From positions 62,001-126,000 of the forward strand of contig NZ_BJUZ01000002.1 of the NCBI RefSeq assembly GCF_007988885.1: a DNA stretch of 64,000 nt, in the 5' to 3' direction. The DNA comes from Gluconobacter wancherniae NBRC 103581 (GTDB lineage Bacteria; Pseudomonadota; Alphaproteobacteria; Acetobacterales; Acetobacteraceae). Both the position numbers and the translations under genes were made by a program. The notes beneath the pieces are model-generated. The model had not been told where the DNA came from. It saw only the letters and a list, made by a program, of their open reading frames with translations, and did no database searches. This document shows, piece by piece, positions 1 to 64,000 of the stretch; position 1 is the stretch's first letter; every line of letters starts with the position of its first letter.

Positions 1-147
1 GATCTCGACGCTGCGTCCTGTTGCATGCGCAATGCGTTGCGCGGCAAGGGAGGCGAAATCCTTGTGATCGACCCAGTACAGGCCTGCTCCAAGAGTACAG
101 GCTGTGATAGCGGGAACGATGAGGGCAAGCGACGTAAGCCAGCGCAA
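1..147 (-). CDS. AsmA-family protein, N-terminal fragment
   Basis: Only the first 49 codons lie in the window; the gene continues past position 1. The reading frame starts after an in-frame TAG; the only plausible start is TTG at 147, with AAAGG about 10 bases upstream. The peptide has one hydrophobic segment (about residues 4-25) followed by VDHKDF and a stretch ending ATGRSVEI, which resembles the signal-anchor and 'ATGR' start of AsmA-like proteins (inner-membrane-anchored, large periplasmic proteins linked to outer-membrane biogenesis and lipid transport). The family call rests on this short N-terminus alone. Confidence 0.5.
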   Translation of the reverse strand, partial: MRWLTSLALIVPAITACTLGAGLYWVDHKDFASLAAQRIAHATGRSVEI

Positions 148-260
148 AAGAGTGACGCCTTTCTGGGGAAGAAAGAAAGCACGCTACTCCAGATGGCGCG
201 TGTGGGGGAGTGGCTGTATCTTGTGTATCGGTTATTGTGTTGCTGGAAACTATTTTGAGA

Positions 261-288
261 TTTTCCCGCATCTGACAATGCGGGAAAA
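261..288. repeat. Perfect inverted repeat in the AsmA-porin gap
   Basis: TTTTCCCGCAT (261-271) and ATGCGGGAAAA (278-288) form an 11-bp perfect hairpin with a 6-base loop (CTGACA). A-tracts and T-tracts are part of the stem, so it could work as a weak bidirectional terminator or as a protein-binding palindrome about 115 bases upstream of the AsmA-like start. Nothing else is recognisable between 148 and 389. Confidence 0.45.
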
Positions 289-389
289 TTCGTCCGAAAT
301 ACCCTTGAGCGTGAAGAGCATCGTCCAGTCAATCATATTCAATTTATGGATTGAATTATGATTTTTAAATAATTCAAAAATGGTGGATT

Positions 390-407
390 GCAGGGCCTAA
401 GCCCTGC
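390..407 (-). terminator. Probable terminator of the porin gene
   Basis: Read on the minus strand, GCAGGGC-TTAG-GCCCTGC forms a 7-bp perfect stem just downstream of the porin stop codon. A run of T follows only after about 10 more bases, so efficiency is uncertain. Confidence 0.4.
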
Positions 408-414
408 TGTGGAT

Positions 415-2118
415 TTAGTTAAAAGGCATGTAACGCAGGGACATGAACACCATGTTATCGCTGGTGTGTGGGGCGCCACCAATGCCTGAGAAAGAGTCGA
501 CGTAGGTGTACGAATATTGTGCGCCTACGCGGACGGTGCCGTAATCACCTTTCAGGTAATCATACCAGAAACCTGTGGTGCCTTGCGCAACCGTGTGGAC
601 GTTGGCCCCGGCAGCACAAAGGCTGCTGAGTTCTGTGTTGCATCCAGACATATTGTAGAGTGGGTTGCCGTAACCGTAGGATTTTCCACCGGCGTTGAAG
701 TAGGCCCGAGACCTGACTTCTTCTGCGCCGGCATAAGCGTAGAGGCGCAGGGCTTTTGTGGGGTTGCCATAAACTCCAAGAAGGACATTGGCCTCTGGGA
801 GAGGGTGTGTGGAGCCGTTTTGGTTGAAGCTGTAGTCGGGAATATTGGAGGTGCCATAGCGGCCGATTCCAACGCCGACTAGACCCGAGGCTTGGAAATA
901 AAGTTTTTTGTTGATGATTGGCAGGATCAGACCGCCGCCGCCGCCGCCCGCAACGGATGTGTGGCTCTGGCCGCTTCCGGTTACGCTGGTGCGGTCGTGC
1001 AGAAAGCGCATGACGCCGGTAAGTTCGTAGTGGCCCCAACCTGGATCAGCAGAAAATTTTGTGATGATGTCAGGAGCAACATCGGTCGCGTAATAAGTGT
1101 CTGGGTTATTTACGTTTGCGCCGCTCTCTTTATAGGTCACGACGGTGCTGCCAGGCTCATAAGGAGAGCCCGACGGAACGGCAGACGGATTTTCGATCGA
1201 CAGACCGACATGATAGCGACTGTTGTCGAAGCCTTTGACGATACGGACCTGACTGTTTCTGGTCCAGTTGAAGCCGGGGACGTACTGGGCTTCGATGGTC
1301 AGCGGGATCTGTTCATCACGAGCTGACATGCCCTTGTTGAACATCGTAATGAGAGACCAGTTCTGGCCGCCAAGAATCTGGAGATCATCAGCCTGATCTT
1401 TCAGCTCTCCATAAAACAGACGAGCGCGCAGGACGTAAGAATTGGACTGGCGGGAGTTTGATGCAGATCCTGCGCCTTGGAAATCTGTTTCCACATAAGC
1501 GTCAGCTTCAAGCTTGCTGCTGATTTTTCCTTCCACCAGTGCAGCCAAACGGCTTTGGCGCTCCGTCTGGTGGAATTCATTCATGTGGGCTGCAGCATTG
1601 TTGCCCCACGGAATGGCATTAAAGCCTGTTGAGATATCAGACGCTGTGTTGCGTGATCTCCATATTGTGGCCGCTTCAGCAAACCCGCCAAGCGTAATTC
1701 GGATGCCACCCACCTGAATTTGACCGCGACGCAAAGGGCCATACAAGCTGGAGTGTGCCGGGGGGGTGCCGGTTATTTCGCCATAAGGTGTGCTTGCTGT
1801 GCGGGGAGGAGCCAGCAGGGGAGTGCTGACATTCCAGGAGGTCTGACCGCCACGGGCGTTAGGATTAATGTATCCTGCGCGCTGGCTGTAAGGGTTGTTT
1901 TCGGCTTCTTCACGCTGGTGCGCGAGAACGGCGCGCGCGCGCTTTACCTCCTCGTTGTGTTCTTTCTTCATTACGGCGAGCTGGCTTTGCATGGCGCGGA
2001 TCTGGCTCTCCATGATTTCCATCTGATCAGCTGCCCGTGCGTGACCGCTTAGACAGCCCAAAGAAACCATTGTGGAGGTCGCCATGAGGGCTGCGTTACG
2101 TTGCGAAAAGAACTTCAT
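415..2118 (-). CDS. Outer-membrane porin with N-terminal coiled coil
   Basis: A 567-residue exported protein. I chose ATG at 2118: an in-frame TTG at 2142 would add eight residues in front of a normal signal peptide (residues 1-29, ending HARA). Residues about 31-72 are heptad-rich and charged (MEIMESQIRAMQSQL...), a trimerising coiled coil as in DcaP-like porins; the rest is rich in alternating aromatic and polar residues typical of a beta barrel and ends SLRYMPFN. It should be a trimeric diffusion porin; the substrate cannot be read from sequence. It diverges from pstS, and its upstream region carries three 11-bp-phased Pho-box-like repeats, which suggests induction by phosphate starvation (inference). 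Confidence 0.85.
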   Translation of the reverse strand: MKFFSQRNAALMATSTMVSLGCLSGHARAADQMEIMESQIRAMQSQLAVMKKEHNEEVKRARAVLAHQREEAENNPYSQRAGYINPNARGGQTSWNVSTPLLAPPRTASTPYGEITGTPPAHSSLYGPLRRGQIQVGGIRITLGGFAEAATIWRSRNTASDISTGFNAIPWGNNAAAHMNEFHQTERQSRLAALVEGKISSKLEADAYVETDFQGAGSASNSRQSNSYVLRARLFYGELKDQADDLQILGGQNWSLITMFNKGMSARDEQIPLTIEAQYVPGFNWTRNSQVRIVKGFDNSRYHVGLSIENPSAVPSGSPYEPGSTVVTYKESGANVNNPDTYYATDVAPDIITKFSADPGWGHYELTGVMRFLHDRTSVTGSGQSHTSVAGGGGGGLILPIINKKLYFQASGLVGVGIGRYGTSNIPDYSFNQNGSTHPLPEANVLLGVYGNPTKALRLYAYAGAEEVRSRAYFNAGGKSYGYGNPLYNMSGCNTELSSLCAAGANVHTVAQGTTGFWYDYLKGDYGTVRVGAQYSYTYVDSFSGIGGAPHTSDNMVFMSLRYMPFN

Positions 2119-2186
2119 TGCCGTGGGGCGTCCTTGCGTCAAAGGGCGGGTAATTCACGGCGTGGGTATCTGATTTGGTTTTTTGA

Positions 2187-2231
2187 ATAATGGGAAGGTT
2201 TAATGACGGGAATATTGCAAAATAATGACAA
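2187..2231 (-). promoter_or_regulatory. Pho-box-like triple repeat upstream of the porin
   Basis: On the minus strand, TTGTCAT, TTGCAAT and CCGTCAT occur exactly 11 bp apart (complement of 2225-2231, 2214-2220 and 2203-2209), separated by AT-rich 4-base spacers. After the last unit come 10 bases and then CATTAT (2192-2187), a possible -10. This is the layout of PhoB-activated promoters, where Pho repeats replace the -35 box. Confidence 0.55.
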
Positions 2232-2343
2232 AAATCTAAAGTATTGTTTTTAAATAATTTTATGCGTTAATTTATAAATATAAATTTACATTATATTTCT
2301 GGCGGAATATTGGTGTGTCTTTCGGGGCACAGTCTTATTGTCG

Positions 2344-2378
2344 CTGTCATGAAAGTATCATGCAGTTTTCGCTATATC
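2344..2378 (+). promoter_or_regulatory. Pho box and -10 of pstS
   Basis: CTGTCAT (2344-2350), GAAA, GTATCAT (2355-2361) is a good match to the PhoB consensus CTGTCAT-N4-CTGTCAT. It is followed after 11 bases by TATATC (2373-2378) as -10, leaving about 58 bases to the pstS start. The spacing fits PhoB activation. Confidence 0.7.
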
Positions 2379-2436
2379 CTTTTGAGGCCACTCGCTACTA
2401 GGTGAGCCGTATTTCAATGCCCCATGAGGGATCATC

Positions 2437-3456
2437 ATGATCAAAACCAAGCTTGCGCTTTTCAGTTTCGTCGCGATGACGGCCCTGTGCGCCGTCTCAC
2501 CATCTTTCGCAAATGCCGCCGATATTACGGGTGCCGGATCAAGTTTTGCAGCTCCGATTTATGGTGCCTGGGCTGAAGCGTCCAAGGGAACGACTGGCGT
2601 CAATGTGAATTACCAGAGTGTTGGTTCCAGCGCTGGGCAAGATCAGGTCATTGCGCGGACTGTGGATTTTGGTGCCTCTGACAAGCCGATGGCAGCAACA
2701 CGTTTGGCCTCGGAACACCTGTTTCAGTTTCCGACTGTCATGGGGGGAATTGTGGTCGTCGTGAATGTGCCGGGTGTTGATGCTGGCAAGCTCCGCCTTG
2801 ACGGACCAACGCTGGCTGCTCTGTTCGATGGTGAAATCACGGAATGGGACGATGCGCGCATCAAGGCACTTAACCCAGGCCTGAATCTGCCAGACACAGA
2901 TGTTGCGCCAATTCATCGTGCGGACGGTTCGGGCACGAGCTATGTTTTCACGTCCTACCTTGCGCAGGTTTCCGCAACCTGGAAGCAGAAGCTGGGTGCT
3001 GGTACGTCCATCGCATGGCCCGGTGGAGCTGGTGCGCGCGGCAATGACGGCATTGCCGCCATGGTCAAGCAGACCGAAGGTGGCGTTGGTTATGTTGAAT
3101 ACGCGTATGCTGCTCAGAACCACCTGAATATCGCGCAGATGAAGAACCATGCTGGCTCTTTCGTCTCGCCGTCCCTTGCTGGCTTTGCTGAAGCTGCTGC
3201 CTCCGCAGACTGGGCTCATGCAGATCATTATGCGATCAACCTGCTGGACACGGCTGGCCAGAGCGCATGGCCGATCGTAACGGCCACTTTCGTCCTCGTT
3301 CCGACTGATGCCAAGGGTGCAGCTGAAGCCAAGGCCGTCCGTGATTTCTTCACGTGGGGTTTTGAGCATGGCGATGCAGAAAACACCCGTCTGGACTATG
3401 TTGGTCTGCCGCAGGCTGTGAAGACGAATATTCTGGCGAGCTGGCCGAAGCACTGA
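2437..3456 (+). CDS. pstS: Phosphate ABC transporter substrate-binding protein PstS
   Basis: 339 residues, the usual family length. Signal peptide at 1-27 (MIKTKLAL...SFANA). The mature protein begins with the phosphate-loop motif GAGSSF, then has DFGASDKPM and the RADGSGTS motif, which together hydrogen-bond phosphate in PstS proteins. It captures inorganic phosphate in the periplasm for PstCAB. The start is ATG after a GAGGGATC stretch. No pstC, pstA, pstB or phoU follows, so the gene is separated from the permease, or this is a second copy. A Pho box and -10 lie upstream and a strong terminator downstream. Confidence 0.93.
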   Translation: MIKTKLALFSFVAMTALCAVSPSFANAADITGAGSSFAAPIYGAWAEASKGTTGVNVNYQSVGSSAGQDQVIARTVDFGASDKPMAATRLASEHLFQFPTVMGGIVVVVNVPGVDAGKLRLDGPTLAALFDGEITEWDDARIKALNPGLNLPDTDVAPIHRADGSGTSYVFTSYLAQVSATWKQKLGAGTSIAWPGGAGARGNDGIAAMVKQTEGGVGYVEYAYAAQNHLNIAQMKNHAGSFVSPSLAGFAEAAASADWAHADHYAINLLDTAGQSAWPIVTATFVLVPTDAKGAAEAKAVRDFFTWGFEHGDAENTRLDYVGLPQAVKTNILASWPKH

Positions 3457-3556
3457 AGACACATTCCGGCTGGAAATTTAGAGGAAATCTCTGAAATTCC
3501 AGCCAAAGTGTTTTTCAGCACTGGCCAGTGCTTCAAAAAAGGCGTTGAGTAATCCA

Positions 3557-3597
3557 ACGGGTCTTGCCGGTTTCCGGTAAGGCCCGTTCCCGTTTTT
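3557..3597 (+). terminator. Terminator of pstS
   Basis: ACGGGTCTTGCCGG / CCGGTAAGGCCCGT form a long stem (3557-3570 with 3574-3587) with a 3-base loop, followed by TCCCGTTTTT. It ends transcription before the next gene. Confidence 0.8.
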
Positions 3598-3615
3598 CAT
3601 ACGCCTGGTGTCTGC

Positions 3616-4860
3616 GTGTCTGCTTCAGCCCCGCCCGCTCTTTCCGTGCCGGCCCTGTCTTCCGCGAACCGTATCCTGATTGCGATGATCTTCATCCTTG
3701 GGCCGGTTGCGACGGATATGTATCTTCCTGCTTTCCCGATGCTTGAGCATGACCTGGGGCATGGTGCAGGGTCTGCGCAGCTTACGCTGACATCGTGGCT
3801 GGCGGGGCTCGCGATTGGCCAGTTCACGCTCGGCCCATTCTGCGACCGTTTCGGGCGTAAATCCCCGTTGCTGCTTGGTTTGGCGGTTTATTCCATTGCG
3901 TCCGGCATGCTGGCTGTGACGACCAATTTCCACATGTTCTGCTTCCTCAGGTTTGTGGCAGGTCTTGGTGGGGCTGCGACGTCTGTGGCTCCGCGCGCTA
4001 TGGTACGCGATGTCGCGACGGGTTCGGAGGGCGCGAAGCTGATGTCTCAGCTCATGCTCATCTTTGGGCTTGGGCCGATTCTTGCACCAACCATCGGTGG
4101 ATTTCTGCTTGAGCTTGGTAACTGGCGTCTGATTTTCTGGGCTGGGCTGGGATTTGGCGGTTTTCTGATGCTGTGGAGCTGGTTTCTGCTGCCGGACACT
4201 CTTGCGCCGGAAAAGCGCTTCGCTCTGCCGTTCAGTGGAATTTTGCAGCGCTATGTTTCGCTGGTGCGTGAGCCACTTTTTCTGTCTGCGGCGATGGTGG
4301 CGAGTTTTGGCACCTTCACGATGTTTACCTACCTTTCCAATGCGCCTGCTCTTTTTGAGGGTATTCTGGGGTTTTCGCCTCGCGCCTTCGCTATTTTCTT
4401 CGGGCTGAATGCGGGAGGGTTCATTTTGGGAACGCAGGTCAATGCGCGTCTTATCCGGCGCCACGCGTTCACCAGAGTGATGGAGCTTGGTATGATTGGC
4501 GGGCTGGTTGCGGCTGTGTTGTGCCTGATTGTCAGTGCGACAGGGTTGGCGAGCCCCTCAAGCCCCTGGGTGCTTTGCGTGTTGATCTGGTGTGTTACGT
4601 TCTCGCTGGGCTTCATCGGCCCGAATGCAGGCGTTCTGGCCATGACGCATCATGGTCATCAGGCGGGCTCTGCGGCGGCCTTGATGGGAACGCTGAACTG
4701 GACGGTGGGCGGAGCCGCGGGCGTGCTGATGGCAGTGCTGCCTGCGCACTGGATCGGCTCGACTGCTGTGGGGATGGTTCTGGGGGTTCTGGGCTGTTGG
4801 CTCAGTGATCTCTGGAGGCGCCGTCTGGACCCGGAATCCTATCTCTCGGTTTCGCGCTGA
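3616..4860 (+). CDS. Bcr/CflA-type MFS drug efflux transporter
   Basis: 414 residues from a GTG start at 3616. Twelve hydrophobic segments of the DHA1 major facilitator type are visible. The signature ATDMYLPAFPML at the end of the first helix and DRFGRKSPLLLG in the first cytoplasmic loop (MFS motif A) are typical of the Bcr/CflA subfamily, proton antiporters for chloramphenicol, bicyclomycin, florfenicol and related compounds. Substrate is unknown. It is monocistronic: pstS ends with a terminator upstream and the next gene runs the other way. Confidence 0.88.
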   Translation: MSASAPPALSVPALSSANRILIAMIFILGPVATDMYLPAFPMLEHDLGHGAGSAQLTLTSWLAGLAIGQFTLGPFCDRFGRKSPLLLGLAVYSIASGMLAVTTNFHMFCFLRFVAGLGGAATSVAPRAMVRDVATGSEGAKLMSQLMLIFGLGPILAPTIGGFLLELGNWRLIFWAGLGFGGFLMLWSWFLLPDTLAPEKRFALPFSGILQRYVSLVREPLFLSAAMVASFGTFTMFTYLSNAPALFEGILGFSPRAFAIFFGLNAGGFILGTQVNARLIRRHAFTRVMELGMIGGLVAAVLCLIVSATGLASPSSPWVLCVLIWCVTFSLGFIGPNAGVLAMTHHGHQAGSAAALMGTLNWTVGGAAGVLMAVLPAHWIGSTAVGMVLGVLGCWLSDLWRRRLDPESYLSVSR

Positions 4861-4943
4861 AACGGAGCTCTGAGCAACAAGAAGGCCTGTTTATGCAGGC
4901 GGGACGCCCGGCACTTTGGCCGGGCCTGTCCCGAGAGTGCTTT

Positions 4944-5081
4944 TCAGCTCTCGGAAACGCGGTCAGCGGCGATCGTAGCAATCATCAGAGCCGCAATAAC
5001 GGGCACGAAGGCAACCATCGAGAACTGTGCGAGCAGGTTTGTGGGCAGGCCGATGAGATGAACAAGCGTCAGGGCAGTCAT
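4944..5081 (-). CDS. Small (45-residue) predicted membrane protein
   Basis: An uninterrupted ATG-to-TGA frame encodes 45 residues starting MTALTLVHLIGL and ending ADRVSES. It holds one or two hydrophobic segments (about 4-12 and 21-38) and a charged C-terminus, with a weak GGAAA ribosome site 8 bases upstream. Composition and GC at third positions look coding. I recognise no family. A GC-rich hairpin (4906-4925, GCCCGGC/GCCGGGC) lies past its 3' end and is shared with the end of the bcr-like gene. Confidence 0.5.
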   Translation of the reverse strand: MTALTLVHLIGLPTNLLAQFSMVAFVPVIAALMIATIAADRVSES

Positions 5082-5358
5082 TGTCGTTTTTCCGATTTGT
5101 TGTGCATTTGTTGGTGTGGAGTGGGGAAAAACGCGAAATATCGCTGGAGCACAACAAGAGCAGACGAGGGTCAGATCTGCGTCTGATGCATAATTCTCGC
5201 TGAGAACTTTTTACGTGAAGCAAATACAGCCTCACTGTTCTTGTTAGTGATGCTCTTTATTTCGTGAGCAATCGTAATTCTTGGCACGCCCATTTCCAAA
5301 GCTGTGAAGAAGGACGCGCTAAAATCGAGGTTTAGGCGTAATAAAGTTGCGTGGGCGC
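5082..5358. other. Intergenic stretch without a recognisable gene
   Basis: Between the small membrane protein and the DUF2721 gene I see no coding frame with a ribosome site and no clear terminator. It presumably holds the promoter of the 45-residue gene. Confidence 0.4.
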
Positions 5359-5865
5359 CTATTTGGTCGTTAGTGGCCTTGGCATGGCACCGTCTCTTTT
5401 CAGGCCGTGCCAGCTCAGCATTGTGTCTGCCAGGAAGAACATCAGCGCTGCCACAGTGCATCCGAGAGCTATGCCGAAAAGAGCTAGCAGCCATGTGGAT
5501 GTGGTCGTATCCCGTAGAGAACCGACGAAAAGTGCAATTGCCGCGCCGCAGGTCGAGGCTCCGCCAATGGCGTTCATGAGAATCGCCAGGTCCAGAACGA
5601 AGATTCGGCGATGCAGGCGCTTTTCGTGGGAGAGGAGCTTTTCGGGGGTGTAGTAGGGATCGGTAGTGGCCGTATCGCTAACCGTCCCTGCGAGGCGACG
5701 GCTCACATCTTCCAGATGGTCTGATACCCGTGCGAGACGTGTATTGAACACGTTGATGAGTGTTCCGATGCCAGACAACATGAATACTGGAGTAAGGGCG
5801 ACCTGAATCAGGTGTGCCGCGCTGTCTACGGCGTCGGGATCGGCAGCATAGGGAGGAAAAGCCAT
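5359..5865 (-). CDS. DUF2721 family membrane protein
   Basis: 168 residues from ATG at 5865; longer in-frame extensions upstream overlap the divergent gene and lack hydrophobic or conserved sequence. The sequence AAHLIQVALTPVFMLSGIGTLINVFNTRLARVSD near the N-terminus is the hallmark of DUF2721. Three hydrophobic helices are expected (about 15-40, 100-125, 130-155), with a basic loop (HEKRLHRRI) between the first and second. Function is unknown in the family. Transcribed divergently from the creatininase-like gene with about 95 bases between. Confidence 0.82.
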   Translation of the reverse strand: MAFPPYAADPDAVDSAAHLIQVALTPVFMLSGIGTLINVFNTRLARVSDHLEDVSRRLAGTVSDTATTDPYYTPEKLLSHEKRLHRRIFVLDLAILMNAIGGASTCGAAIALFVGSLRDTTTSTWLLALFGIALGCTVAALMFFLADTMLSWHGLKRDGAMPRPLTTK

Positions 5866-5960
5866 GGCGCTTTTTATACCGGCTGGGCGCAGGGGGGAAT
5901 ATGGCAGCCTCTGGAAATATGGAGTAAAGAGGGCGGTGTTTTCTCTGTTTCCGGATCTGC

Positions 5961-6806
5961 ATGTCAAAATCATCCTTCCTGCGCCTAGGCTTTGTTGCGC
6001 TGTCCGTTCTGGCAGCCTCGACGGGAGGAAAGGCGATGGGACAGGACGGAGCACATTGTGCGGGTGTTGCGGCAACAGTTGAATTTGCCTGTCACACCTG
6101 GACCGAAATTGCGGCAGATGTGAAATCAGGGACGACGACTGTCATTATTCCGGTCGGCGGGACTGAGCAGAGCGGGCCTTATATTGCCGTAGGCAAGCAT
6201 GATGTTCGTGCGCAGGTTCTGGCAGATACGATTGCGCGGGATGTCGGGCATGCGCTGGTCGCGCCGGTTGTGGCCTATGTGCCTGAGGGTTCAACCAGTC
6301 CCCGCACGTCCCATATGCGTTTTCCGGGTACGATTTCTGTTCCCCCCAGCGTGTTTGAGGGGCTTTTGCGCGCCGCGGCGGAGAGTTTCCGTGTTCAGGG
6401 TTTCACGACAGTAGTCCTGATCGGGGATCATGGCGGTTATCAGGCGAGCATGGCGCACGTGGCTGCTGAGCTGAATCGGGCATGGAAGGGGCAGGCTCAC
6501 GTCCTTTATATACGTGATTATTATGAGGTTGTTCCTACCCGCTATGCTGACGCGCTTCGGGCGCAGGGACATGGGTCGGAAGTGGGGCTTCATGCAGAAC
6601 TGAGCGATACGTCCCTGATGCTGGCGGTTGATCCGTCGCTGGTTCGTCAGGAAGCGCTGCGTGCAGCGCCAAAACCGGGTACTGCCGAGGGCGTCTATGG
6701 TGGCGATCCCCGGCGCGCAACGGCCGAGCTGGGCCAGATAGGGACCAATATGCAGGTGCAGACAGCCGTTGCAGCCATTCAGTCCTTCAACAGGAGCCAT
6801 CCATGA
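5961..6806 (+). CDS. Secreted creatininase-family protein
   Basis: 281 residues with an N-terminal signal peptide (about 1-27). The creatininase (creatinine amidohydrolase) fold is shown by PVGGTEQSGP (residues 65-73), GKHD (78-81), the MRFPGTI segment, GDHGGY (155-160) and HAELSDTSLM (211-220). In canonical enzymes EQHGPH supplies Glu and His metal ligands; here the His position is Ser71, while Glu69, Asp81, His211 and Glu213 are kept. It is therefore a periplasmic hydrolase-like member of unknown substrate. Its stop overlaps the next start by 4 bases, so it is translated together with the beta-propeller gene. Confidence 0.82.
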   Translation: MSKSSFLRLGFVALSVLAASTGGKAMGQDGAHCAGVAATVEFACHTWTEIAADVKSGTTTVIIPVGGTEQSGPYIAVGKHDVRAQVLADTIARDVGHALVAPVVAYVPEGSTSPRTSHMRFPGTISVPPSVFEGLLRAAAESFRVQGFTTVVLIGDHGGYQASMAHVAAELNRAWKGQAHVLYIRDYYEVVPTRYADALRAQGHGSEVGLHAELSDTSLMLAVDPSLVRQEALRAAPKPGTAEGVYGGDPRRATAELGQIGTNMQVQTAVAAIQSFNRSHP

Positions 6807-8026
6807 GATTAAAAACCCCTCTGCTGGCGGCATTGACGCTGCTCGGTGCTACAGCAGCGCATGCGCAGGATGCCACTGTTCCGGCACAGCCCGCGCCCGT
6901 AGCTTCTGCATCGGCCATCACGACGCCTTCCGCGCTTCCTGTTGTGGCTCCTGTTCAGACCATTCCCGGGATGCCGCCTGTCATTGATCCGCGCAATATC
7001 TACAGTGAGACGGGTCCCTCTCACATTTCGGCAGCCATCGCAGGGGACCCGGCCCGCGTTTATGTGCCGAACCTGCGTGGTGACAGTGTGTCTGTCATTG
7101 ATCCTGCGACTTTCAAGGTTGTGGACACGTTTCCCGTCGGCCACTCGCCGCAGCATGTGGTTCCTTCATGGGATTTGCGTACGTTATGGGTGACGAATAA
7201 CAGCGAGGGACGTCCGGATGGCTCACTGACGCCGATCAATCCGGCGACTGCAAAGCCGGGCCCCTCTATTGCTGTCGATGATCCGTACAACATGTATTTC
7301 ACGCCCGATGGCAAGTACGCGATTACGGTGGCGGAAGCGCATGAACGTCTGGACTTCCGTGACCCGCACACCATGGCGCTCAAGGGGTCAGTCGAGACGC
7401 CTGCCTGTAAGGGCGTTAATCATGCGGATTTCTCCATTGACGGAAAATACGCGATTTTCACCTGTGAGTTTGGTGGCTACCTCGCCAAGGTTGATACGGT
7501 GAATCTGAAGCTGATCGGGATGCTGAAGTTGTCCAGGGGCGGCATGCCGCAGGATATCCTGACAGCCCCGGACGGTCACAAGTTTTACGTGGCTGATATG
7601 ATGGCTGATGGCGTTTTTGTTGTGGACGGAGACACGTTCAAGGAAACGGCCTTCTTGCCAACAGGTATCGGTACGCATGGCCTGTATCCGAGCCGCGATG
7701 GCAAGATGATGTATATTGCAAATCGCGGTTCGCACCGGATTCATGGCAAGCGCGGCGGGCCGGGCAGTGTTTCGGTTATGGATTTTGCGACCGATACCGT
7801 CGTGAAGACATGGCCGATCCCCGGTGGTGGCAGCCCGGACATGGGCAATGTCAGTGCTGATGGCAAGCTTCTCTGGCTTTCCGGCCGTTTCGATGATGTG
7901 GTTTATGCAATCGACACGGATACGGGCTCTGTTCAGAAGGTGCGCGTTGGGGCGGAGCCTCATGGTCTGACGGTCTGGCCGCAGCCTGGTCGCTATAGCG
8001 TTGGGCACACTGGTATTCTGCGATAA
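6803..8026 (+). CDS. YncE-like YVTN beta-propeller protein, secreted
   Basis: 407 residues. Signal peptide 1-21 (ending TAAHA), a Pro/Ala-rich linker to about 60, then repeated propeller blades with motifs such as VYVPNLRGDSVSVIDPAT, FPVGHSPQHV, LWVTNN and MYIANRG, the pattern of YncE/YVTN seven-bladed propellers in the periplasm. Some relatives bind DNA or serve as accessory proteins; no enzymatic residues can be named. The 4-base overlap with the creatininase-like gene points to a joint role. Confidence 0.85.
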   Translation: MRLKTPLLAALTLLGATAAHAQDATVPAQPAPVASASAITTPSALPVVAPVQTIPGMPPVIDPRNIYSETGPSHISAAIAGDPARVYVPNLRGDSVSVIDPATFKVVDTFPVGHSPQHVVPSWDLRTLWVTNNSEGRPDGSLTPINPATAKPGPSIAVDDPYNMYFTPDGKYAITVAEAHERLDFRDPHTMALKGSVETPACKGVNHADFSIDGKYAIFTCEFGGYLAKVDTVNLKLIGMLKLSRGGMPQDILTAPDGHKFYVADMMADGVFVVDGDTFKETAFLPTGIGTHGLYPSRDGKMMYIANRGSHRIHGKRGGPGSVSVMDFATDTVVKTWPIPGGGSPDMGNVSADGKLLWLSGRFDDVVYAIDTDTGSVQKVRVGAEPHGLTVWPQPGRYSVGHTGILR

Positions 8027-8192
8027 GCGGACAGATGCGCAGGAGGCTGGAAACGGTCTCCTCGATTTTTCGCACCTGATATTCTCCCCTGATGGGGAGA
8101 GATGCGGCATGTGGACTCAGGCAGCCTGATGGTTGTCTGGCTGCTGGTGCGTTTTTGCGTTTCAGGCTTGTTTTATGGAAGAGAGTTGAGTG

Positions 8193-8555
8193 ATGGACCA
8201 GGATCTGAAATGCCCGAAATGTGGCTCTGAGCATGTGTATCCTGATGGCAGCCTGTGGGTGTGCCCGGAATGTGCGCATGAATGGAGCCAGCAGAGCGAA
8301 GGCAGTGCGGGTCCGTCAGAAAATCCTGATGCATCTGGAGAAATCCGCGATGCCAATGGAAATGTTCTGGCAGATGGTGACAGTGTCACGGTCATCAAGG
8401 ATCTGAAGATCAAGGGTACGTCGTCCGTGGTGAAAAGTGGCACCAAGGTCAAGAATATCCGGCTTGTGGATGCGACGGACGGGCATGACATTGCCTGCAA
8501 GATAGCGGGTATTGGCGCGATGAATCTGAAGTCCGAGTTCGTACGCAAGGCCTGA
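8193..8555 (+). CDS. yjdM: YjdM (PhnA-type) zinc-ribbon protein
   Basis: 120 residues. N-terminal zinc ribbon CPKCGSEH...CPECAHEW (two CxxC knuckles about 17 residues apart) followed by the conserved C-terminal SH3-like domain with [21 protein letters not shown] and the NLKSEFVRK end. This is the YjdM/PhnA family, once thought to be phosphonoacetate hydrolase but not; function is unsettled. I chose ATG at 8193 over the adjacent GTG at 8190; GGAAGAGAG precedes it. Standalone gene. Confidence 0.9.
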
Positions 8556-8576
8556 CGCCTGAATGGTCGAATAATC

Positions 8577-8700
8577 CATAGGCTGCTTACGCGCGCGTGT
8601 AAGGGGCCTATGCGATGCTCGGATTGCCCTCGCGAAAAAACAGCATTCATCGAGCGAAGAATGAGGCTGGAAGCTGCGTGCGTTCGCACCTAAAGCTTGC
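8577..8700 (+). promoter_or_regulatory. Structured leader upstream of guaD
   Basis: Three consecutive hairpins can be drawn between yjdM and guaD. The first is CATAGGC-TG-CTTAC...GTAAG-GG-GCCTATG (8577-8612), two helices joined by a symmetric 2x2 internal loop. The second pairs CAGCATTC with GAAT...GCTG (about 8640-8675). The third has the core GTGC-GTTC-GCAC. None is followed by a T-run. They could be an mRNA leader element, an operator, or chance in GC-rich DNA. Confidence 0.35.
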
Positions 8701-8703
8701 TTC

Positions 8704-10029
8704 ATGATCAAGCGCACAGCCATTCGTGGCCCCGTCATCACCTTCCAGGCTGACCCGTTTTCCACTGATCCCATGTCGGCCCTGCGCTATGAGGCAGATG
8801 GGTTAATCGTGATTGAGGACGGGCGCATCGTCGCGTTTGATGCATGGGAGATCCTTGCGGGAACGCTTTCCGAGGACACGGAGGTCACACATTATCCGGA
8901 CATGCTGATTTCCGCAGGCATGATCGACACGCATATCCATTATCCGCAATTACCGATGGTGGCGTCTTATGGTGAGCAGCTTCTGGAATGGCTGAACCGG
9001 TATGTGTTTCCCGTGGAAGCGCGCTATGCCGACATTGGCTTTGCCCGAAGCGTGGCCAGGAGTTTTCTGTCTGAACTGATGCGTGTCGGGACGACGACTG
9101 CAGCCGTGTTCTGTACGGTTCATCCGCAATCTGTTGATGCTTTTTTTGAGGAATCAGAGCGGCTTGGAACCTGCATGATTGCGGGCAAGGTTCTGATGGA
9201 TCGGAATGCGCCAGACAATCTGCGTGATACTGCCCAGCAGGGCTATGATGAATCCAGCACGCTGATTGATCGCTGGCATAACAAGGGGCGGCAGCTTTAT
9301 GCGATAACGCCGCGTTTTGCGCCGACCAGCACTGAGCGGCAGCTTGAGCTGGCGGGGAGTCTCCTGAAGACGCGTGATGATCTTTTCATGCATACGCATC
9401 TTCTGGAAAACCGGGCAGAGATCGAATGGGTCCGCGAGCTTTTTCCGGCGCGTTCGTCGTATCTGGATGTTTATGATCATGCTGGGTTGCTGCGACCGCG
9501 TGCCATCCTTGCGCATGCTGTTCATGCTGATGAGCAGGACTTCCAGCGTTGTCATGATACTGGCTGCATGATCGCACACTGTCCCGGGTCCAACCAGTTT
9601 CTGGGCAGTGGGAGTTTTCCACTCTTCAACGCGCTGAAAGCAGACAGGCGTGTTCGGGTTGGGGTCGGCAGTGATATCGGAGCAGGGCCAGCACTATCGT
9701 TGCTGCAGGTTCTCTCGGATGGCTACAAGGTTGCTCAGGGGCTGGGTACATCCCTTCATCCTGCACAGGCGCTTTGGTTGGCCACGGCGGGTGGCGCGGA
9801 GGCGCTCGGGCTTGAAGACAGGATTGGGAGCATTCGCTCTGGTATGCATGCGGATCTGTGCATTTTTGATCCTGCGGCGACGCCTCTGGGACGCATCCGG
9901 AGTCAGACTGCCGAGAGCCTGTCAGACCTTCTGTTTGCCCTGGTTATGCTTGGTGATGATCGCAGTATTGCTGCTACGTGGGTGAATGGGCGTTGTGTTC
10001 ATCGCAGGGACGCGTCCCCTTCTGTCTGA
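8704..10029 (+). CDS. guaD: Guanine deaminase
   Basis: 441 residues, the usual length. Amidohydrolase-superfamily fold with the first zinc motif DTHIHYPQLPM, the guanine-deaminase signature around CPGSNQFLGSG, HTHLLEN and HAVH (zinc/catalytic histidines) and GSDIGAGPALS (metal-binding Asp). It deaminates guanine to xanthine. It converges with the LysR gene, their 3' ends overlapping by 31 bp, and sits next to the urate operon, giving a purine-catabolism locus. Confidence 0.93.
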   Translation: MIKRTAIRGPVITFQADPFSTDPMSALRYEADGLIVIEDGRIVAFDAWEILAGTLSEDTEVTHYPDMLISAGMIDTHIHYPQLPMVASYGEQLLEWLNRYVFPVEARYADIGFARSVARSFLSELMRVGTTTAAVFCTVHPQSVDAFFEESERLGTCMIAGKVLMDRNAPDNLRDTAQQGYDESSTLIDRWHNKGRQLYAITPRFAPTSTERQLELAGSLLKTRDDLFMHTHLLENRAEIEWVRELFPARSSYLDVYDHAGLLRPRAILAHAVHADEQDFQRCHDTGCMIAHCPGSNQFLGSGSFPLFNALKADRRVRVGVGSDIGAGPALSLLQVLSDGYKVAQGLGTSLHPAQALWLATAGGAEALGLEDRIGSIRSGMHADLCIFDPAATPLGRIRSQTAESLSDLLFALVMLGDDRSIAATWVNGRCVHRRDASPSV

Positions 10030-10967
10030 CCGTTTTCCAGTGAGCTCCCGCCCGGAGCCAATTCGCGGGGGGGCTTCAGAAACGACTTCTCAATTTCTGC
10101 GATTACAAGGCGCGTGGCAGCAGAGAGCTGTCGGGAACGGTCTACGCAGAGTGCGAGCCGCAGTGGCGCCAGCGTGCGGTTCGAAATGGGGACGAAAGCC
10201 AGTTCTCCACGTCGGATTTCCTCAATGGCATCCAGAAAGCTCAGAATGCCAACGCCCATGCCTTCCATGACGAGGGATTTGATCATCTGGATGTTGTCAG
10301 CGGAGACGACGCTTCGGATGGTGACACCTGTCTCGATTTCCAGAACCTCGATCTGACGTCGCAGGGCAAGCGGGAGCTCGGGCATGACCATTGGGAGTTC
10401 GGCGCACATGCTGAAACGGAGGGTTTTGCGTCCTGCAATGGGGTGGTCAGGCCTGCACACGAAGCCGAGCGGAAAATCGACATGTGTTCGAACCAGAATT
10501 TCCCTTGCATGGGTTGGGTTTAGAAGCAGTGCCAGATCTGCCTCTCCGTCGATCAGGCAACGGGAAATATCATGGTTTTCCAGCACATGCAGGCGCACGC
10601 TGATACCGGGGTGAGACTGTTGAAGTTCACGCAGCAGAACCGGGAGAAAGCCGCGTGTCAGTGCATCGGGCAGTGCAATGTCCACCTGACCGCGTCTCAG
10701 GCCGCGCATATCTTCGATCTGGACTTTCAGATGCTCGTGGTCGCGCGACCATTTTTTGCTGCTAGCATACAGAAGTTCACCTGCGGCTGTTAGTCGCAGC
10801 CCTGTTGGCAGTCGCTCGAACAGAGGCGTGCCGAGCATGCTTTCGCCCTGAAGGATCTGTCGATCGATGGCTGAAGCCGCGATATGCAGGTGCTCCGATG
10901 CCTTGCGGATGGACCCCAGACGGGCAACGGCCATGAAATAACGCAGAAATCTGGAGAAAACTGGCAT
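9999..10967 (-). CDS. LysR-family transcriptional regulator
   Basis: 322 residues from ATG at 10967; 46 further in-frame upstream codons have no LysR similarity. The N-terminal winged helix is FSRFLRYFMAVARLGSIRKASEHLHIAASAIDRQI, and the DNA-binding domain ends with the conserved FERLPTGLRLTAAGE. The periplasmic-binding-protein-like effector domain follows (about 90-300). It is divergent from hpyO and overlaps the end of guaD, so it most likely controls purine/urate catabolism, with a purine or ureide as coinducer (inference). Confidence 0.88.
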   Translation of the reverse strand: MPVFSRFLRYFMAVARLGSIRKASEHLHIAASAIDRQILQGESMLGTPLFERLPTGLRLTAAGELLYASSKKWSRDHEHLKVQIEDMRGLRRGQVDIALPDALTRGFLPVLLRELQQSHPGISVRLHVLENHDISRCLIDGEADLALLLNPTHAREILVRTHVDFPLGFVCRPDHPIAGRKTLRFSMCAELPMVMPELPLALRRQIEVLEIETGVTIRSVVSADNIQMIKSLVMEGMGVGILSFLDAIEEIRRGELAFVPISNRTLAPLRLALCVDRSRQLSAATRLVIAEIEKSFLKPPRELAPGGSSLENGQTEGDASLR

Positions 10968-11308
10968 CGGAGCCGCTCTCTTTTTTAGAACGAAGGGGAC
11001 GTTTAAAAGAGATACCCGGGAATGGCCTGCTTGTGAAACACTTTGACCTGCACTGGCGGAGCGCAGTTCCGCAGACCTCCCCGTGAAGCCTGCCTGACTG
11101 AACATCCTTCAGGTGTTTTATTTTACGGGCCCCGGTCATGTTCGCGCAGCATATTTTCCTCTCGTATCGTGAAGATCATGCCTCAAAAGGGATGGGCAAT
11201 CCGGGCTTGGTATCTATGCTGAGGACATTAGGTGAATGGCCGGTAAGGCGAACCGGCGCAACCATTGTTGCTTCGCGTTCCTTTGGCTGATCTTTAGGAT
11301 TTACGGAC
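10968..11308. promoter_or_regulatory. Divergent control region LysR / hpyO operon
   Basis: A 341-base gap with no gene. It must hold the promoters of the LysR gene (minus) and of the hpyO-puuE-uraD-uraH operon (plus). The clearest palindrome is GCCGGT-AAGGCGA-ACCGGC (11239-11257), about 50 bases upstream of hpyO, a candidate operator. I could not place a convincing -35/-10 pair by eye. Confidence 0.4.
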
Positions 11309-12766
11309 ATGTCTCTCTCGCAACAATGTTCTGATGCTCTGACTGAGCTGGCGGCCAAGGTCCGCGAGGATCTGGCCAGGATCGGTTATGCCAGTGGCTC
11401 ATGGAGCATTCCGGTCACTCACGAGGACAGTCATGTGCTGGATGTTGCGATTGTGGGTGCTGGGCAGGGCGGGCAGACGACATGTTTTGCTCTGCGCAGG
11501 CAGGGTATTTCAAACGTTGAAGTTTTTGATCGTGCCCAGCGTGGGGGGGAAGGTCCGTGGGTTACGTTTGCCAGGATGCTCACCCTGCGCACACCAAAGC
11601 ATGTAACGGGGCCTGATCTGGGCATTCCCAGTCTCACTCCGCAGTCCTGGTACGAAGCCCGCTATGGTGCGGAGGCTTGGCAGAGTTTGGACAAGATTTC
11701 CCGTCAGGACTGGCAGTCTTACCTCGACTGGATACGCGATACGTTGGAAATTCCGGTCACCAATGATCAGGAATTGCACCATGTTGGCTGGGAAAACGGG
11801 CTTCTGCGTCTGACGTTTCGAGACAGCAGCGGGAATGAAACCATACGTCTGGCCCGAAAGCTTGTTCTCGCTACGGGAATCGACGGGGGAGGTTCATGGC
11901 ATATTCCCTCCTTCATTTCCGATGCCCTACCGAAATCTGCTTATGCACATACACATGAGACGATCGATTTCGAGGCTCTGCGGGGCAAGAGGATCGGCGT
12001 GCTGGGCGCTGGGGCATCTGCCTTCGACAATGCTGCAACGGCGCTTGAAAAGGGTGCGGGGAGCGTGGATCTCTGTCTGCGCCGAGCGAAGATTCCTGCA
12101 GTTAATCCCTATCGTTGGATGGAGAACGCAGGCTTTCTGGCCCATTTCTCCGAACTTCCGGATTTACAGCGCTGGCGCTTCATGTGCCGGATTTACAGTC
12201 TGAACCAGCCCCCTCCACAGGACACGTTCTGGCGTTGTCGCCGCCATCCCAATTTTGCTTTCCATCCGGAGACACCGTGGACGGGTGCGCGCATGGAAGG
12301 AGATGAGGTTGTCATCAGCACCCCAAATGGGGAGATGCGTTTTGATTTCCTCATTATCGGCACGGGCTTCACGATTGATCTGAGCCAGCGGCCAGAGACA
12401 CGTGATTTCGCGAGCTCTGTTATGCTCTGGCGTGATTGTTTCATGCCTCCTGAGGGTGAAGAAAACGCGCTACTGGGGAGCCACCCATATCTGGGCAGCC
12501 GCTTCCAGTTTGAGCCACTTGATCCGGCAGACCCAAAAGCAGAGATGCTGGAGAACATCCACAACTTCACTTTCGCATCCATGCCGACGATGGGTCTTTC
12601 TGGTGCCTCCATCAGTGGCATGCGTTTTGGAGTGGAGAAGCTGGCGCGCGGTATTGCGCGTGATCTTTTCGTTGTGGACGGTGAGAAGCATCTGGCGAGC
12701 CTTCTGGCCTACGAGACAGAAGAACTCATCAGCCTCGATCCTCCAGTGGAGAAGGCCCACTCATGA
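11309..12766 (+). CDS. hpyO: FAD-dependent urate hydroxylase, HpyO type (probable)
   Basis: 485 residues. Two dinucleotide-binding motifs are visible: VAIVGAGQGG (46-55) for FAD and GVLGAGASAFDNA (230-242) for NAD(P)H, with LIIGTGFTIDLS near 350, the layout of flavoprotein monooxygenases of the HpyO family rather than the HpxO or uricase families. HpyO converts urate to 5-hydroxyisourate. The assignment leans on context: the next three genes catalyse exactly the following steps, each overlapping its neighbour by 4 bp. Another flavoprotein monooxygenase is possible if considered alone. Confidence 0.75.
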   Translation: MSLSQQCSDALTELAAKVREDLARIGYASGSWSIPVTHEDSHVLDVAIVGAGQGGQTTCFALRRQGISNVEVFDRAQRGGEGPWVTFARMLTLRTPKHVTGPDLGIPSLTPQSWYEARYGAEAWQSLDKISRQDWQSYLDWIRDTLEIPVTNDQELHHVGWENGLLRLTFRDSSGNETIRLARKLVLATGIDGGGSWHIPSFISDALPKSAYAHTHETIDFEALRGKRIGVLGAGASAFDNAATALEKGAGSVDLCLRRAKIPAVNPYRWMENAGFLAHFSELPDLQRWRFMCRIYSLNQPPPQDTFWRCRRHPNFAFHPETPWTGARMEGDEVVISTPNGEMRFDFLIIGTGFTIDLSQRPETRDFASSVMLWRDCFMPPEGEENALLGSHPYLGSRFQFEPLDPADPKAEMLENIHNFTFASMPTMGLSGASISGMRFGVEKLARGIARDLFVVDGEKHLASLLAYETEELISLDPPVEKAHS

Positions 12767-13656
12767 CCACTTATCCGCGTGACATGTGTGGGTACGGCAA
12801 AATTCCGCCGGACCCGCGTTGGCCAAATGGTGCCAGGATCGCCGTACAATTCGTCGTTAATTACGAAGAAGGGGCAGAAAACTCTGTCCTGCATGGTGAT
12901 AAGGGATCTGAAGCCTTCCTTTCGGAAATGATCGGAACGCAATCCATCATTGGCGCACGTTCCATGCAGATGGAGAGCCTGTACGAATATGGCAGTCGGG
13001 CCGGGTTCTGGCGTCTGCACCGCTTATTTGCTGAAGCGAATATCACGCCGACCGTGTTTGGTGTTGCCAAAGCTCTGGCACGCAATCTTGAGGCTGTTGC
13101 TGCCATGAAGGAAGGTGGCTGGGAAATTGCCAGCCATGGATTGCGCTGGATTGACTATCAGCATTTTCCGGAAGAACTCGAACGCCAGCATATCCTTGAG
13201 GCCATCGATCTTCATACGCAGGTTACGGGCGAAAGGCCGCTCGGCTGGTATCAGGGCCGTACGAGCCCCAATACGGCCCGCATTGTCGCGGAGGAGGGGG
13301 GCTTTCTTTATGACGCCGATTCCTACGCCGATGATCTGCCCTATTATGATCACGCAAGCGGGCGCCCACAGCTGATTGTGCCTTATACGCTGGACGTGAA
13401 TGACATGAAATTTGCGGCGCTGAATGGGTTTACGGAAGGGGAACAGTTCTTCCGCTATCTACGTGACACCTTCGACATGCTTTATAGTGAGGGTGGTCGG
13501 ATGATGTCTGTTGGTCTGCATTGCCGCATTGCTGGGAAGCCGGCGCGGGCTTTGGCGCTGAAGCGCTTTCTCGCGCATGTCAACGCTCACGAGGGGGTTT
13601 GGACTGCCACGCGTCTGGACATTGCAAGGCACTGGCTTGAGGTGCATCCGGCATGA
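12763..13656 (+). CDS. puuE: Allantoinase PuuE (polysaccharide-deacetylase-like)
   Basis: 297 residues. Begins YPRDMCGYGKIPPDPRWPNGARIAVQFVVNYEEG, the N-terminal signature of the PuuE allantoinases (NodB-homology fold), with EIASHGLRWIDY and SVGLHCRIAGKPAR also typical. It hydrolyses (S)-allantoin to allantoate and is unrelated to the amidohydrolase-type AllB. Start overlaps the hpyO stop by 4 bases (ATGA), showing translational coupling. Confidence 0.92.
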   Translation: MTTYPRDMCGYGKIPPDPRWPNGARIAVQFVVNYEEGAENSVLHGDKGSEAFLSEMIGTQSIIGARSMQMESLYEYGSRAGFWRLHRLFAEANITPTVFGVAKALARNLEAVAAMKEGGWEIASHGLRWIDYQHFPEELERQHILEAIDLHTQVTGERPLGWYQGRTSPNTARIVAEEGGFLYDADSYADDLPYYDHASGRPQLIVPYTLDVNDMKFAALNGFTEGEQFFRYLRDTFDMLYSEGGRMMSVGLHCRIAGKPARALALKRFLAHVNAHEGVWTATRLDIARHWLEVHPA

Positions 13657-14171
13657 ATATTCAGAACGTCAACGCTCTGAGTGTGCAGGAATTCGTGGAT
13701 GTTTTTGGGGCGGCTTATGAGCATTCTCCATGGATTGCCGAGCGCGCCGCACTTAACCGGCCGTTTGCGGACCTGAAGACCATGTTACAGGCGTTTTCCG
13801 AAGTGGTGAAAAGCTCTGGTGAGGCCGTGCAACTCAAGCTCGTGCGGGCGCACCCGGAACTGGGCCATAGGGCTGGGGTTGATCCAGAGCTTGGGGCAGC
13901 GTCTGCATCAGAGCAGGCTTCCGCCGGGCTCGACCGATTGAGCCCGGAAGAATACAGCCGGTTCAAGGTTCTGAATGAAGCCTATCTTCAGAAATTTGGC
14001 ATGCCGTTTGTGATCTGCGTGAGACTTGCAGGGCAAGGCGCAGCAAAGACGGTCATTATGGATGCTATGGAGCGTCGACTCGAGGGATCTGCGAAAGAAG
14101 AGCTTGTCGAAGCGCTTATGCAGATAGATGCCATCGCAGGACTGCGGATAAAGGATATCGTGACACAATGA
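13653..14171 (+). CDS. uraD: 2-oxo-4-hydroxy-4-carboxy-5-ureidoimidazoline decarboxylase
   Basis: 172 residues, full family length. All-helical OHCU decarboxylase with the catalytic-histidine motif RAHPELG, the segment LNEAYLQKFGMPFVICV and a conserved FGAAYEHSPWIAE N-terminus. It decarboxylates OHCU to (S)-allantoin. Start overlaps puuE by 4 bases. Confidence 0.93.
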   Translation: MNIQNVNALSVQEFVDVFGAAYEHSPWIAERAALNRPFADLKTMLQAFSEVVKSSGEAVQLKLVRAHPELGHRAGVDPELGAASASEQASAGLDRLSPEEYSRFKVLNEAYLQKFGMPFVICVRLAGQGAAKTVIMDAMERRLEGSAKEELVEALMQIDAIAGLRIKDIVTQ

Positions 14172-14500
14172 GTTCTCTCTCGACGCACGTTCTTGATACG
14201 GTTTCCGGGCGGCCGGCCTCTGGCGTTTTTCTGCGTCTTTTGGACGGGGAAAAGGTTCTTTTTTGCGGTACTACAGACGCTGACGGCCGATGCCCCGAGC
14301 TTCGAAATATCTTCCTTGAGAAGGGGGGGTACCGTCTTGAGTTCTCTGTTGGAGAGTATTTCCGTCAGGCAGGACAGGTACTTTCCGATCCGCCCTTTCT
14401 CGATATCGTGCCTGTTGTTTTTGGTTTGGGGAGCGATATGCACGCGCATGTCCCCCTTTTGGTGGCCCCATTTGGGTATTCGACCTATCGCGGTAGCTGA
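14168..14500 (+). CDS. uraH: 5-hydroxyisourate hydrolase (transthyretin-like)
   Basis: 110 residues. N-terminal LSTHVLDTVSGRPA with its catalytic His, and the C-terminal YSTYRGS tetrapeptide region that marks HIU hydrolases rather than transthyretin. It opens 5-hydroxyisourate to OHCU, the step between HpyO and UraD. Last gene of the operon; the ATG overlaps the uraD stop by 4 bases and a terminator follows. Confidence 0.94.
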   Translation: MSSLSTHVLDTVSGRPASGVFLRLLDGEKVLFCGTTDADGRCPELRNIFLEKGGYRLEFSVGEYFRQAGQVLSDPPFLDIVPVVFGLGSDMHAHVPLLVAPFGYSTYRGS

Positions 14501-14533
14501 CGAGAAAATATTCCAAAATTACAATAACTTCCC

Positions 14534-14564
14534 AAAGGCTGGATGTAATATTCCAGCCTTTTTT
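14534..14564 (+). terminator. Terminator of the urate operon
   Basis: AAAGGCTGGA / TCCAGCCTTT stem with an 8-base AT loop, followed by a T-run. Downstream to 14737 the sequence is very AT-rich and holds the promoter region of the next gene. Confidence 0.85.
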
Positions 14565-14737
14565 CATGTACAACTTATTTTGTTTTGGTAACAAAATTAC
14601 ATATAATATAATAATAATTCTAAATACTTATAAAACTCAATTATAATTAAAATAATTATCCTTACATTTAAGTTTTTTTTGACGATAACTGCAGGGGCCG
14701 CAAGCAAGGCAATAATAAATAAAGCGGGAATCTAAAA

Positions 14738-15466
14738 ATGTACGCTCTATTATTCTCCGAGCCTCTAGTAAATCGTTCTCAAATGCGCGTATTCACTCGA
14801 GAAAAAATCTATTCGTCTTCGCTTGCACGCGGTGCAGCACAGGGAGATCGTGAAACCATTCGCGCGATGATGATCGGATGGTGGCCTTTTATTCAGGCAT
14901 TCGAGCGCGCTATTGATGTGCGTGTAGGGCATTTGCCGATCAAGCCGCTTGTCGCGCGTTTTGGTCAGTCAAAGATTAAAACCTTCTTTTCCGAGGCCCG
15001 GGAAGCTGTGCGGGAGATGAAGGAGGAGGAGGGTTCGCATGCCGTTCTGTGGGCGGAAGGGGCCAAGGAGTTTGGTCTGGATCTTTACGCAGACAACTAT
15101 CCAACTCTCCCCAGCGTGCAGACCCTCATAGCGAACGCTGACAGTGATGATCCCGTGGTATTTTTCTCCTGGCTAGCGGCCGTGGAATATATTGCCGAAG
15201 AGCTTGCGGCTTATCTTTGCCACTCACCGAAATTCACGGACAAATTTGCCTGTGGCCACTGGACATGGGGTCTTGCCCATGACGAGCACGAGCATGATGG
15301 CCCCTCGCATCTGGAAATCGATGAGGATCTGGCGCGAGCCTATCATCCTGCGCTGGACCCGGAAATTGCCCGTGCGGCACTGACGGCAAACATGCACGAA
15401 TGCATTCGTCTGTTTGAAATTGCCAGTTACGACATACACGGCACGATTAACGAAACTATACAATAA
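14738..15466 (+). CDS. Heme-oxygenase-like (HDO/TenA-type) helical protein, function unknown
   Basis: 242 residues, no signal peptide, mostly helical. Possible metal-ligand residues are arranged as in heme-oxygenase-like di-iron proteins: E97/E98-x2-H101 in EEEGSHAVLW, E150 and E154 in AVEYIAEEL, and an acidic/His cluster H181-D-E-H184-E-H186. I recognise no specific family, and the fold call is an inference from this spacing. Candidate roles are an iron-dependent oxidase or a TenA/PqqC-like accessory protein. It is monocistronic, preceded by a strongly AT-rich promoter region and followed by the GGDEF-EAL gene. Confidence 0.45.
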   Translation: MYALLFSEPLVNRSQMRVFTREKIYSSSLARGAAQGDRETIRAMMIGWWPFIQAFERAIDVRVGHLPIKPLVARFGQSKIKTFFSEAREAVREMKEEEGSHAVLWAEGAKEFGLDLYADNYPTLPSVQTLIANADSDDPVVFFSWLAAVEYIAEELAAYLCHSPKFTDKFACGHWTWGLAHDEHEHDGPSHLEIDEDLARAYHPALDPEIARAALTANMHECIRLFEIASYDIHGTINETIQ

Positions 15467-15673
15467 TTAACTGAAAATTTTTTCAACAGGCGCACCGGTG
15501 CAGGAACAGTTTTGGCCTGCCCGGTGTTTCCTGTGGAAAACATTAAGAAATAAAGGAGCCTTAAACGAATAAGATTTAATTTGCGGCGTCCTGAGGATAT
15601 GATGGGGCGTGACGAGCCTTTGCGTGTTTCTTCTGGGATTTTACGGATGGGAAACGGGGCAGAGGAGATTTTC

Positions 15674-18040
15674 ATGATCACACTGCGCCTCTCTGCGTTG
15701 CTGCGTCTCTTCCGTCAGATGACCCGCGTTTCCTCACCTGCGCCCGAAATGGATTCGACGATCCAGAGTTCTGGCGGGCAGGCCCTGCGCTGGCTAAATT
15801 TCTTTCATATTCTGGCCCATGGAAGCGCTGCTCCCGTGACGGCCCTATGCCTTTTTCCGGCGCACCCTCTCTACAGCGTTTTGTTATGTGCTTCTGTCCT
15901 GATCGTACTGGCGGTCTATAACGTCATTTTTTATGCAGTTCCTGCCGACAAGACGACGGCTTCTCCCTGTAGCCATATCCTGCGCTTTCTGAATTTCCTT
16001 CTTGGTGTCTGCTGGGCCACCCTTCCCATCATGATCTTTCCTTACGGAAATTCGGATGATCGCGTGCTCGTATCGGGCATTACCATTGGCCTGACGGCTA
16101 CGACCGTCTCTCTTCTGCCTTTGCGTATGGCCGGCGAACTGATTTCCAGCATGATCATGATTGGTTGCTGGATTGCGCTTTTTCTGACCTGGGAAAAGAA
16201 GCACAGCGTCTTCTATCTGTTCGTTGGCATCGAACTGTTTATCTACCTTTTCTTTATCCTATCGCTTTCCGCGACGGTACGGTTCCTGTTCATTGCCTTT
16301 CTGACAAACCGGCGGTCTCTCGAGGAGCGGAACAGCATCGTGCAGTTGTTGCTTCGGAATGCCGATAACGAGGCGGGAGACTGGTTGTGGGATATTTCTG
16401 CTGATGGCACGCTGCAGCACGTATCCACTGTTCTTGCCAACGCGCTTGGAAGATCCATTCCGGCACTTGAAGGGCGATCGCTCGTTGAGGTGCTGGCGGA
16501 GATCAATCCGTCTGCCAAAGAAAACGGGAGAAACACCGATCTTCTGCGCCTGGAGCAGTGTCTGGGAAACCGGATATTCTTCCGCGATATCGTTGTTGGG
16601 GGCTTTCTGGACAGCCGACAGCATTTTTGGTCGCTGAGCGGTCGTCCCATTTTTCAGAACCGCATTTTTATGGGGTATCGGGGGGTTGGGACGGATGTCA
16701 CGCAAACGCATCGGGCCAGAGAGAGTGCGTCATTCAGGGCACGTCATGACATTCTGACTGGCTTGCCGAACCGCGCCGCTTTCATGGACGATATGGAGAC
16801 CTATCTGATCGATGCAGAGCGGGAGGGGGAGGCCTTTGCGCTATTCAACCTTGATCTGGACGGTTTCAAGCAGGTCAATGATCGCTACGGCCATCAATAT
16901 GGCGACGAGATGCTGCGTAAGGTTTCAGTATTGTTCAGTCGTAGCCTTACGGAGCGCCATCGGCTTTACCGGTTTGGTGGTGATGAATTCATGCTGCTTG
17001 AGCGGCATGCAACGGTGACCTCGGCGGCGGGAACGGCAAACGCCCTCATCAGCGCGCTGGTTGAAACTCCGATCCAGCTCCTTGACAGGGTTACGGCCCC
17101 GATTGGCGTTAGTGCGGGTATTGTGATTGCCAGTGGCGGCACGGAGCGGGTGGAGAGCCTGCTTGAGGCCAGCGATCTGGCTTTGTACGAAAGCAAGCAT
17201 GTCGGTGGACATACCTATCATTTCTACGACGCCCAGCTGCGAACGCTTGCGAAGAGAAACCGCGGTCTTATTCGGGCATTGCCCCATGCACTTGAAAGTG
17301 GGCAGATCAAGATTGTCTATCAGCCCTTCTTCAACGCGCAGAGCCAAAAACTTTGTGGTTTTGAGGTGCTCGTTCGCTGGACGCACCCGGAATATGGTCG
17401 CATTCCCGCAGACCGTTTGATCCGGCTTGCTGAAGAAGCAGGGTCCATTCAGGAGCTGGGTTCGTATGTTACCGAGCAGGCCTGTCTGCTTGCCCGAGAA
17501 TGGCCCTCTGACCTTCTGCTGTCTGTGAACGTGTCTGTGGGGCAGCTGGAATCAAAGGCGTTTCTTCCGGATCTCACTCGCATACTTCAGGACACGGGGT
17601 TCCCGGCCTCCCGGCTGCAGATCGAGGTTACGGAGAGCATTTTCATGGAGCCTGATGCCTCCACGTTTACGCTGCTCCATTCTCTGCGCTCACAAGGGAT
17701 CATCATCGCGCTGGATGATTTCGGAAAGGGTTTTTCGTCCCTTGGTTATCTGCGCTTCTTTCCATTTTCAAAAATCAAGCTGGATGCACTTTTTGTGCGG
17801 GACATGCTGCGAGAGCCGCGAGCTGCCTCCATTGTTCGTGCTGTGATCGAGCTTGCCATTGATCTGGGTGTTGCTGTGACTGCTGAAGGGGTGGAAACTC
17901 AGGAACAGCTTTCTTACCTGACCAGTCTCGGCTGCACGGAAATTCAGGGATACCTGCTTTCGCATCCTCTTCCGCCGCTGGAAGCGATGGCTCTTTTGAC
18001 CCGGGACGGGTTTCCGGAAGCACGGATCACTGCTTCCTGA
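15674..18040 (+). CDS. Membrane PAS-GGDEF-EAL cyclic-di-GMP protein
   Basis: 788 residues from ATG at 15674, which has AGGAG 6 bases upstream; an in-frame TTG at 15581 and ATGs at 15599/15602 have weaker sites. About six membrane helices (residues 40-240), a PAS domain (250-370), GGDEF (375-535) with intact RFGGDEF but no upstream RxxD inhibitory site, then EAL (545-780). The EAL signature reads EVL, yet NVSVGQLE, EVTES, DDFGKGFSS, KIKLDALFV and AEGVET keep the metal and catalytic residues, so phosphodiesterase activity is plausible. It should make and/or break c-di-GMP in response to a signal sensed by the membrane or PAS part. Confidence 0.92.
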   Translation: MITLRLSALLRLFRQMTRVSSPAPEMDSTIQSSGGQALRWLNFFHILAHGSAAPVTALCLFPAHPLYSVLLCASVLIVLAVYNVIFYAVPADKTTASPCSHILRFLNFLLGVCWATLPIMIFPYGNSDDRVLVSGITIGLTATTVSLLPLRMAGELISSMIMIGCWIALFLTWEKKHSVFYLFVGIELFIYLFFILSLSATVRFLFIAFLTNRRSLEERNSIVQLLLRNADNEAGDWLWDISADGTLQHVSTVLANALGRSIPALEGRSLVEVLAEINPSAKENGRNTDLLRLEQCLGNRIFFRDIVVGGFLDSRQHFWSLSGRPIFQNRIFMGYRGVGTDVTQTHRARESASFRARHDILTGLPNRAAFMDDMETYLIDAEREGEAFALFNLDLDGFKQVNDRYGHQYGDEMLRKVSVLFSRSLTERHRLYRFGGDEFMLLERHATVTSAAGTANALISALVETPIQLLDRVTAPIGVSAGIVIASGGTERVESLLEASDLALYESKHVGGHTYHFYDAQLRTLAKRNRGLIRALPHALESGQIKIVYQPFFNAQSQKLCGFEVLVRWTHPEYGRIPADRLIRLAEEAGSIQELGSYVTEQACLLAREWPSDLLLSVNVSVGQLESKAFLPDLTRILQDTGFPASRLQIEVTESIFMEPDASTFTLLHSLRSQGIIIALDDFGKGFSSLGYLRFFPFSKIKLDALFVRDMLREPRAASIVRAVIELAIDLGVAVTAEGVETQEQLSYLTSLGCTEIQGYLLSHPLPPLEAMALLTRDGFPEARITAS

Positions 18041-18044
18041 GACA

Positions 18045-18074
18045 TAAAAAACCTGCCCACATAAAGTGGGCAGG
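18045..18074 (-). terminator. Terminator of the dsbD-like gene
   Basis: On the minus strand CCTGCCCAC-TTTAT-GTGGGCAGG is a 9-bp perfect stem followed by TTTTTTATG. It lies between two convergent genes; on the plus strand there is no T-run. Confidence 0.85.
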
Positions 18075-18104
18075 GGTGGGAATTCGGGTTCGGTGGGATC
18101 TGGG

Positions 18105-20243
18105 CTACTTGCCGATCACGCTCAAGACCAGACCTGGTGTCAGGATTTGGGGTAGAACCTCACCATCTCCATGTGCTGGGTAGTAAACGTAGAGCGGGAC
18201 GCCATCGCGGCCATGGACTTTCAGATAAGCCGAGATTTCTGCGTCGCGGTTGGTCCAGTCTCCCTTCAGATATGCGACATGCCGCGCGCCGAAGGCTTCT
18301 TTCACAGATGCCACGTCCAGCGCGACACGCTCATTGACCATGCACGTGATGCACCACGATGCGGTCATGTCTACAAACACTGGCTGTCCTTTTGCGCGGA
18401 GTTCTGCGAGCCGGGCGTTTGAAAATGCTTCAATTCCAGACGCGGCTTCTGGGGCTGTGCTGGGGGCAGGCGGGCCACCAATGCTCTTCGCCAAGGCGAC
18501 CCCGCAGCCGATGACGCACAACAGAGCGAGCGTGCGGCAGAACAGCACAATGCGACCACCGCCCTCTCGCATGGCGCGATGCTGGCCGATGCCGAATATC
18601 CATGCGGCAAAGCCCAGTAGAACGACACCACCGGCTGTAACCGCGACGAGATTGATTCCACGCTGGATGCCTGCAACCCAGAGCAGCCATACGCATGTGG
18701 CCAGAAGCGGGAACGCCAGAACCTGTTTCATGATGCCCATCCAGGCACCCGGTTTGGGCATGCGCTTTGCAAGGCCGGGGATCCCTGCGACGAGAAGATA
18801 GGGTGCGGCCAGCCCCAGCCCCATGGACAGGAACACCAGCAGCCCCAGAATGGGCGGTCCGCCCAGAGCGCCTGCAATCGCTACGCCCATGAACGGGGCT
18901 GTGCAGGGGGTTGCCACGATAACGGCCAGAAGGCCGGTCATCAGGTCCCCGGCATGACCGGTTCCGACCTGAGCCTGTCCTAGTCTGCCCGGCGTGATTT
19001 CGAACACACCAAGCAGGTTAAGGGCCATCAGGAACAGCAGCCAGCATACGCCGACCACGAAACCTGGAGATTGGAACTGAAATCCCCATCCGGCAGCAGA
19101 GCCCACGGCCCGCAAGCCGATCATGACAATGCCAAGTGCTGCGAAAGCCCCCATGACGCCGGCTGTGTAAAAGAATGCGCTCTGGAGCTGTGCCTTGCGG
19201 CCTGCGCCGCCCATGCGCGCAAGCGACAGTGCCTTCATGGCCAAAACAGGAAACACGCAGGGCATGAGGTTCAGGATAAGGCCACCGACGAAGGCGAAGA
19301 GGAGAACTCTCAGCCATTCGACCCCATGTGGCACGGCAGAATCTACGCTTGATGCAGGCTCGCCCGGTGCGTGTGCCGCTCCTGCGCTTTCCGTGGCGAT
19401 AGGGGAGCCTCCGGGTATGGGGGCTGCCTCAATCTGGAGTGCGCTTTCGGCGCCCGCGGCATCCTTCAGGACGACGACGCCCTTCAGGGGGGCGGCGCGG
19501 TGAGCGCCCTTGAGGAATTTAAGGCCGAGCGAAATTTCACCATCCCCTGCATGTAGGGGCTGTGGGGCGACTTGATCGATTACGCCGCCATCCTGTGGCA
19601 GGAACCATGCCTGTGACACTGCTGCTGATGACAGGCCCTTGCCCGCAAGTTTCAGCGTGCCATCGGCCTGGATGCTGGCCTGGAATGGGGAAGGCACAGG
19701 CATGGCGGCTTCGGCCTGACGAAAGCGCGCCGCGTCATTGCCCTGCGGCGCATCCTGTGCGGAGGCAGGGAGTGTCAGTGTGAAATCGCCACTTTCCGGC
19801 ACGCAGACCTGTGCGCAGGCTAGCCATTCTGCATGGGCATGAAGTGTTGTGCCACCTGATCCTTTGAGCGGCAGATCCTGCGGCAGGAGGACGTCCCCGA
19901 CATATGCGTAGGACATCAATCCGCCTTCGCTGATCCGTACGGGCGTAGGCCAGTGGATGAGCGAGCTTTTCCCGGTTGCGCCGCCTTCAGCTGTCACATC
20001 GAGCGTGGGCGTATCGCCGGCGTCTCCCGGGTTGATCCAGTATGTATGCCATCCCGGTTTTAACTGAAGCCTCAGACCAACTTTCAGATGCTGATCAGGA
20101 CCGACTGCGTCGCGATCTGTCACCAGAGTGGCAGTGTCGTTGGCAGACGTTACGGGCGCGCTTTCTGCCGCGAGTGCGGGCGCGCAGCCGAGGATGGAAA
20201 GCCCCGCCATGAGCAGGGCGGGCATAGTGAATTTTCGATGCAA
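18105..20243 (-). CDS. dsbD: DsbD/ScsB-type thiol:disulfide interchange membrane protein
   Basis: 712 residues. I keep the TTG start at 20243 because it gives the signal peptide a basic n-region (MHRKFT), which the ATG at 20225 would remove. Periplasmic N-terminal domain (30-280) with CAQVC; eight-helix membrane domain (310-590) with redox cysteines in LMPCVFP and ATPCTAPF; C-terminal thioredoxin-like domain (600-712) with WCITC. It carries electrons from cytosolic thioredoxin to periplasmic partners. The long N-terminal domain resembles ScsB (copper tolerance) as much as classical DsbD. Confidence 0.88.
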   Translation of the reverse strand: MHRKFTMPALLMAGLSILGCAPALAAESAPVTSANDTATLVTDRDAVGPDQHLKVGLRLQLKPGWHTYWINPGDAGDTPTLDVTAEGGATGKSSLIHWPTPVRISEGGLMSYAYVGDVLLPQDLPLKGSGGTTLHAHAEWLACAQVCVPESGDFTLTLPASAQDAPQGNDAARFRQAEAAMPVPSPFQASIQADGTLKLAGKGLSSAAVSQAWFLPQDGGVIDQVAPQPLHAGDGEISLGLKFLKGAHRAAPLKGVVVLKDAAGAESALQIEAAPIPGGSPIATESAGAAHAPGEPASSVDSAVPHGVEWLRVLLFAFVGGLILNLMPCVFPVLAMKALSLARMGGAGRKAQLQSAFFYTAGVMGAFAALGIVMIGLRAVGSAAGWGFQFQSPGFVVGVCWLLFLMALNLLGVFEITPGRLGQAQVGTGHAGDLMTGLLAVIVATPCTAPFMGVAIAGALGGPPILGLLVFLSMGLGLAAPYLLVAGIPGLAKRMPKPGAWMGIMKQVLAFPLLATCVWLLWVAGIQRGINLVAVTAGGVVLLGFAAWIFGIGQHRAMREGGGRIVLFCRTLALLCVIGCGVALAKSIGGPPAPSTAPEAASGIEAFSNARLAELRAKGQPVFVDMTASWCITCMVNERVALDVASVKEAFGARHVAYLKGDWTNRDAEISAYLKVHGRDGVPLYVYYPAHGDGEVLPQILTPGLVLSVIGK

Positions 20244-20610
20244 GACAGGCTCATTTCACGGGTGAAGACAGCAGGTCTTATAGCAGCGCCTCACCACGAA
20301 AACAGCACTGCCTCATGACGGTTACGACCATTTAACATAGCATCATATCGCATGAATGTTTGAAAGAACGATCAGAAGCACGCCGACGAGCCGCGAGGCA
20401 CGAATGTATTTCTTTGCTGGAGCCGTCGTTTTCTATCGGCGCAGAGTCGAGTGCGTTTGCGGCAATGCCGCATGTGGAGCGTGCATATATTGCGACATCC
20501 AGTCTGAAAAATGCCAGAGCTAAGAGACGAGAAAAGTCTGGTATCAATTCTACAAATAAGTTCATTGGTATATTTTATAAATTATATTAACCAATTATTA
20601 TGTAACATTC
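20244..20610. other. Intergenic region without a recognisable gene
   Basis: Two short opposing frames (20360-20590 and 20332-20565) exist but neither has a ribosome site or recognisable sequence. A 15-bp palindrome TGCGGC-AAT-GCCGCA lies at 20458-20472. The end (20560-20605) is AT-rich and likely holds the promoter of the heptosyltransferase gene. Confidence 0.4.
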
Positions 20611-22047
20611 ATGAGGTTATTGCGGTCGATGTCCAGTGATCAGCGTGTGGCTTCAGGTTTGGTGGGTGAAGTTGAGCAAAGTGGCCTAATGGCAAATGAA
20701 AGCGGTCTTTCATCTGCTCTGTCCGGGACGGGAGGCATGCCGCCCGCATCGGAGTTGACGGATTCCGGTGGAACGTCTGCCGCAGGTCTCAGGAATGAGG
20801 ATAGTCCATATCTCCCGCCTGCTCCGGTTCCGTGTCTGGAGGCCGGGATGGGAATACGGTTTGATTTCAATGATGGCGCGCGTGTCATGGTACCGGACCT
20901 TCCGCCGGAAACCGGGGAATGGCAGGTGCGGCTTTCTGACCGTGTGACGGGAAATATCCTTTTCGATGCGCGCCTGAAGGGCGGCATGGTGGCGTCTACG
21001 AAGAAGTTCTTTGTCCCGTTTGGTGTCGATGTCTGGCTGCATCGGGAGAATGGGGCGTCTGAGCATGTTGTGCAGCATGATCTGGATCTGCGGGAGCGGC
21101 AGGTTCTGGTTCAGCTGCCTGTGGGAACGCTTGGCGATACGCTTGCGTGGCTTCCGGCTGTTATCCGGATGGCACGACAGACCGGAGCATCTGTTACGTG
21201 CTCTGTTGCGGATGTCATTCTACCTCTGGTTGTGGATGCCAATCCGGACATTACGCTGGTGGGGCAGGATGTGGCCCGCAAGGATGGCGGATTTACGTCT
21301 CGGTTTTATGCCACTTACAATCTAGGGCTTTTCTTCACGGATAAAGAGTTCTGTCGTCAGCCAACAGATTTCCGCCATGTTGGACTGCATCGGACGGCTG
21401 CGTATATTCTCGGGGTCAATCCGTGGCGTGATGAGCCACCTGCGATCACGATCCCGGATGGCGATCATGCGCCAATCGACGGGCCCTATGTTGTTGTTGC
21501 CACGCAGGCGAGTACGCAGTGCAAGTACTGGAACAATCCTGCTGGCTGGCATGAGGTCATCGCGTTTCTGAAGGGGTGTGGTTATCGTGTTATTTGCATA
21601 GATCAGAAGCCCTTTCATGGTACGGGATATGTGTACAACCATATTCCTCACGGTGTGGAAGACGAGACTGGAAACCGGCCGCTGAGTGAGCGTGCGCGAT
21701 GGCTCAGGCATGCCAGTTTTTTCATCGGGCTTTCCAGCGGCCTGGCGTGGCTGGCCCATGCGGCTGGGACGCCTGTGGTGATGATTTCGGGGTTCACGCA
21801 TCCGGACAATGAGTTTTTCACTCCATATCGCGTCATCAACTGGCACACGTGCAATTCATGCTGGAATGATGCGTCCCATCAGTTTGACCATCATGATTTC
21901 CTATGGTGCCCGAGGCACAAGGGAACTGATCGGCAGTTTGAATGCTCACGCCTTATTACGGGCACGCAGGTTATCCATACGATCCGGGGTTTGATGAAAG
22001 ACAGGAATTTGCCCGGCCTCGACAATGCGGTCCTTTCTGTGACCTGA
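20611..22047 (+). CDS. Autotransporter heptosyltransferase (BAHT, TibC/Aah-like)
   Basis: 478 residues. After a Ser/Gly-rich N-terminal stretch (1-60) comes a GT9-like heptosyltransferase fold: [17 protein letters not shown] (start of the catalytic domain), THPDNEF and [18 protein letters not shown] near the sugar-nucleotide site. The C-terminal cysteines C414-x2-C417-x15-C433-x11-C445 form the 'iron finger' typical of bacterial autotransporter heptosyltransferases, which add ADP-heptose-derived sugar to Ser of autotransporter repeats. No autotransporter gene is in this window, so the partner must be elsewhere. Start ATG at 20611; ATG at 20629 is an alternative. Confidence 0.85.
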
Positions 22048-22193
22048 GGTTTTATGCGGGTCTCCATGTGCGGAGTTCTGGCGCCATTTGTCGTGGCCTG
22101 ATATTGGCGGGGTCCTGTTTTTCATCTGACTGCGGGGAGAAGGGGCCTGTTGGTTCTTTCCCGGCCTGTGGTCGCAAGCCGGATGGTCCCATA

Positions 22194-23147
22194 ATGTCAG
22201 ACGCCTTCCAGCCGATCCGTATCGTCGCGCTTTATAATTTCACGCCTTTTGAAGACCATGCCGCATTGCGCGAGCCTTTGCTGGCGCTGTGTGAGGCTGA
22301 GGGTATCAAGGGCATTCTTCTGCTTGCGCGTGAGGGTATTAACGGCACGATTGCAGGTTCGGATGCTGGCATGGAGCGGGTGCTGGAGCATATCCACGCG
22401 CTGCCGGGATGTGCGGAACTGGAGATCAAGGAGTCCCGCGCGCCGGAAATGCCGTTCCGTCGCATGAAGGTCCGGCTCAAGCGTGAAATTGTGACGATGG
22501 GCGAGCCGAACATCGATCCGCGCAAGGATGTGGGGCAGTATGTGGCGCCTGAGGACTGGAATGCGCTGATTTCAGATCCCGAGACCATTCTGATTGATAC
22601 GCGCAATGATTATGAAGTTGCGATTGGCACCTTCGAGGGCGCGATTGATCCGCATACGAAGACGTTCCGTGAATTTCCAGAATGGTTCCGTGCGCGCAAG
22701 CTTGAGCTGGAGGCCAAGGGCAAGGTTCCGAAGATTGCCATGTTCTGCACGGGCGGTATCCGTTGTGAAAAAGCGACGTCTTTCGTCAAGGCGGAGGGGC
22801 TGGATGAGGTTTACCATCTCAAGGGCGGGATTCTGAAGTATCTGGAGACGGTGCCCGAGGAGGACAGCCTTTGGCATGGTGAGTGCTTCGTGTTTGATCA
22901 GCGTGTTTCAGTGAAGCACGGGCTTGAAATTGGCAGCTTTGATGTCTGCCATGCCTGCCGTGCGCCGGTCAGTGCGGCGGACAAGGCGTCTCCTTTGTAT
23001 GAGGCTGGCGTGAGCTGTCCGCATTGCCATGATGCCCGTTCGGCGGAGCAGCGGCACAGATATGCGGAGCGTGAGCGGCAGGCAGCATTGGCAGAAGCCC
23101 GCGGGATGCCGCATCTGGGTGTCCCGCAGGTAAAAACACGCCGATAA
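22194..23147 (+). CDS. trhO: tRNA uridine(34) hydroxylase TrhO (rhodanese family)
   Basis: 317 residues from ATG at 22194; the upstream in-frame extension overlaps the previous gene and is not conserved. N-terminal acylphosphatase-like domain ([20 protein letters not shown]), then a rhodanese domain with the active-site loop [10 protein letters not shown], and a C-terminal zinc-knuckle-like pair CHAC/CPHC. TrhO (YceA) makes 5-hydroxyuridine at the wobble position of certain tRNAs. Confidence 0.93.
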
Positions 23148-23153
23148 GGGCTC

Positions 23154-23579
23154 TTAATTCGGCTCCAGTGCTCGCACGTGAAGCCTGACGGGTTCGCTGT
23201 GGTTTGCGGGGCGCATCAGCTGACCCACGGCGATCACCTGATGATCTGCGAGTTCTGACGGGCTGGACCAGACATGTCCGTCAGGGCCGGGGCGAATGGT
23301 GGGGGGATTGTCGATCAGCAGGTCGAAATCCTGCTGGTGAACGGCGTAACGGTCCGGACCATTGCCGTTGCGGACTGTGGCCGGGTGCGAGAGATGCAGC
23401 CGCAGCGACGGGCATTTCCCGCTTCGTACCGTGTCAGGTGTCTGACACGGTACGCTGAGGAGGGTTCCGTGCAGCGTGACGGTTGCGGGTTCGAACGGGA
23501 ATACGGTTTCCTGAGACGACGCAAAAGCGGGTGTTGCGACGCAGAAAGCCAGAGCGGCGGAAAGTGGCAAAAGCTTCAT
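23154..23579 (-). CDS. Small secreted protein of unknown function, end of the copper-uptake cluster
   Basis: 141 residues from ATG at 23579, which has GGAGG 7 bases upstream. Signal peptide about 1-21 (LLPLSAALAFCVATPAFAS). The mature part has two cysteines (SVPCQ, GKCP) and motifs such as RLHLSHPATV and SPSELADHQVIAVGQL; no family recognised. It is the last gene of a minus-strand set DUF2946 - TonB receptor - this protein, with 127 bases from the receptor, so it may help periplasmic metal handling (inference). A striking perfect inverted repeat lies inside it. Confidence 0.7.
   Translation of the reverse strand: MKLLPLSAALAFCVATPAFASSQETVFPFEPATVTLHGTLLSVPCQTPDTVRSGKCPSLRLHLSHPATVRNGNGPDRYAVHQQDFDLLIDNPPTIRPGPDGHVWSSPSELADHQVIAVGQLMRPANHSEPVRLHVRALEPN
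23425..23454. repeat. Perfect 13-bp inverted repeat inside a coding region
   Basis: CGTACCGTGTCAG (23425-23437), loop GTGT, CTGACACGGTACG (23442-23454). All 13 pairs match. It falls within the small secreted protein gene, at the PCQTPDTVRSGK segment. No T-run follows on either strand, so it is not a standard terminator. Confidence 0.85.
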
Positions 23580-23706
23580 GACGACCTCCATGAACGGAGA
23601 AAACCTTTAGAAACAGTGACGGTGCTGTTTGCGGCTGCGCAAGAACAATCGCCACTGTTTTTCTGCCGATAACGGTAACGTGCGGCCGGTGAATGGTCGC
23701 GTGTCG

Positions 23707-25860
23707 TCAGAACGCGGCAGTGAGGCTCAGGTTGAAGGAACGTCCCATGCCCTGAAGGGGCCCCAGTATCCCGCCTGCCGCATAGTCTCCGAGCGAGAGT
23801 CCGCCCAGAGGAAGGTAATAGTTCTGGTTCAGAAGGTTTTCGATGCTTGCGTTCAGGGTAAACGCTTTCCAGCGGTAGCTTCCGCCAAGGCCCATCAGCG
23901 CATATCCGGGTGTGCGGGGTTCATTGCGGAGCCAGTCCACGGTGGTTTTTGATTTGACGAGTGTCACCTCGACGCGACCTGTCCAGTTTTCGTAGGTTTC
24001 ATGCAGACCTACGATACCGTTTGCAGGCATCTGGTGATAGAGGCCGGAATGCGTCACGAGGTCCTGTCCGCGGACCCAGTTGATGTTGCCGGTCAATTCT
24101 CCATGCCCGTAATGGGGCGTGTTCCACAGGCGCACGAACCCTGAGGCGTTGATGCCGTAGCTTCTGGCGTTGTGGTTGACGAACTGGAGCTGTGAGAGGC
24201 CGTTCGTAAAGTTCCCGAGGCGGACCACGTTTATGTAATTGTGCGTATATGTGTAAAACGGCTGTACTTTCAGGTCCCAGCGCTGACCTGCCGGATCGTG
24301 CCAGTCGATCGTGGTGCTGAGCGTGTTGGCGATCTCGGGTTTGAGATTGAGGTTGCCGACATAGCCGTTGCCATCTCCAAACCAGCCGATCATGCGCGAA
24401 GACATGCTGCCCATACCCCAGGCGTAACGCTCATAGAGGTTGGGAGAGCGCGTCTTGCGAGCATAGCCGCCTTCGATGGTCAGGCTGTTCAGTGGCTCCC
24501 ATTTGCCGGTCGCGGTGACGTCAAAGTTCGTATCTGTGCGTCCACGCGATGCGGCGTTGAAGCGTTTGGCGGCCATGGCGTCTGCCATTCCCATCATGCC
24601 TGTCCATGAATAGGGGGCGACGGTGCCTGTGTTCATCATCACGACGTCGCTGCGGAGCCCAAGCTGCGTGGAAAAGTGGGGGAGCCAGTGGGCGTCCCAT
24701 TCCGCAAAGTGCCCAAGGCGATCGCGGTGGCCGTTATTGATGTTATGGAAGGTTCCGGGCCCCATCATCATGCTTCCCTTCAGAGGGGGCCACCAGTCGT
24801 TCAGGCCGTTATGATCAAACCCGCTGCCGAGTGTCAGTGTGTGTTTCTGGCTGAGGGGGATGGTGGCCTTTAGGGCATAACCGGCTGTTCGGGCGTCTGT
24901 GTTCATGGGCATGCCGGTGGTTGCGGTGTGTCCGCCCTTGTCTGACATCATGTCCATGACGTGAGAGACGCGCTGCCAGAAGCCGCGCGCTTCGAGTGTG
25001 CCCCAGCCAAAATTTCCCTTGTATTTACCGTTCACGAATGTGGACCGGTTGTTGGTCATATCCATGTACTGGTTGGGGAAGCCTTCGTAGGGAATGTCCT
25101 GCTGGCCGAATGTCAGGGCCAGAAGATGGTTGGCTTTGTGCAGACCAAGTGTCACGGCATGGTTGAAGCTCAGATAGCTGGTGGAGAGCACCCGCCTGCC
25201 TTTGCCGCCGGTCTGGTAGTCGCTCGCATGCGCATATGAGGCAGTGTAACGGAGGCTGAGGGTGTCGTTGGCGACTGTGACTGTTCCCGATGCGCCTGAT
25301 CCGCCACCGTTGCTTCGGTAATCTCCGCGGACATGGCCGGTGATGAGAATTTTCCCGGCTTTCGCAAATTGTGGGTCCTTGCGATCCACCTGTACCGTAC
25401 CGCCTGTGCTGTCGCCGCCAATACTGACAGGTGTGATGCCTGCCAAGGCTACTGCGTGCGAGACGCTGTCAGGGTCGATGTATGACATGGCGGGGTTCAT
25501 GTGGTTGGGGCAGGCGGAGGCAATGCGCATCCCGTCAACAATGGTGGCAACACGGTCATCGGCCATTCCGTTGAGGACGGGCAGGGATGATACGCCACCT
25601 GCATTATAGGTGCTGTAGCCCAGTGAATGTTTGAAAAGGGAGGCCGTATCGGGGCTGTCTGTCACCTGATGGCGGACGCCGTTTACGGTCAGGAATTCTG
25701 TCTGGGTGGTGGTGAGTGATTGGGACTGGTCAGTTGTGTCTGGAGTGGGGCTCTGTGCCAGTGCCGTTGTTGCGGAGAGGGATGCCGAGAGGGCACACGC
25801 CAGGGCCGTGCGTCGGCACGTGACTGCGTTTGAACGCAGGATACGGGCAAGCGAAAACAT
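23707..25860 (-). CDS. TonB-dependent copper receptor (OprC-like)
   Basis: 717 residues from ATG at 25860 (longer in-frame extension rejected: no signal peptide at its start). Signal peptide 1-35 (ending TALAQ), plug domain with GGVSSLPVLNGMADDRVATIVDGM and the copper-binding motif C117-P-N-H120-M121 followed by NPAMSYIDP, as in OprC; then a 22-stranded barrel rich in Met/His and ending SFNLSLTAAF. It should import copper across the outer membrane with TonB energy. It lies 129 bases downstream of the DUF2946 gene, in the same direction. Confidence 0.9.
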   Translation of the reverse strand: MFSLARILRSNAVTCRRTALACALSASLSATTALAQSPTPDTTDQSQSLTTTQTEFLTVNGVRHQVTDSPDTASLFKHSLGYSTYNAGGVSSLPVLNGMADDRVATIVDGMRIASACPNHMNPAMSYIDPDSVSHAVALAGITPVSIGGDSTGGTVQVDRKDPQFAKAGKILITGHVRGDYRSNGGGSGASGTVTVANDTLSLRYTASYAHASDYQTGGKGRRVLSTSYLSFNHAVTLGLHKANHLLALTFGQQDIPYEGFPNQYMDMTNNRSTFVNGKYKGNFGWGTLEARGFWQRVSHVMDMMSDKGGHTATTGMPMNTDARTAGYALKATIPLSQKHTLTLGSGFDHNGLNDWWPPLKGSMMMGPGTFHNINNGHRDRLGHFAEWDAHWLPHFSTQLGLRSDVVMMNTGTVAPYSWTGMMGMADAMAAKRFNAASRGRTDTNFDVTATGKWEPLNSLTIEGGYARKTRSPNLYERYAWGMGSMSSRMIGWFGDGNGYVGNLNLKPEIANTLSTTIDWHDPAGQRWDLKVQPFYTYTHNYINVVRLGNFTNGLSQLQFVNHNARSYGINASGFVRLWNTPHYGHGELTGNINWVRGQDLVTHSGLYHQMPANGIVGLHETYENWTGRVEVTLVKSKTTVDWLRNEPRTPGYALMGLGGSYRWKAFTLNASIENLLNQNYYLPLGGLSLGDYAAGGILGPLQGMGRSFNLSLTAAF

Positions 25861-25989
25861 GATGATCTGATGTCCTGAACGGAGAAGAACTTGGCCGTTC
25901 GGAGGCTTTCTGTTCGGGCACGGGGGTGCAGCCGCAGGGAGATGCACAAACGCGCGCAGGATACAGGAGGACTCGTCTGGCCGTGAGGC

Positions 25990-26424
25990 TCAGAACAGGG
26001 TTGGTGGTCCGCGGGAGGGTGGAAGTGCACGCCCTGCAATCGGGGGGGCACGGGGCTGGATGGGTTGGGCCCGAAGGGCTGTCCAGCGGAAAGAGCGCCC
26101 GGGAAAGAGTGGCAGGGCGGTAAGCAGGATGGCGACGATCTGCAGCAAAGGGCAGAGTGGGCATGAGCCATCATCGTGGTCGTGTGTGCCTTGTGGATGA
26201 TGCATGTGACCGGGCATGGCCATGTGCATCCCGGGCATGTCGTCCATCATTCCCGAAGGGCTGATGTCTATGCCCGTCAGGCGTTCAATGGTGGCTCGGG
26301 GGGCTTCATCGGGGAGCGCGAAGCCCTGAATGAAGATCTGACCAAGAAAGCCAAGCAGGACCACGAGCACTGGTAAACAGTGTCGAAGCCGAGTTCTCCC
26401 TTTCTTTCGAAAGGCCAGACTCAT
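25990..26424 (-). CDS. DUF2946-like His/Met-rich metal-binding protein
   Basis: 144 residues. N-terminal hydrophobic helix (about 15-35), a periplasmic Met/His-rich loop (SGMMDDMPGMHMAMPGHMHH, then HDHDDGSCPLC) and a second hydrophobic segment LLQIVAILLTALPLF, with a Pro/Arg-rich tail. The HDHDDGxCPLC pattern is typical of DUF2946 proteins, often found beside copper receptors. Likely binds Cu in the periplasm next to the OprC-like receptor. First gene of the copper cluster. Confidence 0.72.
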   Translation of the reverse strand: MSLAFRKKGRTRLRHCLPVLVVLLGFLGQIFIQGFALPDEAPRATIERLTGIDISPSGMMDDMPGMHMAMPGHMHHPQGTHDHDDGSCPLCPLLQIVAILLTALPLFPGRSFRWTALRAQPIQPRAPPIAGRALPPSRGPPTLF

Positions 26425-26610
26425 CAGAGGCGGCTTTCAGACGTCATGGGTGCAGGTAAAGACCCGCGTCTCTCCGGTGTCAATGGAAACGCATATGCAG
26501 GGCAGCAGGGGGGCGTTCTGGCTGGAAATATTCTCGAATCTGGCGCGATGCGGGCGTGTCTGACTTCTGCTGCCAGATACGCCCGATTTGTCACGCCCGC
26601 TTTGCGTCGA

Positions 26611-29600
26611 TCAGGAGCGCGGTTTGTTTTTGCTTCCGGCAGGGCGCCCCTTTCGGGCTTTTGCTTCTGGAGTCGGCGCTTTTGCTGGAGGTGCGGCAGG
26701 CGGGGTGCTTTTTTTAACAGGCGTCTTCTGTGCTGAAGTCGGGGATGGCGGTGGAAGGAGTGGCCCCAGGAAGCGACCGGTGTGGCTGGCCTTGCAGGCG
26801 GCAATATCTTCGGGTGTTCCGGCTGCGACAACCTGACCGCCACCGTCTCCACCTTCCGGGCCGATGTCGATGAGCCAATCTGCGGTTTTGATGACTTCCA
26901 GATTATGTTCGATCACGAGGATGGTGTTGCCTTGGTCGACGAGGGCGTGGAGGACTTCTAACAGTTTTCGGACGTCGTCGGTGTGGAGGCCGGTGGTGGG
27001 TTCGTCGAGAATGTAGAGCGTACGTCCGGTTGCACGTTTGGCCAGCTCTTTGGAGAGTTTGACGCGCTGTGCTTCACCGCCTGACAGGGTTGTGGCCTGC
27101 TGGCCAAGGGCGACGTAGCCCAGTCCGACCTGCTGCAGGATGGCGAGGCGCTCCCTGATGCGGGGGACTGCGTGGAAGAAGGGCAGTGCTTCATCCACAG
27201 TCATTGCCAGAACGTCCGCGATGGATTTTCCGCGAAATTTTACGTCTAGCGTCTCGCGATTGTAGCGAGCGCCTTTGCAGGTGTCGCATGTCACGAAGAC
27301 GTCCGGCAGGAAGTGCATCTCGATTTTGAGGACGCCATCGCCCTGACAGGCTTCGCAGCGGCCGCCTTTGACGTTGAATGAAAAACGACCCGGTTTGTAG
27401 CCGCGCGCTTTGGACTCTGGCAGTTCGGAGAACCAGTCCCTGATCGGGGCAAAGAGATCAGTGTAGGTCGCGGGGTTGGAGCGGGGGGTGCGGCCGATAG
27501 GGGACTGGTCAATGTCGATGATCTTGTCGAGTTCCTCCACGCCTTCCATGCGGTCGTATGGCAGGGGAGACTGGCTCGATTTCATCAACTGGCGCGACAG
27601 AGCCTTGTAGAGCGTATCCACAACAAGCGTCGACTTTCCGCCACCGGAAACCCCGGTGACGGCGATGAAGGTTCCGAGCGGGAACTGGACTGTGAGATCC
27701 TTGAGGTTGTTCCCTCGTGCGCCATGCAGTGTCAGGAAGCGATCCGAATGGCGGCGATGTTCGGGGACCGGGATGGATTTGCGTCCTGAGAGATAGGCCC
27801 CGGTCAGGCTGTTCGGGTTTTTTGCGACTTCGGCTGGTGTGCCGTGCGCAACGACCGTGCCGCCGCGGGTTCCTGCGCCTGGGCCCATATCGATCAGGTA
27901 GTCTGCGGCACGGATGGCGTCTTCATCGTGTTCGACAACAATGACGGTGTTTCCAAGCCTTTTTAGACGTTCCAGCGTTCCGAGGAGGCGTTCGTTGTCG
28001 CGCTGGTGAAGGCCGATTGATGGTTCGTCCAGAACATACAGCACGCCGGTCAGGCCCGAGCCGATCTGTGATGCAAGGCGAATACGCTGGCTTTCGCCAC
28101 CGGAGAGGGTGGCTGAGCCACGGGAGAGGGTGAGGTAGTCCAGGCCCACGTCATCCAAGAAGTGCAGTCGGTCGGTGATTTCACGCAGAATGCGCCGGGC
28201 GATTTCAGCGCGCTGGGGTGTGAGGGAGGCTTCCACGCCCGAGAACCATGACAGGGCCTTGCGGATCGGCATGTCCGAGGCCTGAGCGATGTCCAACTCG
28301 TTGACTTTGACGCACAGGGCCTCGGGTTTGAGGCGTGCGCCGTGGCAGGCATGACATGGCTTTTCGGACTGATAGCGGCTTAGTTCCTCGCGGACCCACA
28401 TGCTGTCTGTTTGTGCGAGCCGACGGCGGAGGTTCTTGAGTACCCCTTCGAAAGGCTTCGTGACGGTGTGGACCTTGCTGCCATCGCGGTAGGGGATGGC
28501 GACAGGGTCCTTGCTTCCGTTGATGATGAGGTCGCGCGTCTCTGCCTTGAGGCTGGCCCAGGGGGTGCTGGTTGTGTCGCCGCAATGTCGTGCCAATGCT
28601 GCGAGGGTCTGGTCGTACCAGTCTGTCTGGTTGCCGTGCCAGGGCGCGATGGCACCTTCTGCGAGGGACAGGCTGTCATCGGGGACGATGAGGTTTTCGT
28701 CGAAATGATTTTCGGTGCCAATGCCGTCACAGACCGGGCAGGCGCCCATGGGGGCGTTGAACGAGAAAAGCCGGGGCTCGATTTCCTCAAGTGTGAAGCC
28801 GGAAACCGGGCAGGCAAAGCGGGATGAAAAAACGATATGGGTGGCTGGATCGGTGGCCCCGCTGCGTTTGACTTCCTCTGCGTATGCGAGACCGTCCGAC
28901 AGGCCGATGGCAGTTTCGAAGCTGTCTGCGAGGCGGGATTCGATCCCTTCTTTGACCACGATACGGTCAACCACGACTTCCACTGTATGGCGGGTCTTGC
29001 GGTTGAGTTCTGGTGCTTCGGCGATTTCGTGTAGTTCGCCGTCAATCTTGACGCGTGTGAAGCCCTTGCGTGAGAGGTCTGCCAGTTCGCGTTTGCAGTC
29101 TCCCTTGCGGTCACGGATGACGGGAGCGAGCAGCATCAGGCGCATGCCTTCGGGCATTGCCATGACGCGGTCCACCATCTGGCTGATGGTCTGCGCTTCA
29201 ATGGGTAGGCCGGTGGCTGGGGAGTAGGGCACGCCGGCGCGCGCCCAGAGAAGGCGCATGTAGTCGTGGATTTCGGTGATCGTGCCGACTGTGGAGCGAG
29301 GGTTTTTCGAGGTGGTTTTCTGTTCGATCGAAATGGCCGGTGAGAGGCCTTCGATCGAATCCACATCCGGCTTGCCCATGAGTTCCAGAAACTGGCGGGC
29401 ATAGGCGGAGAGGCTCTCGACGTAGCGACGCTGACCTTCAGCGTAGATCGTATCGAAGGCAAGGGAGGATTTCCCCGAGCCCGAGAGGCCTGTGATGACA
29501 GTCAGCGAGTCACGCGGGATTGTAGCGTCGATGTTCTTGAGGTTGTGGGCGCGGGCCCCACGGACGCGGATCGAATGATTGTCTGAAATGCTCACGGACA

Positions 29601-29646
29601 GGGGTGCACCGGCCAAGAATGAAGGGAACTGCGAACACAACGCCAT
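26611..29646 (-). CDS. uvrA: Excinuclease ABC subunit UvrA
   Basis: 1011 residues. Two ABC ATPase modules with Walker [10 protein letters not shown] and GVSGGGKST, signatures LSGGESQR and LSGGEAQR, the zinc modules [14 protein letters not shown] and [14 protein letters not shown], and Walker B VLDEPS / ILDEPT. It recognises DNA damage in nucleotide excision repair. Odd feature: a 50-residue Pro/Lys/Ala tail ending [15 protein letters not shown], with an AT-hook-like GRP core. Divergent from ssb with 79 bases between; a near-consensus SOS box sits in that gap. GTG at 29595 is an alternative start. Confidence 0.97.
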
Positions 29647-29695
29647 GGAACAGCGCTGGATTGTTCATAGGTAGGTGTTTAGGATCATATGAAAA

Positions 29696-29710
29696 GAACA
29701 ATTCGAGAAG
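29696..29710. promoter_or_regulatory. Candidate LexA (SOS) box between uvrA and ssb
   Basis: GAAC-AATTCGA-GAAG matches 7 of 8 bases of the alphaproteobacterial LexA motif GAAC-N7-GAAC (equivalently GTTC-N7-GTTC). It lies 15 bases before the ssb start in the uvrA-ssb gap, a place where alphaproteobacteria often carry an SOS box. The single mismatch and closeness to the start keep confidence moderate. Confidence 0.4.
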
Positions 29711-29725
29711 ATTGGTTGAAAACGC

Positions 29726-30304
29726 ATGGCTGGTAGCGTCAACAAGGTAATTCTGGTTGGAAATCTGGGTAAGGACCCAGAGGTCCGCAATACGCAGTCG
29801 GGGACGAAGATCGTCAACCTGACCGTGGCCACCAGCGATACGTGGAATGACAGGCAGTCCGGGGAGCGCAAGGAGCGCACCGAATGGCATCGTGTGGTCA
29901 TTTTCAACGAGCGTGTGGCAGATGTGGCTGAACGCTTTCTGCGCAAGGGGCGTAAGGTTTACATTGAAGGCGAGCTGCGGACCCGCAAATGGACAGATCA
30001 GTCTGGCCAGGAGCGTTATACTACCGAAGTTACGATTGACCGCTTCCGCGGTGATCTTGTGTTGATTGACAGCAACCGTGGCGGTGAAGACGGTGGTGGT
30101 GGCTATGATGCCCCGCGCTCTGGCGGCAATGGCGGCGGCTTTGGTGGCGGTTCGCGCAGTGGCGGGAGCGGTGGCTTCGGCGGTAGCGGCAACGATGGTG
30201 GTTTTGGTGGTGGTCGCAGCGGCGGTGCTACTGGTGGTGGCAATCGTGGTGGCGGCTGGGATGCTCCGGCTGACAACGATCTGGACGACGAAATTCCGTT
30301 TTAA
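29726..30304 (+). CDS. ssb: Single-stranded DNA-binding protein
   Basis: 192 residues. OB-fold domain 1-112 (GSVNKVILVGNLGKDPEVR, WHRVVIFNERVADVAERFLRKG, VYIEGELRTRKW), a long Gly-rich linker (about 118-180) and the acidic tip DLDDEIPF that binds partner repair and replication proteins. Essential for replication, recombination and repair. Divergent from uvrA. Confidence 0.97.
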   Translation: MAGSVNKVILVGNLGKDPEVRNTQSGTKIVNLTVATSDTWNDRQSGERKERTEWHRVVIFNERVADVAERFLRKGRKVYIEGELRTRKWTDQSGQERYTTEVTIDRFRGDLVLIDSNRGGEDGGGGYDAPRSGGNGGGFGGGSRSGGSGGFGGSGNDGGFGGGRSGGATGGGNRGGGWDAPADNDLDDEIPF

Positions 30305-30334
30305 TCGGCGGAGTTGCGCTGCTGGTTCACAACT

Positions 30335-30366
30335 GCCTGCGTGGAGCAATCTGCGCAGGCTTTTTT
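30335..30366 (+). terminator. Terminator of ssb
   Basis: GCCTGCG / CGCAGGC stem with a loop of about 11 bases, followed by TTTTTT. Confidence 0.8.
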
Positions 30367-30502
30367 ATGCCGTTTTTTCGTTTGGGGCGGCGCGAGAGGC
30401 ATCAGGCGGCCCGTGCACGCGGAAAGGCGCGTGGCGGGTGTGGCGCGGCCGGGGAGCATGGGGTATGCTGTAGGGACTTTATTCTAGCGTGGTGGACCTG
30501 TC

Positions 30503-33364
30503 TTGACCGAGCTGACCGAGCCGAACGATCTTCTGCCCCCCGACCGTATTCCGGTGACGATCGAAGAGGAGATGCGTTCCTCTTATCTCGCCTATGCGAT
30601 GTCGGTCATTGTTTCGCGTGCGCTTCCGGACGTTCGTGATGGCCTGAAGCCTGTTCATCGCCGCATTCTGTATGCGATGCGCGAGAGTGGGTTTACGTCT
30701 GACAAGCCGTATCGCAAATCTGCGCGTGCGGTTGGTGACGTGATGGGTAAATACCATCCGCACGGTGACAGTTCGATTTATGACGCCATGGTGCGTATGG
30801 CCCAGCATTGGTCCATGCGGGTCAAGCTGATTGATGGTCAGGGTAACTTTGGTTCGGTCGATGGCGATAGCCCGGCGGCCATGCGTTATACCGAAGCGCG
30901 TCTTGCCAAGTCTTCGTCGTTCCTGCTCGATGATATCGAGCGTGATACGGTTGATTTTCAGCCGAACTACGACGAAAGCGAGCACGAACCGAAAGTTCTG
31001 CCGGCGACGTTCCCGAACCTTCTGGTCAATGGTGCTTCGGGTATTGCCGTGGGCATGGCGACCAATATTCCGACGCACAATCCCGGCGAGATCATTGATG
31101 CCACGCTGGCAATGATTGCCAACCCGGAGATTGATCTCGACGAACTGACGAAGATCGTCCCGGGGCCGGATTTCCCCACGGGTGGCATCATCATGGGGCG
31201 TCGTGGCATTCGTCAGGCTTTCGAGACGGGCCGCGGCTCCATTCCCGTTCGTGCGCGGGCGGAGATTGAGGAAATCCGCAAGGATCGTCAGGCGATCATC
31301 ATCACTGAGATCCCGTATCAGGTGAATAAGGCGACGCTGCAGGAAAAGATTGCCGACCTCGTCCGTTCGAAGGAAATCGAGGGTATTTCCGATATCCGGG
31401 ACGAGAGCGATCGTTCGGGTATGCGCGTTGTTATTGAGCTCAAGCGCGATGCCACGCCTGAAGTGGTACTGAATCAGCTTTATCGCTTTACGCAGCTTCA
31501 GACCTCTTTCAGTGCCAATATGCTGGCTCTCGATGAGGGCAAGCCGCGGACGATGGGGCTGATTGATATCCTGCAGGCGTTTATTCGTTTCCGCGAGGAT
31601 GTCATTCTGCGCCGGGCGCGCTTTGACCTGAACAAGGTTCGGGATCGCGGGCATCTGCTGGTTGGCCTTGTGATGGCGGTTGCCAACATTGATGAGGTGA
31701 TTGCGCTGATCCGTGCGGCTCCTGATGCGGCAACGGCTCGGGAATCGCTGATGGCGAGACAGTGGGATGCTGAGGAAGTTGTTCCTCTACTGACGCTGAT
31801 CCGCGATGAGGGCAATGTCATCATTGATGGCAAGGTTCGCCTCACTGAGGCGCAGGCCCGCGGTATTCTGGAGCTGCGTCTGCAGCGCCTGACCGGTCTT
31901 GAGCGCGAGAAGATCCAGGGGGAACTTAATGAAGTTGCCGCCAAGATCACGGATCTTCTGGAGATCATTGAGAGCCATATCCGCCGCATGGAGGTCATGC
32001 GCAACGAACTGATGGCTGCGCGTGCGGAAATTGCGACGCCGCGTGCGACAGAGATTTCGGATGCGTTGGGTGACCAGTCTGACGAGAGCCTTGTTGAGCC
32101 GGGCCAGATGGTCGTGACCATCACACGCGATGGCTTCATCAAGCGCACACCGCTGGAAATTTTCCGTTCTCAAAACCGTGGTGGTCGTGGTCGTACGGCA
32201 TCGGGTCGCCGTGGGGACGATGTCATCATCCGCAGCTTCAATGCACACACCCATCAGTGGGTGATGTTCTTCTCATCGGGGGGCAAGGCCTATCGGATGA
32301 AGGTCTGGCATCTGCCAGAGGCTGCTCCAACGGCGAAGGGGCGCGCACTCGTCAATCTCCTGCCTGAGCTGGGTACGGACTCCATTACGGCGGTTCTGCC
32401 GCTGCCGCAGGATGAGGAGCTGTGGGATGATCTGCACCTCGTCTTTGCGACGGCCAGTGGCAATGTACGTCGTAACCGCCTGAGTGATTTCCGCAACATC
32501 CGTGCTTCGGGCCTGATTGCGATGAAGCTGGACGAGGGAGATTCCCTGATCGGTGTGGCGACGTGCCGCGAGGGACAGGATGTATTCCTCGCCACGAAGA
32601 AGGCACGTTGCATTCGCTTCCAGATCACGGACGATACGCTGCGCGTGTTTGCCGGTCGTGGCAGCACCGGCGTGAGGGGTATCCGTCTGGCGGAAGGCGA
32701 TATCGTCAATTCGCTCTGTGTGCTGAACCATGTTGAAGCGACGGTCGAAGAGCGTGCGGCCTATCTGCGGATGGCGAATGCCAAGCGCCGTGCCGAGAAT
32801 GCTGCTCCTGCTGAAGGGGCGGATGAGGACATCACGACCACTTCTGAGGATAGTGACGATGTTCCGGAAATCGTTGGCAGCCTGTCTCAGGAGCGCTTCG
32901 AGGAACTGGAGCAGCAGGAGGAAATCCTGCTGACGGTGACGGATGGTGGTTTTGGCCGTCGTTCTTCGGCGTATGACTATCGTGTTTCGGGCCGTGGTGG
33001 TCAGGGCATCACGAACATGACGTTCTCGGCCAATCGTCGTGGCAAGGAAGTTGTGGGTACCTTGCCGACGCTGGATGGTACGGACGTGATGATGGTCACG
33101 GATATGGGGCGTCTGATCCGTCTGCCGGTGTCTCAGGTACGTGTCATGGCCCGTCAGGCCAGCGGTGTGACGCTGTTTCGTGTGAATGATACCGAGAGCG
33201 TTATCTGTGTTTTCCCGGTTCTGGAGGATGACAGCGAGGACGGTGATGCTGACGAGGTGATCGACGGCGGTGTTGTCTCGGCGGAGGGTGCTGTCCCGGC
33301 TGTCGAGGGGAGCGAAGGTCAGGCTGATAGCGGTGCTGAGGAAGGCCCTGCGGCGGATGCCTGA
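30503..33364 (+). CDS. gyrA: DNA gyrase subunit A
   Basis: 953 residues. TTG at 30503 is the only possible start close to the conserved N-terminus (an in-frame TAG lies at 30485), with GGTGGA upstream. Catalytic Tyr129 in AMRYTEAR. The quinolone region reads [15 protein letters not shown], with Ser90 and Asp94 at the positions of E. coli Ser83 and Asp87, i.e. not a resistance form there. The C-terminal domain carries the GyrA box QNRGGRG, separating it from ParC. An acidic insert ([17 protein letters not shown]) and a long acidic tail make it longer than E. coli GyrA. Confidence 0.97.
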
Positions 33365-33863
33365 TCCGCGCGTCGGGTTTTATCCCGGCACGTTCGACCC
33401 GGTGACCTTCGGGCATCTGGACATTATCGATCGGGCGTCAGCATTGTTTGACCGCCTGTTCGTTGGGGTCGCGGTGAACGAGGGCAAAGGGCCGCTCCTT
33501 GATGTGGAGGAGCGGATCACTGCGGTGCGGAAAGAGGTTTCCGGGTTGCGGCATGCTGCGCGTATCGAGGTTCTGGGGTTCGGCAATCTCCTGGTAGATG
33601 CTGTGCGTGATGCTGGTGCCGGAACTGTGGTGCGAGGGTTGAGGTCGTCCGGTGATTTCGATTTTGAGACGCAGCTTTCGGGTGCATTGCGGCGTCTGGC
33701 GCCAGAAATAGAGACGGTTTTTCTGCTGTCTTCAGAAAATCATCGAACGACTGCGAGCCGCATTGTTAAGGAGATAGCGCGGCTTGGCGGTGATATTTCT
33801 CCTTTTGTCAGCGATGATGTGGCGCGTCTTGTCTTGTCGAAACTGGATCGAGGGGCGACATAA
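33357..33863 (+). CDS. coaD: Phosphopantetheine adenylyltransferase
   Basis: 168 residues from ATG at 33357, overlapping the gyrA stop by 8 bases. Nucleotidyltransferase motif [16 protein letters not shown] at the N-terminus and [24 protein letters not shown] near the C-terminus are diagnostic. Fourth step of coenzyme A synthesis, forming dephospho-CoA. The overlap shows translation coupled with gyrA. Confidence 0.96.
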
Positions 33864-33895
33864 GGGCCTTCTCCGATTTTTGGAAGGTTTGAAGC

Positions 33896-34381
33896 ATGTC
33901 CGATACTGCAGTGCCTGAAGGCAACAAGCTGGTTTTTGAACTCAAGGACGGTAAGGTTGTCATCGAGCTGCGCCCGGATCTGGCTCCGCTGGCTGTAGAG
34001 CGCCTGAAGCTGCTGGCTAGCGAAGGTTTTTATGACGGTGTGAAGTTCCATCGTGTCATCGAAGGCTTCATGGCGCAGGGTGGTGATCCGACGGGCACGG
34101 GAACCAGCGGTAGCAGCTACCCGGATCTGAAGGCCGAATTCACCAAGGAAGCCAAGTTCGAGCGTGGTACGCTTGGTATGGCTCGCACGATGAGCCCGAA
34201 CACGGCGAACAGCCAGTTCTTCATCATGTTTGAAGATGTTCCCTCTCTGAATGGCCAGTACACCATTGCAGGCAAGGTTATTGAAGGCATGGAGAACGTG
34301 GACAAGATCAAGCGTGGCGCAGGCTCTTCGGGCACGGTCAAGGATCCGGACATCATCGTGAAGGCCTACGTGGAAGCGTAA
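33896..34381 (+). CDS. Cyclophilin-type peptidyl-prolyl isomerase, cytoplasmic
   Basis: 161 residues, no signal peptide. Cyclophilin signatures FHRVIEGFMAQGGDPTGTGTSG, MARTMSPNTANSQFFIMFEDVPSLNGQYTIAGKVIEGM. It catalyses proline isomerisation during folding. The Phe-rich active site and Arg of the FHRVI motif are present. It is 32 bases after coaD and ends with a strong terminator, closing a gyrA-coaD-ppi transcript. Confidence 0.94.
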   Translation: MSDTAVPEGNKLVFELKDGKVVIELRPDLAPLAVERLKLLASEGFYDGVKFHRVIEGFMAQGGDPTGTGTSGSSYPDLKAEFTKEAKFERGTLGMARTMSPNTANSQFFIMFEDVPSLNGQYTIAGKVIEGMENVDKIKRGAGSSGTVKDPDIIVKAYVEA

Positions 34382-34405
34382 GACTTTACGGTTCCTGGAG
34401 TTGAA

Positions 34406-34440
34406 AAAGGCGGGAGCACGGAAGTGCTCCCGCCTTTTTT
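34406..34440 (+). terminator. Terminator of the gyrA-coaD-ppi operon
   Basis: AGGCGGGAGCAC-GGAA-GTGCTCCCGCCT, a 12-bp perfect stem with a GGAA loop, preceded by A and followed by TTTTTT; could act in both directions. Confidence 0.92.
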
Positions 34441-34555
34441 ATGTCTATGTTGTTGCCGGGTAGGTTAGATTTTATCTGTCCGTGCCGGTTTTGAGATGAT
34501 TTCTGAATGGATAGTAAAAAGACTCGTTAGAATGCGGGTTGCACATTAGGGTGTG

Positions 34556-36034
34556 ATGTCCTGCCGTATCGTTTGCCTGATGAGCAGGGTGCTGAGTTTC
34601 TGGAACGAATATGTGCAAGATGAAGTCATGAATGAGACGTTTCGGAACGGGGAAATTGCAGGGTGTGCCGCTGAGGCATCTGTAGTTGCTGCCTCTCAGG
34701 CGTTTAGTGCTCTTGATCTTTTGCCTGACCTCATTTGCGTTGTTGGGGTTGATGGCTTTTACGAACACTTCAACAGGGCCTGGCGTCGGAACGCTGACGT
34801 TTTTACGGCTGGGTTTGAGTCTGAGTGTTGGGCAGACAACGTGCATGTTGAAGACAGAGCTCTTGTTCGACACGAGCTTGAGGTTGCTTTGTCTACTGGG
34901 CGTCCATGTAATCTGGATATGCGTCTGATCGCTGCATCTGGTGTGGAGCGTTGGTATTTGTTGCGCGCGCATCCGGAACTGGATGAGCGTGGTCAGGTTC
35001 GTTTCTGGTTATACATTCTCACAGACATTCAAGATCGTAAGATTTCACGTCTCAATTTAAGCAGGCGGATTAAGCTTCAGACTGAAATGCTGAATATCAG
35101 TCAAGATTGCATAAAAATTCTAACGGTTGATGGTCGGTTGCAGCATATGAACAGGGCCGGGTGCCTTGCGCTGAATGTTGATGAAGACTCCGGGTTTGGT
35201 ATGGAGTGGCTGCCGTTGCTGCCCGACGAAGTTCATGCTGAGGGCGAAAAGGCTCTGCGTGAGGCGCAGGAAGGCCGTCATGCCCGGTTTCCGGGTTTGA
35301 GCTGCATGCCGGGTGAAAGTGTCCGCTGCTGGGATAATATGTTGACCCCATGTCCGAACGAGCAGGGGGACGTTGAGGCGATTTTGTGTGTTTCGCGTGA
35401 TGTGACGGCACAGCGCGAAGGTGAGCGACGGGTTGAACTTCTGCTTCATGAGCTAAATCATCGTTCTAAAAATATGCTGGCAGTTGTTCTTGCCTTGATC
35501 CGGCGAAGTGTTCCTGACCCAAAAGCAGATTTTGTGAAAGTTCTGGAGCAGCGTCTTGTTTCGATTTCCAGAAGTCAGGACTTGCTTGTGGCGGGTGAGT
35601 TGATTGGGGTGACTGTACGGGATTTGGTCTTGTCTCAGACTGCAGTTGCGGGGGACATGTTGGAAGAACGGATTATCGTAAAAGGAGATCCATCATTGCG
35701 ACTGCGCGTTGGTGCCGCAGAAATGGTTGGTCTGGCGATGCATGAACTCACAACAAACGCGATCAAATATGGAGCTTTGTCCAACGATTTGGGGACCGTA
35801 AATATTTGCTGGAATGTTCAAGAAATGCCTGAGGGGTCTTTCTTCCGTCTAATATGGGAGGAAAGTGGGGGGCCGGAAGTGAAGCTTCCGGAACGTCGTG
35901 GCTTCGGGACGGCAGTGATTGGTCGTAATCCGTTTGCGAGCCAAGGCGGAAGTCTCCAGCATGTGTTTGAACCTTCAGGTGTGCTCTGGGAGCTGAAATT
36001 ACCCGTTGAGAGTGGTCTCGCCTCAGCCAATTGA
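34556..36034 (+). CDS. PAS-PAS sensor kinase of the HWE type
   Basis: About 492 residues. Start uncertain: ATG 34556 has AGGG 4 bases upstream, and ATG 34628 (MNETFRNG) is an alternative. Two PAS domains (about 50-160 and 170-285), then the HWE-kinase phosphoacceptor helix LLHELNHRSKNMLAVVLALIRRS and the ATPase part with MHELTTNAIKYGAL, the W-x-E motif in LIWEESGG and GFGTAVI. Soluble, so it senses an internal signal. No response regulator is next to it, so it is an orphan kinase; in this class, targets often include general-stress or light responses. Confidence 0.85.
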   Translation: MSCRIVCLMSRVLSFWNEYVQDEVMNETFRNGEIAGCAAEASVVAASQAFSALDLLPDLICVVGVDGFYEHFNRAWRRNADVFTAGFESECWADNVHVEDRALVRHELEVALSTGRPCNLDMRLIAASGVERWYLLRAHPELDERGQVRFWLYILTDIQDRKISRLNLSRRIKLQTEMLNISQDCIKILTVDGRLQHMNRAGCLALNVDEDSGFGMEWLPLLPDEVHAEGEKALREAQEGRHARFPGLSCMPGESVRCWDNMLTPCPNEQGDVEAILCVSRDVTAQREGERRVELLLHELNHRSKNMLAVVLALIRRSVPDPKADFVKVLEQRLVSISRSQDLLVAGELIGVTVRDLVLSQTAVAGDMLEERIIVKGDPSLRLRVGAAEMVGLAMHELTTNAIKYGALSNDLGTVNICWNVQEMPEGSFFRLIWEESGGPEVKLPERRGFGTAVIGRNPFASQGGSLQHVFEPSGVLWELKLPVESGLASAN

Positions 36035-36138
36035 CATCAAATAGGATCCTAATCTGGATTATCTGGGTAGGGAATGCTTCTTTTCCGCTCTCTGGAGGTT
36101 GACGCTCAGGTGCGTTGTAGGGTAGCCAGCGTGCGGAT

Positions 36139-36214
36139 GAACCGGTAGCTCAGTTGGTAGAGCATTCGACTTTTAATCGAATGGTCCTGGGTTCGAGTCC
36201 CAGCCGGTTCACCA
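36139..36214 (+). tRNA. tRNA-Lys (TTT anticodon)
   Basis: 76 bases with encoded CCA. Acceptor GAACCGG pairs with CCGGTTC, the D-arm has AGCTCAGTTGGTAGAGC, the anticodon loop is CTTTTAA (anticodon TTT), and the T-arm is CTGGGTTCGAGTCCCAG. Complete and apparently functional; no integrated element is visible at its 3' end. Confidence 0.97.
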
Positions 36215-36234
36215 ACGATTCTTGATGAATCTCG

Positions 36235-36266
36235 AAAAAACCATTTTTTATATGAATTGGTTTTTT
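36235..36266 (+). terminator. Possible terminator after tRNA-Lys
   Basis: AAAAAACCA pairs with TGGTTTTTT (36258-36266) around an AT-rich loop, ending in six T. Low GC in the stem makes it a weak call. Confidence 0.45.
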
Positions 36267-36327
36267 GACCCACCTTAAAGTCCATGTTTGACAATGGGTT
36301 GTACGGCCAGACGGCCCAATGGTGAAT

Positions 36328-37242
36328 TCATTTGTTTTCCCGGCGGCTGTAACCTGGTGGTGTTCCCGTAATTCTTTTGTAGGCACGGCTGAAGGCTGCT
36401 TGAGATGTGTAGCCGAGGCGCTCTGCAACTCTCTCGATGGGCATTCTGTCGTAAGAGAGCCAAGTGTGGGCAATGCGCATCCTTAATTCTCCTGCGTAAT
36501 GCAGAGGCGCGATGCCAATTGTTTCCTGAAAGCGTTTTGCAAATACCGAGCGTGAAAGGCCACTTTCAGCTGCCAGTTCTGCTACGGTCCAGTTGCGTCC
36601 TGGCTGACGATGCAGGGCCAGAATGGCACGGGACAATTTTGGTTCCCGGAGCGCTGTGACGAACGCAGAGCTGTTGCTGCAGCCGCATTCGACCCAGCCC
36701 CGGACGATGACTGCCATCACGACATCAGCCAGACGCGCAAGGATACCTGCGTCTCCTACGCGCCCGGTACAGGCTTCGTGCTCCATAGCGGTCAGGATCG
36801 GCATGAGTTCGAGATAACGCTGGCTTGTGGCATCAATCATCATGAGCTCTGGCATCAGAGGGACAAGCCCCTGAAGGCCGCCGAGATCGAACTCCATGCA
36901 GCCACTGAAGAAAATGGCATGGGGTGCGCTGCTGGAGGACGCGGTTACTGCGCAGACGGTCTCGCTGAGGGAAACAACATTGTAATGGTCGATATCCTGA
37001 ACAGGGGCATCGGGGCTGGAGATGATCTGATGGGCGTTTCCATGTGGAAGAAAGACTGCATTTCCAGCTGAAAGCGGTTGAAGCACGCCGTCTTCGGTCA
37101 GCAGATTTGCTGTGCCTGTCGCCAGAAAATGAAAATAGGCACAACCGGGTTTTGCCCTGAAAGCAAAACCAAAAGACGCACCGGTATGGATACGGCGGTA
37201 TTGAATGCCGCGCAGACGCATCCCCAGGAGCAGTTCGCTCAT
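36328..37242 (-). CDS. AraC-family regulator with cupin sensor domain
   Basis: About 304 residues from ATG at 37242 (an in-frame TTG at 37272 would add ten). N-terminal cupin domain (YFHFLATGTANLL, AGNAVFLPHGNAHQI) and C-terminal double HTH (WTVAELAAESGLSRSVFAKRFQETIGIAPLHY...RMPIERVAERLGYTSQAAFSRAYKRITGTPPGYSR). Divergent from an MFS exporter gene with about 140 bases between, a common pairing in which the regulator controls its neighbour. Confidence 0.9.
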   Translation of the reverse strand: MSELLLGMRLRGIQYRRIHTGASFGFAFRAKPGCAYFHFLATGTANLLTEDGVLQPLSAGNAVFLPHGNAHQIISSPDAPVQDIDHYNVVSLSETVCAVTASSSSAPHAIFFSGCMEFDLGGLQGLVPLMPELMMIDATSQRYLELMPILTAMEHEACTGRVGDAGILARLADVVMAVIVRGWVECGCSNSSAFVTALREPKLSRAILALHRQPGRNWTVAELAAESGLSRSVFAKRFQETIGIAPLHYAGELRMRIAHTWLSYDRMPIERVAERLGYTSQAAFSRAYKRITGTPPGYSRRENK

Positions 37243-37381
37243 GAGGTCAGAGGAAAGAGCGATCTGATCCAACGATAAAATATTCCGGTGTTTCGATCAA
37301 AAATTACGGATTTATAGCCATAGATCGTCCTGATTGTGCCGTCTAGCCTGTGCTGCAAGGGCAATTTTAAGGGCGTTTTTC

Positions 37382-38596
37382 ATGAGTGATGCATTTTTGG
37401 ATTCACTTTCTTCCGACACGGGGAGCATAGATGACAGTGAACCTAGAGCCCCTGCATGGATGGCGGTTTTTTCGTTGGCTATGGGGGTTTTTGGGCTTCT
37501 GACAGCGGAATATCTGCCAGCAAGCCTTCTGACGCCCATGTCTGCCGGACTGGGTGTTTCAGAGGCTCTGGCAGGGCAGGCGGTAACTGTCACGGCGGTC
37601 GTTGCCATGTTTTCGGGGTTGCTGACAGCGAGCCTGACACGGCGGATTGATCGGCGCATTGTGCTGTTCGTATTTAGCCTGCTGATGATCGCGTCCAATT
37701 TATTGGCGGCTCTTTCATCCAGCCTCATCGTGCTTCTTGCTATGCGTGTTCTGCTGGGTATTGCTTTGGGAGGGTTCTGGAGCATGGCTGCGGCAGTGGC
37801 GATGCGGCTTGTTCCGGCGATACTTCTGCCGCGGGCTCTTTCGATTATTTTCAGTGGTATTTCGGTGGCGACGGTCGTAGCTGTACCGCTGGGCAGTTAT
37901 CTGGGCGGCTTGTATGGGTGGAGAAGCGCTTTTTTCGCTGCGGCGGCACTTGGTGTTCTGACACTGGCCTTCCAGTTTTTTGCGCTGCCACCTCTGAAAC
38001 CAACCCGTCCAGCCCGTTTAGGAACTATTCTGGAGATTCTGCGCAGGCCTGGGATTGGCGCCGGGATGCTGTGCTGCACCCTTGTTCATACGGGGCAATA
38101 TGCTCTGTTCACCTATATCCGTCCGGTGCTGGAAAGCGTGATGGTGATCAATGTCAGTGGTCTGGCGCTGATATTGCTGGCCTTTGGTGTCGCGAATTTT
38201 GTTGGAACACTGGTTGCCGGGTGGATGCTTGAACGCAGCCTGCGTGCAACGCTTGTCGTTATGCCGGTTTTGATAGGAGGCGCGAGTTTGGGTCTGATCC
38301 TGTTGCCTGCGGGGATAACCGGGCAGGTGCTTCTGGTGGTGCTGTGGGGAGTGGCGTTTGGTGGCGTTCCTGTGGCGTGGTCGAACTGGGTGGCTCATGC
38401 AGTCCCAGATCAGGCTGAGAGCGCAGGCGGGATGGTTGTCGTCTCGGTGCAGTCTGCCATAGCGGCTGGGGCTGCGGTGGGTGGCCTGATGTTTAGCATG
38501 GGGGGTGTGGTTGGGGTGTTTGGTGTGGCCAGCGCCATTCTTCTATTTTCGGCTCTGCTGATTGTATTTCGGGTTCGGACCAATGTTAGTTTGTAG
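37382..38596 (+). CDS. MFS transporter (sugar/nucleoside efflux type)
   Basis: 404 residues from ATG at 37382. Twelve helices; AEYLPASLLTPMSAGLGVSEALAGQAVTVTAVVAMFSGLL is typical of the AraJ/NepI/SotB subgroup of DHA1 exporters, and RRIDRRIVLFVFSLLM is the MFS loop motif. Probable substrates are sugars, purine nucleosides or related metabolites; not resolvable here. Likely controlled by the divergent AraC regulator. Confidence 0.87.
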   Translation: MSDAFLDSLSSDTGSIDDSEPRAPAWMAVFSLAMGVFGLLTAEYLPASLLTPMSAGLGVSEALAGQAVTVTAVVAMFSGLLTASLTRRIDRRIVLFVFSLLMIASNLLAALSSSLIVLLAMRVLLGIALGGFWSMAAAVAMRLVPAILLPRALSIIFSGISVATVVAVPLGSYLGGLYGWRSAFFAAAALGVLTLAFQFFALPPLKPTRPARLGTILEILRRPGIGAGMLCCTLVHTGQYALFTYIRPVLESVMVINVSGLALILLAFGVANFVGTLVAGWMLERSLRATLVVMPVLIGGASLGLILLPAGITGQVLLVVLWGVAFGGVPVAWSNWVAHAVPDQAESAGGMVVVSVQSAIAAGAAVGGLMFSMGGVVGVFGVASAILLFSALLIVFRVRTNVSL

Positions 38597-38830
38597 GCCG
38601 CCGCTACCCTGTAATGCTCACTCAAGCCATGAAGCTCATTTACCTTCGATAACGCATTGCTTCTACGAACGCAGCGAAAGCGGGCGAGTGTAATTGTCTG
38701 CTGGGGCAGCGATTTCTAGGCCTCTTGATGGGATGCTCCGACATTTTTGAGGCCATTCTGGCTGCTTACGATGACTAAACTCATGGATGAGGTGTAGCCC
38801 GGCGCGGATGCACCGGGCCGGATTTATGTT

Positions 38831-39577
38831 CTAGCGAAGACCACCCGAAGCGATGAGCGTTTCGCCTGTCAGCCAGCGAGCGTCATCGGAGGCGAGGAAA
38901 ACAGCCAGGGGAGCAATATCCTGCGTCTGACCGATGCGACCCAGTGGGGTTTGGGAGATGATGAGCTGCTCCATCTCTGAACCGACGACATTGGCAGTTT
39001 TTGTGCCTTCTGTTTCAATTAAACCAGGATTGATGGCGTTGACCCGGATGTTTCTTGGGCCAAGTTCGCGCGCGAGGGAGCCTGTGATGGCGTCTATAGC
39101 TCCCTTTGTTCCTGTGTAGACTGCAGAATTCGGTGGTGTGATGCGTGAGACAACGGAGCTGATGTTGATAACGCTGCCGCCGTCGCCGAGATGTTTTGCT
39201 GCGGCCTGTGTGGTCAGAAGAGTGCCAAGTACGTTGATGTTGAAGAGGCGATGGAAGTGTTCTTCGGTGATCTCCTTGATTGACGCAAATTCATAAACGC
39301 CGGAATTGTTGACCAGAATGTCCAGTCGTCCGAACTGACTGATTGCGGCATCGATAATCGATTGTGCTTCGGCTTTGCGCGAAACATCACCCTGAACGGC
39401 AATCGCCTTGCCGCCGCTTTCCGTAATGGCGGTGACTACTGCATCTGCTCCGGATTTGCTGGATGCATAATTTACGACGACAGAGGCGCCTTCTGCTGCG
39501 AGGGCTTTGGCGATGCCTGCACCAATGCCTTTTGATGCGCCGGTGACGATTGCAACTTTTCCGGAGAGCTTGCTCAT
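38831..39577 (-). CDS. Short-chain dehydrogenase/reductase
   Basis: 248 residues from ATG at 39577 (longer frames begin in the promoter region). Classical SDR: cofactor motif TGASKGIGAG, NNSG, catalytic Ser in ISSVVS, YTGTK (Y-x3-K), and PGLIETEG after the active site. Arg/Lys at the end of beta-2 was not checked in detail; sequence NYASSKSGA suggests NADP(H). Substrate unknown. Divergent from a TetR gene, with a palindrome between them. Confidence 0.9.
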   Translation of the reverse strand: MSKLSGKVAIVTGASKGIGAGIAKALAAEGASVVVNYASSKSGADAVVTAITESGGKAIAVQGDVSRKAEAQSIIDAAISQFGRLDILVNNSGVYEFASIKEITEEHFHRLFNINVLGTLLTTQAAAKHLGDGGSVINISSVVSRITPPNSAVYTGTKGAIDAITGSLARELGPRNIRVNAINPGLIETEGTKTANVVGSEMEQLIISQTPLGRIGQTQDIAPLAVFLASDDARWLTGETLIASGGLR

Positions 39578-39647
39578 TGATGTGTGCCTGTTTGTATGGG
39601 GCAGGACGTGTGTGCAGACGTCATGCCCGGATTGCAGAAACCGAAGG

Positions 39648-39672
39648 ATTATAATGTGGAGTGATCGCTCCA
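39648..39672. promoter_or_regulatory. Shared -10 and TetR-type operator between SDR and TetR genes
   Basis: ATTATAAT (39648-39655) is self-complementary and reads as TATAAT on both strands. Directly beside it is the imperfect 16-bp palindrome TGGAGTGATCGCTCCA (39657-39672; arms TGGAG/CTCCA around GATC). A repressor bound here would cover the core promoter of the SDR gene and probably of the TetR gene. Confidence 0.5.
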
Positions 39673-39722
39673 ACATAAGGCATATGAGGTGCACATTTTC
39701 GAATTCAAGGATTTATGGAGCG

Positions 39723-40346
39723 ATGGTACCAAAAAAAGAGCCGGCTGAACGGCGGGGTCGGGGGCGTCCACAGTCTTTTGAACGAGAGACTGCTTTGTGC
39801 GCTGCTATGCGGCTCTTCTGGGACCGGGGTTATGAAGGGACGAGTTTTGATGATCTGATCGCGACAATGGGGATCAGTGCGTCGAGTTTTTACAATGCCT
39901 TTGGTAGCAAGGAGGCGCTGTATCATGAGGCTATTGAAACCTACATGAGCGTTGCCGGTGGGTGGTTTCTCGATATTCTGAATGAGAATATCGATACGAT
40001 AACTGCCTTTAGGAAACTGACGACGACAGCGGCCATGGAGTTCACACGCGACGATCAGCCTTCAGGGTGTATGATTTCGGTCGCGGCGACTCAATGCTCG
40101 CCCGGTCAGAGCCGCTTGCGTGACCTTTTGGCGAGTCAGCGCACACAGGCAGAAGGGGCTATGGCTGAGCGTCTTCGTGTGGGAATGAGTGCGGGGGATT
40201 TGCCCGAAAATACTGATATTGATGCTCTTGCTGCTTTCTACGGGTCTTTGCTGCGTGGTATGGCGGTGCAGGCCCGTGATGGGGCGTCCCGAGACCGGCT
40301 GCTGGAAATTGCGAGGATCGGCATGCGGGCCTGGCCTGCAATATGA
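39723..40346 (+). CDS. TetR-family regulator
   Basis: 207 residues from ATG at 39723. N-terminal HTH: ALCAAMRLFWDRGYEGTSFDDLIATMGISASSFYNAFGSKEALYHEAI, followed by the all-helical ligand domain; this subgroup has the PSGCMISVAATQCSP segment found in regulators of reductases and exporters. Probably represses the divergent SDR gene and itself through the palindrome in the gap. Confidence 0.9.
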   Translation: MVPKKEPAERRGRGRPQSFERETALCAAMRLFWDRGYEGTSFDDLIATMGISASSFYNAFGSKEALYHEAIETYMSVAGGWFLDILNENIDTITAFRKLTTTAAMEFTRDDQPSGCMISVAATQCSPGQSRLRDLLASQRTQAEGAMAERLRVGMSAGDLPENTDIDALAAFYGSLLRGMAVQARDGASRDRLLEIARIGMRAWPAI

Positions 40347-40455
40347 GGCAGATTTCGTATTTCCTTTTTTACGTACTTACGTGTGTATTCCTGATGCCTG
40401 TATGACTGCGCTGAATGTTGCGGAGTATGAACTCCGGGTTTGCTGAGGGATGAAG

Positions 40456-40614
40456 ATGATGCGGTTTCGGGTTGGCGTGGCGTTTGCGTTGCTGGTGGCA
40501 CTTTCTGCCTGTGGACCGGATTATGGCAGCCGAGGTTCCAGGCAGTTCCGTGGGGATGGTTTTGGCAATACCGGGCAGGGTGTCAGCAGCTATGGATATC
40601 AGGGGCCGGATTGA
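40456..40614 (+). CDS. Small (52-residue) lipoprotein
   Basis: Reads MMRFRVGVAFALLVALSAC, then a short Gly/Ser/Tyr-rich tail ending YGYQGPD. The lipobox LSAC puts the lipidated Cys at residue 19. GAGGG about 6 bases before ATG 40456 favours this over the in-frame ATG at 40450. No family recognised; such small lipoproteins in the outer membrane are common and mostly uncharacterised. A terminator follows. Confidence 0.7.
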   Translation: MMRFRVGVAFALLVALSACGPDYGSRGSRQFRGDGFGNTGQGVSSYGYQGPD

Positions 40615-40644
40615 TTGCTGGTTTTGGGGTGATCTGGATATGAA

Positions 40645-40674
40645 AAAGGCGGCCTGTGAGGGCCGCCTTTTTTT
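40645..40674. terminator. Bidirectional terminator between lipoprotein and RND operon
   Basis: AAAAGGCGGCC-TGTGAG-GGCCGCCTTTT: a perfect stem with A-run before and T-run after, so it can stop the lipoprotein transcript (plus) and the efflux operon (minus). Confidence 0.9.
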
Positions 40675-40692
40675 GTTGTTCGGAGATGCTCT

Positions 40693-42312
40693 TTATTTGA
40701 GCATTCCGGTTGGCAGGGGAGCCAGGGTTTTGTTCGCACCGAGCGGAGCCGTGGAAGGCGCCGGGGAGGAAAGGTTTTCGAACTGCTCCGGATGTTCGGA
40801 GGCGTCGACGCCTGGGACTGGCTTTGGGTGGTGCAGGTTGTCGTACTGGAGCGGGGTAATGGACAGGGTTTGGTCCATTGTCGGCATCAGCTTGATATCC
40901 CAGCCGCCGCCGAGGCTGCGGATGAGGTCCACGTCAGCCTGATAAAGGTGGGTGGCGATTTCTACCTGATGGATGCGCGACTGCAGGGTGTTTTCCTGAC
41001 TGAAGATCGCCTCCAGATACGTTCCGACGCCGCCCTGATAGAGTGTCATGGTCATGGCCTGCGTTTGCAGGTTAGCTATGACAGCGTTTTGCAGGGCTTT
41101 GTTTTCACGTTCCAGCCTGCTTGTGCGGGACAGGCCGTCTTCGACATCGCGGAATGCGGACAGGACGGTCATGCGGTATTCGTCGCGCGTTTCGCGGTAT
41201 GAAGACCACGACCGCTGAAGTTCTGCACGACGCAGTCCGCCATCATAGATTGGCATGTCGAGGCTTGCGCCGTAGGTCCAGAGTGAGTTGGCCAGATTGG
41301 CCAGATCAAACCCATTTCCTTCGAAGCCGCCGCCAAAATTGAGCGAGATATGTGGGTAGAATGCGGCGCGAGCGATACCGATTTCGCGGTTTGCCTGCGC
41401 CATTTTGCGTTCTGCCGAAGCAACATCGGGGCGACGCTGCAGAATCTCGGACGGGATACCGGTCGGGATGTGCGGCTGGTTGAAGTTCAGCGTCTGGATT
41501 TGAGCAATATGGAAGCTGGACGGTGAGGTGTTTGTCAGAACCGCGATTGCGTGTTCGGTCACCTGACGTGCGGCTTCGATGTCTAGCTGCGCGGCTTGTG
41601 TGGTGTAGAGCTGGGCTTGTGCACGGGCCAGATCAAGGCGTGGGACAGCCTGGTTTTCCAGCTGGTTTTCCGTGATTTTTACGGCGCGCTGATAGTACTC
41701 GATGGACTGCTTATAGATGGCATCCTGTGCATCATATCCACGCAGTTCGATGTAGTCGCGTGCGAGTTCGGCCTGCATGCTCAGGCGTGCCATTGCGAAA
41801 TCTGCCGCACGCTGCTGCGCAAACTGCTTCTCTTCGCGGACACGATTACGGATGGAGGACCAGAAATCTGGCTCCCATGATGCCAGACCACGATATTCCT
41901 CGCTCGTCTGGGTCAGGGTTGCGCCATTGCGGAAGAGACGATCTGCGGACTGCTTGTTATCTGATCCGCCGGCTTCCATGCTGATATGGGGCAGCAGGTC
42001 GGCACGGGCTTCCACCACAAGTGCGCGGGCCTGCATGAAGCGCTCGGCCGCTGCCTGCAGGTCCCCGTTATCCTGGGTTGCCCGTGCTTCGAGTTCATTG
42101 AGAAGCGGGTCGTGGAACAGGCTCCACCAGTCGGTGGGAAGCACGTTGTCCGCAGGGGTTGCGACTGCGAATGGTGCTTGTCCGTGCCAGCTGGAGGGGA
42201 CGACGAAGGTGGGTGTTTTGTACGTCGGCGCCATGTCGCAAGCGGAGAGGCCCAGAAGAGAAAGGGCCGAACCGCAGACGAGCGTTGCGCGTCTGAAGGA
42301 CTGTAAGAGCAT
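40693..42312 (-). CDS. Outer-membrane efflux lipoprotein (NodT/OprM type) of the RND system
   Basis: 539 residues with lipobox LSAC (Cys25). TolC-like outer membrane factor with duplicated helical regions (about 70-270 and 280-480), motifs such as WWSLFHDPLLNELEARA, RRPDVASAERKMAQANREIGIARAAFYPHISL and TLYQGGVGTYLEAIFSQENTL. Forms the exit duct. Its start shares one base with the stop of the adaptor gene, so it is the third gene of a coupled operon. C-terminal 60 residues are Pro/Ser-rich and non-conserved. Confidence 0.93.
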   Translation of the reverse strand: MLLQSFRRATLVCGSALSLLGLSACDMAPTYKTPTFVVPSSWHGQAPFAVATPADNVLPTDWWSLFHDPLLNELEARATQDNGDLQAAAERFMQARALVVEARADLLPHISMEAGGSDNKQSADRLFRNGATLTQTSEEYRGLASWEPDFWSSIRNRVREEKQFAQQRAADFAMARLSMQAELARDYIELRGYDAQDAIYKQSIEYYQRAVKITENQLENQAVPRLDLARAQAQLYTTQAAQLDIEAARQVTEHAIAVLTNTSPSSFHIAQIQTLNFNQPHIPTGIPSEILQRRPDVASAERKMAQANREIGIARAAFYPHISLNFGGGFEGNGFDLANLANSLWTYGASLDMPIYDGGLRRAELQRSWSSYRETRDEYRMTVLSAFRDVEDGLSRTSRLERENKALQNAVIANLQTQAMTMTLYQGGVGTYLEAIFSQENTLQSRIHQVEIATHLYQADVDLIRSLGGGWDIKLMPTMDQTLSITPLQYDNLHHPKPVPGVDASEHPEQFENLSSPAPSTAPLGANKTLAPLPTGMLK

Positions 42313-43523
42313 TATTCGTCCCCGTTATCGTCAGAATCTTCGGAACCTTCGGTAGCGCCACTCTGGTCGTAGCCGCGGGCTGGTGTCACGACGTGAACAG
42401 GGTCCCCTTCCAGAAGGTCTGCGGGCGGATTGTTGATGATACGGTCTTCCGGGGTGACACCTGCCTGGATTTCGGTGGAACTGTCTGCCATGCGGCCGAC
42501 TTTGATGTTGCGGTAATGGACGTGGTTGCTTTGATCCACGACAGCGACCTGCATGCCCTTTTCTTGGAATACGAGGCAGCCGGTCGGGATTTCGAACAGT
42601 TTGGCCGATGTATTTTGAGCGCTCAGGGCGATGGACGCGAAGGTGCCTGGCCACAGGAGGTGGTCGGGGTTTTCCATCGTGAATTCAGTGACGGCCGTAC
42701 GGGTATTGGGGTCATAGCCGTGTGAGGACGCGATGTACTGAGCGTCAAAGGTTTTCCCGGCGAACTGGGGTACCCTGACTTTTGCGGTCAGGCCATCCTG
42801 CAAGATGTAGGAAAAGACTTCTGGCACAGAGACGAACAGGCGGAGTTTGTGTGTGTCTGCGACCGTGAAGAGTTCGGACGCTGCGCCTGTTGCATTCAGG
42901 CCGCCGCCGCCGTTGTTGACGTAATCACCGACGCTGACGGAGCGTGATGTTACGACGCCATCGAAGGGTGCGACGATCTGCTTGAAGCGTTCGAGTGCTT
43001 CAAAATGGTCCACGTTGCGTTGTGCTGCCTGGACTTCTGCGTTGGCGGACTGTTCGTTCGCGTTTGAGACGGACACTGACTGGCCGGAAACAGACTGTGA
43101 CTTTGCCATTGTGCGCCAGCGGTTCGCGGTGACAACGGCGAGGTTGTACTTCGCCATGACAGCTGCGAGATCGGCTTTGGCCTGAGCGTACTGGGCATCG
43201 AGTGCCGGAGCGTTGATCTCGGCGAGCACATCACCCTTGTGCACCTGTGCACCGTAATCTTTATACCACATCTGCACGTAGCCGGAGACCTGTGGGTAGA
43301 TCGGGGCAGAGTACCATGCGTCAATCGTGCCCGGTAGCGTCAAGGCTACTTTCGGGCTGGTGTGGCGTGGGCTGATCACGGCGACGTCTGGTACGGCGTT
43401 GGCAATGGTTTCGGCATTGAGTGTCGAAACGGCATGCACGCGACCTACAACGAGGCCGGCAACATAGAGCCCGAGTACGCAGACACCCGCGCCGAGAATG
43501 ATTTTACGGGACGTGGAGGCCAT
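42312..43523 (-). CDS. RND efflux periplasmic adaptor (MFP)
   Basis: 403 residues. N-terminal signal anchor (8-30), lipoyl half-motifs (GYVQMWYKDYGAQVHKGDVLAEI and IVAPFDGVVTSRSVSVGDYV) either side of a helical hairpin, then beta-barrel and membrane-proximal domains. Joins the inner-membrane pump to the outer-membrane duct. Start and stop overlap neighbours by single bases, giving tight coupling. Confidence 0.93.
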   Translation of the reverse strand: MASTSRKIILGAGVCVLGLYVAGLVVGRVHAVSTLNAETIANAVPDVAVISPRHTSPKVALTLPGTIDAWYSAPIYPQVSGYVQMWYKDYGAQVHKGDVLAEINAPALDAQYAQAKADLAAVMAKYNLAVVTANRWRTMAKSQSVSGQSVSVSNANEQSANAEVQAAQRNVDHFEALERFKQIVAPFDGVVTSRSVSVGDYVNNGGGGLNATGAASELFTVADTHKLRLFVSVPEVFSYILQDGLTAKVRVPQFAGKTFDAQYIASSHGYDPNTRTAVTEFTMENPDHLLWPGTFASIALSAQNTSAKLFEIPTGCLVFQEKGMQVAVVDQSNHVHYRNIKVGRMADSSTEIQAGVTPEDRIINNPPADLLEGDPVHVVTPARGYDQSGATEGSEDSDDNGDE

Positions 43524-46500
43524 CAGACTGTCTCCTTCTGGCGCGAAGTGCGGTTGTGGAGGATTGCGTAGACGCAGGGAACGAAGAGAAGTGTAGAGAT
43601 CGTGGCGACCAGCAGGCCGCCGATAACGGCGCGTCCGAGCGGAGCGTTGGTCGAGTTGGATGTTGCCATAGGCACCATGCCGACGATCATGGCCAGAGCC
43701 GTCATCAGCACCGGACGGATGCGGCCGTAGCCCGCTTCGATGGCAGCCTTGATGGCGTCACCGTGGATTTCGAGGCGTTCACGAGCGAAGGAGACCACGA
43801 GGATCGAGTTCGCTGTTGCGGTGCCCATGCACATGATGGCGCCGGTCAGGGCAGGGACCGACAGACGGGTGCCTGTCAGGAACAGTGCCCAGGCGATGCC
43901 TGCAAGTGCGCCGGGCAGAGCCGTGATGATGACGAACGGATCGAGCCAGGACTGAAAGTTCACGACGATCAGCAGGTAGATGAGGGCTACGGAGACGACG
44001 AGGCCGAAGACGAGCTGATTGTAGGCGCTCTTCATTGTTGTGGCCTGACCGCGGACATCGACAGCGGCAGAGCGTGGAACAAGATTTGCTGTCTCGTCGA
44101 GGACCTTGTGGACACCGTTAAGGACGGAGCCAAGGTCGGTTCCTTCTGCAGACACGTAAATGTCCACTTCCGGCATGGAGTTGTAGTGCGACACTTCGCC
44201 TGGGGTGCCGGTCGGCGTGACTGTGCTGATGGCGCCAAGGAGCTGTGTCTGGTTGTTGGTCGGATCGCCGTCACCCTTGTCTACAGGGATGGTCAGCAGG
44301 TCGTTGAGATGTGTGAGCTGATCCTGCGAGACATAGACGTTCAGCGGGAAGGTCACATTATCCGAGGGATCGAGCCAGTATTGTGGATCGACGGTGGAAC
44401 TGCCCGACAATGTCATCAGTTCGTTGTTGGCGAGATCTGCTTCTGTCAGGCCGGTTGCCTGGCTGAAGGTACGGTTGCCACGAACCGTAAGGGTAGGGGT
44501 TTTCATGGTTTGCTGGATCACGACATCGCTGGCGCCGGGGATGCGGCGTAGGCGGCCGATGATGGAGCGGGCGTAGTTGTAGTCGTCGTTGATGCCAGGA
44601 CCCGAGATCTGGATGTCGATTGGCGATGGGGCACCGAAGTTCAGGATCTTGGCTGTCAGATCAGCAGGCTGGAAAGTGAAGACTGTTCCAGGGAACTGGG
44701 CAGACAGATCCTTGCGCAGGAGCTTGCGGTAATCCCAGACCGGCGATTCCTCGTTTTTGAGGGTGATCGTCAGGTCGCAATCCTGCGTGCCGATGGTCGG
44801 GGTTGGGATGAATGCCTGGTTATGCGGGCCTTCGGGAAGACCGCAATTGCTGATGATGCCTTCAACCTTGCCGGGTAGGTCTGCGTGGATGCGGTCGTCC
44901 ACGAGTGCGGCGACGCGGCCTACGGATTCAATACGCATGCCTAGTGGCGCACGCATGTGCATCTGGAGCAGACCGGATTTGGTTTCGGGGAAGAAGTCAC
45001 GGCCGGCAACTGTGTAGAGGCCAAGTGACAGGACTGAGATGCCCAGGAATACACCGACAAAGGCGATGCGGCGCTCAATGCAGCGGGTCAGGAGGGTGTT
45101 GTAGCCTTCCCGGAAGCTGTTGAAGCGGCGCTCGAAGCCCTGCTGGAAGCGACCGAAGAAGCCTTTACGCGGGGCGTCCGGAGTTGGCTGATCGTCGTGA
45201 AGGGCTTCATGCTCGTGACCGTGCTCGCCGGAATGGACGTGTGCGGACAGGAGGAACTTGGCCATCGTTGGGACAAGGGTTCGTGACAGGATGAAGGATG
45301 CGACCATCGCGAAGATGATTGCTTCTGCCATTGGCTTGAAGAGGAAGCCAGCGACGCCGTCCAGTTCGAACAGTGGCAGCCACACGATGCAGATGCAGGT
45401 GGTGGACACGAAGGTTGCGATGACGATCTGGTTGGCAGCGTCGATGATCGCGAGTTCGAGGTCTTTACCCATTTCGAGATGGGTATCGATGTTCTCGATC
45501 ATCACGGTGGCGTCATCGACCAGAATACCAACGGCCAGTGCCAGACCGCCAAGGGTCATAACGTTGATGGACTGTCCGGCCCAGCCGAGGCAGATGATAG
45601 AGCACAGGATCGCCAGTGGAATGGAGGTGGCGATGATGACGGTAGAGCGCCAGGAGCCAAGGAACAGCAGGACCACGATGCCGGTCAGGAAAGCGGCCGT
45701 TATCATTTCGCGTACGACGTCCTTGATGGAGTCTTTCACGAAAGTGGAAGCATCTGTGAGAATCGAGACCTTGACGTCCGAGGGCAGGATTTTACGCAGG
45801 CGTGGCAGAAGGGACTTGACCCCGTTGACGACGTCCAGGGTCGAGGCTCCGCCGCCCTTCATGACGACGATTTCGACGCCCTGACGGCCTTTAACGAGGA
45901 CTACGTTCGTTTGGGGGTGCCCGCCACGATATACGTCTGCCACGTCGTGAATGTAGATCACGGCATTGCCGACGCGCTTCACCGGAATGTTGCCGATGGC
46001 TTTCATGCTGGTGGGTGTGGCGTTTGTCTGCACCATCCAGTCCACCGAATCGATTTTCTGGTCACCAGCGGGGAGGACGATGTTCTGGTCGCGCATGGCA
46101 GCCTGAACGTCCATCGCGGAAAGGTGATGAGCGCGGAGCTGGTCTTGATTGAGCGCAATCATCACAAAACTGTCCATGCCGCCATATGGGTGAGCAACGA
46201 CAGAACCAGGGACTGTGACGAGAAGCGGACGCACGGAAATGACGCCGAGTTTAAAGAGATCTGAAGGCGTCTGTTTGTCGGACGTGATCTGTAGAGAAAT
46301 CACGGGGACCGATGAGGCCTCCAGACGCATTATCATTGGCGCGGGGATGTGCGTGGGGAGCTGCTGGATGACGGTTTGTGAAATGGCGACGACGTCTGCT
46401 TCGGCCGGTCCGATATCAGTACCTGGCTGGAAGTAGATGTTGACGATTCCACGACCGTAATAGGAGTTCGACTCCATGTGCTCGATGCCTTCGACGGTCG

Positions 46501-46720
46501 AGGTCACATTGAGTTCGTAGTTGTAGATGATGCGGCCCGCGAACTGTTCAGGCAGCATTCCGCCATAAGTCCAGACGACAGACACAACGGGAATGTTGAT
46601 GTTTGGAAAGACGTCCGTGGGTGTTTTGAACACGGACATGATGCCGAACATCAAAATCAGAATCGATAAGACGACAAATGTTAAAGGTCGCCTCAGTGCG
46701 GTAACGACAATTGCATTCAT
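43523..46720 (-). CDS. RND efflux permease (inner membrane)
   Basis: 1065 residues from ATG at 46720 (25 codons upstream rejected as they lack the conserved start NAIVVTALRRPLTF). Twelve membrane helices, two large periplasmic loops, motifs GGLALAVGILVDDATVMIENI (proton-relay helix 4), and FVPCVYAIL at the C-terminus. Proton-driven export of drugs or metabolites. A His-rich loop (HVHSGEHGHEHEALHDD) sits between the two halves (about residue 500-520), an unusual addition in this family. First gene of the permease-adaptor-OMF operon. Confidence 0.94.
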   Translation of the reverse strand: MNAIVVTALRRPLTFVVLSILILMFGIMSVFKTPTDVFPNINIPVVSVVWTYGGMLPEQFAGRIIYNYELNVTSTVEGIEHMESNSYYGRGIVNIYFQPGTDIGPAEADVVAISQTVIQQLPTHIPAPMIMRLEASSVPVISLQITSDKQTPSDLFKLGVISVRPLLVTVPGSVVAHPYGGMDSFVMIALNQDQLRAHHLSAMDVQAAMRDQNIVLPAGDQKIDSVDWMVQTNATPTSMKAIGNIPVKRVGNAVIYIHDVADVYRGGHPQTNVVLVKGRQGVEIVVMKGGGASTLDVVNGVKSLLPRLRKILPSDVKVSILTDASTFVKDSIKDVVREMITAAFLTGIVVLLFLGSWRSTVIIATSIPLAILCSIICLGWAGQSINVMTLGGLALAVGILVDDATVMIENIDTHLEMGKDLELAIIDAANQIVIATFVSTTCICIVWLPLFELDGVAGFLFKPMAEAIIFAMVASFILSRTLVPTMAKFLLSAHVHSGEHGHEHEALHDDQPTPDAPRKGFFGRFQQGFERRFNSFREGYNTLLTRCIERRIAFVGVFLGISVLSLGLYTVAGRDFFPETKSGLLQMHMRAPLGMRIESVGRVAALVDDRIHADLPGKVEGIISNCGLPEGPHNQAFIPTPTIGTQDCDLTITLKNEESPVWDYRKLLRKDLSAQFPGTVFTFQPADLTAKILNFGAPSPIDIQISGPGINDDYNYARSIIGRLRRIPGASDVVIQQTMKTPTLTVRGNRTFSQATGLTEADLANNELMTLSGSSTVDPQYWLDPSDNVTFPLNVYVSQDQLTHLNDLLTIPVDKGDGDPTNNQTQLLGAISTVTPTGTPGEVSHYNSMPEVDIYVSAEGTDLGSVLNGVHKVLDETANLVPRSAAVDVRGQATTMKSAYNQLVFGLVVSVALIYLLIVVNFQSWLDPFVIITALPGALAGIAWALFLTGTRLSVPALTGAIMCMGTATANSILVVSFARERLEIHGDAIKAAIEAGYGRIRPVLMTALAMIVGMVPMATSNSTNAPLGRAVIGGLLVATISTLLFVPCVYAILHNRTSRQKETV

Positions 46721-47172
46721 GGGGCACGATTTCCGGCGTTGCTCAGACTTCTCATAGAGGTCGGAGGCTAAATGAGCAGCCACACTAAGTCGCATAAACG
46801 ATGGTTTATAATATGAAGGTCAGATTACGGGACTGATAGAAAATAAAAAAATCGTTTTATATCAATGCGTTAGATATAATTTTGCACCAAAAGATGTGAA
46901 CCCTTATGGGGCTATAAATTCTTTCAGGGGCATTTTAATGGCTCAGAGCCACATTTGCAGCTTGACCCCATGGCTCAGCGCCATTAATTTATCGTTAATT
47001 GCTGGCTTCCATGGGGGGAGTTGGTGGGCGGGGGAGGCTCGGAACTGATGCGAGATGTATCGCTTCTGGAGTGTCCTGTTTCCGATTTGTTCATTCTATC
47101 GTCGGTGCCGCGGTTCTGCACCGCGTCGAATGGGGAGCGCTTGTGCGCGTATGAGAACCAGCGAAACCACCA
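46721..47172. other. Host-prophage junction region
   Basis: No convincing gene. The left half (46790-46930) is AT-rich and carries the efflux operon promoter. Two TGGC-N5-GCCA palindromes lie at 46939-46983. To the right (46995-47172) the sequence is GC-rich and overlapping short frames are unconvincing. The prophage boundary is probably in this interval, but no integration repeat can be identified from one end alone. Confidence 0.4.
46939..46990. promoter_or_regulatory. Two repressor-like palindromes and a rightward promoter
   Basis: TGGCTCAGAGCCA (46939-46951) and TGGCTCAGCGCCA (46971-46983), centres 32 bp (about three helical turns) apart. The second lies inside the 17-base spacer of a candidate promoter reading right, TTGACC (46962-46967) and TAATTT (46985-46990). 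The same TGGC-N5-GCCA pattern occurs twice on the other side of the repressor gene. Confidence 0.55.
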
Positions 47173-47565
47173 TCAATGGAGATCTTCGTCTGGTCTCTTG
47201 GGCGGATCAGGCGTGTCGGAAGGACTGTTTTTGTCCTTGCCTGGAGCCATGTCTTGCCGCTGGAGCACCAACTCTGGGTGCAGGGCTGCCAGCCGTAAGG
47301 CCAGTTCTTCGTCGGTTCGACCGTTCAGGACTCCTTTTAGAAGAAAGTCTGTAGAGACCCGGAGTCGGTTCGACAGAGCAGCAATAAGGAATACGCTTGG
47401 TGCGCGATCGCCACGCTCGATTTTGTTGAGCGTAGAGGCATCGACGCCGAGCAGCCGGGCGCATTCACTTTGGTTGGGGATAACAAGTTCCCGTGCCCAG
47501 GCGATGCGTGTTCCGATGGCTCGCTGGAGAGTGTTTAGGGTGTCCGGACGCTTATGTTTGGCCAT
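47173..47565 (-). CDS. Xre-family phage repressor
   Basis: 130 residues. N-terminal HTH (residues about 18-70) with NQSECARLLGVDASTLNKIERGDRAPS, followed by a short, charged C-terminus (PGKDKNSPSDTPDPPKRPDEDLH) without the LexA/CI peptidase domain, so inactivation by RecA-driven cleavage is not expected. It is the only leftward gene of the prophage and sits divergent from the early operon with paired palindromes between, the position of a CI-type repressor. Confidence 0.85.
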   Translation of the reverse strand: MAKHKRPDTLNTLQRAIGTRIAWARELVIPNQSECARLLGVDASTLNKIERGDRAPSVFLIAALSNRLRVSTDFLLKGVLNGRTDEELALRLAALHPELVLQRQDMAPGKDKNSPSDTPDPPKRPDEDLH

Positions 47566-47581
47566 GAGGCCTTTTTAGCAA

Positions 47582-47638
47582 TGGCTTTATGCCAAATCCA
47601 GTGGAAGTTTTTGTCTTTTCCAGAATGGCATAATGCCA
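47582..47638. promoter_or_regulatory. Two repressor operators in the divergent early region
   Basis: TGGCTTTATGCCA (47582-47594) and TGGCATAATGCCA (47626-47638), centres 44 bp apart (about four helical turns). The second contains CATAAT on the plus strand and CATTAT on the minus strand, likely -10 boxes of the early and repressor promoters. These are the probable binding sites of the adjacent Xre protein. Confidence 0.6.
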
Positions 47639-47674
47639 ACTCTAAAAGATTTTTAGAACAAAAGGAATTTTAAC

Positions 47675-47980
47675 ATGCGGCAGATCAAAATGAACTCGAT
47701 GTCGCGGAGAGTTTCTGCCAGTGCGGTCGCGGCAATGCTTGCTACTGATGGCTGGATTCCTGGTAGTGAGCGTTCCCGCCATCGCAAGAAGGGGAATGGG
47801 ACTTCCTCGCGTGAGAGGAGAGGGTCTGCGGGGCGGACTGCGTCGGAACGTGAGAGAGCTGATGCGCTTCCCGCCGGGCATCCTGTCAGCTGGAACGCTT
47901 TGTGGGGTGGCGATCGTGTTCCGGCGTTTCCGGGGCTGCTTCCGATCGGGGCTCACGAACATGGTCTGGAGTTGAACTGA
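47675..47980 (+). CDS. Early prophage protein, unknown function
   Basis: 101 residues from ATG at 47675 with AAAGGA about 8 bases upstream. Very basic and Gly/Arg/Ser-rich in the middle (SRHRKKGNGTSSRERRG), ending GAHEHGLELN. No family recognised. First gene right of the operators, in the place where lambdoid phages carry cro, but without an HTH that I can see. Its TGA overlaps the next ATG (TGATG). Confidence 0.6.
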   Translation: MRQIKMNSMSRRVSASAVAAMLATDGWIPGSERSRHRKKGNGTSSRERRGSAGRTASERERADALPAGHPVSWNALWGGDRVPAFPGLLPIGAHEHGLELN

Positions 47981-48492
47981 TGCTGATCATGGAGCGAAAT
48001 ATGGTCGGTGTTGATGCTGGGTCCGTGTATCCCACTGCCGAGCGTTTCCAGCACTCCGAGTTCGGGCGGATCGGGGATGCTTACCGTGTCGTGAACACGG
48101 TTCAGGCGATGTATGACGCGCAGGATATTGGCGACGACGAGGTTGCGGCGGCTGATCGTTGGTATCGCGAGTTTCTGTTTGCGACCGTAGGTGTGGTGGA
48201 GCAGCGCCCCAATGCTGTGGCGTCGCATGAGAAAGGGGATGTTCACACCTGGATGTTGGGGCGTGGGAAATGTTCAGTACGAATCAATGATGTTCGCCAT
48301 GCCATGGGATTATGTGCCCATGTCCGGCTTGAGATGATGTTGGCACGGGAGATGTCTTTTTCTGCAATGGCCCGGCAGTTTTATCCGGGTTTGTCTGAGG
48401 CTCGGGCTCGAATGAAGATTTCAGCGCAATGTGCTCTCATTCTTGAGCAGCTGGCTAGTTTTTATGAAAATGATAGAATTAATAAAAAGTAA
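47980..48492 (+). CDS. Early prophage protein, candidate late-gene regulator
   Basis: 170 residues from ATG 47980, overlapping the previous stop by one base. Begins MLIMERNMVGVDAGSV; the C-terminal half has an HTH-like stretch (EMSFSAMARQFYPGLSEARARMKISAQC) followed by a helix. No named family recognised. It is the last gene before the late promoter-terminator pair, the place of antiterminator Q or a late activator in many phages, so a role in switching on late genes is an inference from position. Confidence 0.55.
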   Translation: MLIMERNMVGVDAGSVYPTAERFQHSEFGRIGDAYRVVNTVQAMYDAQDIGDDEVAAADRWYREFLFATVGVVEQRPNAVASHEKGDVHTWMLGRGKCSVRINDVRHAMGLCAHVRLEMMLAREMSFSAMARQFYPGLSEARARMKISAQCALILEQLASFYENDRINKK

Positions 48493-48508
48493 AATTTTAA
48501 AATAAAAA

Positions 48509-48537
48509 TTGACATTTGAGCGCATGTTTGTTAGTAA
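48509..48537 (+). promoter_or_regulatory. Candidate late promoter
   Basis: TTGACA (48509-48514), 17-base spacer, TAGTAA (48532-48537), in AT-rich DNA right after the early gene. A direct repeat TATTCATCA occurs at 48539-48547 and 48559-48567, at and just after the predicted start of transcription. Confidence 0.6.
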
Positions 48538-48575
48538 TTATTCATCATAAAGAAATTGTATTCATCAATTTTAAG

Positions 48576-48605
48576 CCGCGCCACGGAAGTGACGCGGTTT
48601 TTTTT
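48576..48605 (+). terminator. Terminator directly after the late promoter
   Basis: CCGCGCCAC-GGAA-GTGACGCGG stem (one C/A mismatch) followed by eight T. It lies about 30 bases after the predicted transcription start and 17 bases before the first late gene, so transcripts would stop after about 60 bases unless antitermination occurs. Confidence 0.8.
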
Positions 48606-48621
48606 GTTTGAGTTAGAAATA

Positions 48622-49062
48622 ATGACAAAAAATACTGAAATTGTTTCTGGATCTGTCGTTTTTTGTCGCTGGCAGCCAATGGTTGTTCTTCATGTGATGG
48701 AAGAAGAAGCTTTGCTCTGCCCGCTTGTTTCGGAAAATGAGCCGTTACATCGGGGAGATATGGAGCTTGCCTGGCACGACCTTGCGGAGGCTGGTCTTTC
48801 ACGGCTCGACGTTCGTTTTCGGGGGGTTGTGTGCCGCAGGAATATTCGGGGTTTGAAGCTTCTGGGCAGCGTCAGCGCAACGCTTTTGCGCCGAATGCAT
48901 GCACTTGCATGTCGTGAACAGGAGCAACGTCTTCTGGAGCAGCGCGCAGAACGTCGGAGTATGCGTTCGACATTTCCCGATGACAGGCCATTCGGCGGGG
49001 TGAAACAGGTCTGGATGCATCGAGGAGGGCACCGGATGGAACATAGAGGCATGGCAGGCTGA
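48622..49062 (+). CDS. Prophage protein, unknown function, first late gene
   Basis: 146 residues from ATG 48622. Start MTKNTEIVSGSVVFCRWQP, then an Arg-rich C-terminal half (ACREQEQRLLEQRAERRSM) with a helical coiled character. No family recognised. Sits between the terminator and the small terminase; a role in packaging or regulation cannot be told. Confidence 0.6.
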   Translation: MTKNTEIVSGSVVFCRWQPMVVLHVMEEEALLCPLVSENEPLHRGDMELAWHDLAEAGLSRLDVRFRGVVCRRNIRGLKLLGSVSATLLRRMHALACREQEQRLLEQRAERRSMRSTFPDDRPFGGVKQVWMHRGGHRMEHRGMAG

Positions 49063-49098
49063 CATTCCGTTTTTTGTGCGGATGAAAATGAGGACGGA

Positions 49099-49545
49099 AT
49101 GAGCGAGGGCAGATCGGAAAGTCGTAAAAGGCGTTCCGGACGTGTGAAGCAGCGTCAGGACAGATTTCTTGAGCATCTGGCCCTGAGCGGGAATGTTTCG
49201 GAATCGGCTCGTGTGGCGGAAATGCAGCGAGGTAGTCTGTATCGCTGGAAAGAGGAAGATGCTGCTTTTTCTGAGCGTTGGGATTATGCGCTTGAAGACG
49301 CAGCGGACGCTTTGGAAGCTGAAGCGCGGCGGCGCGCTGTGGCGGGGTATGACGAACCTATCACGTATGGTGGCAAGGTTATCTGCGATCCTGAGACTGG
49401 GGTTCCGTTGTTACGAAAGCGGTATAGCGATGGATTGATGGCGTTTTTGCTGCGTGCTCACCGGCCGTCTCGCTTCAGGGACGGAGAACGGGAGGCGCGT
49501 GGTGGTATTTCCATCAATATAAGTCGTGATGACAGCCAGCTTTAG
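49099..49545 (+). CDS. Terminase small subunit (probable)
   Basis: 148 residues. N-terminal HTH-like region (RQDRFLEHLALSGNVSESARVAEMQRGSLYRWKEEDAAFSERW) of the type found in TerS proteins that bind the packaging site, then an acidic helix (ALEDAADALEAEARRRAV) for oligomerisation. Directly precedes and overlaps the large subunit. Confidence 0.82.
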   Translation: MSEGRSESRKRRSGRVKQRQDRFLEHLALSGNVSESARVAEMQRGSLYRWKEEDAAFSERWDYALEDAADALEAEARRRAVAGYDEPITYGGKVICDPETGVPLLRKRYSDGLMAFLLRAHRPSRFRDGEREARGGISINISRDDSQL

Positions 49546-50842
49546 TCTCAATGCTGCTCAGCGCGATGCGGTGAGACTTCTTGGAAGTCCTGCACGGCAT
49601 ATTCTGCTGAGGGGAGGATCACGGTCGGGCAAGACGTTTGTTCTTGTTCGGGCAATTATTATTCGGGCCCTGAAGGAGCCGGGAAGCTGTCATGGGGTGT
49701 TTCGGCATCGTCTGACTGCTTTGAAGGCTTCAATCATCCGCGACACGTTCCCGAAGGTTATGCGGCTCTGTTTTCCGCAGGTGACCTGGAAGCTTGATCG
49801 GCAGGACTGGGTTGTCACGTTTTCCAACGGTTCGACAATTTTGTTTGGTGGTTTGGATGATGAACAACGGACCGAGAAAATTTTGGGTCTAGAGTTTGCG
49901 ACTGTTTATCTGAATGAAGCGAGCCAGATCAGTTATTCGTCGCGCAATATGCTTCTGACGCGTCTTGCGCAGAAATGCGGGTTGGCGGTGAAGGAGTATA
50001 TCGATGCAAACCCGCCGAGTGTGGGGCACTGGCTTTATGCGCTGTTCGAGGCAGGAATTGAGCCGAAATCTGGGGAGCCTGTTTCGGAGCGTATTTATTA
50101 CGCGACGATGATTCTTAATCCTGAAGCGAACAGGGATAATCTGAGTGAGGATTATCTTGCGCGGCTTGAAGCTCTGCCGGAGCGTGAGAGACGACGGTTT
50201 TTGTATGGTGAATACCAGTCTGTTGTGGACGGCGCGTTGTGGAGGCTTGAGTCTTTTCGTCGTGATGCTGTTGTTACGGCATTGACGCGTGACGATGTGG
50301 CTTCGCGGATGCGCCGGATCGTGGTGTCGGTTGATCCTTCTGGTGCGGCTGGTCCGGATGATTATCGCTCGGATGAAATTGGCATCGTGGTGTGTGGTGT
50401 TGATGCTGACGGCGTGGGGCATGTGCTGGAGGATCTCTCTGCGAGGGATAGTCCTGCGGGCTGGGCTGGGCGTGCGTTTCGCGCTTTTGACGAATGGGGT
50501 GCGGAGCGGATTGTTGCGGAGCGGAATTTTGGTGGCGCGCTTGTGGAAAGCACGCTGCGGAGTGTTCGTGCACAGGCGCCTGTCAGGCTGGTTACGGCTG
50601 CGCGTGGCAAAGCTGCGCGCGCTGAGCCGGTTGCGGCACTTTATGAGCTTGGCAGGGTTATTCATCATGGGCGCTTTACGGCGCTTGAGGATCAGCTCTG
50701 TCATTTTTCGGTCAGTGGGTATCGGGGCTCGCGCTCTCCGGATCGGGCGGATGCAATGGTCTGGGGCCTGAGTGATCTGATGCTGAACGGGACGGGCGGT
50801 GTGGCGTCCTGGAACTCGGCTGGATTTTCGTTCGCGCGCTGA
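49529..50842 (+). CDS. Terminase large subunit
   Basis: 437 residues from ATG 49529. ATPase domain with Walker A GGSRSGKT and Walker B ATVYLNEAS; C-terminal RNase-H-like nuclease with SVDPSGAAGPDDYRSDE, IVAERNFGGA and the Asp in SPDRADAMVWG. It cuts and pumps phage DNA. The start overlaps the small subunit by 17 bases. SPP1/P22-type length, so headful packaging is likely. Confidence 0.93.
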   Translation: MTASFSLNAAQRDAVRLLGSPARHILLRGGSRSGKTFVLVRAIIIRALKEPGSCHGVFRHRLTALKASIIRDTFPKVMRLCFPQVTWKLDRQDWVVTFSNGSTILFGGLDDEQRTEKILGLEFATVYLNEASQISYSSRNMLLTRLAQKCGLAVKEYIDANPPSVGHWLYALFEAGIEPKSGEPVSERIYYATMILNPEANRDNLSEDYLARLEALPERERRRFLYGEYQSVVDGALWRLESFRRDAVVTALTRDDVASRMRRIVVSVDPSGAAGPDDYRSDEIGIVVCGVDADGVGHVLEDLSARDSPAGWAGRAFRAFDEWGAERIVAERNFGGALVESTLRSVRAQAPVRLVTAARGKAARAEPVAALYELGRVIHHGRFTALEDQLCHFSVSGYRGSRSPDRADAMVWGLSDLMLNGTGGVASWNSAGFSFAR

Positions 50843-50889
50843 GGGCGTCCTGCCGGGGCGTGTGCGTTCTGTAGGAAATTGGAGAAATC

Positions 50890-52323
50890 ATGGACTGGAT
50901 GTCCCTGCAGCGGCGGTACGCAGTACCGGCCGGCGCTTCCGCGCGTACTGCCAGGATGCTTGCGCTGGGGCGTGTGTTGTCTGGAACGCAGTATGACGTA
51001 CTGCCGAATCCTTTTGCGATGGAGAGAACGGGTTCGGGGGAATATATTCCGCTTTCCAATCGGCGGCCCGCTGTGCGGACCAATCTCTGCCGAACGGTTG
51101 TGGATGAATCCGTGTCGCTGTTGTTTGGTGATACGCATTGGCCGACGCTTGTTGCTGAGGATTTGCGGGTTGCACATGCAATGCAGGCGTTTGCGTCTCA
51201 GACGCGGCTTGCGTCTTTGATGATGGAAGTGGCTCGACTGGGATCAGTTGGGTCTGTGGCGATTCTGTTTGAAGTGTCGGCGAGTGTGCCTCGGCTTTCC
51301 ATTCTTGAGACGGCATATCTGACGCCGTTCTGGGATGAGGCAAGTGGTGAGCTTTTGCGTGTGGAAGAGCGTTTTGTCGTTCTGGGACGTGAACTTGCGG
51401 CGCAGGGCTACCCGATTTCCGAAGATATGCTGGCTGCGCGTTTCTGGTGGGAGCGGGTCTGGACCAGCATGGATTGTGCCGTTTGCGTTCCCTGGCCTGT
51501 GGGCATGGAGGGTGGCCAGCGCGACGAGAGCCGGTCTGTCCGTCATGAACTGGGGTTTGTTCCTGTTGTGTGGATTCGGAATCTGGCGGGACCGCATGGG
51601 CTTGATCCGGATGGAGAGTGCACGTTTGAGCGGGCGATCGATACGGTTATTGAAGCGGATTATCTGCTGTCTCAGGCTGGGCGGGGTTTGAAATATGGAT
51701 CTGACCCGACGCTCGTATTGAAGACAGGTGGATTTTCTGACGGAGTAGCACATCAGGGTGGGGCCGCGTCTGCGTTGACGCTGCCACCGGAAGGCGATGC
51801 AAAGCTTCTTGAAATCAACGGCAATGCTGCGGCGGCAGTTCTGGAGCATTACCGGGAGCTTCGGCAGATTGTGCTGGAGCAGCTTCATGGAAACAGGGCG
51901 CACGGAGATCGGATTTCTGCGGCGCAATCTGGAAAGGCCATGGAGATGATGTGTCAGCCATTGATCTGGCTGGCGGACCGTTTACGCCATTCTTATGGCG
52001 CTGGCGGATTATTGCCGATTTATCGGATGGCGTGCCGGTTTTCGCAGGTTTTGGAGAACGGACTTCGGCTTAACGGGCAGTTGGTGCGTGATCTGCCGTG
52101 TTGTCGGTTGGATCTGCGCTGGCCAGCCTGGTTCCCGCCGACTGATGGCGAATTGCTCTCGCTTGCGCAGGGGCTGGTGACAGCGGTTTCCAACGGTTTG
52201 GTTAGTCGTGAGACGGCTGTTCGGATTTATGCGTCAGCTTCAGGAAGTCCGGACCCGGAAGCCGAATGGCGTGCGGTTGCGGGGTGGGACGAAGACGATG
52301 TGGAACGATTTCGAAAGGTATGA
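50890..52323 (+). CDS. Portal protein (SPP1-gp6-like)
   Basis: 477 residues. Features of SPP1-like portals: NRRPAVRTNLCRTVVDESVSLLFG, EADYLLSQAGRGLKYGSDPTLVLKTGG, SGKAMEMM and a C-terminal RLDLRWPAWFPPTDGELLSLAQGL helix. Dodecameric channel for DNA in and out of the head. Located between terminase and scaffold as usual. Confidence 0.88.
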   Translation: MDWMSLQRRYAVPAGASARTARMLALGRVLSGTQYDVLPNPFAMERTGSGEYIPLSNRRPAVRTNLCRTVVDESVSLLFGDTHWPTLVAEDLRVAHAMQAFASQTRLASLMMEVARLGSVGSVAILFEVSASVPRLSILETAYLTPFWDEASGELLRVEERFVVLGRELAAQGYPISEDMLAARFWWERVWTSMDCAVCVPWPVGMEGGQRDESRSVRHELGFVPVVWIRNLAGPHGLDPDGECTFERAIDTVIEADYLLSQAGRGLKYGSDPTLVLKTGGFSDGVAHQGGAASALTLPPEGDAKLLEINGNAAAAVLEHYRELRQIVLEQLHGNRAHGDRISAAQSGKAMEMMCQPLIWLADRLRHSYGAGGLLPIYRMACRFSQVLENGLRLNGQLVRDLPCCRLDLRWPAWFPPTDGELLSLAQGLVTAVSNGLVSRETAVRIYASASGSPDPEAEWRAVAGWDEDDVERFRKV

Positions 52324-52820
52324 AAATGTCCGAAACGGGCGAGGAAGTTCAGGACGCTGACGCTCTTCGGCAGGCGCTGAAGGAGGCGCGGGCCGAAGTC
52401 GAGACAGTGAGGCGCGAAATGGCGGGAGCTTCTGCAAAGCAGGAGAAGCTGCTTCGCACTCATGAGGAAGCGTTGGATCGTGTTCGGCAGGCCGGTGACC
52501 GTGAGGTTATTGCTGCAGAGCTTCGTGCTGAGGCTATTCGGTATGGTGCACATAATCCGGAGGATGTGGTCCGGCTGATTGATGCGTCTGATGTGGTGCG
52601 CGATGCGGATGGTCGTGTGCAAGGCGTTGCGGAAGCTGTGGAGCGTGCACGCAAGGATCGGGCTTATCTTTTCGGCGAAATGAGCCGCGCCGGAGTGGCC
52701 ACGGGCACAACGGCAGGGCGCTCCGCGCCTCGTCCGGGTGGTGGTGAACCGTTTGATGCGCGTCGTGCAAACGGGGCGGATTACGAAGCGCGCAAATGGC
52801 AGTTTCTCGCACAGGGCTGA
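52320..52820 (+). CDS. Capsid scaffold protein (probable)
   Basis: About 166 residues; start ATG 52320 overlaps the portal stop (ATGA), while ATG 52326 is an alternative. Highly charged, coiled-coil N-terminal half (DALRQALKEARAEVETVRREM...), then RAEAIRYGAHNPEDVVRLIDASDVVRDADGR, a pattern seen in scaffold proteins of this morphogenesis module. Directs head assembly and is removed later. Confidence 0.8.
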   Translation: MKMSETGEEVQDADALRQALKEARAEVETVRREMAGASAKQEKLLRTHEEALDRVRQAGDREVIAAELRAEAIRYGAHNPEDVVRLIDASDVVRDADGRVQGVAEAVERARKDRAYLFGEMSRAGVATGTTAGRSAPRPGGGEPFDARRANGADYEARKWQFLAQG

Positions 52821-52845
52821 GGCCGATGCTGCGAGACGAAGATGG

Positions 52846-52885
52846 TTCATCCAGATGGATGAATTCCGAAAATATATTTACGGAA
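52846..52885 (+). repeat. Tandem hairpins ahead of the capsid gene
   Basis: TTCATCC-AGAT-GGATGAA (52846-52863) immediately followed by TTCCG...CGGAA (52864-52868 with 52881-52885, AT-rich loop). They end 8 bases before the major capsid ATG, so they might affect its mRNA stability or translation. No T-run, so not a terminator. Confidence 0.5.
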
Positions 52886-52893
52886 CGAAATGA

Positions 52894-54273
52894 ATGAGCA
52901 TTGATAATTTTCCGGTTCAGCTTCAGGCCGCCATCCAGCAGGGTTTTCTTGCCCGTGAATTTGAAAATGGCCTGAAATCGCGCCTGGGCTTTCGTCAGGT
53001 TGCAGATCGGGAGGTGTTTCCGAATGCTATTGGTGAAACGCTTACCAAAACTCGCAAGAGTCTCAAGGCGCCTGTAACGACGCCAATGAACCCTACGACG
53101 AACACGAATTTTGACAATGGCATGTCTCCGAGTGGTTGGTCTGTTGAGCAGTATACGCTTTCTATCAATCAGTATGGCGACACGATTGATCTGAATATGG
53201 TGACGTCTGGTGTTGGTATCGCGTCCCAGTTTCTGGCGAATGCCAACACGAATGGTATTCAGGCCATGCAGTCTCTGGACCGACTGGCGCGCAACACGCT
53301 TTTTGGGGGTGCCCAGAATGGTGTTGGCGGTTACCTGGGTGGCAATACGCGGATTACGGTTGCTCTGGGCGCTGCGGGCGACACTATCTCTGTAGATGAT
53401 ATCCGTGGTTTTCAGAAGGTTATTGTGAACGGTCAGGTGGCGCCGGTCAGTTCTCTTAATGGGATGACGGTCACTGTGGGCTCTGATGCTTACACGCTGG
53501 TGACTGTGTCAGTGGACGGAACAAATGTGTCCACTGCCCCAGGTGGTATTTCGGGCTCTTTGCAGTTCTCGTCCAGTGTTTCTGTGTCAGATGGTGCAGC
53601 TGGGAATGCTGTTGTTGCGGCGACGGCTCCGATGGTGATTCGTCCTAATGGCCGTCTGACGACTGCGGCTCTTCAGACCGCGAGTGTCAACGGTTTGGCG
53701 GATACTCTGGGGATTCAGCAGGTTCTGGCGGGTGTTGCGACGCTTCGCCGCAATAACGTGCCGATGATTAACGGTGCATATCATTGTTATCTGGATGATT
53801 TGCAGTTGCTTTCATTGTTCCGGGATCCGGATTTTAAGCATCTTTATCGTGGTGCATATGGATCGGAAGAGTATCGTTCCGGACAGGTCATTGAATTGCT
53901 TGGTGTGCGTTTCATCCCGACCACGGAGGCTCCTCAGCAGGTTTCTCTGGGGGCGGGCTCAATTCATCGCGCGCTGCTGCTGGGGCAGGGGGCTATTATT
54001 GAGGGTGATTGCGCGCTGACAGGTCATTCGGATATTCCTGATGCCGAGCGTGCGCTTATCGAAATGGTGGATGGCGTGGCCATGGTGACGCGCGAGCCAC
54101 TGGATCGTTTGCGTCAGATTATCGCGCAGTCCTGGTATTGGATTGGTGGTTTTGCGCTTCCGACAGATGTTACGGCGGACACAAACGTTATTCCTACGGC
54201 GACCAACAGTTATCTGAAGCGTGGTGTCGTGATCGAAAGCCTTGGGACGGATGCTCTGGGGCTTACGTTCTGA
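52894..54273 (+). CDS. Major capsid protein (HK97 fold, with insertion)
   Basis: 459 residues. N-arm and core motifs fit the HK97 fold: FENGLKSRLGFRQVADREVFPNAIGETLTKTRKSL, QSLDRLARNTLFGGAQ, LRRNNVPMINGAYHCYLDD, RDPDFKHLYRGAYGSE and a C-terminal REPLDRLRQIIAQSWYWIGG. Between about residues 165 and 255 there is a Ser/Val/Thr-rich insertion (beta-sandwich-like) that could be an outward decoration. Placed directly after scaffold. Confidence 0.88.
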   Translation: MSIDNFPVQLQAAIQQGFLAREFENGLKSRLGFRQVADREVFPNAIGETLTKTRKSLKAPVTTPMNPTTNTNFDNGMSPSGWSVEQYTLSINQYGDTIDLNMVTSGVGIASQFLANANTNGIQAMQSLDRLARNTLFGGAQNGVGGYLGGNTRITVALGAAGDTISVDDIRGFQKVIVNGQVAPVSSLNGMTVTVGSDAYTLVTVSVDGTNVSTAPGGISGSLQFSSSVSVSDGAAGNAVVAATAPMVIRPNGRLTTAALQTASVNGLADTLGIQQVLAGVATLRRNNVPMINGAYHCYLDDLQLLSLFRDPDFKHLYRGAYGSEEYRSGQVIELLGVRFIPTTEAPQQVSLGAGSIHRALLLGQGAIIEGDCALTGHSDIPDAERALIEMVDGVAMVTREPLDRLRQIIAQSWYWIGGFALPTDVTADTNVIPTATNSYLKRGVVIESLGTDALGLTF

Positions 54274-54332
54274 AGTCTCTGCGGGCTTTTGTGGGGGAAC
54301 CTGCAGAGGCCTGTTTTCGGGGAGGAAGAATT

Positions 54333-54734
54333 ATGTCTGGAACATTGGGCTTGTCTGCTTTGCCTCTGACGGAAGGGGAAAAGATGGATGCACGTCGTTT
54401 CTGCGGCTACCCGGCTGTTGGTTCCCGTGAAAACGGGCAGGAATCATGGCGTTTCTTCCAGGTTGAAGGGTCTCTGGAGTGGCGGCTGAATGGTCTTTCC
54501 GGTGCGGAACTTCAGCAGATCAGGTTGTATCTTTCGCAGCTCTACCCATTGGAATCTGCTGTCATTGGGGCTTCGGACAATCTGGATACAGAGCGTGCTG
54601 CGGCCTGGTATCATAATGGCCGGGAAGTGCAGGACAGAATGATGCTGTTCACGCTCTGGCGCCGCCGTCTATGCGCGTTTCTGGGTGTGACCGGCGGGCT
54701 GGAGTTACAGGACGGCAGGGCTATTGTGATCTGA
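54333..54734 (+). CDS. Head-tail connector-like protein
   Basis: 133 residues from ATG 54333 with strong GGGGAGGA upstream. Sequence SRENGQESWRFFQVEGSLEWRLNGLSGAELQQIRLYLSQLYPLES...WYHNGREVQDRMMLF looks like a small adaptor of the head completion set. Position between capsid and tail genes supports this; no firm family. Confidence 0.55.
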   Translation: MSGTLGLSALPLTEGEKMDARRFCGYPAVGSRENGQESWRFFQVEGSLEWRLNGLSGAELQQIRLYLSQLYPLESAVIGASDNLDTERAAAWYHNGREVQDRMMLFTLWRRRLCAFLGVTGGLELQDGRAIVI

Positions 54735-54743
54735 GGAGATATC

Positions 54744-55343
54744 ATGAACCAGGCAGCTATCAACGCGTGCGTTTGGCGTGCTTATGCCAAGGCGGCGGCT
54801 GTTCTTGGTGTTTCGGGTGAGCAGTATCGGCCGGTGGATGCATTGGCACCTATGGCGCAGCAGCATGCCCAGCCGATATTGTCATTTGACGTCAGTTCGG
54901 GTTTTTCGTTTTCCAAGCCATTAACGTGGGGGACGGCAACGGAGTATGTTCTGACAGATCTTGGTTCTGATACTGCTGTTGGCGATATTCTGGTGTGTCA
55001 GGGGCGCACTTATTTTGTTGTTTCGGCTGAACCCATGCGTCCCCCGGCCTGTATTTTGTGCAATCACAGGGTGACGGTTAGCGGTGTGACTGGGACGCAG
55101 GGAGATGTTGTTGAGGGTTGTCCTGCATCGATCCTGATGAAGGCAAAAGGTGAGAGCTCGGGTAGTGGAGTGCCGGGGGCATCACGGCCAGGGCAGTTCA
55201 TGCTGTATCTCCCCTTGCTCCCCGGAGTTGTTCTTTCACCTTACATGACTGTGACGACAGATTTGGGGACGACTTATACTTTGAATGCCGTAGAGCATTC
55301 TGGGTTTGGGGTGCGTTGTACGATGTCCATGCAGCAGGTCTGA
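54744..55343 (+). CDS. Head-tail joining or tail-completion protein, uncertain
   Basis: 199 residues, starting MNQAAINACVWRAYAKAAAVLG, with YRPVDALAPMAQQHAQPIL and a Gly/Ser loop (GESSGSGVPGASRPG). No signal peptide. No family recognised; location suggests neck/tail connection. Confidence 0.55.
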   Translation: MNQAAINACVWRAYAKAAAVLGVSGEQYRPVDALAPMAQQHAQPILSFDVSSGFSFSKPLTWGTATEYVLTDLGSDTAVGDILVCQGRTYFVVSAEPMRPPACILCNHRVTVSGVTGTQGDVVEGCPASILMKAKGESSGSGVPGASRPGQFMLYLPLLPGVVLSPYMTVTTDLGTTYTLNAVEHSGFGVRCTMSMQQV

Positions 55344-55355
55344 CGAGGAGAATAC

Positions 55356-56330
55356 ATGGCTGACGCGTCGAGTGTTGGGCAGGCGTTGGCGTATGTCTGT
55401 GCTGGAATTATTTATCCGAATGGGCTGAATGCGGCTTCATTGACGGGGCGGCAGACAGTAGTTCGGCGAGGGTGGCTGTTGCCGAGTGATTTGTTCACTG
55501 CGCAGAATATCAGAAATGGAATTGATTTCGTAACGGTTACGCTTTCGTCACATGACAGTCGTGTATGTACTGAGCCTCTCGGCCGACCATGGAGAACGGG
55601 TGAGCAGATTGGCGCGACTGTATCTGTTGGTGTGGAGGGCGATGGCGTTCGTGTTGTATTGCCGTCTGGTATTGCAGCGACGGGTGTTATTGGAATTTGG
55701 AATAGTGCAGTTGGGATTTCGTCATGTGTAGCTTATGCCGCACGTCAGGACGATAATGCGTCCAAAATTGCAGCAGGTCTGGCAGATGTTTTTCCAGGGG
55801 CGGTTGTCGACGGGTCTTTGATCCGTGTTCCAGGTATTCAGCTTAATGGACGTGTGGTTGGTTATGGCCAATCATACCGGATTACGCGACGTCAGGGGCA
55901 GCGTTACAGGGTGTCGATCTGGACGGCTGATGCGACCGTTCGAGAAGCTCTGGGTGGGCAACTGGATGCGGCGCTTGCGGAGTTGAGCTGGCTTGCGACG
56001 CCTGATGGGGGGCAGGCACAGATCATGTTTTGTGGGGTCGAAGACGTCGATACCATGCAGAATCAGGCGCTGTATCGGCGTGATTATCTTTATGAGTTGA
56101 TTTTTGACGCGATCCAAACGCAGTGGTCGCCCGGAATGCTGTCGGGTGGCGGCGAAATTCAGGGAGCAGGCTGGGTGTCGGGTTTTGGGACGAGTGAAGC
56201 CAGTATCGCGCAGCAGTCAGCAACGGAAGCGCTGGAAGCAATGGCGGCAGCGGTGTCGGCTCGACAGGGTGCACAAGCTTACCCTGGACTGAGCGTTGAT
56301 CGTTTTGGAACCGTTATTTCGACAGTTTGA
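55356..56330 (+). CDS. Tail completion protein, uncertain
   Basis: 324 residues. Segments NGIDFVTVTLSSHDSRVCTEPLGRPWRTGEQIG, RITRRQGQRYRVSIWTADATVREALGGQLDAALAELSWLATPDGGQAQIMF and a low-complexity Ala-rich C-terminus. Regions like VREALGGQLDAAL suit a tail-terminator or neck protein, but I do not recognise the family. Followed by a terminator-like hairpin inside the late operon. Confidence 0.5.
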   Translation: MADASSVGQALAYVCAGIIYPNGLNAASLTGRQTVVRRGWLLPSDLFTAQNIRNGIDFVTVTLSSHDSRVCTEPLGRPWRTGEQIGATVSVGVEGDGVRVVLPSGIAATGVIGIWNSAVGISSCVAYAARQDDNASKIAAGLADVFPGAVVDGSLIRVPGIQLNGRVVGYGQSYRITRRQGQRYRVSIWTADATVREALGGQLDAALAELSWLATPDGGQAQIMFCGVEDVDTMQNQALYRRDYLYELIFDAIQTQWSPGMLSGGGEIQGAGWVSGFGTSEASIAQQSATEALEAMAAAVSARQGAQAYPGLSVDRFGTVISTV

Positions 56331-56374
56331 GAATAGTTGAACGTTTCAGCAATTATAAAGAATTTTTTGAAGAA

Positions 56375-56409
56375 AGGCGGCTTGATCCAACAGGATCGGC
56401 TGCCTTTTT
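56375..56409 (+). terminator. Intrinsic-terminator-like hairpin inside the late operon
   Basis: AAAGGCGGC-TT-GATCC / GGATC-G-GCTGCCTTT, an interrupted stem (one G/T pair and a small bulge) with loop AACA, followed by T-run (56404-56409). It lies between the tail-completion gene and the sheath gene. Not expected to be strong enough to end a processive, antiterminated transcript. Confidence 0.65.
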
Positions 56410-56431
56410 CATTTTGGAGAAATGTTGGGGA

Positions 56432-57916
56432 ATGTCTCTGATTTATCAAGCGGGTACGCTGAATACGACGGCACTTACCGTTCCTAATCTTTATGTGCAG
56501 ATCGCCCAGCCGCAGTCTCTGACGCTTGCCGGGAGCTCATCTTCCATCATGGGTATTGTCGGTACTGCTGGTTGGGGGCCGGTGGGAATGCCAATGCCGG
56601 TTGGTAGTGTCGGCGAATATATGTCGTATTTTGGTGCCAAGCAGGACAATGCAACAGATGCAGGTTTGGCAGTAAATATTGCTGCCATGCAGGGAGCATC
56701 GTCTTTTATCGTTGTTCGGGTGACTGATGGTACGGATGTAGCGGCATCTGCTGTTCTGGATGGAGTGACACTCACCGCGGCTCATACTGGAACTGCTGGA
56801 AACGCTCTTACTGTTACGGTTTCGCCTATTGGCTCGGGCTTTGCGCTGGCAGTTTCACACGCGGTGCTGGGCGTCAGCACATATACTGGCGCTGACTGGA
56901 GCACGATTGCCAAGACAGTATCCTCTGATGCTGCTGCATTGGTGAAAATTGTGCTTCCATCAGAAGTTCCGGCGATCGCTGCGGGTTCCGTGACTTTGAG
57001 TGCTGGAACGGATGGTTCTGTCCCAGGGACGCAGGCGTTTATTGGTCAGGATGGTGAAGCCCGGACAGGTATGTATGCTCTGCGTGGACAGGGATGTTCG
57101 GTTGCGACGCTTCATGGACTGACAGATAGTATTTCTTTTGCGTCACAAGCTGCTTTTGGATCTAGCGAAGGGATTTACATGATCCTTTCCGGCCCTGCAG
57201 GTGAGCAGCTTAGCGCTGCAGTGGCTACAAAGAGCGGTATCGGGCTTGATTCTACCGCCGCGAAACTGATGTTTGGTGACTGGCTGTGGTGGAGTGATGA
57301 TACCAACGGCATCATGCTGGTAAGCCCGCAGGCGTTTGCTGCAGGTATTTTGGTGGCACTTTCCCCTGAACAGTCCAGCCTCAACAAGCAACTCTCTGGT
57401 GTGGTGGGAAGTCAGAAAGCCGGGCTTGGAAGTAGTACCGCGGCGTATTCGACAGCAGATCTATCTACGCTGTTTACTGCGGGCATCGATGTTATCTGCA
57501 ATCCTGCGCCAGGGGGAGCTTACTGGGCGGTGCGTTGTGGTCATAACACGTCGTCTCGTTCGGTCGTGAATGGTGACAATTATACGCGACTGACCAATTA
57601 TATTGCTGCCTCTCTTGCGGGGGGCATGGGGACGTATGTGGGCAGTGTTATCAACGACACCTTGTTTGGTGATATCCGTGCGACATTGCTTGGTTTTCTG
57701 TCTTCGTTGCTCTCTCAGGGAATTCTGGGAGTTGTAAACGGCGTCTTGCCGTATAGCGTTGTCTGTGATTCTAGCAATAATTCACAGGCTCGGATTGCCC
57801 TTGGATATGTTCAGGCTGATATTGCGGTCCAGTATCAGGGGATCAATGAAAAATTCATTGTGAATCTGCAAGGGGGTACTTCTGTCAGCGTGTCTACTGC
57901 TCTGGGGAGTGTGTGA
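56432..57916 (+). CDS. Contractile tail sheath protein
   Basis: 494 residues from ATG 56432. Sheath features: SIMGIVGTAGWGPVGMPMPVGSVGEYMSYFG near the N-terminus, a variable middle region (Gly/Thr/Ser-rich), and C-terminal LTNYIAASLAGGMGTYVGSVIN...LGYVQADIAVQYQGINEKFIVNLQGGTSV, the conserved sheath tail. Its presence shows the phage has a contractile tail (myovirus). ORF upstream extension to 56327 is rejected: no ribosome site. Confidence 0.92.
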   Translation: MSLIYQAGTLNTTALTVPNLYVQIAQPQSLTLAGSSSSIMGIVGTAGWGPVGMPMPVGSVGEYMSYFGAKQDNATDAGLAVNIAAMQGASSFIVVRVTDGTDVAASAVLDGVTLTAAHTGTAGNALTVTVSPIGSGFALAVSHAVLGVSTYTGADWSTIAKTVSSDAAALVKIVLPSEVPAIAAGSVTLSAGTDGSVPGTQAFIGQDGEARTGMYALRGQGCSVATLHGLTDSISFASQAAFGSSEGIYMILSGPAGEQLSAAVATKSGIGLDSTAAKLMFGDWLWWSDDTNGIMLVSPQAFAAGILVALSPEQSSLNKQLSGVVGSQKAGLGSSTAAYSTADLSTLFTAGIDVICNPAPGGAYWAVRCGHNTSSRSVVNGDNYTRLTNYIAASLAGGMGTYVGSVINDTLFGDIRATLLGFLSSLLSQGILGVVNGVLPYSVVCDSSNNSQARIALGYVQADIAVQYQGINEKFIVNLQGGTSVSVSTALGSV

Positions 57917-57918
57917 TT

Positions 57919-58344
57919 ATGGCAAATCCGTATAGCATTGGGCGCGATTGCCGGATTACGGTTCTTTGGAACGGTAGTCGAATTGATCTGCGTGATGTGA
58001 CGTCTTTCTCCGCCGCTCAGGAGACCCAGGCTTTAAGAGCCAGTCCGTTAAATGGTGTGCCTGTTGAATTTAATATGCCCAATGGCTGGCGCGGTACTTT
58101 TCAGATTGCACGCGCAAATGCTGCATTGGATAATTTGATTGCGTCTGTTGAGGCGGCGTACTGGAATGCAGGAACTGTTGGAAGTGGCACTATCTATCAA
58201 TATGTGCGCGAGCCGGATGGTACGACGAGTACCTGGGAATATACTAATGTTTCCATGCAGTTGAAGACTGACCCTTGGCAGTCTGACCATATGATTCATC
58301 AGAATGTTGTTTTCTTCGCGTCTACAAGGACCAGAATCTCGTGA
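57919..58344 (+). CDS. Tail tube protein
   Basis: 141 residues from ATG 57919 (a GTG at 57913 overlapping the sheath stop is an alternative). Short beta-rich protein starting ANPYSIGRDCRITVLWNG, with FNMPNGWRGTFQIARANAALDNL, typical of small tube proteins of Mu-like/P2-like myoviruses. Forms the inner tube inside the sheath. Confidence 0.85.
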   Translation: MANPYSIGRDCRITVLWNGSRIDLRDVTSFSAAQETQALRASPLNGVPVEFNMPNGWRGTFQIARANAALDNLIASVEAAYWNAGTVGSGTIYQYVREPDGTTSTWEYTNVSMQLKTDPWQSDHMIHQNVVFFASTRTRIS

Positions 58345-58658
58345 GCGCATTTCCTGATGAAATCATGACGTCCGATGGTCATAAGCTTGCTTTGAGGGAG
58401 ATTGACCCCGCTGACATGCTGGATTTGATCGAAGCTGCGGGATCAGCTGTCAATGGCGCTTCAGCCAGCGCCTGGCTTGGGTATGCTGAGATGATCTGTT
58501 CTGTTTGTGCGATTGATAATGTTCCTGTGCAGATGCCCGTGACTAAAGAAGAGATCCGCGAACTTGGCCGACGGATTGGAAACAAGGGTATTCTAGCGCT
58601 CCAGCCGATTTTTGATGTTGATTCTGATGAAGGCGTGGTGGACACGGCAAAAAACTGA
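58341..58658 (+). CDS. Tail assembly chaperone, short form (G)
   Basis: 105 residues from a GTG start overlapping the tube stop (GTGA). Acidic and helical (LREIDPADMLDLIEAAG, TKEEIRELGRRIGNKG), the usual character of tail assembly chaperones that bind the tape measure. Ends GVVDTAKN-stop directly on the slippery sequence at 58649-58655. Confidence 0.8.
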   Translation: MSAFPDEIMTSDGHKLALREIDPADMLDLIEAAGSAVNGASASAWLGYAEMICSVCAIDNVPVQMPVTKEEIRELGRRIGNKGILALQPIFDVDSDEGVVDTAKN

Positions 58659-58831
58659 GCAGGCACTCTGTTTTTCAGGAGATATTATATCTTCTGGATC
58701 ATGGGGTGCCATGGGAAGTTCTCAGGAAATGGTCGAAGGCTCGACGCATGGCAGCTTGCGTTATTACAGGCGAGCGAGACGGGCATGTTTTTGACTGGAA
58801 TGCCAGACGATATCGGGATGCCCTGCCTTGA
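58341..58831 (+). CDS. Tail assembly chaperone, frameshifted long form (GT)
   Basis: A -1 slip on A AAA AAC (58649-58655) moves into a frame that stays open to 58831 and adds about 58 residues: it starts LSRHSVFQEILYLL, then has DHGVPWEVLRKW and ends RRYRDALP. The sum is about 163 residues. The second frame shows coding character (mixed residues, no stops), as in the G/GT pairs of many phages. It is not a separate gene with its own start. Confidence 0.82.
58649..58655 (+). other. Programmed -1 ribosomal frameshift site
   Basis: A AAA AAC in frame GCA-AAA-AAC, followed at once by the zero-frame stop TGA. A downstream hairpin CAGGAGATA-TTA-TATCTTCTG (58676-58696) could stimulate slippage, though it is 20 bases away, more than the usual 5-9. 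Matches the classical X XXY YYZ rule. Confidence 0.85.
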
Positions 58832-59757
58832 TTCAAAATATAGCGAAGCACTCGTTTATTATGCTTGCGAGAAAAACGAGGCGGTCTTTTTTTCGTAAAA
58901 ATACCAAAAACTCAGGTGTTTTTGTTCCGAGGAAAAAAAAACGTTCAAGCGCTTTAGGTCCGGTTTCTATTTTTGATGAACAGGAGCAAGTGGAAAGGGT
59001 TCGCGGACGTAAAATTTTGTTTTCCAGAAAGGTGAAAAAATTTATTCCTGCGAGGTATGTAGAGCCAAGTGATCGTAAGATGCGCTTAGTCCCTTTTTTT
59101 CAGAAGCAGACTACTATTCCGGTATCTAATTCGGGGGGGGGGCATAAGACACAGAGTGCTGAGGAAAATTCATCCAATTTTTCTAAACATCAAAATTTCC
59201 GAAATAAGACGCCCCTGCTTCGGAAAATAAAAAATGATACTTCATGGCGAAATTCGCACATTTCATCTTCGTTTGCTGTGAAGGAAAATCAAAAAGAGAA
59301 TACGATAAGAAAATCCTTTATGCCCACTCATCAGAAAGGGCTTGGTTTTTCGTTTCCTAGTGTTGGCGCTTGTTTTTTTAAAAAGGCATCTTTTGTTCGA
59401 GTGGATAAGATGAGTCGAAAAAGCTTTTTATCCAGCCATAAAAAATATTCTGATAAAGGCATTGGGCTCGAAAAAAAGAAACAAGGCTTTAATGTTGTAC
59501 CGCCTTTAAATTGTCACTCGGCTAATAATCAAGTGTATCAGGCTGATCATACGTCAAGTTTGCGAAAAGCGACGCAAGCCCAAGAAAGTGTGCATGAATC
59601 ATTGGTTCGGGCATCGCCTCCGGCTTACATGCAAGGGAAATTGGGAGATGTTTTAGCGAGCACCAAAGAAAGTAGGTTACGGGCGCGACGAGTTTCAGGG
59701 GCCTTCGATGAGATCGCACACATGCAATATCCTGGCCGGAGCGTCGGGGCTGGTTGA
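58828..59757 (+). CDS. Short basic protein in the tape-measure position
   Basis: 309 residues if started at TTG 58828, overlapping the long chaperone stop (TTGA); ATG 58861 would give 298. About 61 Lys/Arg against 21 Asp/Glu, many Ser and Asn, no membrane segment and few heptads. Tape-measure proteins usually have 600-2000 residues, coiled coils and hydrophobic stretches; this one has none. It contains A9 (58933-58941) and G10 (59133-59142) runs. GC is lower than its neighbours. Function unknown: a very short tape, an internal virion DNA-binding protein, or a decayed gene. Confidence 0.5.
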   Translation: MIQNIAKHSFIMLARKTRRSFFRKNTKNSGVFVPRKKKRSSALGPVSIFDEQEQVERVRGRKILFSRKVKKFIPARYVEPSDRKMRLVPFFQKQTTIPVSNSGGGHKTQSAEENSSNFSKHQNFRNKTPLLRKIKNDTSWRNSHISSSFAVKENQKENTIRKSFMPTHQKGLGFSFPSVGACFFKKASFVRVDKMSRKSFLSSHKKYSDKGIGLEKKKQGFNVVPPLNCHSANNQVYQADHTSSLRKATQAQESVHESLVRASPPAYMQGKLGDVLASTKESRLRARRVSGAFDEIAHMQYPGRSVGAG

Positions 59758-59771
59758 AGGAGGCTTTGTTT

Positions 59772-60662
59772 GTGGCAACCGGGCTGCTTGACATTGAAAA
59801 TGCCATAGGGGCGATTGGGCATAGTGCTTCTTCTTCTCCTGTTACTCTTGGAAGTCTGGTTCTGACGGGGATAGAGGTTCCTGATCGGCTGCAGGTTGGT
59901 GGGCGGCAAATGCTTGTTGTTCATAGACTTCCTGGAGGTGGAAAAATTATTGATGCCTTGGGCAATGATCCGGGGAGACTGGAACTTCGAGGACGTTTTT
60001 TTGGCCCGGATGCTCAGTCCCGTGCACAGGAAATAGAGCGGCTGCGTATCTCGGGTGAGCAGGTTTCATTTTCTGCTGCAGGACTTTCTCTTCAAGTTTG
60101 GATTGTACAGTTCGTGTACACTTATGAAGCGAAAGGTGCTCTTTGCAGTTATATTCTTACGCTTGAGCGTCCGGCAGAAGGTGAACAAAATGGGGAAAGC
60201 ACGACCTCTCTTTCGGAGTTTTTGGGTGAAGACACGTCTTCTGCTTTGCAAGGATTGAGCGACACAGTTTCTGAGCTATCAACAGGAATTTTTACCGCTG
60301 CAGGGCAGGTTGGAACAATTATTGGGCAGGTTACGCCGCTTGCTACGATGATAGGAGCGGGCAGCGCATTTGCGGGGGTTTCAAATGCTCTTGAGGTGGT
60401 TAATGGTGTGGCGCAGAGTGGAAGTAATTTAGCAAATACTCCTTCTGCATTATCAGGAATTTCTAACAGTCTTGGAATTGCTAAGGCTGGTTTGAATTCT
60501 ATTATTGATCAGTGTTCTTTGAATGTTGATAATATTAACATAACCAATTCTCAGAGCTTTCTCGCTGTTTCTGGGAACGCTGCATTATTGAGTGCCGCAG
60601 TAGATTCTGAAGGTCTGGTTGGGCGAACTCAGGCTGTGCTTGAGGGAGCGAAAAGCATTTAA
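59772..60662 (+). CDS. DNA-circularisation / U-like tail protein
   Basis: 296 residues from GTG 59772, which has a full AAGGAGG 8 bases upstream; TTG 59754 is possible. N-terminal half shows VDRLQVGGRQ-like and LELRGRFFGPDAQSRAQEIERLRISGEQVSFS, as in the Mu-type N-terminal circularisation/tail-tip proteins. The C-terminal half is Gly/Ala/Ser-rich and weakly hydrophobic (GQVGTIIGQVTPLATMIGAGSAFAG), a feature of tape-measure ends. It follows the tape-measure position as usual. Confidence 0.7.
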   Translation: MATGLLDIENAIGAIGHSASSSPVTLGSLVLTGIEVPDRLQVGGRQMLVVHRLPGGGKIIDALGNDPGRLELRGRFFGPDAQSRAQEIERLRISGEQVSFSAAGLSLQVWIVQFVYTYEAKGALCSYILTLERPAEGEQNGESTTSLSEFLGEDTSSALQGLSDTVSELSTGIFTAAGQVGTIIGQVTPLATMIGAGSAFAGVSNALEVVNGVAQSGSNLANTPSALSGISNSLGIAKAGLNSIIDQCSLNVDNINITNSQSFLAVSGNAALLSAAVDSEGLVGRTQAVLEGAKSI

Positions 60663-60687
60663 AAAGCTATTTTTTAATGGGGGGGAG

Positions 60688-60894
60688 ATGCAGGAGATAT
60701 GGATAACTGCAGCCGATGTGTCTCTGTATCATGTCGCTGCACGCTATTTGGGGGATGCTTGTCAGTGGTGGCGAATAGCGGAATTGAATGATCTTGCTGA
60801 CCCTGAACTAGGCTGGATCGGGATGCCGATTAAAATTTCTTTACCCTCAGCGCAGCCATCTGGCTCCATCGGAATTCCTGTGGAGGGCGAGTAA
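60688..60894 (+). CDS. LysM-like tail protein X
   Basis: 68 residues from ATG 60688 with GGGGGGAG upstream. Sequence DVSLYHVAARYLGDACQWWRIAELNDLADPELGWIGMPIKISLP resembles the small LysM-type gpX baseplate protein that joins the tube to the hub. Its stop shares a base with the hub start. Confidence 0.75.
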   Translation: MQEIWITAADVSLYHVAARYLGDACQWWRIAELNDLADPELGWIGMPIKISLPSAQPSGSIGIPVEGE

Positions 60895-61970
60895 TGTCTG
60901 TCAGACGGCCGGAAATTCGTGCTCTGGTGGCTGGGAATGTTATTTCTGGATTTTACGTTAAAAATTTTGAGGTGAATTCCAGCCGTTACGAAGCATGCGA
61001 CGTTGCATCTGTTGTGTTTGCCATTGACACTACAAAAATCGATAATTCTGGCACTCTCTGGTTTGAGCAGGATACAACTGAGAATATCAGTTTTGTGCTT
61101 GAAATGCGTGATGCAGTCGTCGCAGCTTCCGAATGGGAGCGCTTTTTTGATGGTCAGGTTGATCATGTTCAGTATTTTCCTGACAAGGGGTTGCTGGAAA
61201 TTGAATGCCGGGATGCATTGGCTTTTTTAATGGATCTTAGAGTTCAAGATTCATGGATCAATCATACGGGTGAGGAGTTATTGCGGGTTTTGATAGAGGC
61301 GGCGGGTTTGACTGCTCAGATTGATTTTCCCCCTGAATCTGCTTCGATTATGACAGGTCAGTTCTGGCAAATTGAACATAAAAGGCTTTCGCTTCTTTCC
61401 CACCATCGGTTTCAAACCGCCGCAGATGTGGCTTTTATGATCTCCAGGGATGCCGGGTGTGATCTTTATGCAGATGGAAAGACAATCGTCTGTAGCCCAG
61501 TGCTTTCATCCGATGGAAATCAGGCAATTGTTCATGATGTTCGAGGTACTGTGCTTTCTCGATCTTTTGGACGAGACTTGCAGGCGGATAGAGGTTTTGT
61601 CGTGCATGTTGCGTCTTGGGATAGTCGTCAACGCAGTGCGACTGAAATCTATTACGATGGAAATTCATTTTCTTCTACTGGACCACAAGACCAACGTTCG
61701 GTTCATGGGTTTCGTTTGCCAGGTAGACGCCTTGAAGACCTCAAAAGATTTGCAGTGGGAAAATACGCCCGTATCGCCGCGCATGTGCGGTCCGGGTATG
61801 TGAGATTACCGGGGCGATCGGAGTTAAGGCCACGAGATTTCTTGCGGCTTGGGGATGGTTACTGGGAAAATCCTCTTGCGATTGATCAAGTAATCTCTCG
61901 ATTTTCGCTAGAGGAAGGTTTTTTGCAGGAATTGGTTCTGCGAAATAGGGGGGAGGTGCCTGTAGCATGA
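60894..61970 (+). CDS. Baseplate hub protein (gpD / gp27-like)
   Basis: 358 residues. Begins SVRRPEIRALVAGNVISGFYVKNFEVNSSRYEACD, with WERFFDGQVDHVQYFPDKGLLEIECRDALAFLMDL and a C-terminal RLPGRSELRPRDFLRLGDGYWENPLAIDQV, typical of late-control gene D-type hub proteins. Central tail-tip component. Starts on the previous stop (TAATG). Confidence 0.83.
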   Translation: MSVRRPEIRALVAGNVISGFYVKNFEVNSSRYEACDVASVVFAIDTTKIDNSGTLWFEQDTTENISFVLEMRDAVVAASEWERFFDGQVDHVQYFPDKGLLEIECRDALAFLMDLRVQDSWINHTGEELLRVLIEAAGLTAQIDFPPESASIMTGQFWQIEHKRLSLLSHHRFQTAADVAFMISRDAGCDLYADGKTIVCSPVLSSDGNQAIVHDVRGTVLSRSFGRDLQADRGFVVHVASWDSRQRSATEIYYDGNSFSSTGPQDQRSVHGFRLPGRRLEDLKRFAVGKYARIAAHVRSGYVRLPGRSELRPRDFLRLGDGYWENPLAIDQVISRFSLEEGFLQELVLRNRGEVPVA

Positions 61971-62587
61971 ATGATGTTGGTTTTGATGTAGCGTCATTTA
62001 CAAACAGAACTGCACATTCCCTATTTGGTATAGTGTCGGCTGTTGATCCTGTGAATCACGCTGTAAAAGTCCGCATTCAGCCAGATAATCTTGAAACGGG
62101 TTGGATTCCTGATGCGTGCGGTGTGCAGGCGGGGAGTTTACGTGTCTCACACCCTTCATCAGTCGGAACACATGTGGTTTTGCAGCCTGTGGAAGGTGAT
62201 GGGGAGCATTTTGTCGTCACTGGAATCGTGTTTGACACAGTGGTGAAACCGCCTGTGTCTCCTATAACTGGAGTAGTTGCTCAGGCAGGTGAAATGCTGG
62301 TTATGGCCGGTTGTGGAGCTCCTCCATTAGACGGACGGTTGGCGGGTGCACCGACAGATGGTGGCGGTTGGTGGCATATTACGTCGCAGGGTTTTTTTGG
62401 CGGTGCGGGAAATGCGGGCTTTAGCATTGGAAATGATCTGATTCGTCTTTTTTCTGGCGATGTCTCTCTGGAGTTAGGGGCTGGTGGGCTTAAGGTATCT
62501 GGGGGGGACGTAAAAACGGATCTTCATTCTCTGAATGAACATTTTCATCTTGTTGGATCACAGAAAACGGAGGGTCCTACAGGATGA
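61967..62587 (+). CDS. Baseplate spike protein V
   Basis: 206 residues. OB-fold region FGIVSAVDPVNHAVKVRIQPDNLETGWIP followed by Gly-rich beta-helix-type repeats (GGGWWHITSQGFFGGAGNAGFSIGNDL, LELGAGGLKVSGGDVKT) ending in HLVGSQKTEGPTG. This fits the gpV-type membrane-piercing spike. Overlaps hub by 4 bases. Confidence 0.84.
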   Translation: MNDVGFDVASFTNRTAHSLFGIVSAVDPVNHAVKVRIQPDNLETGWIPDACGVQAGSLRVSHPSSVGTHVVLQPVEGDGEHFVVTGIVFDTVVKPPVSPITGVVAQAGEMLVMAGCGAPPLDGRLAGAPTDGGGWWHITSQGFFGGAGNAGFSIGNDLIRLFSGDVSLELGAGGLKVSGGDVKTDLHSLNEHFHLVGSQKTEGPTG

Positions 62588-62943
62588 AAAGCATCTCGCA
62601 TGTGATGGGGGAAGATTTTCCTCTTTTATCGGGAAGCTTAGTTTTGATTGATGGAGCCGAAAAAACGCGACAAAGGTTGCTGCGTCGTCTTCTGACGATA
62701 TCTGGCGATTATATTTGGCAGAATGATTACGGTGCGGGTTTGCCAGCTATGGTTGGGCAAACAATATCCACTGGTGTCATCCAGGAAATAATTACAGCTC
62801 AGGTTCGCCAGGATATTGGAGTCGATGCTGCCCAGCCAGTAACTGTTGCGGTTGTACCTGAAAATTCTGGCGTTTGCACATGCACGATTTCGTATGTCGA
62901 TGCGGAAAGTGGGATGCGGTCGAGTTTGAATTTCTCTTCTTGA
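62584..62943 (+). CDS. Baseplate wedge protein W (gp25-like)
   Basis: 119 residues. LLRRLLTISGDYIWQNDYGAGLPAMVGQT and QVRQDIGVDAA match the gp25/gpW lysozyme-like wedge family of baseplates. Overlaps the spike stop by 4 bases. Confidence 0.82.
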   Translation: MKSISHVMGEDFPLLSGSLVLIDGAEKTRQRLLRRLLTISGDYIWQNDYGAGLPAMVGQTISTGVIQEIITAQVRQDIGVDAAQPVTVAVVPENSGVCTCTISYVDAESGMRSSLNFSS

Positions 62944-62985
62944 TAACAGGACCTGCGCTATCAAGCGCGTTGCCGGGGTAATACG

Positions 62986-64000
62986 ATGTCTCTCTCTCTT
63001 CGGTCGTTCGCAACGACGGTTTCAACAGCCGTTGCGACGGCACAGGCTTCTTGTACCCAATTGGTTGATATGTCCGTCGGTTCTCCCGGTCGTGCGCTGA
63101 TGGAAGCCGTAAGCGGCACTGGTCTGTGGTTGCAGTATCTTGTTTTGCAAACATTGTTGCGGACACGCCTTTCGACGTCCACAGGCGTGGATTGCGATAG
63201 TTTCGTCAATGATTTCGGGATGACGCGGCTTCAGGGAAGTCCGGCCAGTGGGTTTGTAACGATGAGTTCGCTCTCGCCAGATGGACAGTCTGCCGTTATT
63301 CCACCTGGTGCTGTGGTCCGTACAGTATCAGGTGTTTCATTCTCAGTAGTAGAGGATGCCAGCCTGTCATACTGGTCTGTGACTGATGATGGATATGTAA
63401 GGCTTTCGGGTACAAAATCTATTTCGGTACCAGTATCAGCGAATGTTAGCGGAAGTACAGGAAATGTTGCGTCAGGTGCGATTTGCCTGATGGGGACGAG
63501 TATTTCTGGTATTGATACGGTTACGAATGAAAATGTTTTCAGTAATGGTTCTGATCAGGAAAGCGATGCACAGTTGCGTGCGCGATTTCCGTTATGGTTA
63601 GCGGCTAAGGCTACCGCCAGTTCGGCGGCTATCGGGAGTGCAATTTCTGGTGTCCAGTCTAATCTTAGCCAGTCATTGAGAAATGGGCAGGCTGCAGATG
63701 GCTCTACAAGATCAGGGTATTTTACTGCCGTAATAAATGATGGAAGTGGTGCACCTTCGGCTTCGCTTTTGTCAGAAGTCTATAGTGCTATAGATAGTGT
63801 TCGTGCTCTTGGAGTGGGTTTTTGTGTCCAGGCCCCCTCCGTGCTTGTCATGAACGTTTCCATGACTGTGACTGTTCCTGCTGCTACGGACATAGATGCC
63901 GCGGCGCTCTCCATTCAGCGCGCTATTTCCAGTGATATAGAAGCTGCGACGGTTGGAGGTGGGTACGCCTATAGTCGGCTTTCATATCTGGCTTATGTCG
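62986..64000 (+). CDS. Baseplate J-like protein, partial
   Basis: ATG 62986 with GGGGTAAT upstream; no stop before the window ends, so at least 338 residues. N-terminus MSLSLRSFATTVSTAV, then ESDAQLRARFPLW, QAADGSTRSGYFTAVINDGSG and AALSIQRAISSDIEA, as in the Mu gp47 / gpJ baseplate wedge. Closes the canonical V-W-J order. Confidence 0.85.
   Translation, partial: MSLSLRSFATTVSTAVATAQASCTQLVDMSVGSPGRALMEAVSGTGLWLQYLVLQTLLRTRLSTSTGVDCDSFVNDFGMTRLQGSPASGFVTMSSLSPDGQSAVIPPGAVVRTVSGVSFSVVEDASLSYWSVTDDGYVRLSGTKSISVPVSANVSGSTGNVASGAICLMGTSISGIDTVTNENVFSNGSDQESDAQLRARFPLWLAAKATASSAAIGSAISGVQSNLSQSLRNGQAADGSTRSGYFTAVINDGSGAPSASLLSEVYSAIDSVRALGVGFCVQAPSVLVMNVSMTVTVPAATDIDAAALSIQRAISSDIEAATVGGGYAYSRLSYLAYV

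What the first reader, a model, noticed from the sequence alone, without database searches (positions are those of the whole stretch)
58341..58831. Programmed -1 frameshift in the tail chaperone gene
The short frame ends AKN-stop on the perfect slippery heptamer A AAA AAC. The -1 frame continues open for 58 more codons with clear coding character and ends where the next gene starts. G/GT frameshifts are well known in phage tails, but this heptamer and downstream extension are visible only by reading the second frame and would be missed by an ordinary gene caller.
Basis: partly seen in the sequence, partly recalled or inferred. Interest (0 to 1): 0.72.

Follow-up and report, generated by a model that had tools for sequence, protein, structure and literature searches.

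The report
Frameshift signal in phage-tail assembly gene
A phage-tail assembly gene in this acetic acid bacterium very probably makes a second, longer protein by letting ribosomes slip back one base, a known trick in phages, and here it is kept together with an RNA hairpin in an inherited phage-derived gene cluster that many related bacteria carry.

Summary
Observation confirmed, reading supported. G (58341-58658) ends GCA-AAA-AAC-TGA; heptamer A_AAA_AAC at 58649-58655; the -1 frame (T) runs 58 codons to 58831. All 91 distinct relatives examined keep a slippery heptamer there: 59 AAAAAAC, 30 GGGAAAC, one AAAAAAT, one AAAAAAA; so do 80 of 80 kept viral contigs, some of them the same elements. 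Lys and Gly swap, the slip motif stays: -1 ribosomal frameshifting of the lambda G/GT kind. T evolves as protein only in the -1 frame.

New here: a conserved 9-bp stem 6 nt after the heptamer (58662-58670, 58702-58710); codon choice is biased inside it and normal one base outside.

The carrier is the larger surprise: a structural-only contractile-tail cluster of about 20 kb, sharing host neighbours with the window in 10 of 10 genomes tested (7 genera), its tree largely tracking the host's. Probably domesticated and gene-transfer-agent-like. A 2025 paper saw phage-like stretches in Acetobacteraceae genomes; I found none calling this a gene transfer agent. Frameshift: new member of a known kind. 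No product is shown experimentally.

The parts
58341..58658 (+). G: zero-frame tail assembly chaperone ORF, 105 aa, GTG start, ends AKN-stop
   Evidence: lies between tube-position and tape-measure-position genes; phrog_20383 (unknown function) matched by 55 of 55 homologues
58649..58655 (+). slippery heptamer A_AAA_AAC (P site AAA, A site AAC)
   Evidence: a slippery heptamer in 91 of 91 distinct relatives
58656..58658 (+). zero-frame stop TGA directly after the heptamer
   Evidence: abutting in 88 of 91, 18 nt further on in 3
58655..58831 (+). T: -1 frame extension, 58 codons + stop (LSRHSVFQEI...RDALP)
   Evidence: 54-68 aa in relatives; dN/dS 0.52 against 1.78 and 2.74 in the other two frames
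58662..58670 (+). 5' arm of conserved stem, starts 6 nt after the heptamer
58702..58710 (+). 3' arm of conserved stem; the loop carries a nested hairpin in this genome (58656-58735 folds at -32 kcal/mol, z -4.07)
57913..58344 (+). tail tube by position (after the sheath); phrog_12993, function unknown
56327..57916 (+). tail sheath (phrog_23)
58828..59757 (+). tape-measure-position gene: short, very basic (K+R 19%), ends ...PGRSVGAG, like the end of the phiKX1 protein at that position
   Evidence: no family match
49099..50842 (+). small and large terminase subunits of the element
50890..54273 (+). portal, scaffold and major head protein of the element
59754..64000 (+). hub-, LysM-, gpD-, gpV-, gpW- and gpJ-like tail and baseplate genes; the element runs on to extended coordinate 67474 (L021 3474), beyond the window
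   Evidence: hub and gpD names are by position and weak matches
47173..47565 (-). HTH_3 regulator beside the element; a like gene is among the printed flank ORFs of 7 of 10 other genomes

Best explanation
This is a programmed -1 ribosomal frameshift of the lambda G/GT kind. Most ribosomes stop after AAA-AAC and make G (105 aa). A minority, held by the stem 6 nt downstream, slip back one base with both tRNAs on A_AAA_AAC (re-pairing on AAA AAA) and go on in the -1 frame, making GT (163 aa, joint ...TAKN-LSRHS..., or TAKK-LSR if the slip comes before the A-site tRNA is set). G and GT would coat the tape measure, and T would recruit the tail tube. Shown here: heptamer, reading frames, conservation, selection on T in the -1 frame, and the stem with its codon bias. 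Inferred: the slip itself, its rate, the stem's stimulatory role and the chaperone function.
For: Heptamer and frames. 91 of 91 distinct loci keep a heptamer in register: 59 A_AAA_AAC and 27 G_GGA_AAC abutting the stop, 3 G_GGA_AAC with the stop 18 nt on, 1 A_AAA_AAT, 1 A_AAA_AAA; 80 of 80 kept IMG/VR contigs, 65 distinct, partly the same elements as in the genomes. The encoded residue changes (Lys or Gly) while the slip motif stays. T: dN/dS 0.52 in the -1 frame (28 independent pairs), 1.78 and 2.74 in the other frames; 89 of 89 and 64 of 89 loci have stops in those frames. Stem: 87 of 91 loci form 8-9 of 9 pairs at one fixed offset; 95.3% of cells paired against 37.9-51.2% when slid. Inside the stem Gly is GGG in 81 of 90 against 261 of 949 elsewhere in G and T, Val GTG in 88 of 88 against 499 of 1023, His CAC in 86 of 89 against 35 of 82; the Pro third base just outside is at background (CCG 48 of 88 against 326 of 594, odds ratio 0.99). 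Gene position after sheath and tube-position genes. [quoted passage not shown]
Against: No peptide, reporter or ribosome-profiling data. The window's G matches no Pfam family; phrog_508 (tail assembly chaperone) is reached by only 2 of 55 homologues, best E 0.0013. The viral fold library's only strong match is an unnamed phage protein (E 1.5e-6); named chaperones come at E 0.037-0.12, but baseplate hub proteins come at like values (0.07-0.09); no significant PDB match. Covariation in the stem is modest: pairs with a change on both sides reach the observed value in 31 of 500 shuffles, and partners slid by -2 give more double changes (10 cells) than the stem itself (7). L102 keeps a heptamer but not the stem; 7 of 80 viral contigs have only 4 of 9 pairs. 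In L057 T leaves the family sequence after about 17 codons, at a one-base gap. The counts treat related sequences as independent. The review says A_AAA_AAC is much less shifty than A_AAA_AAG in E. coli, so a low rate is expected.
Confidence: 0.93

Rival explanations
1. T is translated on its own from an internal start, and the heptamer is incidental.
For: phiKX1's T part was annotated as a separate CDS from an internal ATG. 67 of 89 loci have some ATG, GTG or TTG in T codons 1-16.
Against: No start position is kept throughout: the commonest is in 34 of 89. The well conserved start of T (LSRHP) lies before these starts. It does not explain why a slip heptamer is kept in 91 of 91.
Confidence: 0.03
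2. Polymerase slippage on the A run makes mixed mRNAs, rather than ribosomes slipping.
For: Six A in a row in the window and in 58 other loci of the 91 with AAAAAAC.
Against: 30 of 91 relatives have GGGAAAC, with no run longer than three, and keep the same T and, in most, the same stem.
Confidence: 0.02
3. The -1 frame is a decayed remnant; the cluster is a dead prophage.
For: No integrase, replication or lysis family was recognised in the cluster; its tape-measure-position gene is short and odd; the G389 and G325 copies look altered.
Against: Purifying selection on T in the -1 frame and a kept heptamer and stem across genera; 24 of 26 genomes of the genus have a G match without inner stops.
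Confidence: 0.02

Closest known systems
Lambda G/GT and the conserved -1 frameshift of phage tail assembly genes (Xu, Hendrix and Duda 2004; seen only as a reference and through passages of PMC5009743 and PMC10885494)
   Same: Short ORF after the major tail gene and before the tape measure; heptamer near its end; -1 extension; a fusion product predicted.
   Different: No shared sequence family established; here a contractile tail, a heptamer abutting the stop in most copies, and a conserved stem 6 nt downstream. That lambda lacks an obvious stem is recalled, not looked up.
Haloviral g-t shift sites HCTV-1 (G_GGA_AAC) and HCTV-2 (A_AAA_AAC) (PMC5009743, passage)
   Same: The same two heptamers at the same kind of gene.
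   Different: Viruses of halophilic archaea; relation by sequence not tested.
Komagataeibacter phage phiKX1 (LC644975.1; Omata et al. 2021, PMC8566455, parts 1-2 of 6 read)
   Same: Homologous structural genes in the same order, same heptamer and stem.
   Different: A 53 kb mitomycin-induced phage genome (rated incomplete by PHAST in that paper) with a 742-aa protein at the tape-measure position; the window's cluster is structural only, with 309 aa there. The frameshift is not annotated in the record and the word does not occur in the paper.
Gene transfer agents (RcGTA, BaGTA; PMC9662315, passages)
   Same: Endogenised structural cluster of phage descent, no integrase or replication gene recognised, tree largely tracks the host.
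   Different: Contractile-tail genes; another host family; no particle, random packaging or gene transfer shown.
Phage-like contigs of the Sphagnum virome that align to Acetobacteraceae genomes (PMC12142844, passages)
   Same: Continuous phage-like stretches in genomes of this family, with flanking metabolic genes and baseplate motifs; the authors suggest temperate phage or defective prophage and name gene transfer agents among things cryptic phages can become.
   Different: Whether they are this element was not checked by sequence; the passages seen mention no frameshift and no synteny across genera.

Membership tests
[quoted passage not shown]
G/GT -1 frameshift tail assembly chaperone | -1 ORF continues and is under protein-level selection | tested here: met
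G/GT -1 frameshift tail assembly chaperone | gene lies between major tail (tube) gene and tape measure | tested here: met
   sheath, then tube-position gene upstream; tape-measure-position gene with a C-end like phiKX1's downstream; tube and tape measure are named by position, not by a family match
G/GT -1 frameshift tail assembly chaperone | sequence membership in a named chaperone family | tested here: inconclusive
   phrog_508 for 2 of 55 members, best E 0.0013; phrog_20383 (unknown) 55 of 55; no fitting Pfam or NCBIfam family
G/GT -1 frameshift tail assembly chaperone | chaperone-like fold | tested here: inconclusive
   model pLDDT 87; named chaperones at E 0.037-0.12 beside baseplate hub proteins at like values; PDB nothing significant
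G/GT -1 frameshift tail assembly chaperone | fusion protein made, in a set ratio to G | not testable with these tools
   needs protein data
Gene transfer agent (six features of PMC9662315) | proteins of caudoviricete descent forming virion-like particles | tested here: inconclusive
   descent by family matches; particles not testable
Gene transfer agent (six features of PMC9662315) | genome endogenised in the host genome | tested here: met
   chromosomal; host genes shared with the window's flanks in 10 of 10 genomes, on both sides in 6
Gene transfer agent (six features of PMC9662315) | mostly vertical inheritance, co-diversification with the host | tested here: met
   6 of 7 well-supported forks of one host-gene (ParE) tree recovered, 1 conflict; 10 of 17 splits shared (20 genomes), 5 of 11 (14 genomes); patristic r 0.92 and 0.77, Mantel p 0.0001
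Gene transfer agent (six features of PMC9662315) | packages mostly random host DNA | not testable with these tools
Gene transfer agent (six features of PMC9662315) | head too small to package its own genes | not testable with these tools
Gene transfer agent (six features of PMC9662315) | packaged DNA delivered to other cells | not testable with these tools

The most novel reading that the evidence does not exclude
Acetic acid bacteria and many relatives in their family carry a domesticated contractile-tail phage cluster, a gene transfer agent or similar particle of independent origin. It has been inherited vertically across genera, and the G/GT frameshift with its stem is kept because particles are still built. 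The tape measure has shrunk to a short, strongly basic protein, which predicts a short tail.
Probability: 0.5. Interest if true: 0.8.

Novelty: new member of a known kind. Interest (0 to 1): 0.5.

Why it matters
It gives a clean, deeply sampled frameshift cassette (two interchangeable heptamers, fixed 6-nt spacer, conserved stem) in one bacterial family, useful for measuring how tail-protein ratios are set. Because the cassette is kept in an inherited structural cluster, it is also indirect evidence that the cluster still makes tailed particles in acetic acid bacteria, which makes a gene-transfer-agent hypothesis directly testable in industrial strains.

Tried and rejected

Papers: PMC8566455 parts 1 and 2 of 6 plus a word search; PMC2241609 passages and section 12; PMC5009743, PMC10885494, PMC3711429, PMC9662315 and PMC12142844 passages only; all others as search listings. 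'None found calling it a gene transfer agent' rests on searches of an open-licence library, of which most papers were seen only as listings.

Full report
Observation. The window lies in a 2.78 Mb genome whose nearest named relatives are Gluconobacter species. An ORF at 58341-58658 ends GCA AAA AAC TGA; the heptamer AAAAAAC is at 58649-58655; the -1 frame is open from 58655 to a stop at 58829-58831, 58 residues. The next ORF starts at 58828, overlapping the stop. In 104 kb only 3 of 533 ORFs of 60 aa or more end in a canonical heptamer abutting the stop; an open -1 frame of 45 codons past a stop is common (242 of 533) and proves nothing alone.

Comparison. A protein search found G in 24 of 26 genomes of the genus and in 153 of 397 genomes of the family, 49 of 102 genera. 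I examined 91 distinct loci, not all of the matches: those supplied by the searches plus regions chosen to spread over genera. 91 of 91 carry a heptamer in the right frame: 59 AAAAAAC, 30 GGGAAAC, one AAAAAAT and one AAAAAAA; the zero-frame stop abuts it in 88 and lies 18 nt further on in 3. The wider listing of 120 rows, with duplicates and the window itself, agrees. In IMG/VR the best 80 of 380 relatives were kept, and 80 of 80 have it: 39 AAAAAAC and 41 GGGAAAC, 6 of the latter with the later stop; 65 are distinct. These contigs are not independent of the genomes: L188 is 99% identical to the window's G. Lys and Gly are exchanged at the P-site codon while the slip motif stays, so the motif and not the residue is under selection. 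GGGAAAC also argues against polymerase slippage as the shared mechanism.

T is a real protein segment. Pooled over 28 independent close pairs, dN/dS is 0.52 in the -1 frame (0.47 without the stem codons, 25 pairs), and 1.78 and 2.74 when the same DNA is read in the other frames (43 pairs each). All 89 loci tested have a stop in one other frame and 64 in the other, within 49 codons. L057 and L102 were left out of these counts. In L057 T leaves the family sequence after about 17 codons, at a one-base gap; it is one locus, and an assembly error is possible.

Downstream stem. Nine pairs join the bases at offsets 6-14 and 46-54 after the heptamer (58662-58670 and 58702-58710). In 87 of 91 loci 8 or 9 pairs form at that offset; in shuffles even the best of 28 offsets reaches 8 or 9 in only 285 of 1820. 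The window segment 58656-58735 folds at -32 kcal/mol, z -4.07, with 0 of 200 shuffles as good. On 64 of the 91 sequences (those not over 90% alike) RNAalifold predicts 8 of these pairs and nothing else; 95.3% of cells pair against 37.9-51.2% for slid partners. Covariation is modest: 7 double-change cells against 1.3 in shuffles (0 of 500 reach it), but for pairs with a change on both sides 31 of 500 shuffles reach the value, and partners slid by -2 show 10 double-change cells. The strongest evidence is codon choice: within the stem Gly is GGG in 81 of 90, Val GTG in 88 of 88 and His CAC in 86 of 89, against 261 of 949, 499 of 1023 and 35 of 82 elsewhere in G and T, while the Pro third base one position outside the stem matches background (48 of 88 against 326 of 594 CCG) (related sequences counted as independent). 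L102 (AAAAAAT) lacks the stem, and 7 of 80 viral contigs have 4 of 9 pairs. Rfam has no match. 3' stem loops are known stimulators of bacterial -1 frameshifting (PMC5009743, passages); that this one stimulates is inferred.

What G is. It lies after sheath and tube-position genes and before a gene that ends ...YPGRSVGAG. The 742-aa protein at the tape-measure position of phage phiKX1 ends ...LPGRAIGR, and the G084 and G321 copies end ...PGRSIGR and ...PGRSIGA; I take the gene as the tape measure by position and this short motif only. It is 309 aa, K+R 19%, without a strongly hydrophobic stretch; counterparts in the sister clusters are also rich in K and R (0.14-0.23). G is matched to phrog_20383, unknown function, for 55 of 55 homologues and to phrog_508, tail assembly chaperone, for 2. 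The AlphaFold model is good (pLDDT 87). The viral library's one strong match is an unnamed phage protein (E 1.5e-6); named tail assembly chaperones follow at E 0.037 to 0.12, among baseplate hub proteins at like values; the PDB gives nothing significant. The chaperone role therefore rests on position and the frameshift itself.

The element. From about 47675 to extended coordinate 67474 the genes are small leading genes, terminase, portal, scaffold, head, connectors, sheath, tube, G/T, tape measure, and baseplate to fibres. No integrase, replication or lysis family was recognised, apart from a weak match of the LysM protein to an endolysin family (phrog_380, E 0.0031), which I read as the shared LysM part; several genes match nothing. 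In the 20 genome regions compared, the genes matched are in the same order; 13 of the 20, 6 of them in the same genus, have the compact cluster with both terminase subunits and the fib1 fibre gene. Of 10 genomes from 7 genera (the window's own included) tested for flanks, 10 share host genes with the window on at least one side and 6 on both. A tree of six element proteins recovers 6 of 7 well-supported forks of a one-gene (ParE) host tree; one (placing G047) conflicts; 10 of 17 splits are shared; patristic r is 0.77 on 14 genomes and 0.92 on 20, Mantel p 0.0001. Free relatives exist: G007's second copy has an integrase within the region and extra genes. The G084 copy has what look by eye like lysis genes but no integrase near it among the listed matches. 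IMG/VR holds roughly 20-22 kb contigs that look like this element. In 2007 four phage proteins of Gluconobacter oxydans were listed among Acetobacteraceae signature proteins (PMC2241609 Table 7B); that they belong to this cluster is likely but was not checked by sequence. In 2025 phage-like contigs from peat moss were found to align to continuous regions of Acetobacteraceae genomes, and defective prophage was suggested, with gene transfer agents named among the systems such phages can become (PMC12142844); whether that is this element was not checked. I found no paper that describes it as a gene transfer agent (searches; mostly listings).

Verdict. The frameshift reading is right, and is a new member of a known kind with a newly seen stem. 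Of six published features of gene transfer agents, two are met here, one is met in part (phage descent shown, particles not) and three could not be tested, so the element is called gene-transfer-agent-like, not a gene transfer agent.

Noticed in passing
window 47675-64000, on to extended coordinate 67474 (L021 1-3474): Structural-only contractile-tail cluster at a chromosomal site shared across genera; gene-transfer-agent-like.
   Followed up: partly
window 58828-59757: Tape-measure-position protein is short, strongly basic and fast evolving; its C-terminal PG.S.G motif is what most copies share.
   Followed up: partly
L019 15001-15542 (phiKX1): Deposited annotation splits G and T into two hypothetical proteins and misses the frameshift.
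   Followed up: yes
window 47173-47565 (-), 47675-47980, 47902-48492, 48556-49062: HTH regulator and three small genes of unknown function lead the cluster; candidates for its control.
   Followed up: no
L057 (G325): T leaves the family sequence after about 17 codons at a one-base gap although the heptamer is kept; sequencing error or decay.
   Followed up: no
L182 (G389): Cluster copy with AAAAAAT, no stem (seen in L102) and no matched baseplate genes after the hub within 20 kb; possibly decaying.
   Followed up: partly
L109, L186, L187 (G007 C4): Second G/T copy in a prophage-like region with an integrase.
   Followed up: partly
L189-L196 and others: IMG/VR lists roughly 20-22 kb stretches that look like this element as virus contigs.
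   Followed up: no
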